Source: Xestospongia bergquistia (lineage: Eukaryota > Porifera > Demospongiae > Haplosclerida > Petrosiidae). Taken from it: a DNA stretch of 64,000 nucleotides. Every line of letters begins with the position of its first letter. Position 1 is the first letter of the stretch. This document shows positions 1-64,000 of the stretch, in pieces. The notes below the pieces were generated by a model. The model made no database searches. It was not told where the DNA came from and worked only from the letters and a program-made list of their open reading frames with translations. The stretch covers positions 3,994,301-4,058,300 of the forward strand of contig OZ014423.1 of assembly GCA_963965975.1 (NCBI GenBank), in the 5' to 3' direction. Made by a program: the position numbers and the translations under genes.

Positions 1-290
1 TAACATACTATTATTTTTTTCTGTTTTTTGTTATGAACTGCAAGTTTAATACCTTTTTAGTGATTTTTATTGATCTGCCTCTTGCAGAGATATCTTTGTT
101 CTAACTCCCATGGCAATAAGGATTGATGGATTATATTTTTATAACAATTCACATGTCATATATGTTTTAATGTACATACTAATTATACTTAAAAGCTATG
201 CACTCTCAGCACATGATGCTTGTATTGTGACTTGTAGGAGGTTAATATATAACATGACACATTTTATGAGGTTCACTTTATATCCAATAG

Positions 291-364
291 AACCTGCTAA
301 GGAATCAGGTACTGCTAATACAATTGAAGGATATAATACTGACAAGTTACCTATGGAACATCAG
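291..364 (+). pseudogene. Relic linker exon after death domain (copy 1)
   Basis: A 74-nt stretch bounded by a TAG acceptor and a GTATGA donor. It reads PAKESGTANTIEGYNTDK and ends in MEHQ. It matches the exon at 41670-41743 of the intact gene (YAKESSATNSSEFNITDS...MEHQ) in length, phase and splice sites. The 86-codon open frame covering it is not a gene; only this exon is conserved. Confidence 0.6.
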
Positions 365-712
365 GTATGATTTATCTTCTTATGTATTCACTTTGTTAAT
401 GATTTAAATGAAAGACTGATTGAATAGATGGATGGATTAATAAATAGATGAATGGATGAATGAACTGACTGGTCATAGGATGTCAATATGATACATTTTG
501 TAGAGCAAGTGAAAGGATCAAGTAACTTCATGGAAATTGTTACATTGGAAAGTATTGTACTGTAGTTTAAATACCTAGATTATTATAACCTTAACTACTG
601 GATTGTTGGTCATATCAATCATTGTACTTAGACCAATATTCAGACATATTGACGTTTCTACATATAAAGTAATAGTTGTCATAGCTTTTATCAGTTCATG
701 TTATTGGATCTT

Positions 713-1357
713 TAGAATATACTGTTTTAACTTTCATGAGTATACTACAAGTTCACTTTGATTAATTATATATTATTGTAATCAACTTATCATTTATTAA
801 TGGACAAATATCAAAGAACATTGATTATTAAATTTATGAACTCTAGCACACATCACTGTAAGTCACTTTATTTATTAATAAAAGATAAATTCCTTCTGTT
901 AAGAGTACATAGATGATGATGATAGTATTCATTATGAGAATACCATATAGAACAGATGTGGAGTAATTTAATAACCAGGCTTGCATACTTAATTAATGAA
1001 CTTAATTATATACATGTAGTAAATTTACTGATATTGAAACTATGTTTCCTGAAGTACATGGAACAATTAGGAATTCCTTTAATTTAATGTCCTATGTCCT
1101 TTATATTCTGGTTACTACACTACTCCATACCTGTTCTATATGGCATTCTCCTGATGAATACTATCATCATCATCTATGTACTCTTAGTAGAAGGAATTTA
1201 TCTTTTATTAATAAATAAAGTGACTTATACTGATGTGTGTTAGAAATCAAACTTTATATCATTATTGTTTGATGTCTGTTCCATTAATAAAAATGATAAG
1301 TTAATTACAATAATTTATAATTAGTTTATTATATTTAGAGGAACAGTATATGATCAT
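713..1357. mobile_element. Fold-back (MITE-like) element, copy 1
   Basis: Two arms of roughly 210-250 bases are inverted copies of each other around a 150-base centre. For example the run around 839-965, containing GATGATGATGATAGTATTC, recurs as its complement around 1122-1250. The outer ends also pair (ATATACTGTT near 718 with AACAGTATAT near 1345). No coding sequence is seen, so it looks like a non-autonomous hairpin transposon. Exact ends and target-site duplication were not resolved. Confidence 0.75.
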
Positions 1358-1812
1358 TAATGGACACAATCTACTTCATATGACAGGAGTAGTGGATAAT
1401 TTAGGTCCTTCTTACTTTTGAAGCAATGAATGAAGACTTATTACAATATTTTCAAGACTCATAATCAATGGAAAAACAAGTATTCTTGTATAATGATAGG
1501 TTGTCAGGTAATGCTCTCATGTACTCTTTCAGTCTTCAACAGCAGACAGTGTGGAAGTATCTCTGAGAAATGTGTGTTCATAATCTACAAGTAGAGCTTA
1601 ATATTGTGTTTGACAGCAGGTTATTAAAAACAATTAAAGCTGACAAATTCATCATTTTTTGTTCAAAGACAAATATTAAAATTATATTATAATAAGTATT
1701 ATATAGGAACTCTGTTATTGACTTGTAAACCACATGTTGATTGTATGATGTTGAACAAGAGCTATGAATGATTGATTATCTATGAAATAGGATAACATTA
1801 CTATATACATGG

Positions 1813-2760
1813 ATAGTTATTAAAATGTCTATTACAGACAACTTCAAACCTTAACTTATCAGGAATAACTCTTTCTTCCTAATATTCAGGGTAAAGACAC
1901 AACACTCAATTTTATGGTTGCCTCGACAACACTCCTAATAGTTATAAAAATGACTATTACAGACAACTTTAATCCTTAAGTTACCAGCATTTGGCAATAA
2001 CTATTTCTTCTTAATATTCAGGGTAAAGACACCAAACTCAACTTTACGGTTGCCACAACAACACTCCTATGCATAGAATAGTTATAAAAATGACTATTAC
2101 AGACAATTTCAAACCTTAACTTACCAGCAATAACTCTTTCTTCCTAATATTCAGGGTAAAGACACCACACTCAACTTTATGGTTGCCACAACAACACTCC
2201 TATGCATAGAATAGTTATAAAAATGACTATTACAGACAATTTCAAACCTTAAGTTACTAGCAATAACTATTTCTTCCTAATATTCAAGGTAAAGACATCA
2301 CACCCAATTTTACGGTTGCCATGACAACACTCCTATGCATAGAATAGTTATAAAAATGACTATTACAGACAATTTCAAACCTTAAGTTACTAGCAATAAG
2401 TATTTCTTCCTAATATTCAGGGTAAAGACACCACACCTATTTTTAGGGTTGCCATGACAACACTCCTATGCATAAAATAGTTATAAAAATGACTATTACA
2501 GACAATTTCAAACCTTAACTTACCAGCAATAACTCTTTCTTCCTAATATTCAGGGTAAAGACACTACACCCAACTTTACGGTTGGCACGACAACACTCCT
2601 ATGCATAGAATAGTTATAAAAATGACTATTACAAACAATTTCAAACCTTAACTTACCAGCATTAACTCTTTCTTCCTAATATTCAGGGTAAAGACACCAA
2701 ACTCAACTTTATGGTTGCCACAACAACACTCCTATGCATAGAATAGTTATAAAAATGACT
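1813..2760 (-). repeat. 133-bp satellite, seven units (copy 1)
   Basis: Tandem units of 133 bases, measured from the spacing of ATAGTTATAAAAATGACTAT at 2078, 2211 and 2344. That 20-mer is itself a near-perfect palindrome. On the minus strand each unit holds a 75-nt open stretch with an AG before it and usually GTAAGT after it. The array ends abruptly at 2760. Confidence 0.9.
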
Positions 2761-2989
2761 TATGTATTGTTAGTGCTCATCAATAGACCTGATTTAATAA
2801 CATTATTTAATATATTTGGGTTGATGTAGCCAGCACTTTACCATGACTGTTTGATTTTATAGAGATAAGGTGAGCTTGTATTCACTTCTTAACTTTTTTC
2901 TGGAGCAGAAGAAATTCCTCCCATGGGATTTCCATGTGATCCTGTAATGTGTTTTAATGCTTAGTGATTTTTTTGTTAGTAGGTATATT

Positions 2990-3310
2990 GTGTAGTGGTT
3001 GCTAGTCGATAAACTGTAGACGTTGTTAGTAGATAGACTATAGAGGTTGCTAGTAAGTAGGCTACATTGTAGAGGTTGCTAGTAGATAGACTGTATAGGC
3101 TGCTAGTGGTTATGTATACATTGCCTGCAGAAGTCTCTTGTAAGTAGATTGTAGTGGTTGCTAGTAGAAAATTTGTTGAGGCTTTTAGTAGAAAGACTGT
3201 AGAAGTTGCTAGTAGGTAGGTTTATAAAGGCAAGTAGTAGATAGACTTTAGAAACTGCTATAGTAGATGGACTGTAGAGGTTGCCAGTAGATAGATTGTA
3301 AATGTAGAGG
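2990..3310 (+). repeat. Imperfect minisatellite, about 24-bp unit
   Basis: About ten diverged copies of a unit like GTTGCTAGTAGATAGACTGT followed by AGAG, with some longer spacers between them. Open frames reading through it on the minus strand are artefacts of the repeat. Confidence 0.75.
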
Positions 3311-3826
3311 AACCATAAGCTTAGACGTTGATTCAGGAAAGTTAGAAAGAAATGTGGTTGTAAAATCCACAGTGGCCATAATATTTGTGCCAATAGCGGC
3401 AATACTGTGTTCATGATATTTGATATACACATACAATACAGCTAGAAGGTACACATATCTTATTGTCTTGTAATTTTTATGTTTTACTGAAGAATGAAGT
3501 GTTCTGATATAATTACATTTTCTTAACTACAGTAATTGATCAATAAATGTATAGGGTTGATTTTGCTAAAGATAAATGTCTTCATGATTTTGGTATAAAA
3601 TTAAATCAGGAGATAACATAAATTGTCGGAGTCCTGGTTGCAGTAAAACTAGAGTATAGAGACAAAAAATGACAGTACTAACCAAAAACTAGTATGGTAT
3701 TCAAAACAGTATTAGCTATTCGAGGTCATCATATTTATAAATCAATCAGGGAGCCAGAGACAGAGAGATACTCTCAGCTAAAAGAAGGAAGACAACAATT
3801 CTCACAATCAATTCGTTGTTGTAGTA

Positions 3827-3895
3827 ATGGACAAAGTGAGTTTAAGTGACAGCCACATCCTTAGAGAGATTTCGAAGGCCTTGCTAATGTCTTAA
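3827..3895 (+). other. Possible small first exon or micro-ORF
   Basis: An ATG opens 22 codons, MDKVSLSDSHILREISKALL plus two, before TAA, in a patch with more GC than its surroundings. The helical leucine spacing could fit the start of a death-fold helix, and candidate linker exons follow from 4323. It could be the 5' end of the decayed paralogue or chance. Confidence 0.2.
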
Positions 3896-4322
3896 ACCTA
3901 AGACACTTTAAAAGACGGATAAACTATAATAAAATTCCTTTGCTTAACTATTGATTTCTTATTTATAATTAACACGTTACACCATAATCTTTCAGAGAGT
4001 GGGCGCTTGCATGGGATATTGCATGGCCTTTTTCTTCAAAAGAGAAAAAAAAGGGGTGGGCATTTTCTCTGGACTTTACCATATTTACTCAAATATTAAA
4101 GGAAGTATTCGAGTAAAGATTCTTAATGACTTTATTTTATTTATATTCATCTTTTACTAGCAAAATAAATATGTCCTCTTCACCATCCAAGAAGCTCAAG
4201 TAGTCTTATAACAAAGATTATGATTAATTAGTAATATTATTATAATACATGATATATTATTATAATCCTTGCACTTTATAACAACATTTTTCCTTTTTTA
4301 AATATTCATATTTCATGTTCAG

Positions 4323-4934
4323 ATTTAGCAGTTACTACTGAGGAATCAGAAATTGTTGATTGGACAGAAAGCACTGACAATAAGTCAGGTCATGGAATAG
4401 TAGGTACAATTTAAATTGTTTCTTCGACTTTTTTATATACCATTTCCATAGGAAATAGATTGCCATCGAAAGGACCCAAAAAAAGAAGAACTCTTTTGTT
4501 ATTTCAAAGCAGCAGTGGTGCACAACAAGATACTGTATTTATAGTTGTGATATGTTAATTGTCTGTTTTCTTACTATAGAGACCATTCTAGATGCTCATA
4601 AATCCAAGATTGGTAGTAACTCTAACTCAGGTGAAAGTATTTGTTAATCAATTTATTTCCTATACACATACATGTATTTTTCTTCATACTATAATAACTT
4701 GAGGAATTTTTATAATAACATGTTAAGTAACATGAACACACATTATAATAGTAAGTTCTTGTCTGTCCATAGCAAAGTGACAGGAATACCACAGAATGTG
4801 ATGTGTTTACTATCTTGTATTTAACATTATTTGAATATAATTCACTTATTTTATCTAACTTTAGATGATTTGCCTAAAACTAAGATGTTTGCCCAAGACA
4901 AACAAGAGAGTATGGCTAACAGACTAGCTACAGT
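4323..4934 (+). pseudogene. Candidate linker exons of the decayed paralogue
   Basis: Three short open stretches with AG before and GT after: 4323-4388 (phase 1 to 1, LAVTTEESEIVDWTESTDNK), 4580-4630 (phase 1 to 1, TILDAHKSKIGSNSNS) and 4865-4934 (DLPKTKMFAQDKQESMANRL). They resemble the acidic, serine-rich linker exons 40908-40964 and 41098-41169 of the intact gene in size, phase and composition. In the third, the weak GGTAT donor would bring a TAA in frame; the better GTAAGG donor avoids it but leaves phase 2. Assignment rests on composition and position. Confidence 0.35.
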
Positions 4935-5625
4935 GTAAGGTATTAAGGAAGATGACAAGAATGCAAATAATGTATACAATAAGGTTTATGAAGTTATTAA
5001 AACAAAACTATGATTTTCTTTCAGAACAAACTGATGAATCATAAAGAAATAATGATAAGTCAACTTTTTGTAGAGTGTAAGTGAGAAACATGTCACATGT
5101 ATCATGTATCGTCACATGTGTCGATAATAATATATATGAAGTTTCAATGAATATATTAAATTAAAATGATAGATTTGCAATGTGTTTACAGTAAACAACT
5201 AAAGATATATTGGAAATGTTAGTAGTATCACTTTCTTTTTAAGAAACTATTAACTGATCAAGTGTAATATAATGTTGTAGTCCATTAGAAGTAGCAGTAC
5301 TATGATTATTATAACAAAATATGATACACATACTCTTCACAAAATTTGTAATTAGTTGTAATAACTACATGTTTTTTCTATTATAGGTTACATGCTCTTT
5401 CGATATAGTCTTCCATTTTATATTTTGCTACATTTACTGCTATCTAATTAATACTACTTAGTAAACTGTATATGTAACTACCTATTGTACTACTAAGGAC
5501 TCTATTGTAGTCACAGTTGCTTATATAAACACAGCTAGAGGTAACACTGAACTTCTTTATCACACACTACTATCAGTGCTACTACACATGTTCCAATCAT
5601 CAGATCTGTAATTTTATGACCAGTA

Positions 5626-5870
5626 CGCTGTAAACATTGATTGGTTGATTTAACCATTATTCAGTTATACAGGTTGCAATTACAAAACTTATTTTTGATG
5701 GAAAAGTAATCATAATACTGTTTTCATTACTAATATCCTACTGTTTATATAGCTACATAGCCACTAATTTCATAACACAATAGTAATCAAAACAGTAATA
5801 AGTTTACTTTTTGCATATACAACCCATATAACCATGTATTGGTTAAACCAAGTATTTAATTTTTACAGTG
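5626..5870. mobile_element. MITE family A, full copy (245 bp)
   Basis: Terminal inverted repeats begin CGCTGTAAA on the left and end TTTACAGTG on the right, flanked by TA on both sides as in Tc1/mariner-type insertions. The arms continue inward (TTGATTGGTTGATTTAACCA paired with TTGGTTAAACCAAGTA). There is no open frame, so it is non-autonomous. A related end occurs at 62143-62200. Confidence 0.75.
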
Positions 5871-6300
5871 TACAACATTTTAACACTACATGGATCTTGT
5901 CTGATGTTGTATTTCAGTGTTCATAAGTTTTACTCTATAAACCTGACATTCTCTCTGTTATCATAAAAACAAAAAATAGTTTCATTCTTAGTCTTATTAA
6001 GTGTTTCATGTTAACTATTACTGTAACATGCCTACCCATTAGCCTTTGTTTAGATGACAATTTTGTTATACTATTACAATATTGCTTTGAATGAGACCAA
6101 TTTATTTGTAATGTAACATGATGAACAAATTTATAAGAAGGATGTTCTTTCATTGATAATTGATATATATATTACATCTCATTACTTTAAATTACAATGG
6201 ACCATCCAAGTTTAAATCATTGAATATGCAAATTTCTCCAATTCAACTGTGGGTAAATAACTCCCATTAATGAGATAACTAATTAATTAATTAAACATTT

Positions 6301-6625
6301 TTGAAGCTCTTAATTTTAATAGAAAGACTAAAAACTATTTTCTTATTTACTGGATTGTGGTGCTCAATACAGAAGCCACCATCTTCATTTCTGGAACCAT
6401 TTCTCACTTGTTTGAAGGATATGGAAGAGAAAGGTAATCATAATATAGATTTATGTATAATAACTACTGCACACATGCAGGGTATGAAATTTATATTCCT
6501 GGAGAGGATCAGCAATTACTCATAGCACAGCTACTATGTGCTGTACTGTGATGGATTTCCCTGCAAAGGCAACTACTTTGAATTGAAACCAGTACAATGG
6601 CCAGTAAGGTTACTTAAGTTGCAAA
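6301..6625 (+). other. Coding-like remnant of unknown identity
   Basis: Two overlapping frames look protein-like. One reads YEIYIPGEDQQLLIAQLL around 6482-6540. After an apparent frameshift another reads DGFPCKGNYFELKPVQWP around 6550-6605. An AG acceptor precedes the first. Together they suggest a broken exon. I do not recognise the family. It lies between the candidate linker exons and the death-domain relic, so it could belong to the decayed paralogue or to an inserted element. Confidence 0.3.
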
Positions 6626-7907
6626 CATTCAGGTAGTAAATATAGTAAGGACCTAATTGATAGTATACTGTATTAAGTGAATACATTTTTGGGAACTATT
6701 TCTGGTTGCTGTTGGAAGAGGTATATAAAGTTCATGTATGGTGAATATCAGGAAGGTGTCAAAATGAGAGAACACCAGGATCACTACAGGGATGCTCAAA
6801 AAGCTCTATAGATGCTAGTAAAGTAAGTTCTTTTTTGTTAACCTATTATAGTTACTAGACAATATGTTTCAGGCTGTTTATGGTGTTAAAGATATTTGGC
6901 CATATTCACCCATACATATGATCCTGTGTTTTCCCAAGTTTTGACATTATTTGATGCATTCCAGTTGACTATATTCATTGTGTCCTTCTCAGTGTAGTAA
7001 ATAACTTTGCAAAACTCTAATTTGACTAAGCATACAGCAAAGAAGAATGGTAAATATGATGAACATATCTAATAACACTCTTAATATAATGAAAATCTTA
7101 ATACACACTACATACTACATAGTATCCTTTTTGCTTTATAAAGACTTATATGTAATTTAGACATTATCATTATTTTCCCTGCATACAAATATTCTCTGAT
7201 TTATAGGTATATTGGTAGAAAAGCTGTACAATTTATATACTGTAAAAATGTAATGCAGTTCCACATTTTCTAATTCAACACAAACATTTCAGTATTGAAA
7301 ACTTGGACTAAAGGAGACTACAGTCTATAATGTTGTGATAAGTGGAGAATTTATTTGCCAAGCAACTGAACAACATAGCATTATAATGTCTACCATCAGT
7401 GATTGTGTTTCTGGCAGTTAGTTCTTCACTGATGTTGGCTTTTAACAATAGATTATAACAGACTATATGTTGAAGAAAAACTAGAAGACTACAAGAAACA
7501 AAGGAATCCATCATAGTAATGTGCTTTTATGGTATTGTTGTGTATGATATTGTTAGTTCTAACTTTTTAACATTCTGCATTATTACATTGACGCTTAATT
7601 GGATAAATTCATGATGAATAAATGAATGATTACCAATATTATAACTGCAGATAACTTTTAAAGAAGTACTTCATCATAACAATGCTAAGACTATACAATC
7701 TTTCTTGATCAAATTTAGCATCTACTTCAGTTTTATTATGTGGTTGTGGAGGTGACTCATTAAGTAGATATTTAAATTTTAACATCTTTTGGATTGAAGG
7801 AGTTGAGAATAAGTTTGACACTTTTTGTTCACTGATGATTTCCTTTTCTCAATTATGTGAATTAATAGAGTCGTTCTTGCCAGTTGTTTAATTTAATTTT
7901 CCTTTAC

Positions 7908-8225
7908 CTGTCAAACCTACAAGATGCAAAGCTTTTATTCAACTAGTTTGTATTGATGCTTCATGCCATAAAATTAGAGATGGCCTTCCAGTTTGTTATA
8001 ATTAAGTAAAAGTTTGGCTCAATCCAATGATCCAAATCAAACAAGACTTAGTGAAGTTATTCAGCAGTGGTTGAACATGAAATGTCAATTAAGGTGGAGT
8101 TGCTACTGTCACATGGAACACAATATTAGATATTCTAAAGGGATCATTTCTTAAAAACAAAGTCTTGGCGATGAAGATATACCAGTCATTGAAGGAAGAA
8201 AGATCTAAAGAACAGATAGCTCCAA
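7908..8225 (+). pseudogene. Decayed death-domain exon (third paralogue)
   Basis: Homologous to the intact death-domain exon at 41220-41534. Conserved stretches appear in three frames: KPTRCKAFIQLVCID and IRDGLPVCYN; then SNDPNQTRLSEVIQQWLNMK; then GGVATVTWNTILDILKGSF and KIYQSLKEER. A one-base loss near 8002 and an insertion of about four bases (TTAA) near 8088 account for the shifts. It ends at a GTAAAT donor. Two frameshifts make it non-functional unless they are assembly errors. Confidence 0.75.
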
Positions 8226-8642
8226 GTAAATATACATTAGACTCATGATGTTGATATATAAAAATTAATGTTTTAGTTTTGATGCAGTTAATAATTGTGA
8301 TGGTTATAATATTGACATCAGCTTTAACCGGCTATGTATGTCCTCTCTGACTTAACATACTATTATTTTTTTCTGTTTTTTGTTATGAACTGCAAGTTTA
8401 ATACCTTTTTAGTGATTTTTATTGATCTGCCTCTTGCAGAGATATCTTTGTTCTAACTCCCATGGCAATAAGGATTGATGGATTATATTTTTATAACAAT
8501 TCACATGTCATATATGTTTTAATGTACATACTAATTATACTTAAAAGCTATGCACTCTCAGCACATGATGCTTGTATTGTGACTTGTAGGAGGTTAATAT
8601 ATAACATGACACATTTTATGAGGTTCACTTTATATCCAATAG

Positions 8643-8716
8643 AACCTGCTAAGGAATCAGGTACTGCTAATACAATTGAAGGATATAATACTGACAAGTT
8701 ACCTATGGAACATCAG
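8643..8716 (+). pseudogene. Relic linker exon after death domain (copy 2)
   Basis: Same 74-nt exon as at 291-364. In this copy it lies about 420 bases downstream of the decayed death-domain exon. That is the same order as in the intact gene, where 41220-41534 is followed by 41670-41743. This supports a third paralogue in the window, now degraded. The exon itself has no disruption. Confidence 0.65.
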
Positions 8717-9064
8717 GTATGATTTATCTTCTTATGTATTCACTTTGTTAATGATTTAAATGAAAGACTGATTGAATAGATGGATGGATTAATAAATAGA
8801 TGAATGGATGAATGAACTGACTGGTCATAGGATGTCAATATGATACATTTTGTAGAGCAAGTGAAAGGATCAAGTAACTTCATGGAAATTGTTACATTGG
8901 AAAGTATTGTACTGTAGTTTAAATACCTAGATTATTATAACCTTAACTACTGGATTGTTGGTCATATCAATCATTGTACTTAGACCAATATTCAGACATA
9001 TTGACGTTTCTACATATAAAGTAATAGTTGTCATAGCTTTTATCAGTTCATGTTATTGGATCTT

Positions 9065-9709
9065 TAGAATATACTGTTTTAACTTTCATGAGTATACTAC
9101 AAGTTCACTTTGATTAATTATATATTATTGTAATCAACTTATCATTTATTAATGGACAAATATCAAAGAACATTGATTATTAAATTTATGAACTCTAGCA
9201 CACATCACTGTAAGTCACTTTATTTATTAATAAAAGATAAATTCCTTCTGTTAAGAGTACATAGATGATGATGATAGTATTCATTATGAGAATACCATAT
9301 AGAACAGATGTGGAGTAATTTAATAACCAGGCTTGCATACTTAATTAATGAACTTAATTATATACATGTAGTAAATTTACTGATATTGAAACTATGTTTC
9401 CTGAAGTACATGGAACAATTAGGAATTCCTTTAATTTAATGTCCTATGTCCTTTATATTCTGGTTACTACACTACTCCATACCTGTTCTATATGGCATTC
9501 TCCTGATGAATACTATCATCATCATCTATGTACTCTTAGTAGAAGGAATTTATCTTTTATTAATAAATAAAGTGACTTATACTGATGTGTGTTAGAAATC
9601 AAACTTTATATCATTATTGTTTGATGTCTGTTCCATTAATAAAAATGATAAGTTAATTACAATAATTTATAATTAGTTTATTATATTTAGAGGAACAGTA
9701 TATGATCAT
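9065..9709. mobile_element. Fold-back (MITE-like) element, copy 2
   Basis: Same inverted-repeat element as at 713-1357, carried along in the 2.76-kb duplication. Confidence 0.75.
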
Positions 9710-10164
9710 TAATGGACACAATCTACTTCATATGACAGGAGTAGTGGATAATTTAGGTCCTTCTTACTTTTGAAGCAATGAATGAAGACTTATTACAATA
9801 TTTTCAAGACTCATAATCAATGGAAAAACAAGTATTCTTGTATAATGATAGGTTGTCAGGTAATGCTCTCATGTACTCTTTCAGTCTTCAACAGCAGACA
9901 GTGTGGAAGTATCTCTGAGAAATGTGTGTTCATAATCTACAAGTAGAGCTTAATATTGTGTTTGACAGCAGGTTATTAAAAACAATTAAAGCTGACAAAT
10001 TCATCATTTTTTGTTCAAAGACAAATATTAAAATTATATTATAATAAGTATTATATAGGAACTCTGTTATTGACTTGTAAACCACATGTTGATTGTATGA
10101 TGTTGAACAAGAGCTATGAATGATTGATTATCTATGAAATAGGATAACATTACTATATACATGG

Positions 10165-11738
10165 ATAGTTATTAAAATGTCTATTACAGACAACTTCAAA
10201 CCTTAACTTATCAGGAATAACTCTTTCTTCCTAATATTCAGGGTAAAGACACAACACTCAATTTTATGGTTGCCTCGACAACACTCCTAATAGTTATAAA
10301 AATGACTATTACAGACAACTTTAATCCTTAAGTTACCAGCATTTGGCAATAACTATTTCTTCTTAATATTCAGGGTAAAGACACCAAACTCAACTTTACG
10401 GTTGCCACAACAACACTCCTATGCATAGAATAGTTATAAAAATGACTATTACAGACAATTTCAAACCTTAACTTACCAGCAATAACTCTTTCTTCCTAAT
10501 ATTCAGGGTAAAGACACCACACTCAACTTTATGGTTGCCACAACAACACTCCTATGCATAGAATAGTTATAAAAATGACTATTACAGACAATTTCAAACC
10601 TTAAGTTACTAGCAATAACTATTTCTTCCTAATATTCAAGGTAAAGACATCACACCCAATTTTACGGTTGCCATGACAACACTCCTATGCATAGAATAGT
10701 TATAAAAATGACTATTACAGACAATTTCAAACCTTAAGTTACTAGCAATAAGTATTTCTTCCTAATATTCAGGGTAAAGACACCACACCTATTTTTAGGG
10801 TTGCCATGACAACACTCCTATGCATAAAATAGTTATAAAAATGACTATTACAGACAATTTCAAACCTTAACTTACCAGCAATAACTCTTTCTTCCTAATA
10901 TTCAGGGTAAAGACACTACACCCAACTTTACGGTTGGCACGACAACACTCCTATGCATAGAATAGTTATAAAAATGACTATTACAAACAATTTCAAACCT
11001 TAACTTACCAGCATTAACTCTTTCTTCCTAATATTCAGGGTAAAGACACCAAACTCAACTTTATGGTTGCCACAACAACACTCCTATGCATAGAATAGTT
11101 ATAAAAATGACTATTACAGACAATTTCAAACCTTAAGTTACTAGCAATAACTATTTTTTTCTAATATTCAGGGTAAAGACACCACACCCAATTTTATGGT
11201 TGCCATGACAACACTCCTATGCATAGAATAGTTATAAAAATGACTATTACAGACAATTTAAAACCTTAACTTACCAGCAATAACTCTTTCTTCCTAATAT
11301 TCAGTGTTAAGAGACCACACACAACTTTACGGTTGGCACGACAACATTCCTATCTATAGAGTAGTTATAAAAGGACTATTACAGACAATTTCAAACCTAA
11401 ACTTACCAGCAATAACTCTTTCCTCCTAATATTCAGGGTAAAGACACTACACCCAATTTTACAGTTGCCACGACAACACTCCTATGCATAGAATAGTTAT
11501 AAAAATGACTATTACAGACAATTTCAAAAATTAACTTACCAGCAATAACCCTTTCTTCCTAATATTCAGGGTAAAAACATCACACCCAATTTTATGGTTG
11601 CCATGACAACATTCCTAATAGTTATAAAAATGACTATTACAGACAATTTAAAACCTTAACTTACCAGCAATAACTCTTTCTTCCTAATATTCAGGGTTAA
11701 GAGACCACACCTAATTTTACGGTTACCATGACAACGCT

Positions 11739-11774
<36 letters not shown>

Positions 11775-12841
11775 TAGAAATGACTATTACAGACTATTTC
11801 AAACCTTAACTTACCAGCAATAACTCTTTCTTCCTAATATTCAGGGTAAAAACACCACACCCAACTTTACAATTGGTACGACAACACTCCTATGCATAGA
11901 ATAGTTTTAAAAATGACTATTACAGAAAATTTCAAACCTTAACTTACTAGCAATAACCCTTTCTTCCTAATATTCAGGGTAAATACATCACACCCAATTT
12001 TATGGTTGCCATGACAACACTCCTATGCATAGAATAGTTATAAAAATGACTATTACAGACAATTTCAAACCTTAACTTACCAGCAATAACTTTTTCTTTC
12101 TAATATTCAGGGTTAAGAGACCACACCAAATTTTACGGTTACCATGACAACACTCCTATATATATATATATATATAGAGTAGTTATAGAAATGATTATTA
12201 CAGACAATTTCAAACATTAACTTACAAGCAATAACTCTTTCTTCCTAATATTCAGGGTAAAGACACTACACCCAATTTTACAGTTGCCACGACAACACTC
12301 CTATGCAAAGAATAGTTATAAAAATGACTATTACAGACAATTTCAAACCTTAACTTACCAGCAATAACTTTTTCTTCCTAATATTCAGGGTTAAGAGACC
12401 ACACCAAATTTTACGGTTACCATGACAACACTCCTATATATATATATATATAGAGTAGTTATAGAAATGATTATTACAGACAATTTCAAACATTAACTTA
12501 CAAGCAATAACTCTTTCTTCCTAATATTCAGGGTAAAGACACTACACCCAAGTTTACAGTTGCCACGACAACACTCCTATGCATAGAATAGTTATAAAAA
12601 TGACTATTACAGACAATTTCAAAAATTAACTTACCAGCAATAACCCTTTCTTCCTAATATTCAGGGTAAAAACATCACACCCAATTTTATGGTTGCCATG
12701 ACAACATTCCTATGCATAGAATAGTTATAAAAATGACTATTACAGACAATTTAAAACCTTAACTTACCAGCAATAACTCTTTCTTCCTAATATTCAGGGT
12801 TAAGAGACCACACCTAATTTTACGGTTACCATGACAACGCT

Positions 12842-12892
<51 letters not shown>

Positions 12893-12895
12893 ATA
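10165..12895 (-). repeat. 133-bp satellite array, block 1
   Basis: About twenty tandem 133-bp units, several with a (TA)n tract replacing ATGCATAG at the unit junction (11744-11771, 12157-12176, 12436-12452). Read on the minus strand, a unit such as 10477-10551 is a 25-codon open stretch. Its first 20 residues have the consensus ECCRGNRKIGCGVFTLNIRK, followed by K, E/G/K, then LLL. It is preceded by ATAG and followed by GTAAGT; the remaining 58 bases contain TATAAC, like a branch site. The block is interrupted at its right end by a Penelope-like element. Confidence 0.92.
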
Positions 12896-12937
12896 GAACA
12901 GAATTAAAGGACAAAAGAACAGAGCTCTCGCTGTGTT

Positions 12938-12980
12938 GCTGTTACTCCGAGTTTCACGCGTTATGCGATCGTCAGACAGC
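12938..12980 (-). ncRNA. Hammerhead ribozyme of the Penelope-like element
   Basis: On the minus strand: GCTGT (stem I), the core CTGACGA (12969-12975), stem II CGC-ATAAC-GCG, the core GAAA (12952-12955), a very short stem III (AC with GT around TCGGA), then TA at the predicted cleavage site followed by ACAGC, which pairs perfectly with GCTGT. The order CUGANGA, stem II, GAAA, stem III, UH fits the minimal type I hammerheads with tiny stem III described in Penelope-like elements. Its role would be self-cleavage of the element transcript. Confidence 0.8.
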
Positions 12981-13028
12981 TGGATACTACTCTGTTTGCA
13001 GGCTGGTTATATAGCATCGAGGTGTTAA

Positions 13029-13452
13029 CTATGTCTTATCCCTAGAGAAATGTGCTAAATAGTACTTGTTTTTGTGTCGGCATTTTGAAACGAGTTCGGA
13101 TCTTTTATTCAGGGTGGTGGTTTTGTCGGCGTTGATGATAGAGAGCTTTTCCGTTAGGCAAAGGTCGCACCGCTTTGTTGTGTTGGAGTAGGCTTGTGCC
13201 CTTCGGTTTATTGACCAGGTGATTTTGAATTCCTCACCTTCTTTCTTCAATTGCCAAACATACTTCGATAGTTCCGTGCTATTTCCGTATTTCTCGTCCC
13301 TGATTGATTGCATGTGGTTGGAATATCTCTGCTTGAAGGCGTTTTCGGTTAGGCCTATGTACACCTTTTTCTCATTTCTTCTCATGTTCTCGACTTCTGC
13401 ATTGTAGATGATGTTATTGGACTGGCATTCGCCGTTTAGTGGGCATAGGTCT
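13029..13452 (-). CDS. GIY-YIG endonuclease domain of the Penelope-like element
   Basis: C-terminal nicking domain of the same polyprotein, in the -1 frame relative to the RT. It reads DLCPLNGECQSNNIIYNAEV, then KVYIGLTENAFKQRYSNHM (the GIY-YIG core with its R and H residues), then TKRCDLCLTEK and LNKRSELVSKCRHKNKY, a Cys/His cluster common in this family. An ATG lies at 13385, but homology extends upstream to the A-run, so it is normally fused to the RT rather than started separately. It ends at a TAG at 13029-13031. Confidence 0.85.
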
Positions 13453-15169
13453 TTTTTTTGGCAGTTGCAGGGTTTCTGGTGCGCGTGTTGGTGTCCTTTG
13501 AGACCTCATTATTGTGTGCCTTGATGATGTTGGCTAGGTTTGGCATGCAGCTGTAGCTGACCTTAACAGTGTTTTTGTTGAATATTTTGTGTAGCCTTGA
13601 GTCTTCCGGGAAATGCTTGGCGATCAGCTTTAGGAATTTTTGACCTATGTTTGTTGATACGTTTTTGCTGAATGGTGGGTTGAACCATATGATGTTGCGC
13701 TGTCGGTTACGTTTGCTCTTTTTTGGTTGCTCGTCGCTGTAATGTAGATTTTCCGAGTAGCTGCAGGATTTGAGTGCGTCTGCATAGAGGGGGGCAGCTT
13801 GGTTGAAGATTTCCTTGTCATGCGAGATGTCGGAGATGCGTCTGCTGATCGAATCTGGCAGGTTCTTGATGATGTTAGGTGGGTGGTTGGACTGTTTGTG
13901 TATGTAGACTGGTTTGTCGTTCGGCTTTCTATAAGGGTAGTACTTACCATTGTTCAAGTTTAGGGTGATGTCAAGGAAATTTACAACTTTCAGGTTGGCT
14001 TGGATGGTGATTCTGAGGCCAGTCTCTTTGAAGATCTTAGTTATATCCTTTTTGATTTTGTCTGCTTTACTGCCTGAGATGTTTTTGAAAGCTGCTAGCC
14101 CATCGTCTCTGTACAGGCCTATCTTGCTTTTATCGTACTTGTTTGCGAGGGTGTTGAGTACGTAGATACCAACCAGCTCACAAACTTCCGCTCCGTCGTA
14201 ACTTCCCATCGTCACGTCGAACAGGCTGTTTCCCTCTCGTTTTATCCATGGTTTGTCTTTGTCGAAGAGTAGGGATTTCCTAGAGTGGAAGATGATTTCG
14301 GTGTCTTGCTGTGAGATTGTGGTGTGCTGTTTTGCGAAATCGAGGGCTGCTTTCAACAGGTCTTCCGAGATTGAGGGGTAGAATTCGACAATGTCAAAGC
14401 AGGCGAAAGTGTGCTTGCTTTTATCGCCCAGGTCTCTGAACCACTCAATCACAGAGGCTGAGTTTTTCCACTGGTTGACAGCTGTTTTTAATCTGACGTT
14501 GCTGATGATGTTGTCGAGGATTTTTTTGCTAACGATGCCCATTTCAGTTTTTGCAGGGTTTATCAGTCGACATGGGAGGGTGCTTTCGAAATTTTCTTTG
14601 TGATCTTTGAGTGTTATGAAGGCTTCTTTTTTGGTCATGATCTCCATTCGGTCTTCTATCTTCAGATTTTCAGCAATGGTCTTGGCTTCAGTGTTGATAT
14701 CGTCGTACAGGTGTTCGTTCGCGGGTTTGTAGTGCTTGGTGATGTTTTCTCTGAGCAGTTTGTCATATTGGTCTTTTTCCAGCAGGTAGAGATTCCTAGT
14801 TTTGTCGGCGGGGATGAGCATTTCCTTGGAGTTCTTTATCTTTTTTATATCATTGCTAAGGGTGGCTTGGAACTGGTCGTGCACTTTTTTGAACTTGATG
14901 TTTCCGATTAATCTGAGCAGGTCTTCCTTGAACGGTTTTAGGTCGTCGATTTGTGGTGGACATTTCCTACTTTTGAACCCGAACGTTTCTTCCTTTGGTT
15001 GTGTTTCTTCAAGGTCATCACTATTTGTCAGGAAGAAGAATGCTTTCCATCTCATCCTCTTGATGGCGCTCTCGGCTTTTTCGATCAATCTTTTCTTGTA
15101 CGTATTAGCAGATGGTATAGGGATGTTCTTTAGAGAGTAGTTGAAGTTGACACATCGAGCACTCTTCAA
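13436..15169 (-). CDS. Penelope-like reverse transcriptase (577 codons open)
   Basis: Reverse transcriptase that would copy the element's RNA at a nicked target. Visible motifs: FDIVEFYPSI at about residue 258 (motif A aspartate), GSYDGAEVCELVG near 322 (motif B region), YRDDGL at about 353 (catalytic DD), and FLDITLNL near 395. The frame opens with TTG, has no ATG at its head and stays open to the truncation point, so the true N-terminus is lost. It stops just after a run of eight A residues (13451-13458), beyond which the endonuclease domain continues in the -1 frame. Over 577 codons without a stop suggests a young or recently active copy. Confidence 0.88.
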   Translation of the reverse strand: MKSARCVNFNYSLKNIPIPSANTYKKRLIEKAESAIKRMRWKAFFFLTNSDDLEETQPKEETFGFKSRKCPPQIDDLKPFKEDLLRLIGNIKFKKVHDQFQATLSNDIKKIKNSKEMLIPADKTRNLYLLEKDQYDKLLRENITKHYKPANEHLYDDINTEAKTIAENLKIEDRMEIMTKKEAFITLKDHKENFESTLPCRLINPAKTEMGIVSKKILDNIISNVRLKTAVNQWKNSASVIEWFRDLGDKSKHTFACFDIVEFYPSISEDLLKAALDFAKQHTTISQQDTEIIFHSRKSLLFDKDKPWIKREGNSLFDVTMGSYDGAEVCELVGIYVLNTLANKYDKSKIGLYRDDGLAAFKNISGSKADKIKKDITKIFKETGLRITIQANLKVVNFLDITLNLNNGKYYPYRKPNDKPVYIHKQSNHPPNIIKNLPDSISRRISDISHDKEIFNQAAPLYADALKSCSYSENLHYSDEQPKKSKRNRQRNIIWFNPPFSKNVSTNIGQKFLKLIAKHFPEDSRLHKIFNKNTVKVSYSCMPNLANIIKAHNNEVSKDTNTRTRNPATAKKKTYAH

Positions 15170-15189
15170 CAGACTTAGATACTTCAGTA

Positions 15190-15861
15190 TATATACATAT
15201 ATATATATATAGTTATAGAAATGACTATTACAGACAATTTCAAACCTTAATTTACCAGCAATAACTCTTTCTTCCTAATATTCAGGGTAAAAACACCACA
15301 CCCAACTTTACAATTGGTACGACAACACTCCTATGCATAGAATAGTTTTAAAAATGACGATTACAGAAAATTTCAAACCTTAACTTACCAGCAATAACCC
15401 TTTCTTCCTAATATTCAGGGTAAATACATCACACCCAATTTTATGGTTGCCATGACAACACTCCTATGCATAGAATAGTTATAAAAATGACTATTACAGA
15501 CAATTTAAAACCTTAACTTACCAGCAATAACTCTTTCCTCCTAATATTCAGGGTAAAGACACTACACCCAATTTTACAGTTGCCACGACAACACTCCTAT
15601 GCATAGAATAGTTATAAAAATGACTATTATAGACAATTTCAAAAATTAACTTACTAGCAATAACTCTTTCTTCCTAATATTCAGGGTAAATACATCACAC
15701 CCAATTTTATGGTTGCCATGACAACACTCCTATGCATAGAATAGTTATAAAAATGACTATTACAGACAATTTCAAACCTTAACTTACCAGCAATAACTTT
15801 TTCTTCCTAATATTCAGGGTTAAGAGACCACACCAAATTTTACGGTTACCATGACAACACT

Positions 15862-15917
<56 letters not shown>

Positions 15918-18900
15918 AGTTATAGAAATGACTATTACAAACAATTTCAAACATTAACTTACAAGCAATAACTCTTTCTTCCTAATATTCAGGGTAAAGA
16001 CACTACACCCAATTTTACAGTTGCCACGACAACACTCCTATGCATAGAATAGTTATAAAAATGACTATTATAGACAATTTCAAAAATTAACTTACCAGCA
16101 ATAACCCTTTCTTCCTAATATTCAGGGTAAAACATCACACCCAATTTTATGGTTGCCATGACAACATTCCTATGCATAAAATAGTTATAAAAATGACTAT
16201 TACAGACAATTTAAAACCTTAACTTACCAGCAATAACTCTTTCTTCCTAATATTCAGTGTTAAGAGACCACACACAACTTTACGGTTGGCACGACAACAT
16301 TCCTATCTATAGAATAGTTATAAAAGGACTATTATAGACAATTTCAAACCTAAACTTACCAGCAATAACTCTTTCCTCCTAATATTCAGGGTAAAGACAC
16401 TACACCCAATTTTACAGTTGCCACGACAACACTCCTATGCATAGAATAGTTTTAAAAATGGCTATTATAGACAATTTCAAAAATTAACTTACCAGCAATA
16501 ACCCTTTCTTCCTAATATTCAGGGTAAATACATCACACACAATTTTATGGTTGCCATGACAACACTCCTATGCATAGAATAGTTATAAAAATGACTATTA
16601 CAGACAATTTAAAACCTTAACTTACCAGCAATAACTCTTTCTTCCTAATATTCAGTGTTAAGAGACCACACACAACTTTACGGTTGGCACGACAACATTC
16701 CTATCTATAGAATAGTTATAAAAGGACTATTATAGACAATTTCAAACCTAAACTTACCAGCAATAACTCTTTCCTCCTAATATTCAGGGTAAAGACACTA
16801 CACCCAATTTTACAGTTGCCACGACAACACTCCTATGCATAGAATAGTTTTAAAAATGGCTATTATAGACAATTTCAAAAATTAACTTACCAGCAATAAC
16901 CCTTTCTTCCTAATATTCAGGGTAAATACATCACACACAATTTTATGGTTGCCATGACAACACTCCTATGCATAGAATAGTTATAAAAATGACTATTACA
17001 GACAATTTAAAACCTTAACTTACCAGCAATAACTCTTTCCTCCTAATATTCAGAGTAAAGACACTACACCCAATTTTACAGTTGCCACGACAACACTCCT
17101 ATGCATAGAATAGTTTTAAAAATGACTATTACAGACAATTTCAAACCTTAACTTACCAGCAATAACCCTTTCTTCCTAATATTCAGGGTAAAAACATCAC
17201 ACCCAATTTTATGGTTGCCATGACAACACTCATATGCATAGAATAGTTATAAAAATGACTATTACAGACAATTTAAAACCTTAACTTACCAGTAAATAAC
17301 TTTTTCTTCCTAATATTCAGGGTTAAGAGACCACACCAAATTTTACAGTTACCATGACAACGCTCCTATATATATATATATATATATTTATATAGAATAG
17401 TTATAGAAATGACTATTACAGACAATTTCAAACATTAACTTACAAACAATAACTCTTTCTTCCTAATATTCAGGGTAAAGACACCATGCCCAATTTTACG
17501 GTTGGCATGACAACACTATATGCATAGAATAGTCATTAAAATGACTATTACAGACAATTTCAAATCTTAACTTACCAGCAATAACTCTTTCTTCCCAATA
17601 TTCAGGGTTAAGACACCAAACCCAATTTTACAGTTGCCGCGACAACACTCCTATACATAGAATAGTTATAAGAATGACTATTACAGACAATTTCAAACAT
17701 TAACTTACCAGCAATAACTCTTTCTTCCTAATATTCAGGGTAAAAACACCACACCTAACTTTACAATTGGCACGACAACACTCCTATGCATAGAATAGTT
17801 ATTAAAATGACTATTACAGACAATTTCATATCTTAACTTACCAGCAATAACTCTTTCTTCCTAATATTCAGGGTTAAGACACCAAACCCAATTTTACAGT
17901 TGCCGCGACAACACTCCTATACATATAATAGTTACAAAAATGACTATTACAGACAATTTCAAACCTAAACTTACCAGCAATAACTCTTTCCCTAATATTC
18001 AGGGTAAAGACACTACACCCAATTTTACAGTTGCCATGACAACACTCCTATGCATAGAATAGTTATAAAAGGACTATTACAGACAATTTCAAACCTAAAC
18101 TTACCAGCAATAACTCTTTCCTCCTAATATTCAGGGTAAAGACACTACACCCAATTTTACAGTTCCCGTGACAACACTCCTATGCATAGAATAGTTATAA
18201 AAGGACTATTACAGACAATTTCAAAAATAAACTTACCAGCAATAACTCTTTCCTCCTAATATTCAGGGAAAAGACACTACACCCAATTTTACGGTTGTCA
18301 CTACAACACATAGAATAGTTATAAAAATGACTATTACAGACAATTTCAAACCTTAACTTACCAGCAATAACTCTTTGTTCCTAATATTCAGGGTAAAAAT
18401 ACAACACCCAACTTTACGGTTGGCATGACAACATTCCTATGCATAGAATAGTTATAAAAGGACTATTACAGACAATTTCAAACCTAAACTTACCAGCAAT
18501 AACTCTTTCTTCCAAATATTTAGTGTAAAGACACCACACCCAATTTTATAGTTGCCACGACAACACTTTTGAATAGAATAGTTATAAAAATGACTATTAC
18601 AGACAATTTCAAATCTTAACTTACCAGCAATAACTTTTTCATCCTAATATTCAGGGTAAAGACATCACACACAATTTTATGGTTGCCATGACAACACTCC
18701 TAAGCATAGAATAGTTATAAAAATGGCTACTACAGACAATTTCAAATCTTAAATCACCAGGAATAACTCTCTCTTTCTTCCTAATATTCAGAATAAAGAC
18801 ACGACACCCATGCAATTTTACAGTTGCCACGACAATACTCCTATGCATAGAATAGTTATAAAAACGACTATTACAGATAGTTTCAAATCTTAAGTTACTA

Positions 18901-19152
18901 GCAATAACTCTCTCTTTTTTCCTAATATTCAGAATAAAGACACCACACCCAATTTTACAGTTGCCACGACAACACACCTACGCATAGAATAGTTTGAAAA
19001 ATGACTATTACAGACAATTTCAAACCTTAACTTACCAGCAATAACTCTTTCTTCTTAATATTCAGGGTAAAGACACAACACACAATTTTACGGTTCCCAC
19101 GACGACACTCCTATGCATAGAATAGTTAGAAAAATGATTATTATAGACTAGA
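15190..19152 (-). repeat. 133-bp satellite array, block 2
   Basis: About thirty more units of the satellite, including long TA tracts (15868-15913, 17369-17388). A higher-order repeat is visible: a three-unit group with the marker CAGTGTTAAGAGACCACACA recurs about 398 bases apart (16255 and 16653) and the marker is also present near 11303. Units near the right end carry small insertions (around 18767 and 18810) that break the mini-exon frame, as expected for array edges. Confidence 0.92.
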
Positions 19153-19380
19153 AGTTGTATAACCATCAAGTGATAGCAATTGCCTTTGTTCCCCCAGCTT
19201 TTTTGTTAGGTTAGCTTGGAGTGGACTACAAGAAAACAAGCTTACAAAAACTTCTTAGGCCATATAGCCATTGGGTATCTTTGTAATTACTGTGATTTAA
19301 TTGAATTTAGTGTTTAGACGAAATGGGACAATTTTACATTTTGTTAGACGAAACGGGATTAAACAAAATGGCTAAAAACT
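19153..19380. other. Unique island inside the satellite
   Basis: About 230 bases unrelated to the satellite interrupt it before one further unit. It contains a direct repeat, TTAGACGAAATGGGACAA near 19313 and TTAGACGAAACGGGATTAA near 19344. No coding frame or clear inverted ends are visible. It may be an old insertion. Confidence 0.6.
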
Positions 19381-19545
19381 GACACTACACTCAATTTTAC
19401 AGTTGCCACGACAACACTCCTATGCATAGAATAGTTATAAAAATGACTATAACAGACAATTTCAATCCTTAACTTACCAGCAATAACTCTTTCTTTCTTC
19501 CAAATATTCATGGTAAAGATACCACACCTAATTTTATGATTGTTT
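19381..19545 (-). repeat. Outlying 133-bp satellite unit
   Basis: One unit and part of the next, with a CTTTCTTTCTTCC expansion, after the unique island. It marks the right edge of the main array. Confidence 0.85.
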
Positions 19546-19607
19546 TCTATTATATTTTGTGTTACTTATTACATGTTTGAACCATATTGCTTATGTTATC
19601 AGTTTTG

Positions 19608-19630
19608 TGTATATATATATATATATATAA
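19608..19630. repeat. (TA)n microsatellite
   Basis: Short TA run with an ATTA interruption, between the satellite edge and the candidate exon at 19839. Confidence 0.85.
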
Positions 19631-19838
19631 TTATATATATTTTATAAACTTACTGTAGATTCTTATGAGAGTCATACTATGCTACTATGATTCTTTTAGT
19701 AAAGAAGTAATTGTTTAAAAAGCACTTAGAGCTATATAAAATTGTCAATTCAAAATGAGATGTATCTCATTATATATATACACATAGATATATACTTATA
19801 GACACAAATATTATTATACTTACACAGTTTGGAATTAC

Positions 19839-19936
19839 CTGATATTATCTTCTCATCAATGTGACCTGCTTCATTGCTTTCTTCAGGTGATGATGGTGGA
19901 TTTGAAATATCACGAAATTCTAACGTGTTATGTCTG
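19839..19936 (-). CDS. Candidate exon: acidic cytoplasmic tail, unknown protein
   Basis: A 98-nt open stretch between a TTTAG acceptor and a GTAATT donor, entering in phase 2 and leaving in phase 1. It begins RHNTLEFRDISNPPSSPEES and continues NEAGHIDEKIIS. Its entry phase fits the exit phase of the exon at 25997-26090 on the same strand; joined, they give a hydrophobic helix, a KKRS stop-transfer-like patch, then this Ser/Pro/Glu-rich tail. The intron between would be about 6 kb. I do not recognise the protein, and no following exon was found. Confidence 0.4.
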
Positions 19937-20029
19937 CTAAAAGAAGATTATAATGATAATACTGATAATTAAGTCCTGTTTAATTTTAAATGTGTGACTT
20001 GACAATTAAATGTTTAGGCTTTGGCATGG

Positions 20030-20366
20030 CGTTCAAAAGAGAAACTGTGCTATCACTATGACTATGAGAGCGAAAGACGAATACATCACTACGTGCGAAC
20101 TGATAATGTTCGGCTCTCTCTACTGAGGAGAAGGAATAGGATATCTTTGTTTTCCGTATCCAAAGCTATTGGTAATGCTAGTATGTTAGAAGAAACAGAC
20201 TCTCAATCAGACCTCTATACTAATGGCGTTCCAAGTCATCTATCTCGGATGCATCCTCTGACGACATAATGCAATACTGAGTGAACTCGATGTATGCATA
20301 ATGCATTGGGCAGTGTACTTTCTCCTTGTGATAAACAACTGATCGTAGATCACCTTCATTTGAAGG

Positions 20367-20370
<4 letters not shown>
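20030..20370 (-). other. Candidate coding segments, unknown product
   Basis: Two open stretches on the minus strand. The upstream one (about 20222-20370) reads NEGDLRSVVYHKEKVHCPMH and later SSEDASEIDDLERH before TAG. The second follows a polypyrimidine-CAG acceptor near 20129 and reads ERAEHYQFARSDVFVFRSH. The second recurs at 27345-27412 with mostly silent changes in this frame, which favours the minus strand over the 82-codon plus-strand frame in the same place. Higher GC than the surroundings. Family not recognised. Confidence 0.35.
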
Positions 20371-20423
<53 letters not shown>

Positions 20424-20437
20424 TATATATATATATT
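20371..20437. repeat. (TA)n/(CA)n microsatellite
   Basis: Long TA run with an ACACACAC interruption. Tyr-Ile repeat frames through it are artefacts. Confidence 0.95.
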
Positions 20438-22814
20438 GTATTATACTTATTGTGTAATTCAAGGTGGTGAATGAGCCTTGTTTATTTTCCTAAAGTTATT
20501 AAACCAGTGGGACTGATGTTGTAGTGATAATTACACAAAAGCAAATTTTGTTGTGAAGTTCAATCAACGAATATCTAGTACAATATTGCTTACCTTCTCA
20601 ATTCAACTGTTACTTATAACACTTTACAGTTCAATAAACTTATAGTGACTACCCACAATATACAGTTTGCTTTATTATGAGATTAAGTAATTGAGGTAAT
20701 TATAGTCAATTGATTCAATTTTCATTAAAATAAGATAGAATTACCACAGAAATTACCATTATTTCAAGCTATGTGAAATTGAGAACTTTATAAATGGTTT
20801 CAAGGACAAAAGGTTTAGGAAGAGACAATAGTTTCATCAGATGTTAAAGTAAGTAACTATAATAAGTTTATTTTAATTATTAAATAATTATTGTCAAAAT
20901 ACCATCAGAAGATTATATAAAATATTATAGACAACAAAGATTTTGAATGGACATTTGAGTATGTCATATTCTTTCATTTATGTAGCTTTCCATATTTTTC
21001 AAGTCATTAAATGATAAAGTGGACATTACAGTGACAGTTATTGCTGAAGTGAAATCCTTAGTACATGTTTTTATCACTGAAATGAAAGGTATGTTGTTAT
21101 ATTTTTCTGAACAACTGTATTATTTATATTTTAATTAATAGGAGCATATCATACATACTTTCAAAGTTAAAAAAAATGTCTTACAAACAAAGATATAATG
21201 GAAAGTATGCACAAAAGAATGATATACAACAGAGAAGAAATAGACTTACAAAAGTAATCTTTGATATGCTTCATAAAAACATTAATATAGACATCTATTA
21301 ATATAGAACTACCTGTTTACTGGCTTCTATTAAAAGAACAGAAGAAATATTGGAAGTAGAGCCTTGTTGTGGAATTGATGAGTAGAAATGAAACTGAAAA
21401 TGAAGTAAATGAAGTTAATTTTAGCTACTCAGCCTCTTTCATGGAGATCAGAAATAGTCACATGACTATCTGTAGTCTAGACAAAGGGAATATTTGTTAA
21501 AATCTACTAGAGGAAGAAATATGATGTTTAAAAGATGATAGCTTTGCCATTCAATTATCCATTAGAGTTCACATTGAAGTAAATAACTTAGCAACATTTG
21601 ACAATGTTTTTTGTTTTTAAATTGATTTAACATGTTCATTTATCAAATTTATAGCTTTTTCAACAAGTAAGTAGTATTTCAATATTGGAAATACAATATA
21701 TCCTAACAAAAGATTTCAATTGAAATGATGACTAATCCTAACAGAATTCCTCAAATAGAATAATGATATATTATTACACAATACTATATTGAAATAATGA
21801 CATATTCAATACAATACTTATACTGGAATATTGCTGATTCCTCATAAACTGAGAAATTTAGAAATATCTAGTACAAAGAAAGACATGTTGAACTATGAGA
21901 TACTATAATAAGGTGCCATTAGCAAAATACTTGTCTTTCAACACAGTGCAAGATAGTAGAGATGACAATTGTATCATCTCTACATAATAACACAAGTGAC
22001 ACAACAAGTAAGGATATACACTAACTATCTGAACCACTTAAAATAATATCAGTGATATATTATGGCATTCTTTGCCTGTGTTATTATGTAGGGATGATGT
22101 ACTTACTATCCCTACTATCTTGGTTCCAATCTTTGTATTGGACTGATATTATCCATTCCTACTTCATTTTTGGAAAACGTTTTTATTTGCTTGTATATCT
22201 ATGAATATACACAGCCTGGATATCATTTAATTGTACAATCAGAAAACACTCAAAAGTCAAACATCTATCATTAGTACTAGTTAACACTATGATAATTTAA
22301 ATATTAACATGTTTCTGTAAAAAATTCCATTAAATTAAAATAAGAAACAAATAGAAAATCATATGAAAAAATTTGAATTTAATTAAATTGATTATATAAG
22401 AAATGAAACACTTTTTGCTTAATTGAAGATATCAAAGAAACTATAAAGTGATTATTGTGCATGCTAGATGTCAAATATAGATACACATGTACATGTACAG
22501 GAACTATTAACATACATGCTAACTTTACTAGGTATTAAATGAAAGTATATAGTAATAAGAAAATAATGAAAACAAAATAAGACTAATAATATAAAATAAT
22601 ATAATAATATAAAATATAAAATAAGACTAATATAAGTAGGTGGGGCTTCAGTGACAAAGGGGAAGCAACAATACATGTGACCTGATGAAGTTAGTTATTT
22701 ACAAATAAACAGATCAAAGTCAGTCATATCAAAAGGGGGTGTGGTCTGATTGGGATGTTTTTAGATGTCTGGTATACCAAAACTTTGAGAGCTTTCAGTT
22801 AGGACACTCAAAGA
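20438..22814. other. AT-rich stretch without a supported gene
   Basis: No convincing gene. One open, splice-flanked stretch at about 20986-21090 (plus strand, DKVDITVTVIAEVKSLVHVF, followed by GTATGTTG) could be an isolated exon, but nothing around it supports a gene. Short inverted patches around BATTACCAA-like tracts near 21750-22100 are low complexity. Confidence 0.5.
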
Positions 22815-23130
22815 AATATGTGTGCAATAACTCTCTCTTCCTAATATTCAGGGTAAATACACAATACCCAATTTTACAGTTGCTACAACAACACTCCTAT
22901 GCATAGAATAGTTATAAAAATGAGTATTACAGACAATTTCAAACCTTAAGTTACCAGCAATAACTCTTTCTTCCTAATATTCAGGGTAAAGACACAACAT
23001 CCAATTTTACGGTTGCCACGACAACACTCCTATGCATAGAATAGTTATAGAATGATTATTATAGACAATTTTAAATCTTACATTACCAGGAAAAACTGTC
23101 TCTATATTCAGCTATTTCTGGAAAGAGATA
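22815..23130 (-). repeat. Detached 133-bp satellite units
   Basis: Two full units and a degraded third, 3.3 kb from the main array. The first two keep the 75-nt frame; the third is eroded. They lie inside the putative intron between the exons at 25997 and 19839. Confidence 0.85.
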
Positions 23131-25996
23131 TTCCACCTACTTTTATAATTGCCACAATTGCACTGCTACATAATATAGACAATTAAACTATATAAAAAAT
23201 GTAGAAAATGTAATAATAGTAATAAACACAGTATAACAACATACTTTACATGATAATTACATACTTCATTAACATTAACTTAATCCAATGTTAAATATGT
23301 TGTATGACTACTTGAAATAAACTACATTCACATTCAAACTGACATATCAGTTCAACATATCACTCTAGACAGATTATACTAATAAAATGATTAGATCAAA
23401 ATAACTTGTGACTACTTTTGATGTTCAATTTTGTTTATATTACACTTACCTTAAAGTTTTTATTTGTATCAACTAAGTCTATACATTCTATTCTCTTCTA
23501 TGTCCAGTATATGAGGTAAATAGATCAGATCTAGAGACACTGGGAGCACTAATACCAGTAGCTTTGTAGCTATGAGGCATGTTCAATTTTTAACCCTTCT
23601 GTGTCAATTTTAATAATACGATGTATATGTAAGATTTAAAATGTAAAATGAAAGTAAGAATGATGGAAAGCCATTCCTTGTACTATTTTGAGTCATTATT
23701 TCCTCCTGGCATAACTAATATAGTATACAATTACTATGCTAGCAGTGTTATTCAATGTATTCTGAATTGTCTTGTTATTCAGTCAATTATGCAATGTTAG
23801 AAGAAATAAATTAAGAACACAGGATATGTGAACAACAAAGGAAGTCAGATAAAATAACATATATTATAATAACAACTGTACAATACAAAGAATATAAAAC
23901 CAATACATTCAACAATGTCATTAACATTTCACTTATTCTCATAATAATTATATCTTTATACATTATGTACTCAGTACAAATACAACATTTCATCAACAGC
24001 TATATCCTCTGATGTCATTGTTCAAAACCTACAAAGTAAGATAATAAAAAACACTAAATGTTACAACAGTGACTCATTAATCATTTTGTCCTAGTCAATA
24101 TCAGGATACTCTGAGTATTTTGTTTATTTTGTGGATAAACTAACACAACTATCATCAAGATCAGTAACTTAATTATACATATCACAATATTATTATATTA
24201 CATTACATTATAATGATAGAATTACAACAGACTCACAAGAGTGGTCAATTATTTATCAGTTGGGAGGTATTATACATGTTTTATTAGTTCTAAACATTAT
24301 CACACTCAATGGTTCTACATTAATGACAGTTCTGTATTTATACTATCAATAATAGTCTCCATAAGATATTGCTGCTATAATTAGAAGTGATTCCAATAAG
24401 TGCAGTTATAGTCACATAACAAGACCCATTCATGTTGTTTTTATAAATTATATGAAGGTATACATGAGGAGAGGACTAACATAGTAATTAAACCATGGCC
24501 ATTTCAATAAGTGAATCAACTACTGCATTGCTTTGAAATATTTGATGTCTATCCATAGCAATCTATCTTTCAGATGAGGTAATCAAGTATATATGTGTGA
24601 ATAAGTTAATAACTAGTATTAAACATAAACATTTTAGGTGATACATTCATATATGGATATTGTCTACTATGAAGCATCAAATGTATTATAAACTTATAAT
24701 TTAAATTGAGGTTCCATATTTTTATATAGAAAGGAAAAAAGTCCTTAATTTAGGTTCCAAGTTTTTTGCAAAATTTTACATTATCAAGCAGTGTCATTGT
24801 GGTATCATCAGGTTAATCGAAGACTTGTTATATAACACATAAATATCACATTTAGGTCAATATAATGGAGTATGATGTATTAAATGTGTGTCATAAATCA
24901 TAGAAACTGTCATTAGACATTACTGGTACTATCTGTTAGTTAGTATTCATATCTACAAAACGATGTTATCATAAAGGCAACAGATCTTAATAAGAAACAT
25001 GTAGAATACTTTGATTCATACAAAGGCTCAATTCAATCTTAGTGGACAAAATATAGAAAATACAAATGAATTAATTCTACATGTGCAAACAGATCATTTA
25101 TAGAGTCTTGTTGTAAAGACCAGAACTTGTCTGTGCTAAAATGTGACAGTGGTAATACATTCATAGAACAGTGAGTAGTGAAGACCATATAATGGGTTAA
25201 TTAATTCCTGCCAGTAATAATATGAAAGTTTTGCAATTTGACTTAAAAATGTTTGGCAATAATTGAAAATTCAAACACTTGAAAATTCTCCCACTGTATG
25301 ATATAAAACAAAAACTTGTTTATACAGAACTTGTTTGAAATACTACAAACAAGTATATATATTTATTACAAAACAAGACATTTCACATCTTGTAGGGTAA
25401 TATGTGAGTTATTATAAAAATACCTGATAGAGGAGCTACTTAACAGTCAATTATCATAAGTACCATGTACACTCCTATTAATGATAAGTTCCTTAGACAT
25501 TATAATGTGAGACAAAGGCTGCTAAACTCTCCAATCCTAGAAGGCTTTGGTTATCAACCATTTTGCTAAAAGTCTACATGTTCCCTCTACTACTGAAGAT
25601 ATAACATCCAAGTTATTAAACCAAAAACAATCTATTAATATCAATACATCAATTACAAACTCAGGTATCATATTAGAAAACAAATAAAATAATTAATGAA
25701 TACTAATATAGGAAATAAAACTTTATCTCTACAAAAGAAGTCACTTTCATTGAAAAAAATATTACAACTACAATAACTTCTGAAGTTATTTAAGTTGCAA
25801 TTTTTTTCAGTAGCTGTCTCCACCCCTGCTTTAGGTTAGAATTCTTTCATTGACAGAACTGAAAGCAACAACAACAAGTTGACTAGCCTTCACTTTCAGG
25901 TCAAAGTGCAATAATAACAATGACAGACAACAATTAATCATGTAAACAATTAAAGCACCTCTCACTTATAAGTAAATCAAATGTTAACAACCTTAC
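23131..25996. other. AT-rich stretch, no gene seen
   Basis: Only short open frames without splice or codon support. If the two minus-strand exons on either side belong together, this is intron. Confidence 0.55.
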
Positions 25997-26090
25997 CTCT
26001 TTTTTATAGCAATACCTATGCACATAAGAGCACTCTGTCCAAACACATTCATGACAATCATGGTACTGATATCCAGACTGTTAGCATCAC
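25997..26090 (-). CDS. Candidate exon: transmembrane helix, unknown protein
   Basis: A 94-nt open stretch with a good acceptor (TTTACTACAG) and donor (GTAAGG), phase 1 in and phase 2 out. It reads DANSLDISTMIVMNVFGQSA then LMCIGIAIKK. The run from STMIV to IGIAI is a plausible membrane helix and the KK(R) after it would face the cytoplasm. Phase fits the exon at 19839-19936. Similar helices end several transporter and receptor families, but nothing decides which. Confidence 0.45.
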
Positions 26091-26639
26091 CTGTAGTAAA
26101 TGTGATGAAAGGCAAAAAGTACTAGTCCACTTAAAATAACATTATTATTACATACTTTATGTGAAAAGGTTTACAACACTACAAAAATTATTTGCCATCT
26201 ACAAGTCAGCCATCAGGTAAATATAGAGGTAAAAACTATTGAGTTTGATAACATGGAATCATACATGTAGCGGAAGGAGGACTTTTAAAGTCCACCTATT
26301 TAAATTATGCATTAAAAAGTGCATCGACAGTATCTAATGAAACAAAGGTTACATACTATTACTGGAACAGAGCAGGTGTCTATAAACCTGATGGCCAAGG
26401 CAAGCATCAACTGAAGACACCAGGCTCAGCAAAAATTAGACATAAGAGCACAGCACATTTAAAATTATCAAATAATAATCTACTATTTATTCTGCACTTT
26501 ACTTATGAAGTGTGAGGAGGATGTCTTTTATTCTTTATTGCAAGAATTCTTAACACAATTTACAACAATCATGAGAGATTTTCCACTTATTTAAACACAA
26601 ACTATTGCACAAGGTTACAATGTTGGGTTAGTTGCTATA

Positions 26640-27060
26640 GAGTGGGATCTGCAGTAAATACAAACATGTCTTTAGAAGCTTTTCATAGAGTTTTAAAAAT
26701 AGGATACTTACATCATAAACAGAATAAATGTGCTGATAGTTTTCTTGTTACCTTGATCAAAATATCCAGATATCCAGCTTTTCAAAGATTGAGGAAGTTA
26801 GAAATGGACAAAAACAAGATTTGTGAAATTATGAAACAGGATCATTCAGCCCAAAAAATTAATTATCTCCAAGTTCAATTATATCTTTAAATAATAACAA
26901 ATAGAATGTAAGAGCTCATAATATACAAGACACACATTATGTAACAGAAAGTTACATGAAAGTTATGATTATATAATTATATGTGGTGACTGTGTAGTGT
27001 GTCCACATGTTTACACATGTAAATATACATCTAATACATATGGAAACTAGTGACAACTTA
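26640..27060 (+). pseudogene. MULE/ZSWIM-like transposase, C-terminal fragment
   Basis: The frame reads NTNMSLEAFHRVLKIGYL, then HHKQNKCADSFLVTLIKISR, then a charged helix with FQRLRKLEMDKNK. This pattern is typical of the region before the SWIM zinc finger in MULE-type transposases and ZSWIM-like proteins. A broken SWIM remnant follows near 26993-27050 (CVVCPHVYTC, then in another frame NIHLIHMET). The first frame stops at 26888 and there is no upstream catalytic domain on this strand, so it is a decayed fragment. Confidence 0.6.
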
Positions 27061-27344
27061 ATTCAAACTACTACACAATATGTGATATCGGTTTTGAACT
27101 ATCAAAAATGCTACCATTTTATGTCAAGTATACCAGTATGTACTTTAATAGGTGCATGTTTCTGGTGTGAAACCTCAAAGGAAATCATCAATGAACAAAT
27201 GTACACACTGATTGCTGTAAGAGAATAATAAGTAAACTTACATGGTGATACAAATCTATTTGCAGGTACTATTCCAGTAAACATGACAAGTACGTAGTTG
27301 TAGTTTACGTATTTATTATTATTTCGGGAAACTGTGTTATCCTA

Positions 27345-27412
27345 TGACATGAGAGCAAAAGACAAATACATCACTACGTGCAAACTGATAATGTTCAGCT
27401 TTCTCTATCAAC
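27345..27412 (-). repeat. Second copy of the 20.1-kb coding-like segment
   Basis: About 68 bases nearly identical to 20060-20127. In the minus frame AEHYQFARSDVFVF is unchanged and three of the five base differences I noted are silent. The flanks differ from those of the first copy. Confidence 0.6.
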
Positions 27413-27639
27413 ATTATATAATATATATTATTATATGTTGACTGATATTCAACAGTCATTAACTGTTAAAGTGTATGTAAACAAATCATTTATTGCTCTT
27501 ACCTAACTATGTGAGAATATAAAATATAAAGAACTTGATGAGGCTTTAATTAATCATTTTAATCACAATGATGATACTTTTGTAATAATGATGAACGAAA
27601 TACGGAGGTTCACGGATGAAAACAGGCATCTTTCTTTTT

Positions 27640-28720
27640 TTGATTAAATACCCAGCACAAAAATTAAAGAAAATGGTGGATTAGTAAAGCCGTTGTTGCG
27701 AGATAGTTTTGGCCAAAACCACCCTCAACCATGAATGAATATAGAGGCATTCCCGCCTTGTTAACATTATATGTGTCATCAACTAGAATAATTTTGGAAA
27801 CTTGGTGAAAAGTATTGACATCAGGCCAGATTGGTAGTAAAGAATGGACAGATTGTCTTCATCATTCACAATAACTTTGTCTGTGAGTCTTTATGCAGGG
27901 TCTCGGAAAGCTTGTCCAAAAATATTTATGCATCCTTTCGACCAAACTGTTCATTTTTTTAGCTTAATCACACAAGTTTTGAATATCTTTAAGGGTAGTC
28001 ACTTTCCCAAACTTTTTTTGAATTTGTGGCATTACTAATTTCTTGTTTGCACCTAGTTTTAACACTCCTTCAATCTCCTTTGACTCAGAATTTGTTAATC
28101 TTTGGCTTGGATAGTGCATAATGATTTCCAACCCAATTCAATTTGTGCTCAAGGATACTCTTGCACAACCACTTTTCTGTCAAATGACACAGTAACTTTC
28201 ACAGAACAATCAAGAGAAAAATGTCTCTGATTTGGACGAATGCTACGGGACCAATTCCAAGCACTTCCATAATGGACACACCTACACAAAGTACAATAAA
28301 TGCTGCGTCATTTAGAATGGATGTATGCACATGTAATTTACAAACAATGATCATAGAAAAATAACTGAGTTGCTCAATACTCATTTACAGATGCTAGTTC
28401 ATGACATGCACTGTGTCACCTAGCACTAGTGAAAAGTTTCACTAAACCGAACTTCATAATGAAAGCTTTTTCACTTCATACACATAAATACACATAATCA
28501 GTACATCCTACAAACCTGTAGCTAAGGTAAGTATACCGCTACTTCTCATCTATTGGTCCCAGCAAACTATTAGACTTCTTGAATTTTCTATTCACATCGT
28601 CAAATGTTTGACTATTGAAAATTCTCAAAGGATGGTGAGAAACATTTTTAAGCTCATCAACAGCTGCTTTTAAGTCCTCAAAACTGCTTAATTCTTTTTA
28701 CATTCTCCAAAACTTTCCTG
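27640..28720 (-). pseudogene. MULE/ZSWIM-like transposase, N-terminal and DDE-start fragment
   Basis: Read down the minus strand: FEDLKAAVDELKN and FDDVNRKFKKSNSLLGPIDEK (28690-28550), then RPNQRHFSLDCSVKVTVSFD (near 28230-28170), then LTNSESKEIEGVLKLGANKK (near 28100-28030), KVIVNDEDNLSILYYQSG (near 27890-27830), and VDDTYNVNKAGMPLYSFMVE (near 27780-27720). The last resembles the first catalytic region (D-x-T-Y) of this transposase class. The pieces lie in several frames with stops, so the copy is dead. The 61-codon frame at 28199-28384 is a shadow. Confidence 0.65.
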
Positions 28721-28734
28721 CTGGCTCATAACAT

Positions 28735-28860
28735 GCCACGTGACGTATGGTGTCAATAGCACTTGTGTGGCTCTAGTTACCACCTTTTCGGTGTCAATAT
28801 ATAGCTATTCGGTGGCTCTTAGCACGACCGCGTATCGGTGTCAATAGACACGACCCAAAA
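28735..28860. repeat. GC-richer patch with GGTGTCAATA repeats
   Basis: GGTGTCAATA occurs at 28749, 28790 and 28837, with TCGGTG/GTGGCTCT elements between, in a patch with several CpG dinucleotides. It sits between the transposase relic and the main gene. It could be the end of a transposon or a regulatory patch. Confidence 0.45.
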
Positions 28861-31159
28861 TAAATCATTACTTAAAATCAGCAGACTACTTTGACAAACA
28901 AGTCAAGGATGAAGTAGTCGTTTACTCTTGTCTTGAGGAAAAGATATGAAAGATCAACTTGAATCGAAAGTCACATGGTATGTTGAGATAGAGTTATATA
29001 ATATACAAGAACACATAGATAGTTGCTAAGATATATTTTGATTAATTATGTTGACTACTATGTGTTTATTTGCCTGTAGGAGTTGAAGCCTCTTAGATAC
29101 CGAATATAACATAAGTCAAGTCATTTATGAAACATATAATGTTAATATTGAGTCCTACTATTGTGACAAGTAAGTTACACAGAAGAGGATTTCAATTCAT
29201 TCAGTGACTAAACCTGATAGGCATTTATTGAAAACAAAAGGGAGTGAAGAGCAGCATCGTTAAAGAAACATTTGAATAAGAATGAAAGGTAAGTCTATTT
29301 ACAGTTGTAAGACTTTTAGTAACAGATTTAGCTGTTGAAATCATGAATCAGCAATATCTTCTGTTGTTTAAATCACTTACACATAAAAGCAAATGCTCCA
29401 TAAAAAGATGGACTTCAACATCACATTGTATGAAAACGTAGGTGCATTCTGAAATATATCTACTTTATAATTATCATGTTTGTGTAATTATGTCACATTT
29501 CAAGAGCTGTTGATTAGGCTAACATAACAATACATCTTTATTATAATATAACAACTATGAATATTATTAAGCCATATAAAAGTGGAGGATATTGTCACAT
29601 TATTTATCACTTGTTTACTTTTAAGGTTGTTATCTTCATCTGAAGTGTTTGTTTTTATTGCAGTATTTAATAGCAAATTAAGTGAAGTGAATTTTTGCTA
29701 CTTAGTAGACAAAGAATCATATTTTCACTTTAGCAACTACAATATTAAAATATAATATGATTAATCTTTGAGCCTGCATTAGATTAAAATTTTAAATACT
29801 AAATAATCAGCTTATATATTTGTGTCCTGATTTACGAAAATGGACCACTTCTGTCAAAAAATTTGTGGCCTGTTTTGTGATAGAAACACTGTTAAAACAT
29901 ATAAAAAAACAGTTTTGCATTCATAATTATATAAAGTAGTTATGCATATATAGCAACTGTATGTATACAAAGCTGACATGTTTGAGATGTTTTAACAGTG
30001 GTTGGTTCATAAATAGGGTCACAAATGTTTTGACAGAAGTTGTCCTTTTTTGCTAATCAGGTCACATTTGATGTGACATAATCTAATGTACAGTATATTA
30101 TGTCACCTAATCTACTGTATACCACACTGTTATACTGATGTCTATGGTAATAAGTACATCTCATGACTGGAATTAGATTTAATGATCAGCTAATAACAAA
30201 TATAATACAACATAATTATAATTGTCCAATACTATTTTGCTGTATGATAAAGATTGTGAAGTATATCTATATGTCTAGGAACTTTGTTCATATGATCAAT
30301 CTTCTAGATTTAGTACAAACAGAGATTTAAACAGAAAGAATAACTTGTTGACTCACATACCATATATAGCTTTAGTATATGTTTTTATTGCTGTATTTAT
30401 TACTGACACTAGCAAGCCAAAATTTTGCCTAGCTTTGAAAAATAGCAGTCATGATTTATACTACTCTTGCCACGTGTGATCATGATTCTGACATTTACAC
30501 GTGTTCTTCATATATAATCATTTTATAAGGACTAATTGTCACTTCATAGTTATTGAGATGTGGTAGTGATCATTACAAGTACATGAAAACATGTTGAATA
30601 AAATTGGCAATAGAAGTTGTTTCAAAGTGATGTAATATAATAATAATATCTATGAAAATATGCTTGTAATAATGACAGCTATACCACAGATGTGACAATT
30701 GACAATAAAGTTTCTACCATGCTCTTAGTACCCTTTTAATCTTCCCTAGCTAAGAGGCTGTAGCCAACAAGCCATAAAGACATTTAAAAATTATTAATTA
30801 TATCCACATATGTTCCTTTGTGATGTTCATGTGTTCCTGACTGTGTGTAGGAAATATTCTCAATGCCAATCCCTACTGTCTATTATTAGGATATGAGTAT
30901 TATCATTCTTATTAGTATTCCTAGTAATGTAAAAGAGAGTTAGTTGTAATTAGAATGGATTTAGTTCATTGTCTATTATAGAAGCCCCAATGTAAAAAAA
31001 AAAGATTTATTTCTAGTAAAACTGAAAAATATCATTAATGATATGAATACTGTCACTATGATGTAACTGATTTTCATTATACATGTATGTACTGCAGTAT
31101 TGAAGATTTATTATTAATTAATTTGTAGCCACATTATTTATTGTTTATTCTTTTAATAG
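28861..31159 (+). other. Upstream region of the main gene; first exon not identified
   Basis: The main gene needs at least one more exon with a start codon. Candidates are weak: an ATG at 28947 opens MKDQLESKVTW just before a possible donor (GTATGTTG), and another possible donor (GTAAGTC) follows ATGAAAG at about 29282-29288. Neither gives the phase-0 junction required at 31160. The rest is AT-rich and contains one MITE. Confidence 0.4.
29826..30061. mobile_element. MITE family B, copy 1 (about 236 bp)
   Basis: Long terminal inverted repeats: the left end CCTGATTTACGAAAATGGAC and onward matches the complement of the right end (GTCCTTTTTTGCTAATCAGG). TTCTGTCAAAAMATTTGTG follows inside each arm. 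The core also pairs around TGCATATATAGCAACTGT. No coding frame. A related copy lies at 62820-63008. Confidence 0.75.
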
Positions 31160-31258
31160 CATCATTGGACTGCTTTGCATTTTGCATCAAGGGAAGGTTA
31201 CTTTGACTTAGTTCAGTTACTCTTAACAGCTGAGGCAGACTCCAATATTCGTAACAAG
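31160..31258 (+). CDS. Main gene, ankyrin exon 1 seen
   Basis: One 33-residue ankyrin repeat per exon, phase 0 at both ends: HHWTALHFASREGYFDLVQL then LLTAEADSNIRNK. It has the TALH..A..G....V.LLL signature. Its flanking introns are homologous to those of the exon at 35003-35101. Confidence 0.85.
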
Positions 31259-34200
31259 GTTTGTATTATGTATAGGGAAGGTTTATATTCCATGTACTTG
31301 TGTATCGTGTTCACTCCATGTACATGTATGTAATATTACTAGTATGTATTACATCAGTACAGAATATTATAATATTCATGTACATATATATCACTAAACC
31401 AATAATCTTATACAACTACTGCCCTGACTATTGAAGCTACATTGTCATTTCAGTGTGTTTTTGTTATTCTGGTATTGTGATCTTTTAGATAGTAGTAGAG
31501 TATTCTATTAAATTAATAAGGCACATCACCTTGATATTCTAAATTTTTGCTGCATTCTGTTAGTCCAGAACAGTGAAAATAGAGTCATCATTATCTTCAA
31601 CAAGAGATTTAGCCTATTTTTATTCAAACTAATTAGGTACTGGTAAAATTAATTTTGAAGTCAGACAATGCTATTCTTCGAGGCAGCAAAATAATATATG
31701 GCTGAGTGGGGTTACTATATTGGAGAGGAGAGGTCCCTGTATAAGATTTGTTAAAACATAAAGTCACCAATACTACCTACTATATGGTAGTTATTTATAT
31801 ACAATACAGTGTCGCCTCTCCCTGTCATCTTTTATTAACAAAGCTATTAAACTTTTTGAAAGTTAACCCACCTAGGCAACTAATATATGATACCCGTTCA
31901 TTACTACTATTTGTTGGCTTAACTACTTACTATATAATTGGCTTCAGTATATTTTATTGCCAGTTCACCTATGACAAAGGATCTATATATTAGTGTTATC
32001 ACTATACTCTAGTTGATGTGCTATTGACACTCACACAACAACTGTCCAATTTATAGTATATGTAACTTATATCATATACAAAGCTTGCTTTAATTTAAAC
32101 CCACAGCAAATTATTGTTTCAATAATTCTTTTATGTATGTATGTCATATCATATAACAGGCTTTCAGTATCTAAAGTCATTGTGTACATATAAATAGAGA
32201 AATGGGTGTTAATTGTATTTTTGTTGAATGTAGTATTTATTAATATAGATATTCCTCAAATATGTCAGCAATACATAGTGTTAGAACATAGTGGGATGTA
32301 TAATTATTACATCTCAAATGACATTGTTGTCTATGAGATATACTTATGAATGGCTAATTTAGAGTGAAGTAGATTAATAAATTTTATATAGATAGTAAAT
32401 AGAATTTAGTAATTTTAGTTTTGTGGGAGTCTGACTACATCTATGAAAGTATAACTCAACATAACTGTAAAACTTGACTGTGTTCATCTATGAAATAAGC
32501 TAGGTTTTGTGAAAATTAGCAATCAAGAGATAGTACAGAATAGAATCCTTTAGACTTAATTTATTTTATTGCATAGTGGGGACATAGTCCACTTCATAAA
32601 GCCTATTGGAAAAGTCACCATAACATTTTAAAATTGCTATGTTCATTTGGAGGAGATCTGGACCAAGTTAGAAATGTAAGTGATAAATGTAACAATAGAT
32701 TTACTATAAATGATGACCTAATTATATGTGGGTACATGTCACAGTTATAATATATTATTTATTTTAACAGGATATCTTACTTTTGACTTCAGCTGAAAGT
32801 GGTGATATACATAATGTAAATGTAGCACTTGAATCAGGTGCTAATGTCAATGTTCGTCATAATTTTGATAAAGTTAGCATATTGATTATAATGTATGCAT
32901 TGTTAATAGTACTTGTGGTTTATTATTTTATAGTACTGCTGTAAGGGATAACTAGAGGGTTCAAATTTTTGTGTTTTTACAAAAAAATCTGTTATTCACG
33001 AAATGAAATTTTGATTATGCCAATTTGAGATGTATGTGGAGAAATTTAAAACCTTTGCAAAAAAGCTAAGAAAGATTAGTTTTATTGACTGTTAACTTAA
33101 GGTTTATTGATATTTAACTACATATAATACAAACTAATTTAGGGAGTAAAAGCAATGGGACATCTGTGATTACTAATATTAACTCACTGTGCCATATGAT
33201 AAGGGAACCCATTTTTTCAGTGACTATCAGCAAATGTACATTCTATGACATTTGATTGACATGATTGAGCAGTAAACACTGTAACAAGTTAAGCAATCAT
33301 TACAAAGTGTTATGTGTTATAATTAAAAAGTGTGATAAAGATCAATATTTCTGAAATACAGCATATAGTTAACAATATTAATTTTAATTGCATGGCCGTG
33401 TTTTATGTGGGCAGTAGATTTAGTCTTGGATACTGACAATTTTAAACTTTGAATACCTAAACCTTTTCAGTATGTTTTATGATTGTGAACTTATTTAACA
33501 GATACATCATCTTAAATAATACATTGATAAGGCCAAATGGCATAAATATCTAGAGGGTGTGAGGGCAAATTGAACATTTTCAGTCTGCCAGAATGATGTC
33601 TGAAGCAATCTGAGACAATGTTACCCTCATTTCTGCCATATTTGTATACTTTTGAAAATATATAAGATTGGTGTATGGAGTTTCAATTACATTGATATGT
33701 TCAAGTCAATCAAAAATGGAATTTATATGGTTTGTTATAGCAGACTGAGCTAAGTAAATAAAAGACACAATTTTCGTCCAGAGATAAAATATTTAACAAA
33801 TTTCATATACCAAAACTTGGTAGTATCAATTATTACCAGTAATAATTGATAAGCTTCATTTGGATAATTTTTACTATAGTTTTAGTAACTATATCTTCTA
33901 ATGTAGGTACCTCTTAAAAATAATTCCACAGTGAAAAGGCACCTATTGTTAGAGCAGGAAAGTAAAATTTAGAAAAAAAGGCACTTGAATTGTTATGTCA
34001 CTTATTTTTATATTTTTAGATTTAGTTTTTTAAATAGGTTATATCTGAATTCAGCAAAATTTGATGGTTAGCCAGTAAGAAAGATTAAGATATTCATAGA
34101 CTAGCATGTCTATAAAAGCATCAGTTGTTTTAGTTTTATAAGTAAACATGATACAGACAATAGGAACCAGCAATCTTATATGACTGCTACCATAACTGTT

Positions 34201-37200
34201 GATCCTAAATTTCAATGTCTTGTATTCAGGCTTTATGCACGCACTTGTAGAGAGTAACAATGTATTATAATAAATTATCAAACCAGAACTACTTAGTATA
34301 AGCAATTTCTATTGCATTTTGTTAGTCCAGAACTGTCAAAGTACAGTCATTGTAGTTTACAAGAGAAAGTTTAGTCTATTTCTATTCTGATTACTTAGGC
34401 ATTGGTAATGTTAATTGCAAAGCCAGAGGGTGTCTATTATTACAACAGGCAAATGATATATAAACAGGATGGATGTCTATATTTGAGAAGAGAAAAGTTA
34501 AAAGAAAATATCACCAATACTACCTACTATATGGTAGTTATTTATATACAGTACAGATGTCTCTATTGTCTTTTATCTTTTCATTGACAAAGGTTGGGAA
34601 CTTTTTGAAACTTCATTTCTGTTAAAACAAGAGGAAATTTGAGTCCTACTACTTTAAAGTTGTTCATTTTTGCACAGAAAACAGTGGCCATTACTCACTA
34701 TCAGAATTTGAATATCATAAATGATATCTTTAATAAAACTAATAGTACTGTTACTGGCTATTAGAGTTAGGGTTTGAGATAGTCATTGTATATTATAATA
34801 ACTGCAATTTAAACAAAAGATGTACTTCTGGTAAAAGTTAAAGCTGTCATTACTGTAATAAATAACTTGTAATGTTGTTATGATATAAATACTGTCACTA
34901 TGATGTAATTGATTGACTTTATACATTTATCTACTGTATTATTGAACAGTTATTAATAATTAATTTGTTTCCACATTTATTACACTTTTTATTCTTCTCT
35001 AGGATCATTGGACTGCTTTGCATTATGCTTCAAGGGAAGGACATACTGAGATAGTTCGGTTACTCTTAAAAGCTAAGGCAGATCCCAATATTTGTGACAG
35101 GGTTTGCATTATGTATATAGAGATGGTTTATATTCCATGTATTTGTGTATTATGTTCACCATGTATATGTATGTAATACTACTAGTATGTACTATATCAG
35201 TACAGGATATTATAAAAATATACATGTATATGTAATTGATGTTACTATTGTTAGTAAACATGTCGTTAAAAAGTTAGCATTTGATTTGGATGGAGCTTAT
35301 TCATTCTCTATTTACTCTGTAGCTTTCAATTAGCCCTTTTGATATTGATAAGCAGAATTTGATGTCATAAGGTCTTGGTTGTTTTTATACTTAAAAATAG
35401 AGAGAGCATAACCTCATACTTATGTATTTAGGCAAAGATAAGTATAACCTTGTATATACTGTTTGAACATAAACATAATTTACAAGATATGTTGGAAAAT
35501 AGTATACTCTGGAAGTCTCTGTGTAATGTTTATGGTGGAATTCCTTTGACTGCAGAGTAAACAATAAAATGGCTGCTTGTTTTCCATTAGAATATGGTAT
35601 GTTGTCTGTCTATCTACCTCATAACAACTTAATCAGCTTAACAGACTTTGAATATTTTGACCTAAAATATAATGACATCTTTGAAATATCACATTCCATC
35701 TTATCGTTATTAACTGAAACTTTAATTGGCACAAGCAGTAGTTATAAAGTATTCCTTTTCTTTGCTAAGCTAGTAATTAGCAATGATATTCCCTATCACT
35801 GGTTTGAGAAATAGTGGATGTAGCTATTAGAAATTTCAATGTCAATTTCTTGTTTAAATCTTGTGTTAATAAAGGATTAATAACCATAACCAATTGCAAC
35901 CATCAGTAAATGTGATCTGTTATGATAGTACATTTTCCTTACTAATATCAGTTTAAAAGTTGTAAATTTGTAGACATTACTAAACAGTATTGACATAGCA
36001 GTAGTTTTGTGACAACAACTGCTGATATGATAAAATAATGTGATAATTTAAAGCATAACAATTATAAGACATGAGTTATGTTTATCTATATGTTAAAGTG
36101 TAGACACGCAATTATTAATATTATTAGTGGTTATCACTAACAATATTCACAATGGGAGGTAAATCACTTATTGCCTGTAGTAGTTGAGAGTGTCATATCC
36201 TTTGCACTATCAACATTTCCATAACGGTAATAATCATGACAACCTGTTCAATACTTTGAAAAATCTAGTGGCATATGAGCGATGCAAGGAGTTATTAGTA
36301 AAACCTTTTATTCAATCTGTACATGCACTTATGTTATGAAGAAATTGCTTTATAAGTATAGAAATGAGAATTATGTTCAAACTCATTTCTGTATTACTAT
36401 GTACAATGAAATAATTAACAAGCATTTTGTAGGCTTTCCAACCACGTATGACAATGTAAAAATATAACTATATTATAGTCATCAGAGAAGTATAAACTAT
36501 TCAGGTCAGCAATAATATAGCAGAACATAGACACTAAGCTTGCATGGATACTAGTCTAAAAGAACCAATGATGTTTATAATGTTTTATATTCTTATTGTA
36601 TTACTTAATGTTGAATAGAGTCTTTTGATGTCCTAGTTTATTTAGTGACTCTATATAAAATTCATAATAATTATATATCATGGGATGAGGTATAGCTAAT
36701 AACGGGACTTTGTTAGTAGCTTGTAAGTATATTTTAGCTACTATTTATTGTTTATATTAAGTGTGCTGTATGTGTGGTGTAGTCACATTTATTGGTCAGA
36801 TTTGACATGGTAGTATAATAACTATAATTAATGTGATTTCTGTAATTATTCTATTTTTGTTCTCTAGGATAGACGAACACCAGCGCATAATGCAGCACAG
36901 AGGGGTCATATTGCTGCCCTAAAGCTATTAATTGAGGAGGGACAAGCGAATATAAATGCTAAAGACTTTGTAAGTCACATTTCAGTTTACTTATGAAACC
37001 ATTTACATTTGGTATTTAAATTGTTAGCAACCTGTCTCATACCCAGACTGCCCTTCACTTCAGATATTTTGATGCTGTGTTTTGACATAAAATGCTGAGA
37101 GAACAATAATCCAAAATCATTTACAGTTGAAAAAATTATTAAGTCCAATTTAAATGACAACCCCCTTGAAAGTAGAAGTCATTGATAGTATCTTGATAGT

Positions 37201-40200
37201 AGAAGTCATTAATAAGAAAAGGACATACTTTTCTAGATTTTTTAATTACTTTCATCACCCTAAATTTCAGTTTTCACCTGCATTGTGTCAAACAATAGGC
37301 TTCCAGCTTCAGATGGAAGGACAGTGTCATGTGGACAAACCATTTTTCTTATATATATCTTGGTAAGACCATGTTCACTGGACCTACTGGGCAACAGTGA
37401 ATTTGGTCACACCTGGTTTCCTGAAAGAATATTCTACTGTGTAGAAACCTGAAAAATTAAGTAACACAGACTGAATTTTCTGTAGTAGTATTTCATGTCT
37501 CCTTTATATGCCTATCATTAGTATAAATGATTAATTGTATTATATCAATTAATGACTTAGTTCTATGTGACCATGCCTGTCACTGACTATCACTCATAGA
37601 TCTGTTCAGATTAGCCAAAAATTTTATGAAAAATAAATCTAAAGTGTATAAAGAACCTCATTGCTATGCTATTAATATATAATTGAAATTCAGTTGATTT
37701 CTTGAGTATCATACTTAGAAATATGACAATACACCTTATTTCAAGTGAATAAGTGTTTATTTTGGTTGGTTGCTGCTGCTGCTTGTGTCATTTATGAGAT
37801 AACTGTTATTAATGAACGTGGTATATTTGCTCAATAAAATTGAATTTTCTTTATTAGAAACAACAATTGGTCTTTTGCATAGTGTCACTGCATAGAGTAT
37901 GAAGTGTGTTAGAGCTATTACTAAATTACGATTTTCTTGCTTCTTTTTTCTTTTGTTCTGATATATGGTGATCGTTTAAGTGAAAAACTAAGTCTTGATA
38001 CAAAAATAAATAAATGTGTAAGGAAGAAAATCAAATAGACCTTCAAATATAATTAATTTCTGTGTTACAATTTTCATTACTAGTGTCATTGTAAAATGGT
38101 TGTGCAAAGACACTTAAATCTACAGAAGTAGTAATATTCTATACATTTTGTATAAATATTGAGCCAAAATGTGATGATTCAATGCCAAATACATCAAGAT
38201 GTGAAAAATAATGCTTTAAAAACTACAAAAATATTTAAAATCTTCTATGATTCAATAATTTTTTTATGAAGCAATGTTTACTTCATTTCATGCTTAGTAA
38301 ATACTTAATAAATGTTTGACTTATAGTATATTTCATGCTATATAACAAACTACAGTGATAATTTACAACTGTGTTTGATGTATTGGTAGTCTTTACTAGT
38401 TAAAGAGGTAGTCTTTGATGTGATCTCTATCGTATGTATATGCTTTTTGTCTTAGGATTTATCATGTCTGTCTTCTTGTCATTGTAAAATACTCAAACCT
38501 TTCTTTTAAAAGGCTCAGTTTTTTTCCTATTGCTATTAAAATTTTATAAGCAAGTCAATCTGTTTTGTCATCATATTATACATGAAATATATATTTCATT
38601 GCTTATAATGATACCAATATTATTTATAAGTTCTCTATTTCATTTTTAGTTTTGCAATAATCTACTACATTTAGCCTGTCAAAGTGGCAATGAAGAAACC
38701 ATAGACTACCTTTTACATAATGTCCAGCTAGATCAAGACCATCTAGTAGCTCTAAACAGTCATCAACGAATGCCATTAGATTCTATTCCACCATCTAGCA
38801 ATAACAGATTTCAATTACTGAAATTGTTTCAACCATTTGAACACTGTCACATTAACTACCTCACAGAATCATATTCTAAAATATTTCTCTGTGGAATGAC
38901 AGAAGCTGGTAAAAGTTCATTGGCTGCTGTTATCTCTTATCGTGCTGATAAGTGGTATCGTGATGATATTGACCCACAAATGTGTGTTGAAGATGTTGTA
39001 TTACCAACTGCCGGAATTGAGTACCACAGTGTTCGCAGTTGGGAAATAGGAAATGTTGTAATATTTGATTTCTCTGGGCATGCAGAATATTACAGTAGCC
39101 ATGCTGCAGTACTGAAAACTCTCTTATTGAGGTCACCAGCTGTTTTTGCAATTTTAAGTAACCTTACTGATGACGAGGAGACAATTAAGAAGGACTTACT
39201 TTTCTGGTTTAACTTTGTTGAAAATGTCTGCATGAATTTAATTAGCTCAAGTCAAGTGCTTGTCGTTGGAAGTCACATTGATGAAGTCCCCAGTAAAAAA
39301 GACTTCCAGCCTTTTATAAATGAAGTAGCACGTCTGGGGGTTCGTTTTCAGAATTACAAAGGGTATTTACCAATGGACTGTCATCGACCAGGAGGAAAAG
39401 GTGTCAAGGAGTTTATGAAGAAATTAAATGAGAGCTGTGAAGCTGTTGTGGACAAAAATGATAAAATGAGCTACCACTGCCATTGTCTAAATTCTTATCT
39501 TCAACAGCTTAAGGTAGTTGCTATTAGCCTAGATAACCTATGCTCCAAATTAATGAAACTAAATGAACCTTGTCTTTTGGCTGATCAATCAACAGTGTTA
39601 GAATTTTTGACCATTCTTGGAAGCAAGGGTCTTATCTTGTTTCTTGCTAACACATGGGTCATTATTGACAAAAAGACTCTCTTAACTGAAGTTAATGGTG
39701 TCTTATTCAATAAATGTATTGATCGTGAACGTAAACCAGTTGCCAGTAATACTGGTATAATGCCTGTCTCTACCCTAGATAACCTCTTCAAAGACCACAA
39801 CACCGATATGCTGATTCGTTTCTTAACAAGTCTACAATTTTGTCATCAAATGGACTCTTATGCTGTCTCTAGTATCACTAACAATGTACCATCTGATGAC
39901 TTCCCTATTAGTAAGGATGAGAAGTTTTTATTCTTTCCTGCACTTATTACAGAAGACAAGCCCACTACAATGTTTGAAACGACAGATGGATTTGGTTGGT
40001 ATTTGTGGTGTCCTGATGCACAACAATTTCTCTCCATGAATTTTCTCCATACTCTTCTTCATCATTTAGCCTATACTTGCTGTCCTACTCCCCCTGATGA
40101 CACTGATGTTACTTTTAATGCACCAATCAAGGAGTTGGACCGAGTCTGTACCATATGGAAAAATGGTATTTATTGGATAGAGGAGAAAAATAATATTGAA

Positions 40201-43200
40201 GTAATGGTTGAGGTTACTGAAGCCAACCGATGTGTTACAGTTCTTGTGTCTCACAGCAGTTTAATAGAAAGTTATCAACTCCGTGCATCACTCATCAAAG
40301 AAGTTCTCAATCTTAAAAATAAATTATGTCCATGTACTTCAAAACAGTTTGTTATTCCACCTGGTAACATCAAGGATATAGCGTATAACGAAAAGGGAAA
40401 TTGTATTGTCTATGCTCTTAGAGAAGTTGCTAAAGGAATCCTAACAAGAGAATCAGTGACTGCTACTAACAAAGAAAAAGTTGATGTCCAATTAGTTGTT
40501 GGTAAAAAGGAACCATACCTCTGTATTGCCCCACTTGTGACCAAAGCTCTCTTTACCAACACCAACAAAGATCTATCACTACCAGATCACTATGTCCAAC
40601 ATATAAAAGAAACATGTGGGAAGATCATGTCCCTCTATCCATACCCAAATTTTTCCTACCTCTCTGTAAGGGAACATCTCAACAAATTTAGTATTTTTGC
40701 TGGACGTAATCCTTTGGTAAGTTTATATTCACACTCTCTAAACTGTATGTCTTTGAAAAAATTTTTTGTCTTCTCTATATAGATTATCCCTCCTCCACCA
40801 ATAAAAGATGAAGTAATACAAAGATTATCAAAACATGTTCAGACAGGAGCAGCAAAAGGTTTAAATTATGTCAGTATTTTCTTGTATTGACTTAGTTATT
40901 ATAACAGATTTTAATATTCTTGTTGCCAAACCTGACATAGAGATGTTGTCATCTAATGAAAGAGGTATATCTTCTTGTCAATAAAATGTCATGTTTCCAA
41001 TATTCAGTTTAATTTATTATTTAATTTTCTCATTTTATGGTTACTACTTTTATAATTTCATTACTCTCATTAATTGTTATATATTGTTTTATTACAGGTA
41101 GTAATCAGGAGACAATGTTAGCAAAGGATAGTAACAAAACATTTGAATTTAGTCATTTCCCTAAATTATGTATGTTAGGCAAGTTTATAAGATGGTTCTT
41201 TATCTTATTGTACTTTTAGCTGAAAGGCCTACAAGACGAGAAGTTTTAAAGGAACTAACTTTTATCAATTTTCAATGGCGTGACATTGGTAATGGTCTTG
41301 GAGTCAGTTACAATTATCTTCAAGGTTTGGCTGAATGCAATGATTCAAATCAAAGAAGACTTGATCACGTTATTGAGAACTGGTTTAACATGAATGGTCA
41401 AGGTGAAGGTGCTCCTGTCACCTGGAACACAATCTTGGATGCTGTAAAGGAACCACCTGTTCAGAACATAAATCGAGCTATGAGGATATATGAGTACTTG
41501 AAAGCAAAAAGCTCTGTACAACAGGATACTCAAAGTAAGTGGTTGATATGATCTTTAGTTGCTAGAATTATATAGACTGCTTGCATAATAATTCAATGGT
41601 CACTACATGTTGGCAGTATTGGAGTTTTGTCATTATAATTGTCACTTTGCTCTACTCAATATTATATAGAATATGCTAAGGAATCAAGTGCTACTAATTC
41701 AAGTGAATTCAATATCACTGACAGTTTGTCAATGGAGCATCAAGTATGATTTATCCTCTTAAATAGTTGATTGTATTAATTGTAGTTAATCACAAATTCA
41801 GTTCATACTAGGAGATATACTTAATTCAAGCTGCCTCACCATGTTATATAATGACTATAGTAAGAATATTACTGATGATTTATAGCTAAGACAGTAATAT
41901 ATTCCAACAGAGCTTTAACACAGTAAAGTTCAAAGCAATATAAATCATGGAGCCTATACTTGATAATAGCCAAGCTCACTAGTAGCAATTCAATACTAAC
42001 TCAGTATTTCCTCTTATCAGTAGCATAAATAGCTTCTGTCAGTAATTAGGAACTTAAGATCATTTGCTGTTGGTCAACTGTATCCAACCTTATGTTCAGG
42101 CTTAATGTTAGAAAAGGTATCTGGTATATTCACAGGCAAGATTAGAGATTTCAGTCAATATGTGATTTGTTCGAAAAATGCAAGAAGTAATTAAACAAGT
42201 GGACATCTCAACATGACGCAAAGTCAACTGAGCAGTCATGTCACTAATATGTAGCCACATTCATGAGGTGTTCTTTGTGTTGTGGGTTCTGAGAAGCATT
42301 TTTAGCCTTACATAGACAAATTAATAGTTTCACTAAATAACAATGATTACTACTCACAATGACATTGTAATTCCTTACCTATAGGTGTAATAATAATATA
42401 AATAATAGTTACATTATCAATCTTGTTTATTGTAGAAATAAAATAATTTATATCTTTACACCTCACATGTCATCACTTATATCCTGTATCCAATAGCAAC
42501 ATTCTACTAATGAACTATCAAGTGAACACAAAGCAGAGACTCTCACTAGTGATACTACACAACAAGGTAATATAAGATATCTAAATAATAAACACTATAT
42601 ATAATGTATGTGATGATTTCAATTGTGTTTGTATACAATTGTTTTACAGTCTATGTTGTTATATTTGACATTAATAGTATATGTATGTTGATACATAGAC
42701 TATTTATAGTTGCATTTGATTGTTGATATCATGAGAAATTAATATATATTAAATCACTACTTCTACATTGTTTACTATCTGTTCTTTAATTCAGTTACAT
42801 TTCCTTTTTTTGTTACATTCTGTATGCACTTGTGATCCATCAGAAATATTTCTGGATTATTTTGCTGATATTTGTGATGCCATTGAAGTTAAACCTCTTT
42901 CCATTGTAAACTGGCTTGTTACTGCTAGATTGATATCACCAAATTTTAAAGATGATGTACAAAGTATGAGTGGTGATAATTATGACAAAGCAGACAAAGT
43001 AGTTAATGAACTACAACGACAGGTTAAGGAAAAAGGAATTGATTTTTTAAAGGCTATCTGTGTTTTTCTTCTGAGCCAAAACCATACATTAAAAAACATT
43101 GGCATAAGAATGAAAAGTCAACTAGAAAGTGAGACATTTTATTATACAATATTACAATTATATTAGAAAATAAATATTGTATAAATGAGTCTTTATTTAT

Positions 43201-46200
43201 GTTATAATTGAGTAATCTACTGTATACAATAAATGTATTTATTTTTATGTATTATAGGCTAAATCCACCTACTTAGTATCTAGTCCTCTACATGCTTCAA
43301 AGTGAAAGTGTTATCAATGGCAATAACATAAATTTACACCACTTACCACATGACAGCATGTGTCAACTCACAAATAACTAATTACAAGTTGCCTTAGCCA
43401 CATTAAGGAGAAAGAGTGTGCAAATCCCATTCTATAGTATTAGAAAGACTAGCTTGTGATCATATTTGCAAGTTTAACAATTATGTATGCGATTAAATTG
43501 CTAGGGGTATAATTAAAAATTTCCTTACATGGTCATTGTCAACGTAATTGCTGGAAGAAATATTTGTGTGAATTTTGTCCATGTAGAACTAGTTGACACA
43601 TAAAACATGCAGGTATGGGCACAAACAGCTTGCAGGCATGGGCAATCTATAATTTTTTTTAGCCAAATGGTTTATAATAGCAAATTCTTAATGGTATATT
43701 TTTGCTTTTAGCAAGTAGCTGTCTTGCACGCTATAGAGATTATTTTGTAATTGTGATATGAAAAATCACAAAATGTGATAATATATATATAAGCAGTTAG
43801 TTTGCATGCATGTGAAGTGCCTCTGATCATCTTTGTTTGGTCTGAGTGTACATATGATTCACACAATTATCAAACACTCTCAAATAACAAGCACTAGTCA
43901 TTGCAGACATGCAAGGTCCTTAACTTCAACTACTCAAATTACAGGGTAAGGCTTGGAGATAGGCTTTCTAGTAAATGTGGTGATGGATAATTCTGACTTA
44001 ATGTTGATTTACCTTCTGTCTGAATTATTTTTGATGGCACAGTACATGTATGTACTTTGTATGTTCATGTCTGACAGTCCTTTATATTATATATTTGATA
44101 ACTGCTATCAAATTTATAGATGAATAACATAAATCAATCACTTACTTTTTACACTTCATGCAAAGTAATATGTTTGACTTCAAGTAATCTCATTAGTTAG
44201 ATACTGGTAACTAGTTTTAAGTTACCTCATTTCTTCGAAGTACCTCATTAGCTTTCTTATCTCCAATGAAGCTATCTGTGTAGTATCTTGATAAATTGAT
44301 TATAGTTTATAAATATAGTTGGAAGCTATTGACTAAATTTGAAGATTGTTATTACAATAAGTCATTGCCTACATACTTGACTTTATATATAGTGACTATT
44401 ATTGAGACTATAATTTCTTTATAGTTTCCTTGACTCTAATCTATTATTAATTGATATTGTACATTATATGAACTGTGTAAATAGTCAGGTCTGATCATGT
44501 TGCTAATGTTATTGTAGCTGTATACATTATCTTTTATCCTTTTAATTTGGTATATTATTAGTTACAGGAAGAGTGATGAAAGAAAGTGAAACTAAAGATC
44601 TTTTGCTGGAAAATTTGCAACTAGTAAAGGAACAATCAACTCAACTCAAAGAAGGTATTATTGGTAATCTTATTATGATATATGTTGTTGTTATTAAATA
44701 ATCACTGTGACTATATGTGTAATTATTATTACACAGGTCTATTTAAAGGAATGGTAATAGTAGGAAAGAACTATTCCAGTTTTAGTGCTGCTGAAGATCA
44801 ACAGTTATCTGTTGATGAATGTGGGCTAAAAATTTTAATACCTGCACAAGTTATCACACCAGTAGATGCTTCATATGAAATTATTGCTAATGGATTGTGG
44901 GGTGACAAATTTGAATTTCCTGAAAATACCATACTTATCAGTGGAGTGTGTTATATATCAGTATCTAGTTCATCTCAGCTCAATAAACCAGTTACAATTC
45001 AACTAGAACATTGTGCTAATATTACAGATGAGAAACAAGCAGAATATCTCAGTTTTGTTGTTGCTAAATCTGGTCCACCCTTCAAGTTTGATTATCTACC
45101 AGGAGGATCATTTTGTCCTGGTTCACGATATGGCATTATACATGTCAAAGAATTTTCGTTCCTAGCTATAATAGCACTTTGTGCTGCAGTTAGTGGTGCC
45201 ACGTTTGGTCTAGGAGAAGTAGCTCTAGGAGGTGCAGTTGGGAGTGCTATTGGATATCATTATGCAACTAGTAAGTATATACTGATCACTTATACATGTA
45301 TGGGATAAAATGTTTAGAGCAGTGCTGTTGAGTCAGTAATTGTATGTTTTGTGTTATAAAGTAAATCTTGAATTAAAACCCAACATAATAATTATACGCA
45401 ATAACTACTTTATACAGATACAGAAGTTCCTAACTGCAACTATCGAGCTTATATTTTCTACAAAGTAGAGAATAGGGAAACCTGGAACATGCGATTCACA
45501 GTTGTTCAAGATACCATATATTCTTATGTAATAATGTTCAATGCTTTAAATAATTATTTTAATCATTAATTTCTCTTATATAGGTAATTCTAAAACTAAC
45601 GTCTAATTTTGGTGACGAAGAAGATAGCTTTCGATTTTGTTTTGCTACTAAGGTATCTTTATCACCAGAACAGGGTGATAGAGAAGAGAGTTTAAAGTTA
45701 TTAGGATTCCCTGATGAAGCAGTTCAGGGATGGGAAATGACACCTCTACGTAGACCACTAGTAGTAAGTGATATGTATTTTGTGAGTGAGTGCATGTGTG
45801 GGAGGGGGGATGTGGTATTGATGAAAAATATATGTAAGCTACATGTACTTTAAGTTGTCTATTTTTACATTTTAATTGTTCCAATATAGATTAACAGGAA
45901 AGATGCAGATGACTTTAATCAGTCATGGATTCTTAATCCTCCCAATATTCCTGTGAAAATATCTGCTAATCCTAGAAGGAGTGATTTCAGAAATAATCTT
46001 AAACATCCTATCACAATTGAAGGTATTAAAGTTACTGATAGTCCAACATCATCTGACAATAGGCCTCAAATTGTGATTACTAGATCACTGGCCAGTAATT
46101 TACAAAGTAAGTGTTTGTGTAGCAATTCTATTTGTAGTATCCCAATTATATATAACTTTATTCTGAGCATTCCTAATAATGTCATTAGAGATATTATTTT

Positions 46201-47980
46201 TAAGCTAAGTGCCCAAGCACAAGTCAATTTATTGTGGTTGTTAATATTCTCAATTCTAAGCGAGATTATATATTATATATATACCTTTAGTACATCCAGT
46301 AATGTTTGTGTTATATAAGTTTTGTAGGTTATTGTAATAACAAATATATGTCTAAAGGTCCACACTTATAATATACACAAATGACAGCTAAAGAACTCAT
46401 CAAGGCTTTAGAAATGAATTTAAAGCTAATGAATTTTATTCCAATTTATGATAAGTATGCCTTCATTCAGTGATACACTTATTAATAATATTCAGTGTGC
46501 ATTACAAGTGAATGATGAAAAATCTCAAGGGGTATAGGAGGAAGGGTGATAGACAAAAAAAGATTCTAGCTTGTCAGATATGTCATGATTCAAATGTCCA
46601 ATCACATAAGACAGTGGTCAAGAAAATGCAAACATAAGTACAGTTTTATTCAGTAGAGTAGATTTGCCCATCAAAATGAAGGGCTAGTTCAACTTTTTTT
46701 ATAGGAGAGAGTTTCTTAGCAACACCTTATGTATAAGAATTTGACCAAGACTCCCATATATTGCTCAACAGGACACTTCTGTTTAAGCCATAACTACCTT
46801 GTTCATAATGATCATACAGATGTATATAGTATTAGAAACTCATGTACATGCACATTGTAGGCTTACTTATATGAAAAAGTGCATTTTGTTGTAGAAGCCC
46901 CTTTACAAAAGAAAGGGTTGTATCTTGTATGCTTTCCAAGATACAAGAATGTTGTCCATTTGTTGAGAATTAAAGATTATTTTCTAAGAAATTAAGTCAT
47001 TACTACACCTCCTTTTTATATTAACAAGTCATTAACACAATTAATGAAGTCTGTTTAACATTCTACCATATTCATTGAAGAGGTGTGGTATAGTAACTAT
47101 TACAAATGTGTATAAATGACCCTTATCCTACTAACCTTTTGATTTTATAACAATATGCTCAATTGATACACATTTCAGAAATTACCTTAAGTATAGAGAA
47201 TTCTCTTAATATACAATGCTTATCACAAAACACAGATTCTAGCGAACATTATGCAATCTGATGACTAATTACATCTGATATAGATATAGCAGTTGACAGT
47301 CTGGTTTGTTGACTATCAAACCAATAATGATTTTTGAAAATGTTTTTATGGAGGTATAAACATTTGTGTGACTACTTAATCTTTGAATACTTGAAGCTTC
47401 AACCTAATTTTCTTTCAGCAATGTATAGCTATATCATATAAAATAAATCTAAATGTACAAACTTCCTGTTCATAGACACCACTAACTGTGAATATTGTGT
47501 TTGTATTTTGGTATTTTGTATTTGGAATTATTGGCAGTTATTTTGAACAGTTTGACTTGTTAAGTCATTTATACATGTGTTAATATCAATAACTTGATTA
47601 CAATAATTATTATATTGTTTAACAAAGAAAATCATTTTCTTAAATCTATACTAAATTATATATTTTTCCATTTCATAATAACAGGTAATATGGTTGAAGG
47701 AGGTGTACATGTATCTACTTTAGATGATCTCTTGGATCAACAACCTACAATTCAAGAAATAATTACATATGCTGAAACTGCAAAGTGGAATAGGTTGGGT
47801 GTGACACTAGAACTGAACAGTGAGGCACTAGCTGGATGTCATGACTGTACCAGTATGTATCAGTTATGGATAGAGGAGAAAGCTGAAAGAGCAACAAGGA
47901 GGAGTTTATTAGATACTTTAAGAGATATTGGACAGAATAATGTAGCAAGAAAGTATGAAGAATATTTAAAACAACAGTAA
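31160..47980 (+). CDS. ANK-Roc-COR-DD-CARD-ZU5-UPA-DD signalling scaffold (19 exons, N-terminus missing)
   Basis: Joining 19 exons gives about 1,648 residues with no stop and matching phases at every junction. Exons: 31160-31258, 32577-32675, 32771-32872, 35003-35101, 36868-36969, 38650-40716, 40783-40858, 40908-40964, 41098-41169, 41220-41534, 41670-41743, 42497-42566, 42844-43128, 44562-44654, 44737-45270, 45418-45527, 45584-45763, 45890-46106, 47685-47980. The front half (ankyrin, Roc, COR, death) resembles DAPK/ROCO proteins; the back half (ZU5, UPA-like, death) resembles UNC5, PIDD and NLRP1-type FIIND. It is probably a cytoplasmic, GTP-regulated platform for apoptosis or innate immunity (inference). 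No kinase, LRR, NACHT or caspase domain is present. The stop is followed by AGTTAC, so the terminal CAGTAAGT could also be a donor to an unseen exon. Confidence 0.8.
32577..32675 (+). CDS. Main gene, ankyrin exon 2 seen
   Basis: 33 residues, WGHSPLHKAYWKSHHNILKL then LCSFGGDLDQVRN. A diverged ankyrin repeat (SPLH kept, the usual A..G partly lost), bounded by TAG and GTAAGT, phase 0. Confidence 0.8.
32771..32872 (+). CDS. Main gene, ankyrin exon 3 seen
   Basis: 34 residues, DILLLTSAESGDIHNVNVAL then ESGANVNVRHNFDK. The first helix is degenerate, but AESGD and GANVN fit the ankyrin pattern. The donor is GTTAGC, weaker than the others. Confidence 0.75.
35003..35101 (+). CDS. Main gene, ankyrin exon 4 seen
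   Basis: 33 residues, DHWTALHYASREGHTEIVRL then LLKAKADPNICDR, the closest to the ankyrin consensus. Exon and flanking introns resemble those at 31160-31258, so one arose from the other by a tandem duplication of about 3.8 kb. Confidence 0.88.
35569..35814 (+). other. Unassigned 81-codon frame inside an intron
   Basis: An ATG-initiated frame with a leucine-rich look (LSVYLPHNNLISLTDFEYFD) within the intron between ankyrin exons 4 and 5. No splice sites or homologous copy support it. It could be a chance frame or a relic of an inserted leucine-rich fragment. Confidence 0.2.
36868..36969 (+). CDS. Main gene, ankyrin exon 5 seen
   Basis: 34 residues, DRRTPAHNAAQRGHIAALKL then LIEEGQANINAKDF. 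Its counterparts in the minus-strand paralogue are the exons at 52748-52849 and 55996-56097, where TPAHYAA is kept. Confidence 0.85.
38650..40716 (+). CDS. Main gene, last ankyrin + Roc GTPase + COR exon
   Basis: One 2,067-nt exon (689 residues). It opens with a final ankyrin repeat (NNLLHLACQSGNEETIDYLL). Roc domain: P-loop GMTEAGKSS (38893-38919), DFSGH switch II (from 39067), and GSHID in place of NKxD (39271-39282), a substitution common in Roc-like GTPases. COR follows, with hydrophobic blocks GLILFLANTWVIID, FLHTLLHHLAYTC and a C-terminal part with GKKEPYLCIAPLVTKALF. All GTP-binding motifs look usable. The exon is uninterrupted; an ATG at 38770 is internal, because the frame and the ankyrin repeat extend upstream to the acceptor. 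Confidence 0.88.
40783..41169 (+). CDS. Main gene, linker exons between COR and death domain
   Basis: Three small exons: 40783-40858 (IIPPPPIKDEVIQRLSKHVQ...), 40908-40964 (FNILVAKPDIEMLSSNER) and 41098-41169 (SNQETMLAKDSNKTFEFSHF). The proline-rich start and acidic, serine-rich rest suggest a flexible linker. The first intron is 66 nt. The second is only 49 nt with a weak GTTTAA donor; if it is retained, the protein ends 10 codons later at TGA (40888-40890), giving a short ankyrin-Roc-COR isoform. Confidence 0.7.
41220..41534 (+). CDS. Main gene, first death domain exon
   Basis: 105 residues. RREVLKELTFINFQWRDIGN, then LGVSYNYLQGLAECND, then RRLDHVIENWFNMN, then VTWNTILDAVKEPPV, then AMRIYEYLK. 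The W-x-DIG-x-x-LGV, RL-x-x-VI-x-x-W and TW-x-x-IL-x-A signatures are those of metazoan death domains that bind other death domains. A decayed copy is at 7908-8225. The minus-strand paralogue has none. Confidence 0.85.
41670..42566 (+). CDS. Main gene, low-complexity linker exons after first death domain
   Basis: Exons 41670-41743 (KYAKESSATNSSEFNITDSL, MEHQ) and 42497-42566 (QHSTNELSSEHKAETLTSDT, TQQ). Ser/Thr/Glu-rich and probably disordered. The first has relics at 291-364 and 8643-8716. The intron between (41744-42496) holds nothing else I can identify. Confidence 0.7.
42844..43128 (+). CDS. Main gene, CARD-like domain exon
   Basis: 95 residues in one exon: EIFLDYFADICDAIEVKPLS, IVNWLVTARLISPNFKDDVQ, DKADKVVNELQRQVKEKGID, FLKAICVFLLSQNHTLKNIG. 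The helix pattern, LVTARLIS turn and K-x-x-x-VV-x-EL-x-x-x-V-x-x-KG-x-x-x-F match the caspase-recruitment (CARD) fold better than a death or death-effector domain. CARDs make homotypic contacts with caspases or adaptors. The ATG-initiated frame starting at 42768 overruns the acceptor (CATCAG) and is not the real start. Confidence 0.7.
44562..44654 (+). CDS. Main gene, short coiled-coil exon
   Basis: 31 residues, ITGRVMKESETKDLLLENLQ then LVKEQSTQLKE. The heptad-like leucines suggest a short coiled coil linking CARD and ZU5. Two acceptors six bases apart (TTAG and TTACAG) keep the same frame, so a two-residue variant is possible. Confidence 0.6.
44737..45270 (+). CDS. Main gene, ZU5 domain and Gly/Ala-rich hydrophobic segment
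   Basis: 178 residues. ZU5-like beta domain: DECGLKILIPAQVITPVDAS, then EFPENTILISGVCYISVSSS, then KPVTIQLEHCANITDEKQAE, then FVVAKSGPPFKFDYLPGG, ending HVKEFSFLAI. After it comes LCAAVSGATFGLGEVALGGA with VGSAIGYHYATS, a hydrophobic glycine-zipper-like stretch that could be a membrane or packing helix. The F-S pair at 45153-45158 occupies the place of the FIIND/PIDD autoproteolysis site. The ATG at 44682 lies in the intron and is not used. Confidence 0.75.
45418..46106 (+). CDS. Main gene, UPA-like region exons
   Basis: Exons 45418-45527, 45584-45763 and 45890-46106, about 169 residues: YRAYIFYKVENRETWNMRFT, VILKLTSNFGDEEDSFRFCF, GFPDEAVQGWEMTPLRRPLV, INPPNIPVKISANP-like strands and PQIVITRSLASN. 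Beta-rich and placed exactly between ZU5 and the terminal death domain, where UNC5, PIDD and ankyrins carry UPA. The call rests on position and composition more than on a diagnostic motif. Confidence 0.5.
46107..47684 (+). other. 1.6-kb intron before the last exon
   Basis: The longest intron of the 3' half. AT-rich, with only chance frames. No repeat or RNA gene recognised. Confidence 0.6.
47685..47980 (+). CDS. Main gene, C-terminal death domain exon
   Basis: 97 residues to TAA: LDDLLDQQPTIQEIITYAET, AKWNRLGVTLELNSEALAGC, SMYQLWIEEKAERATRRSLL, DTLRDIGQNNVARKYEEYLK. W-x-x-LG-x-x-L, the central L-W-x-x and the T-x-x-x-LL-x-x-L-x-x-IG-x-x-x-x-A tail are textbook death-domain positions. As in UNC5 and PIDD it follows ZU5-UPA and ends the protein. 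The ATG within the frame at 47594 lies in the intron. Confidence 0.85.
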
Positions 47981-49229
47981 GTTACATTGTCCATACATTA
48001 ATGTATACATGTACATTGAATGGACCTCTTAGCTAAGAATAGCCTCATATTATTACATGACATTAATCTATATTAAATTTCGACACTAATAATAACTTGG
48101 TGGTTTTTTAGATGTAATGTTAATTTCTATATTGTTTATATAACATTGGCTTTACAACATTATTGACTATGTAAACAACATGTGACCACAAGCAAACTAA
48201 TTTTCTAATTTTGTAGGTAGGAAAAAATGAGAGTGTTCAATCTATATAAGTGATGTTATGTATATTAACTAATACACTATAGTAAGTATACTATATATCT
48301 GTGCTACAGGTTTATGTATTTTTTCTCTCTGTTGCAATTTCTATGATATTCTTGTACTATCTTAGACTATTGTTACTCATAGCCTACTTGCTGCTATTAA
48401 GAGTTATGTAAGGTAAGAATAAGTGAATCTGAACAACAAACTATAGTTTAGTAAACGTCACTTACAGTTAGTCTTCTTGCTTAACCATTTTCTTTAAAAA
48501 TACTAACATAACTAGTATGGGAAGATTTAACATTTTAATCATTTACATACATAGGAGCTATACTCTAATTTATTATATTGGTATACATAGTTAGGTATGT
48601 TCTGTAGTTACTGTATATCTATTAAATCCACAGATACACACCTCAATATCTTATAAGAGAGATCCTTGTAACTGCTGTAGACAATTATTTTAACCATGAA
48701 ATGAAGCTGATTACACAACTTTAATTAACTACCTATGACTATGTACATCACTATACATAGAATAGTGTTTGTTCTTTAATATTCTTTTGCAGTATTTAAT
48801 GATAATAATTGAATAGTGGGCATTACAGAAATGGCAATATGCAATGGTGTTCTCTAATGACTTCAATCAGGTCTTAGATCAACATAAGAGACATAAGTTA
48901 GGTAAATAACTGAATTCATCGTGTAAACTATCCTTTGTTAATATTGTCTCCTGACTACTACCTGAAATTTTAACAAATTAATGAAAGTAATCAAATATAG
49001 TAGTATTAGCTATATATAGAGCCAAAAAATTAAATAATGAATAGTATTGAAACATGCTATTTTCTTAACAAGTAGATATACCTCCAACACTAGATGTGGG
49101 CACTTTCTTCTCAGGTTTGACAATGAGATTAATAACATTTGTAATAACAACTGAGGGAATACAAGAGATTACTGACATAATTAGAACCTTTTGTTGTTCT
49201 TGTCTGAACATGTTTAGATAATCTTTGTA
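47981..49229. other. Intergenic region between tail-to-tail genes
   Basis: 1.25 kb separating the two convergent paralogues. An ATTAAA at about 48074 could serve as poly(A) signal for the plus-strand gene. There is no trace of the death, CARD or ZU5 exons the minus-strand copy should have had. Homology to the plus gene's linker persists only over about 49070-49230. Confidence 0.6.
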
Positions 49230-49935
49230 TTACTTCAAAACACTAAATTTGTTGAGATGTTCTCTAATGGAGAAGTGGGTAAAATCTGATGATGGATAGA
49301 GTGACATGATCTCCCCACATACTTCATGTATATGTTGGACATAGTTATTTGGTAGTTGTACATCTTTGTAACTCTCAGTAAAAAGAGCTTTGGTAACAAG
49401 AGGGACAATCCAAAGATACGGTTCCTTTTCCCCAACAACTAATTGGATAGCAGATTTTTCATCATTAGTGGAAGTAACAATTTCTTTTAGCAGTACTCCT
49501 TTAGCAACTTCTCTAATAACATAGACAGTACGATTTCTCTGTTCATTATCCATGATATCCTTAACATTACCAGGTGCAATAATGAACAATTTTGAAGTAC
49601 ATGGACATAATTTATTTTTAGATTAAGAACATCTTTGATGAGTGATGCACGAAGTTGATAACTTTCAATTAAACTGCTGTGAGACACAAGAATTGTAACA
49701 CATTGGTTGGCTTCAGTAACCTCAACAATCACTTCAATATTATTCCCCTCCTCTTTCCAATAAATACCATTTTTCCACATAGTACAGAGTCGATGTAAAA
49801 CTTGAATTGTTGGATTATAGGTAATATAACCAGATTTCATGGGAGTAGGAGGACAGCAAGTATAGGCTAAGCAATGAAGAAGAGTATGAAGAAAGCACAT
49901 GGAGAGAAATTGTTGTGGTACATCACACCATTTCA
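49230..49935 (-). pseudogene. Broken COR half of the minus-strand paralogue
   Basis: Two frames cover the COR region: 49487-49936 (QQFLSMCFLHTLLHCLAYTC) and 49230-49589 (GEKEPYLWIVPLVTKALF). The upstream junction lacks the segment equivalent to 39853-40005 of the plus gene and is out of frame. The T-loss in CTAAAAATAAA (plus gene CTTAAAAATAAA) makes the second shift. At 49230 the frame hits TAA where the intron and IIPPPPIKD of the plus gene are deleted; the rest of that linker (VIQRLSKHVQT-like) is still readable in another frame just below. Confidence 0.8.
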
Positions 49936-51131
49936 TGGCAAAATTGTAGACTAGTTAAGAAACGAATCAACATATCTGTATTATGTTTAGGGAAAAGGTT
50001 AGCTAGAGTAGAGACAGGCATTATACCAGTATTACTGGCAATTGGTTTACGCTCACGATCAATGGTTTTATTGAATAAGACACCATTTACATCAGTTAAA
50101 AGAGCTTTTTGGTCAATAATTACCCATGCATTTGCCAGAAACAAAATTAGACCTTTGCTTCCAAGAATGGTCAAAAACTCCAACACTATGGATCTATCTG
50201 TCAAAAGACAAGGTTCATTTAGTTTCATTAATTGGGAACAAAGTTCATCTAAGCTAATGGCTACATCATCAAGCTGTTGAAGATAAGAATTTAGACAGTG
50301 GCAGTGGTAGCTCATCTTATCATATCTGTCCACAACAGCTTCACAGCTCTCTTTTAATTTCCTCATACATTCTTTCACACCTTTTCCTCCTGGTCGATGA
50401 CAGTCTACTGGCAAAAACCCTTTGTAATTCTGAAAACGAACAGCCATACTTGTTACATCATTTACAAAAGGCTGGAAGTCTTTTTCACTGGACAATTCAT
50501 CAATATGACTTCCAATAACAAGTACTTGACTTGGGTTACTTAATTTTGTGCTCACATTTTCAACAAAGTTAAACCAAAAAAGAAGTTCTTTCTTAATTGT
50601 CTCCTCATCATCAGTAAGGTTACTTAAAATTGAAAAGACAGCTGGTGATCTCAACAACAGAGCTTCTAGTACTGCAGCATGGCTACTATAATATTCAGCA
50701 TGTCCAGCAAAATCAAAAATTACAACATTTCCTATTTCATTACTGTGAACACTGTGGTACTCAATTCCGGTGGTTTGTAATATAACATCTTCAACAAATT
50801 CTTCTGGATTATATTCATGAAAAAACCACTTGTCAGCACGATAAGAGATAACAGGAGCCAATGAACTTTTACCAGCTTCTGTTTTTCCACATAGAAATAT
50901 TTTGGCATATGACTCTGTGAGATAGTCTCCTTGACATTTTTTGAATGGCTGAAACAATTTTAGTAATTCAAATCTATTACTGTTAGATGGTGGAATACAA
51001 TCCAATGGCATTTGTTGATCATTGTCTAGTGCTACTCGATGATCTGGATTTAGCTGGTTATTATGTAAAAGGTAGTGTATGGTTTCTTTATTGCCACTTC
51101 TACAGGCTAAATGTAGTAGATTATTGTCATT
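49923..51131 (-). pseudogene. Intact Roc GTPase half of the minus-strand paralogue
   Basis: From the acceptor at 51131 the frame is open through a last ankyrin repeat (NDNNLLHLACRSGNKETIHY), the P-loop GKTEAGKSS, DFAGH and GSHID to a stop right after TSLQFCHEMV. All GTP-binding motifs are kept and many residues differ conservatively from the plus gene, so this half may have been under selection for some time. Without COR it would be an unusual stand-alone ankyrin-Roc protein. Confidence 0.75.
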
Positions 51132-52747
51132 CTAAAAATTAAATAATGAAAATGATTTAGCAACTGTATTGTTGCAAGTAATAGAATATATTATATATCA
51201 TGGCTAACATTATGACATAAACAGATAAACTTTGTTATATATATATATGTTTCATAAACATGATCCATAACAGAAATCGTGTTTGCCATTATTGAAAAAA
51301 AGCTAACTTTCACATTTTAAAGTATTAGGCATGAAATCTTTACATTCTGGATCAATATTAATATGAAGAAGGAGTATTGAACATTATTAGCTCTGGAGAT
51401 TAAAGTGTTTGTGTGTAACAATTCCACAGAACACTAGAAGTGAAAATTGTAGCACTGAAACTTCATTATTTTGCAAGTCCTATTTAATTTCCTCCTTCCT
51501 TGTATATTTGTTCAATTTCATATCAACACTTTGTCTTTCATTTGAACATTCATTAAAACTCAGAACACAAAAGAAAAGAGATAAGGAGATCCTCACTAAG
51601 CAGTTGTTCTAACATGTTTACTCTATGTAGTGAACACTATGTATGAGGAGACCAATTACTGTTTTTCATAGATAAATTCAATGATATTAAGCAAGTTATA
51701 CTACATTCATTTATAACAGTTAGCTCATAAATAACCAAAAAGAAACAATGATTCACTTGAAGTAAAATGTACTGCCATATTACTAAGTATTATATCCAAG
51801 TAATTAACTGAATTTAATTATTATTAGAAAGTCAGCAATGAGGTTTTAAGCTTTAGATTTAGTTTATGTACCTATTTTGTCCAATGTAAACAGATCTATG
51901 AGTGACACTCACTGACAAGGCAGAGTCAAGAAAAACTATCTTATTAATTCATGCAATACTATTTATCATTTATACTAATGACAGCCAAATAGGAGACATG
52001 ACTAATACTATGAGAATGACAGTTCATGCTACTTCATTTTTGCAGATTTTTAGACAGTAGGATATTTTATAGTGAACCAGTATGATAAAATTTACAGTTT
52101 TCTAATAGATCATGTGAATCATGATTGTACCTAGAAATAAACAAATGTCTTCAAAACATTTCAATATGTTTCTACCTGAACTTTGAAATCAGTACAATAT
52201 ATATGAACTTTCTAAGAATCCTATTATTTAATTATAGGAAAATCAATGAAGAATGCATTCTCAAATTATAAAAGAGGGCCAAAACTATTGAAGCCACAAA
52301 GAGAGAGGTAAGTCACAACAGTGTACACAACTGTTAATGTGAGTCATGTGGGAGGGGGATTAATAAAGAGAACATAGCACATATAATTGGTAAGCAATTA
52401 ATTATTCATAATCACTAATTATGTAATCATTAAATGATTATTGTCATTGGTAAATTTAGACATTTGACATTTGACACTTTGCAGGAGAAATTTAAGAGAT
52501 AAAAGAAATCTGGAAAAAAATCCATTCTTTTGTATTGACAACATATATCATAGTTAGTATGTTTGTTGTACTTTTACAACTGTGAATGAATTTGGATTAT
52601 TGTTCTTGGAATTTTTTTGTCAAAACATGTTTTTTAAATATTTGAAATAGTGGGCAGTCTGGGTATGATACAGGTTTGTATCATTTTTAAGTACCACATG
52701 TCATATTTCACAAGGAATATTTCATAAATAACTATAATGTGACTGAC

Positions 52748-52849
52748 TTTGTCTATAGCATTCATATCAGCTTGTCCTACTTCATGTAATAACTTTAAAA
52801 TTTCAAAATGACCCTTTTGAGCTGCATAATGTGCTGGTGTTTGTCCAAA
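52748..52849 (-). CDS. Minus paralogue, ankyrin exon (TPAH type)
   Basis: 34 residues, FGQTPAHYAAQKGHFEILKL then LHEVGQADMNAIDK, phase 0, CTAG acceptor and GTCAGT donor. Corresponds to plus exon 36868-36969. Confidence 0.8.
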
Positions 52850-52948
52850 CTAGAAAAAAAATTAAAATTTTTTAATTATAAAAATTACATCAACAATATT
52901 CTATATCTATTAAATATTGATTAAAATCTAGATATAATATGCACTGAC

Positions 52949-53050
52949 CAACTTGTCACAAATATTGGGATCTGCTTTGAAGTTTAATAGTAGCTGTATG
53001 ACATCATAGTGACCTCCATCTGAAGCAAGATGTAGAGCTGTTTTCTGAAA
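52949..53050 (-). CDS. Minus paralogue, ankyrin exon
   Basis: 34 residues, FQKTALHLASDGGHYDVIQL then LLNFKADPNICDKL, phase 0, GTCAGT donor. Part of a family of four near-identical exons in this gene. Confidence 0.82.
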
Positions 53051-54133
53051 CTAGAATAAATACACAGGTATATAATGTTGATTATTATATAAGATTAAAA
53101 GTTCATTAGAATATTATATTACATATCTATGGAAAAATAAACGACATATTAAAGTCAAAACAAAATTAAAAATTTATAAAATTTTCCTAAGATGCTTTTG
53201 ATTGTGTTGGTAATTGAAGTCATTTCTCTATTATTGAAAACTGGACATTTTTGAAGTATTAATGATAAAATGATATACATGTATTAAGGGTAGAAGCTAA
53301 ATTTATAAGACTTTTCTCAGGGTTAAATCGCACAAGGCTAGGTCTTTGAGTAATCATGCTTAGGGTGAATCAAGTGCTGGTTAGAAGAGTAAATTAAATG
53401 AATTGTTGTTAAATGTGTCTCCAGATGTTTCACACAATTAAATTCATTCAATGCTTTAATACTCACACACACACACATATATATATATAACATACAAAAA
53501 GTGGACTTTGGCTTTCCATACTAATATAATCCAAAATAACTTTATAATAGTCTACCATGGAAATTTGTCACTGAATAAAAGTTATTTTCTATGCTTAATG
53601 ATTAGAGAGAACTTGGACTACATTATTATGTTTATACAATTATTACTATATATAATAATTGTAATACCTGGTAAGAAAAAAAGGGATGAGTAATGCTTTG
53701 ACATTTGGATCATAGCTACCATTGCCACACCAATTTTAACACTCACATAACATCAAGTTTAAATTTGATTTACATATTTAGTGTATGACACTCCCTTTGT
53801 ACCAATATTAAAATGGGATTGACTTATAAATTGGCTACACTTAAAGTTCAGACTTTTGGGTGGGATATAGTAAGTATTTGAAAGTGTAATATAACACTGA
53901 CAAGACCACTGTGAATATGAAGATGATTTCAAGGACATTTACTACTAATATAACAGGCCACACTGAGTGATAGCTGCCAATGACTTCATTTGTTAATTCT
54001 TTACTAACAAAATATTTAAACATCATGTCAACATAGAAATTTTTAATAACCACACTCATAACATTTTATATCTATTAGATAATGATTTAAATCTAGTAAC
54101 ATTTACTAATGTTTATACACAATATGCACTGAC

Positions 54134-54232
54134 CAAGTCACAAATATTGGGATTTGCTTTGGAATTTAGTAGTAGCTGTATAATATCACAGTGACCTCCT
54201 TTCAAGGCTATATGTAGAGCTGTTTTCTGATT
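54134..54232 (-). CDS. Minus paralogue, ankyrin exon
   Basis: 33 residues, NQKTALHIALKGGHCDIIQL then LLNSKANPNICDL. Introns on both sides are homologous to those around 52949-53050. Confidence 0.82.
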
Positions 54233-54815
54233 CTAGAAGAAGCACACATATATTTATTGTTGATTATAATAACATAAGAATTTACAGAATATTATATTAC
54301 ATATCTATAGATAAACAGATTACATATTTTAACTAAACAAGATTAAATAAAGTAGTTAAAATTGTCCTAAGATACTTTGGTTGCATCGTCATTGGAGTTG
54401 CTATTAAACAATGGTGTGTTAAAGTAGTCATGATAAAAAATAAGGAATTTTTATAATTAAAGGAAAACAGTAGCAATTGCTACATGTTCTTATATTTAGA
54501 GTTTAGGATCTCAGAATTAAACATTAAAGGATGACATATTCAACATTAATGCCTCATCAATACTAGTGTCACTTTGAAATACATGTATAGATGACTTAAT
54601 TTTGGAAAGATTCATGACTCATGAATCTACTTGTAGTCTATATCTCTTTCACAGCAAAATGTTTTTGACAGAAACAGTATGACATACTAGTGTGAATACC
54701 AAAATACTTCAAGAAAATGAATTATTACAACAGTACATATATAACATTCCATGTCTATTAGCACTCCTTTTAATCTAGTAAGATGTAGTAATCATAATAC
54801 ACATTATAAACTGAC

Positions 54816-54914
54816 CATGTCACAAATATTGGGATCTGCATTCAAATTTAAGAGTAGCTTTACGATATCACAGTGACCTCCTTCCAAGGCTAAATGCAGA
54901 GCTGTTTGCTGATT
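54816..54914 (-). CDS. Minus paralogue, ankyrin exon
   Basis: 33 residues, NQQTALHLALEGGHCDIVKL then LLNLNADPNICDM, phase 0, intact sites. Confidence 0.82.
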
Positions 54915-55995
54915 CTAGAGGAAGTACACAAGTATTTCTCATTAATTATTAAAAAATAATAATTGATAGAATTTTAAAGTATATATCTTTGAGAGCCCAC
55001 ATATTATAACTAAGAAATAGATATTAAAATTTTTAAAATTGTCTTATTATATATTTATATCTTGATACAATTGGTACAGAATGTTCAAATTCTGGTAAAG
55101 TATTTACTGAAGAAGGAGTATTGAATATTACTGCCTCAGTATATTAAAGTGTCTGTGTGTTATCATTCCATAATGACACTAGAAGTGAAAATTGTGACAC
55201 TAAAATTTAAACAATCACAATAAACCAGAAAATAAAAAAATACAAGGATATCTTGACTCAGTAGTTGCTTTAATACTCTCTATATTATATCCAGTGACAT
55301 GGTTTTTCATATATAAATTTGATTTTATTGACCATATTATATAATCTTCATCAATAACACTTAACTCATAAATGACACTAGTAGCAAAAAACAAAATAAA
55401 CATTGATTCATTTAATGTAAGCTGTACTGTCATGTTTCCAAGTGTTATATCCGAGCAATCAATTAGGTTTTATACTTTAGATTATGCATAAAATTTTATT
55501 TCATGTAAACAAATCTATGGGTAACAGTCACTGAGAGAGTATGGTCATGTAAAACTTAATCATTAATTCATAATTATAATATAATTTATGATTTATATTA
55601 GTTATAGGATGCATAAGGCAACAAGGACAAATAATATGGAAACATCAGTCTATCTATGCAGTAAGATATTTTAGACATAAAAAATCACCATTTGTCTAGT
55701 TGATCATGGGAACCATGGTTTTGCTTACAAATGAACAAAATGGTTTGTTCACTTGTCAATGTGCTTTTAAATGAATTTGGAAATCAGTTCAAAAGATATG
55801 AAGTTTTGAAAAATGCTATTGCACAATCACAGGTAAATCAGTATAGAATGCATTATAAAAGATATTTAATAATATTAAACGACAAACAGACAGGTAATCA
55901 CACAATAATACAACTTTTAGGTATGAGCAATCACAAAACGTCATACTTTAAAGCAAGAACTAGAAAACTAGAAAAGAACATCCTTCCTTACTTAC

Positions 55996-56097
55996 TATGT
56001 CTGTAGTATTTATATCAACATTTCCATTTTCAATTAATAACTTTAGAGCATCAATATGACCCTTCAGTGCAGCATAATGTGCTGGTGTTCATTTAAT
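55996..56097 (-). pseudogene. Minus paralogue, ankyrin exon with in-frame TGA
   Basis: Reads IK, TGA (56089-56091), then TPAHYAALKGHIDALKLLIE and NGNVDINTTDI. The plus exon 36868 has CGA at this codon, so one C-to-T change created the stop. The exon is 102 nt and phase-symmetric, so skipping it would keep the frame. Confidence 0.8.
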
Positions 56098-56109
56098 CTA
56101 AAAAAATTA

Positions 56110-58040
56110 TTTAATAATAAATTACCCAATTATTGTTATTGTGTCATCAAGAGCATCAACACACTCAAGTCAACATAAAAAGAGGCAAGAAAGTAAAAAT
56201 ACACATGATACAACACAACGCACATACACAAATCACGCCCATTAAACCTCATGATACTATTATGTCTATGAATACTGCTACAAATAATATTTATAAATAA
56301 ATTTTGTATATCATATTGTGTATAAAACTTTACACATAAACATTTTTGAATTTACAGTAGTAATTTGAGGGAGCAACAAAGAAAGTATTTTTGTCAACAG
56401 TATGGTATCTTTTTTGGTATTGAGAAAACTTTAATGAGGTAAAGCTATCATTAGTTTTTTGCAGTAGTGTAAATATTTATAATGGAATGACAAAAATGAA
56501 TCAAAACAAAAAAAAAGGCAACAAGGGATGAAATACTTGTATAATCTGCGTGTCTAATAGAGTCTACACTTGTTTCTTTTGCTTTCAAGGACTTTGGATA
56601 ATTAATTAGGTAGTATTCTTTGACAATATATTAACGATTAAGTAGTCAGTCAACTCACTAGTAATACTACATGATTGACTCTTTAAACTATTATCCAAGA
56701 TTAGGATCTATGTTCTGGAATATTTCATAACACATTACTGACCTGACCTGTTGATTTTTTTTGTAGCAACTTAAGTTATAGTATGTTTTTTATGGTGCTA
56801 TTAAGGTGGTAGTTAGAAAGCTATAACATACTGTTAATTTTAGTCATTGTACATTATAATATGTTAGGAAATGATAGCTATGCTATTCAATAAGCTCTTA
56901 TTTATAGCCTGTGTCACCAGATTTCTCAAGGTGTTGCAGAACACATTGTCACCTGGTAATAGAAGTCTTGATAGTGTGAAGGATACGATACTCTCATCTA
57001 CTACATGCACTATAAGTGTTGCATTTCACATTGTGAGTATTGTTAGTGATAACTAGTAATAATAATGTAAAGGATTGTGTCTCTGCACTTCAACATACAA
57101 ATAAACATAATTAAATGTTAATAATCAGTATTTTATCACAGTAACAGCTACTGTCACTACAACTATATTGCTACATTAATGCTGTTCAGTATTGTCTATT
57201 AATTGACAATCAGAACATAATAATATACATGATTAAAAAGTATATTTCTTTAGTAAAATATGTCAATAAATACTTCTGTATAATGTAGTTGTAACATCGC
57301 CACATTAATATTGCACAAAATGTTTACTACCTTTAGTATAAAGTAGATAAATTGGAAACCATAGTTTGTATACATCATGTACAAAATAACTGTGTAGTAC
57401 AACATGTACATTAAATGAACTTAACTACATAACTATCACATTTATAATGATTATTAATTCTATCAACATGATATAAACATTGAAACATGATTTTACAAGC
57501 AATTACAAAATATGTCCAGTATTCCAACACGTCAAGATTTATTATTAAAATGGGAAAGGTTTATTTGTATTAGTAACCATATATAATTTATATGTGCTAA
57601 GAACAGCCCAAAAATGCCATATACATCAGTGATATTACTCTTTGTCCATCAATATCAATAATTAAAGATAATTGCTTCTTCTAAATGTAACCACTGAATT
57701 AGTCAAATTAGTAATACCAATTGTACTAACGGTATAAAAACACACTATTCATGATTCTACATGCAGCCAAATTTTGTGATCACTCAATGCAGCAACTACA
57801 TGTGCAAAATCAATACTTAGACAAAAAATGTCCATAATAAATAGCCTAAAATTATGACATATTTTGCAACAACTACACTGTAATAATAATCAATTTTGTA
57901 TTAGCATAATAACATAAATGTGTCTTAATGACTATATTTCAAGTCATTGACAAATATATAAATCACTCTAGTTTTCATATCATCCTATATCTATAAAACT
58001 GATTTAAATCTAAAAATATGTAATAATCTCTATATCATAC
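56110..58040. other. AT-rich intron sequence, no feature seen
   Basis: Intron between ankyrin exons of the minus paralogue. The 61-codon plus frame at 56871 has no support. Confidence 0.55.
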
Positions 58041-58046
58041 ACTGAC

Positions 58047-58145
58047 CTTGTCACATGTATTAGGATCTGCATTGAACTTTAACAGTAGCTGTATGATATT
58101 ACAGTTACCCATTTCTGATGCTAGATGCAGAGCTGTTTTTTGATC
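58047..58145 (-). CDS. Minus paralogue, ankyrin exon
   Basis: 33 residues, DQKTALHLASEMGNCNIIQL then LLKFNADPNTCDK, GTCAGT donor. The following 3 kb upstream is AT-rich and carries one exon fossil. Confidence 0.82.
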
Positions 58146-59559
58146 CTAAGGAAAGTACACAAGTATCCATTGTTGTCTATAATAACACAAATGTTAAACA
58201 ATATTATTATTGCATACTTATGATAAAATGGACCACATATTGAAATTAACCAGTTATATACTTTGTTTGTGTTAGTAATTCAGTTGTTTTTCTTGTATGC
58301 AAAATTGGAGTTTTTGAAGTAGTTTAGATAAAATGATAAAGAAGTCCCATTATTAAGGATTGAAAAAGCCCCATATGTAAGTTCTCCTGCTTCAAAGGTC
58401 AGGGAAATGTTAATTAATTTAAATAAATTGCTTAACACTTGCTTGGACTTTGGCCAGAATGCTGGCAGGAATTATATTCATTAGTTGCTACTTGCATGAT
58501 ATTCATTGAATACAGTAAACATTCATTCAATGCTCTTAATACTCACATATATTATACAAAATAAAAAGAAAATATGGATATTGACTTTGCATATAAACAT
58601 TGTCTAAAACATCTTTATAACTGTCTAGCATGTAAATAACGTTAGAGAAAAAATAACTACAATTTTACACTGTTCACATTGAGAATAAAATTTAACTTCA
58701 TGTTTTAACTCTGGTTAGGAAGGAAATAATGAAAATGTGATTTGTATCAATCAATACACTTTGAATGTCCATAGATTGTAACAAAACCAGAGTGTTAACT
58801 ATTTAGGAAAGTCACAAACCAGAATCTCATAGAAAATGAATGACACTCAAAATTTGTAATCATTAACAAATGATTGTACATTGTTTTTTCTAGCTTCATC
58901 AGAAAAGTTCAGAAGTTGTTGAAATATCTTCAAAAGTAAGTAAAACTAGGATAGGTAAGTGGTATGAAAGAACTGGGACACCAGTACTGTATAGACATAT
59001 TCTATTTTATATCAGTTCACCAATGTTCTCTCACTCCAAAATACAGTCATATTAGTCTATATTAATATCTTCTTTATATTAATATAAGTGTTAGCATAAC
59101 AAGTATAACATTTAGTCAAAAAATAAGAGATGAGAAATACTTTCATATTTGTATCATAGCTACCAACAATTACTTAACAAGAATTCTTAGTAACACCTAA
59201 AATGTTTTCAGGTTTGTACTTCATTTATACCTATAGTGGTACCTCCTTCAATGACAAAATATTTTTAGGAAATAACTAGTGTAATGTCATATTACTAGTC
59301 AAATATTTAGTCAATAGAACTTAATTATTAATAGAAATGTTCATGTCATTTGTGGATTGATATTCACTGACTATGAATATTATTTACCATAAGACATAGT
59401 TACATCAATAAATACAAGTCTACTATTTTATAATAACATCATAATGCTAACTTAAGAAGACTTCAAAGGTTAGGTGAACAAAATAAGAAGCTAAAAATGT
59501 AACAAATTAAAAATTACATAGCAAGAAAAGCTTTGACTTAGGTATAAATACACATTAAT

Positions 59560-59657
59560 CTTGTTAGAAATATTTGGATCTGTGTTTGATTATAAAAGAA
59601 GCTAGACTGTTTCATCATGGTATTATATGACGCATAATATTAGGTGGTCTATTGATT
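59560..59657 (-). pseudogene. Fossil ankyrin exon
   Basis: Nucleotide similarity to the other ankyrin exons of this gene (ends AATCAATAGACCACCT... and ...ATCCAAATATTTCTAACAAG), but 98 nt long, with stops and a donor mutated from GT to AT. Clearly dead. Confidence 0.6.
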
Positions 59658-61068
59658 CTAATGATAAAGCAGAAAAGAATGGCATTAAAAGTATGGCTAC
59701 CACAATATTAAAATGTTACAGTAAGAGAAAATAACTAAGTGTGGTAGTCAGTTACAATAATTATAGTGAAGATATCACAATAATCTTCAACATTGTACTA
59801 TAGAGTTAGCATGGCTTCAAAATATGTTACCATAAATGAAAATATCACATGTCACAAGACTTTACCATTCCCAAATTACAAATTTATATAAAACAATGAC
59901 CTTGTTTTGTTTTTTTTTGACTTCTATTAAAAAAACTACTAGAAAACATGATGTGACTTGTTTTTGCATTTATGATCAGAAATATGTGTACACAGATAAA
60001 GTAGTGACTGTTTGTGACAGACTTGGTCTATTCCTTACTAAATATAGCAATAAAACAAGTTTGTTTATTTTATTATTAAGATAACAAAAGGTTAGAATTT
60101 ACTAACATAAATCACACTGAAAGTATAAACACTTAAACACTGAAAACTAAATAATTACAAGATATATAGCATCACTTATAGTAAAATGAGAAATTTTATA
60201 TCTTATAAACATTTAAAGCTATACACTAAATATTATGTTTTGTGCAGACTGTACTTTTTGTTTACTTACAATAACTAACTGATTACCTAAAATATAGCCC
60301 TGCAAGCCACTAACTCTTATACAGTATTATAACTGTGCTTAAGACAATACTATAAGTATTTTAGTGACTAGTGATGTTGCTATTGAAATGGTATATATTA
60401 CTGAAGAAAACCTAAACTCATTCTGACTATATTTTACTAAAATATTAATGTCTACTCATTAACTTTGTTAAATTTTGAAAGGGTAAGTAAAAGAAAAAAT
60501 GTTTAGTTTCTGGTAGTGAAAGATAATGGAAAATGTTAAATTTAAATTTAATATAAAATAGTGTTGATGATCTATGACTGAAAATATGACCTGTAGTTTT
60601 GATATATTGACTGTCAATGAAACAGCTATGTTGGATGTTTATATAAGATTTTTACTCAATGTTTATTACTATATTTTGGTGTAAAACTATACATTGCACT
60701 ATGGATTGTTATACTTCACTGTGGCTTTAAGAGTATCATACTCTGGTTTTCAACTACTGGTATGTACATACAAAATATTTTAATATCCTATTATTTCATC
60801 ATGATATGGATTCCTATAGTGCAATGTTATGACCTATAAAATATAGCTCATTAACTTTTATTTTAAATGACTATACTAAAACCTTACTTTTCAATGCACT
60901 ATGTATTGTATCTATACATAAGACATATATGACTTTAAAAGTAAAATTTTTATCTGACTACTCATGAAAACAATATGTTGTTTATAAAAAAACTTGTAAT
61001 TGTGAAATTAATGAGATACCCTTTTAATAAAAAAGAATCATTTATAATTCCCAAAAGGTATAACCTAC

Positions 61069-61149
61069 ATGTGAGTCTTGAGAATTAACATCTACTTTCT
61101 TCTCAATAGCTTCTTCCACTATATCTACTAGTCCACCTTTCAGCAGCCG
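61069..61149 (-). CDS. Minus paralogue, short N-terminal ankyrin exon
   Basis: 27 residues, RLLKGGLVDIVEEAIEKKVD then VNSQDSH, TTAG acceptor, GTAGGTT donor, phase 0. The second helix and VDVNSQD loop fit an ankyrin repeat whose first helix would lie in the preceding exon. No counterpart was found in the plus gene, whose 5' end is unresolved. Confidence 0.6.
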
Positions 61150-61785
61150 CTAACATAATTTCATTCTAATAAATCATAACAAGTAAATACAGATAATATA
61201 CATCATAATAAATACAACAGTATATACTAGTGTTGAGTTTAATTACATATAATTGTGACAAGCACATTTAGTCTTCTTATTAGGTATAACAAAAGGTAAC
61301 AAAGCATGCTCACTGTTCACTTCACTAAAAAATTAAAACTAGTATCATTACTGCCTGAAATATATTATACCCAACATAATATTACGTGAGCAAATAAATC
61401 TGGAGTGACTCCTGTGTAATACAAATGATTACTCAATTTCTCAACATTTCTTTTCAAATGGTATATGAAGTCAATTGGTAACACTATTGTACCCTAGAGG
61501 TACATGGTATGATTTAAAACAAATGCTTTAATGATAGTTCCTAGCTATAGAATCAATATTAAAAGAATGATAGTGTGATGAAAACAGAATATGGCTACAC
61601 AACAATTATATCAGTAAAGGTGATAATAATTATCCATTAAATGTATTGTTATGAGTATAAGGACTTAGGGAATAAATAGGAGACATTTTAATGTAATGCA
61701 AGTATGTACATTTACTGAATACTAATGAAACAACAAATGCTTGAGTTATTCTAAACATTGACCTTAACTACATACATGTATACAC

Positions 61786-61875
61786 TTCATAATCAGAAGT
61801 AGCACCTGCATTTTCTAAGAGTTGTACTATTGTGTTATGAGCATTAATGTAAGCTACAGTATGAGGTGTTATATG
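61786..61875 (-). CDS. Minus paralogue, diverged ankyrin exon
   Basis: 30 residues, HITPHTVAYINAHNTIVQLL then ENAGATSDYE, TATAG acceptor and GTGTAT donor. TPHTVAY..AH..IVQLLENAGA is an ankyrin repeat. No start codon exon was found further upstream. Confidence 0.65.
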
Positions 61876-62142
61876 CTATATGATAAATACAGACATTATA
61901 ATAATTTCATTCAATCAAATTATAATACACTATTAAAAATAGTACATGTAAATATCATGTATGTTATTAATTGTGGATACTAATCCAGTAACTTTAACAA
62001 ATACAAGAATAATTACTAAATTGTGTAAGTCTTAAAGTTTTAAATTGAAATTTAGGTGTGGTTAAAAGAATTAATACTCAATAAATCCCTATATTTTGAA
62101 TTAATTATTTAAGTTAGCAGTCACAAATAATAATTGTAAGAT

Positions 62143-62200
62143 AACACTGTAAAAACTGATTGGTTGATTAACCAATACATGGATATACAAGTTCCATGAT
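62143..62200. mobile_element. MITE family A, one end
   Basis: CACTGTAAAAACTGATTGGT followed by TGATTAACCAATACATGG matches the terminal repeat of the element at 5626-5870. The opposite end was not found, so this is a partial or solo end. Confidence 0.6.
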
Positions 62201-62819
62201 GCAAACTGAAAGTAAAGGTAATATAGTTTTAATAACTATTGTCCTATGGGAAATAATTGTTCATCTCATGACAAAAGGTTATCTTTCTTTTTAAAAATTC
62301 TAAACATGCAAAGCTTCATTATTTCTTGAGACAAGTATGTATTTAGTTATTTTGACATTTAGTTTTTAGAAGTTGAGTGGAAATTCAGTTATTAATATTT
62401 CTAATATCAGATTGAATGATAGTGAAGTCAGTATATATATATAGGCAATGAAAATGAAAAATGTCATCAGTGTAGGCAAAAGAGAGGGTGTTTAATGACG
62501 TTATTAAGGTATAAAATAAAAAGAAGTGGGACCAGAATTTAATCCTGGGAAAATAACATACATAATTATATAAAAGAAGTGAAAACTAATATTATCTGTA
62601 AAGACTGTTCAGAGATGCACAATCATATACTTCTCTCTTATTATATAATTATGCATGTCCTTTATATGTCACAACAGTAACCATCAGAAATATACATAAT
62701 AATTATACCAAATCTTATAAAGTAAACAAGATATTGAAAATGAAAGCCACATTCACATGACAACAATAACCTGTAAATTTTGTCAATACAGTACTCAATA
62801 ACAATATGATTATTATAAC

Positions 62820-63008
62820 AGGATTTCAGCCACTTCTCTCAAAACATTTGTGACCTAATTTTTGAAACAGGACTATTTGTTAAAACACCTCAAAAACAGC
62901 TTTGATACACACAGTTGCTATATATGTACAACTACTCATTGTCAATATATTGTACTCAAAACTTTTTTGAGGTGTTTAGTGATAGTGGTCCCTTTTCACT
63001 AATAAATC
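62820..63008. mobile_element. MITE family B, copy 2
   Basis: Shares CACTTCT...TCAAAACATTTGTGACC and the GCTATATATG/ACAGTTGC centre with 29826-30061. Its own arms pair (GTTAAAACACCTCAAAAACAG with TTTTTTGAGGTGTTTAG). More diverged and shorter than copy 1. Confidence 0.6.
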
Positions 63009-63294
63009 ACTAATATTTAAATTACTTTCTAATTATTCTATACCAACTAAATCATAACACTTCATTTTGCTTTGTAAATCCTTATCTTGTCTTGATTTAT
63101 ATTGACAGCTGTAGGGGTTAATAATAACAAGTTGGGTATAACAAAATCCACATAATAAAAATTAATAAAACTAAGCTTTTTCAGAAGGTAATAAAAATAT
63201 CAAGTCTGTCTATTCATAATAAAACATTAAATGTATGTAACATGTACATGTATATCAGTTCAATGTGTTTATGAACATGACATAAATAAAAATA

Positions 63295-63426
63295 TCAATT
63301 TTTCTTAATGACCACACCCTTCTCTTTCTCCTCTACAGAGAGACAAAATACTTCTTCACTAAGTTTATCTCTTTCAACAACAGTCACTTTCTCTTTCCTT
63401 TGTACTAGTGTATTAGCAACTACAAC
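63295..63426 (-). CDS. Candidate last exon of another gene
   Basis: After a TATAG acceptor at 63427 the minus strand is open for 43 codons to TGA: VVVANTLVQRKEKVTVVERD, KLSEEVFCLSVEEKEKGVVI, KKN. Lys/Glu-rich. The rest of the gene would lie beyond the window. It could instead be an early exon of the paralogue with an unseen donor (GTGTGG). Product not recognised. Confidence 0.4.
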   Translation of the reverse strand, partial: VVVANTLVQRKEKVTVVERDKLSEEVFCLSVEEKEKGVVIKKN

Positions 63427-63429
63427 CTA

Positions 63430-64000
63430 TATAGAGGAGTATAGTGGTCATATTATTTGTATGTCAATATAAATATTATATCAAGACACATGTAGTTACT
63501 TATCAATCATAAATGTATCATTCATACAAAGATAATGGAACAATCAATATGTCCGTAAATGCATAACGAGAAAAGATGAAAGGAGTAGGAATATGAAACT
63601 CCCAAGCAATTGTCTAAAATTACAAGTCATGTTGGCAAATTACTTATAAAATACTAATGTAGCGATTGTACATCAACATCATCTAGGTAATCTAGATTCA
63701 ACTATACACTCATCTTTATGCATGTTCATGACTAAGAGACCTGTTCTGCCTTAACACAACTGCTATCATAGTTTATAACAGGAACTATTTATGACTACTT
63801 GTGATACATTATACTGATAAGTCACATAACTACTTTATTGTGGTCTAGTCTAATTATATTAAGTCCCATAAGCTTAACCTAGCATTTTAATGAATGATAT
63901 CCTTCCTCATGTGCACTCATAATTTGTTTTAAGTAGTAAAAACAATCACATTGAAAAGTTTCACTAACATCGATTGTGACTTTGTACACGTACATACACT
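63430..64000. other. AT-rich end of window, no feature seen
   Basis: No open frame with splice support and no repeat recognised. It would be intron if the exon at 63295-63426 is real. Confidence 0.5.

Follow-up and report, generated by a model that had tools for sequence, protein, structure and literature searches.

Results

A nineteen-exon chain on the plus strand

The window analysed here is a stretch of 64,000 nucleotides (C13:3994301-4058300) of the genome of the sponge Xestospongia bergquistia, which was searched as 146 Mb in 21 contigs. Positions 31160-47980 of the window, rebuilt from the raw sequence, hold nineteen plus-strand exons, each flanked by AG and GT except that the last ends at TAA. 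As a preliminary description of this DNA had stated, the phases agree throughout; there is no internal stop, and the chain so predicted has 1,646 residues plus stop, rather than the 1,648 residues given there. Five ankyrin-repeat exons, all of phase 0 (E1-E5; 31160-31258, 32577-32675, 32771-32872, 35003-35101 and 36868-36969), lead into E6 (38650-40716), whose 689 codons comprise the last ankyrin repeat, a Roc GTPase and a presumed COR region. Three linker exons (E7, 40783-40858; E8, 40908-40964; E9, 41098-41169) precede a first death domain, DD1, in E10 (41220-41534), and two more (E11, 41670-41743; E12, 42497-42566) stand ahead of the CARD exon, E13 (42844-43128). The linker exon E14 (44568-44654) is followed by the ZU5 exon, E15 (44737-45270), which contains a Phe-Ser pair at 45153-45158 and, from that Ser (45156) to the end of the exon, a hydrophobic glycine-rich segment. 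Exons E16, E17 and E18 (45418-45527, 45584-45763 and 45890-46106) occupy the position of a UPA domain, and E19 (47685-47980) carries a second death domain, DD2, and the stop codon (47978-47980).

The predicted chain is incomplete at its N terminus, since exon 1 is without Met; the three bases before it are TAG, an in-frame stop, and a search for an initial exon returned only generic ATG-donor stretches, none convincing. Two donors make the weakest joints of the chain, GTTTAA following 40858 and GTTAGC following 32872. The former, at 40859, is supported by comparison with relatives read by eye: the related locus L036 has GTATGT in its place, and in 6 of 24 copies the GT of a rival donor 11 bases farther downstream is gone.

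Domain content

Ankyrin repeats are evident in five stretches across exons 1-6 (Pfam Ank, E = 3.5e-34). The Pfam Roc model scores the window copy alone at 0.0054, below the cut-off, and matches 23 of the 24 copies of exon 6 that were scanned, the best at 7.4e-6; in a PDB profile search the Roc of LRRK2 was the best match (E = 0.046). The P-loop GMTEAGKSS and the motifs DFSGH and GSHID are all present in exon 6, where G82, K88, S89, D140, G143, H209 and D211 are invariant in the 24 Roc exons aligned and G87 of the P-loop is kept in at least 90% of them. Profiles and conserved motif residues together identify a Roc GTPase with G1, G3 and G4 motifs, as expected of a Roco protein, and bear out both the ankyrin signatures and the Roc motifs first noticed by eye. 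More than 400 residues follow Roc in the same exon, and Pfam COR-B was matched by only 2 of the 24 copies (best 0.046).

The Pfam Death model matches DD1 in 18 of 23 exons, at best with 1e-4, and places it after the presumed COR region, as is characteristic of the DAPK group; the window copy, at 0.0015, lies below the cut-off. DD2 of the window copy lies over it (2.6e-5), so that the two death domains originally proposed are both corroborated by Pfam. A PDB profile search with DD1 ranked RIPK1 (0.35) below better unrelated matches. Genome-wide, 150 of 983 death-domain candidates were scored and all 150 matched; every match listed was over the cut-off, and the genome is therefore rich in death domains.

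The block called CARD-like in the preliminary description is predicted by its structure model to be a CARD, and this assignment holds up. An AlphaFold model of E13 (pLDDT 96.6, pTM 0.87), compared with the PDB, has the six-helix CARD fold: besides CARDs and assemblies of them, the first 35 entries returned held only three designed proteins and one with an uninformative title. By sequence profile, Pfam CARD matched 1 of 21 copies, at 0.043, and not that of the window, and a PDB profile search with the CARD alignment gave no CARD among its matches. No homology of the CARD to DD1 is claimed, hhalign giving a probability of 0.6%.

ZU5 is matched by Pfam in all 11 exons scanned (best 8.4e-6; window copy 3.4e-4, over the cut-off), which upholds the ZU5-like block, and a PDB profile search with ZU5 gave no ZU5 among its matches. 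Copies of E16, E17 and E18 number 22, 20 and 18, a single one of them containing a stop; UPA was matched by Pfam in none of five copies of the block, nor in a PDB profile search. Among the domains sought, then, Ank, Roc, Death and ZU5 were recovered by HMM and the CARD by predicted fold, and COR and UPA were not confirmed.

A hydrophobic glycine-rich segment after Phe-Ser

The ZU5 exon ends in SFLAIIALCAAVSGATFGLGEVALGGAVGSAIGYHYAT, the S of which is the Ser of Phe-Ser, and the peak hydropathy over 21 residues for the entire 1,646-residue chain falls within it; this insert had been overlooked in the preliminary description. The best 21 residues after Phe-Ser have a mean hydropathy of 1.95-2.47 in 22 of 23 ZU5 loci, several of them close copies, as counted with a pattern that required FS and took 42 residues, overrunning the exon end in some copies. 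The sole exception, L057, is broken. Only 10 of the 23 loci, which are related copies, have GxxxG spacing beyond that of composition-matched shuffles (p<0.05), and for this reason the segment is called glycine-rich and a true glycine zipper is rejected; the Pfam glycine zipper 2TM model matched one of 11 ZU5 exons, at 0.7.

A stretch so hydrophobic in nearly every locus might simply anchor the protein, making it a membrane-tethered scaffold with no activation-dependent insertion, and transmembrane segments are indeed reported among sponge NLR architectures (PMC12909245). A single pass would, however, place DD2 across the membrane from DD1 and the CARD; the segment also varies in length among copies, and two divergent ZU5 exons, L086 (with Phe-Ser) and L087 (with Phe-Cys), are without it. 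We regard such an anchor as unlikely, if the least so of the alternatives weighed here.

The Phe-Ser pair lies at the end of ZU5, at the place of the cut in autoproteolytic FIIND and PIDD proteins. It is invariant (F140-S141) in 11 of 11 aligned ZU5 exons and occurs in all 23 loci, as found by a pattern that itself contains FS. CARD8, NLRP1 and PIDD are reported to cleave themselves at Phe-Ser, and CARD8 and NLRP1 to need a His 27 residues before the Ser (H270/S297 in CARD8, H942/S969 in rNLRP1; PMC3210808, PMC8081665). Here, Pro occupies position -27, the one invariant His lies at -49, and an invariant Lys stands three residues before the Pro, in FVVAK. This FVVAK we take to resemble the FIIND stretch around the catalytic His, so that the invariant Lys would presumably stand where FIIND has its His. 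Autoproteolysis at the ZU5 Phe-Ser is possible, given that the pair is kept but that Pro occupies the position of the His.

A large family with differing, apparently exchanged tails

The gene belongs to a large, duplicated modular family with a Roc-COR core, mostly followed by a death domain and a CARD. Of 239 candidates for the Roc-COR exon 65 were scored, giving at least 69 matches genome-wide; 61 of these were used, eight pieces of four inverted copies being left aside. Modules downstream were counted within 14 kb on the strand of the Roc exon, as far as the next Roc, from 112 of 143 CARD matches, 62 of 150 for DD1, and 55 ZU5 plus 32 DD2 of 127; as some matches were left out, these counts are lower bounds. 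At least 47 of the 61 Roc exons are followed by a CARD exon on the same strand, and at least 6 by the full order DD1, CARD, ZU5, DD2, four of these being near-identical copies on C13; 12 have none of the four modules downstream among the matches used. In four loci on C5 and C1 the order is instead ZU5, UPA position, CARD-like. The protein is hence not the singular one it had been thought to be: the genome has at least 61 Roc-COR exons, its own among them, six with the full order.

Some copies are broken: a stop codon interrupts 3 of the 27 Roc exons and 5 of the 22 ZU5 exons. Six domain exons have pN/pS of 0.48-0.78; the linker exons gave no signal of purifying selection (0.76-1.14), and neither did DD2 when tested in two pairs (Ka/Ks 0.70 and 1.23). 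No relatives were confirmed in prokaryote genome contigs or viral contigs by short peptide patterns, and NCBIfam gave matches at chance level only. A weak match to the PADLOC defence model mad8 (0.013) was judged to be chance.

The tail modules differ within the family and appear to be exchanged. In a single pairwise comparison with the paralogue at C6:7244009-7255308, scored per 250 bases, the region between roughly 44000 and 46000, which takes in E14-E17 and a portion of E18, shows an identity of 0.94-0.97, versus 0.82-0.93 in the adjacent stretches 42501-44000 and 46001-48250. Ks against the same paralogue is 0.038 for the ZU5 exon and 0.278 for the Roc exon, and in a midpoint-rooted tree of 24 Roc exons, displayed without support values, the three ZU5-tailed copies do not group. 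These differences in identity, Ks and Roc phylogeny between tail and core are best explained by gene conversion or exchange of a tail cassette between copies.

One gene or two

A separate history of the ZU5-UPA block, to which the Ks and identity values point, would also suit two adjacent genes duplicated as a block, one ankyrin-Roc-COR-death-CARD and the other ZU5-UPA-death, starting near 44568. Exon E14 at that position holds an in-frame ATG, most Roc copies have no ZU5 among the matches listed, and C4 holds copies of ZU5 and DD2 with no Roc exon among the matches listed there. Yet E14 is preceded by a splice acceptor, both here and, as read by eye, at the C4 loci L048, L051 and L052, and the donor closing the CARD exon agrees with it in phase, with no stop between and phases that fit throughout. 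We therefore hold two genes to be rather unlikely.

That one gene is likelier than two is argued by the same C6 paralogue, which retains E5-E19 in order and on one strand. Between 56% (E8, partial) and 92% (E16) of amino acids are identical, Roc scoring 80% and ZU5 90%, and the splice sites agree except at the end of E8. The order recurs in a second paralogue (C6:8102862-8086350), where E11-E12 and E14-E18 are present twice. Introns are likewise conserved against the first paralogue (0.80-1.00), so that the conservation of exon order partly reflects recent duplication; the missing signal of purifying selection in the linkers and the ATG of E14 also weigh against a single gene. Linker copies, the window's included, are free of stops in every case (E7, 23 of 23; E9, 14 of 14; E11, 9 of 9; E12, 4 of 4; E14, 12 of 12). 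In the C1 relative L026, a GTAAGA donor read by eye directly after the CARD exon implies that the gene continues beyond the CARD; L036, too, has GTAAGT after its CARD exon, with the phase not settled. On these comparisons a single gene is probable, and the joined architecture proposed earlier holds up as a predicted one.

Discussion

Our favoured reading, to which we give a probability of about 0.5, is a single gene for a large intracellular protein, receptor or scaffold, of the modular Roc-COR family, running from ankyrin repeats through Roc-(COR), death domain, CARD, ZU5, the hydrophobic glycine-rich segment and a UPA-like block to a second death domain. By analogy with DAPK1, PIDD and NLRP1, the ankyrin repeats of the expressed protein would sense a ligand or partner, and the GTP state of Roc-COR would govern dimerisation, which in turn could release DD1 and the CARD to assemble homotypically with adaptors or caspases. 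ZU5-UPA would clamp DD2 and conceal the hydrophobic segment until activation, whereupon that segment may meet a membrane. Such a protein would switch with GTP, nucleate two kinds of death-fold assembly and presumably act in cell death.

A bolder version, which we consider improbable, is a death-fold receptor with its own membrane effector. Its ZU5 would cut itself at Phe-Ser by a changed chemistry involving the invariant Lys, and the C-terminal piece set free would consist of the hydrophobic glycine-rich peptide, UPA and death domain (or CARD, in the C5 and C1 relatives); assembly and membrane insertion would then be one step, and the ZU5 cassette would move between GTPase-controlled receptors. 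Should the segment after Phe-Ser insert into membranes, it would provide a death-fold route to membrane damage with no separate executioner.

The favoured receptor or scaffold joins halves known apart, a DAPK-like Roc-COR-death and a PIDD-like ZU5-UPA-death, with a CARD in addition, and its tens of copies with differing tails could represent one way to diversify receptors without adaptive immunity. In a literature search with most subscription papers outside its scope, no paper was found joining glycine zipper and ZU5, or Roc-COR, death domain and Amphimedon, and none of the titles and abstract openings among the matches listed had this domain order.

Comparison with known systems

In DAPK1, ankyrin repeats precede Roc, as they do here. 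The DAPK1 group of Roco proteins is further described as lacking LRR and having a death domain after Roc-COR, with DAPK1 dimerising via Roc and kinase and changing in activity upon GTP binding to Roc (PMC6337361), and in the window gene, too, a death domain follows Roc(-COR), without LRR. These likenesses would be those of a DAPK orthologue with its kinase lost or hidden. No kinase was found before the ankyrin repeats, however, the best 127 of 1263 Pkinase candidates including no place inside the window, for a gene model incomplete at its 5' end. Nor is the DAPK1 group known to have the tens of copies, the CARD, ZU5, hydrophobic segment, UPA-like block or second death domain, and we hold such an orthologue to be very improbable. 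The label DAPK-type, applied earlier, is weak, for want of a kinase inside the window among the best candidates.

The tail resembles PIDD1 and UNC5 in its succession of ZU5, a further block and a C-terminal death domain, and PIDD in having Phe-Ser at the position of the PIDD cut (HF/S; PMC3210808). It differs from PIDD1 and UNC5 in that a hydrophobic glycine-rich insert separates ZU5 from the UPA position and that UPA is not confirmed by sequence, and from PIDD in having Glu, Gln, Lys or Asn at the place of the His in HFS. With the FIIND of NLRP1 and CARD8 it shares a ZU5 with Phe-Ser near its end, and the four C5 and C1 relatives, in their order of ZU5, UPA position and CARD-like, resemble FIIND-CARD proteins. 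Unlike NLRP1 and CARD8, however, it has no His 27 residues before the Ser, carries the CARD ahead of ZU5 and has the hydrophobic insert; and the NACHT expected of an NLR was absent from a Pfam scan of six stretches, with the linkers at 41670-42566 and the 5' end outside.

Among sponges, NACHT-Zu5 genes are reported alongside the transmembrane NLR architectures (PMC12909245), and lineage-specific expansions of death-fold and TRADD-N proteins are described from sponges and other marine animals, with 357 TRADD-N proteins in Amphimedon (Kaur et al. 2021, PMC8195603). The family resembles these expansions, large and domain-shuffled and some with ankyrin repeats (PMC8195603), and differs in its Roc-COR core and ZU5 tail, with no TRADD-N in the Pfam scan. 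The architecture is real, and is best viewed as varying known kinds rather than as a new kind.

Copies and relatives of the gene

Downstream of the gene lies a relative that is inverted and degenerate (window 48894-58145, minus strand). It comprises ankyrin-like exons and one Roc-COR exon, the latter split into three pieces by breaks near 49929 and 49616, together with pieces resembling the linker exons E7 and E9; no match to the first death domain (DD1), the CARD or the ZU5 was found on the minus strand. The gene and its inverted neighbour occur in four copies on the same contig, C13, around 3411454, 3632910, 3822668 and 4032950, at spacings of 190-221 kb. These copies differ by 0-8 mismatches per compared stretch (stretches of 3.3-5.1 kb), and represent either a very recent segmental duplication or an artefact of assembly. 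A further paralogue, on another contig (C6:8086350-8102862, minus strand), carries the ZU5-UPA exons E14-E18 twice, and the linkers E11-E12 are likewise doubled.

At the left end of the window, a set of open frames at 74-1775 recurs at 8426-10127, an offset of 8,352 bases; pieces resembling E11 lie at 296 and 8648, and one resembling DD1, decayed and interrupted by 4 stops, lies at 7913. On the minus strand, 13032-15274 holds two open frames that overlap, 612 and 158 residues long, for which a Pfam search gave no convincing family; the shorter is presumably similar to the tail of a Penelope-like retroelement.

Relatives of the ZU5 exon

In a divergent ZU5 (locus L087, C6:8476850-8477250), Phe-Cys replaces Phe-Ser, possibly a change of nucleophile. 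The C5 and C1 loci L056, L058, L061 and L062 contain the glycine-rich hydrophobic insert that follows Phe-Ser in the ZU5 exon, and in each the ZU5 is followed by the UPA position and then a CARD-like domain, matching the domain order of FIIND-CARD proteins of the NLRP1/CARD8 type.
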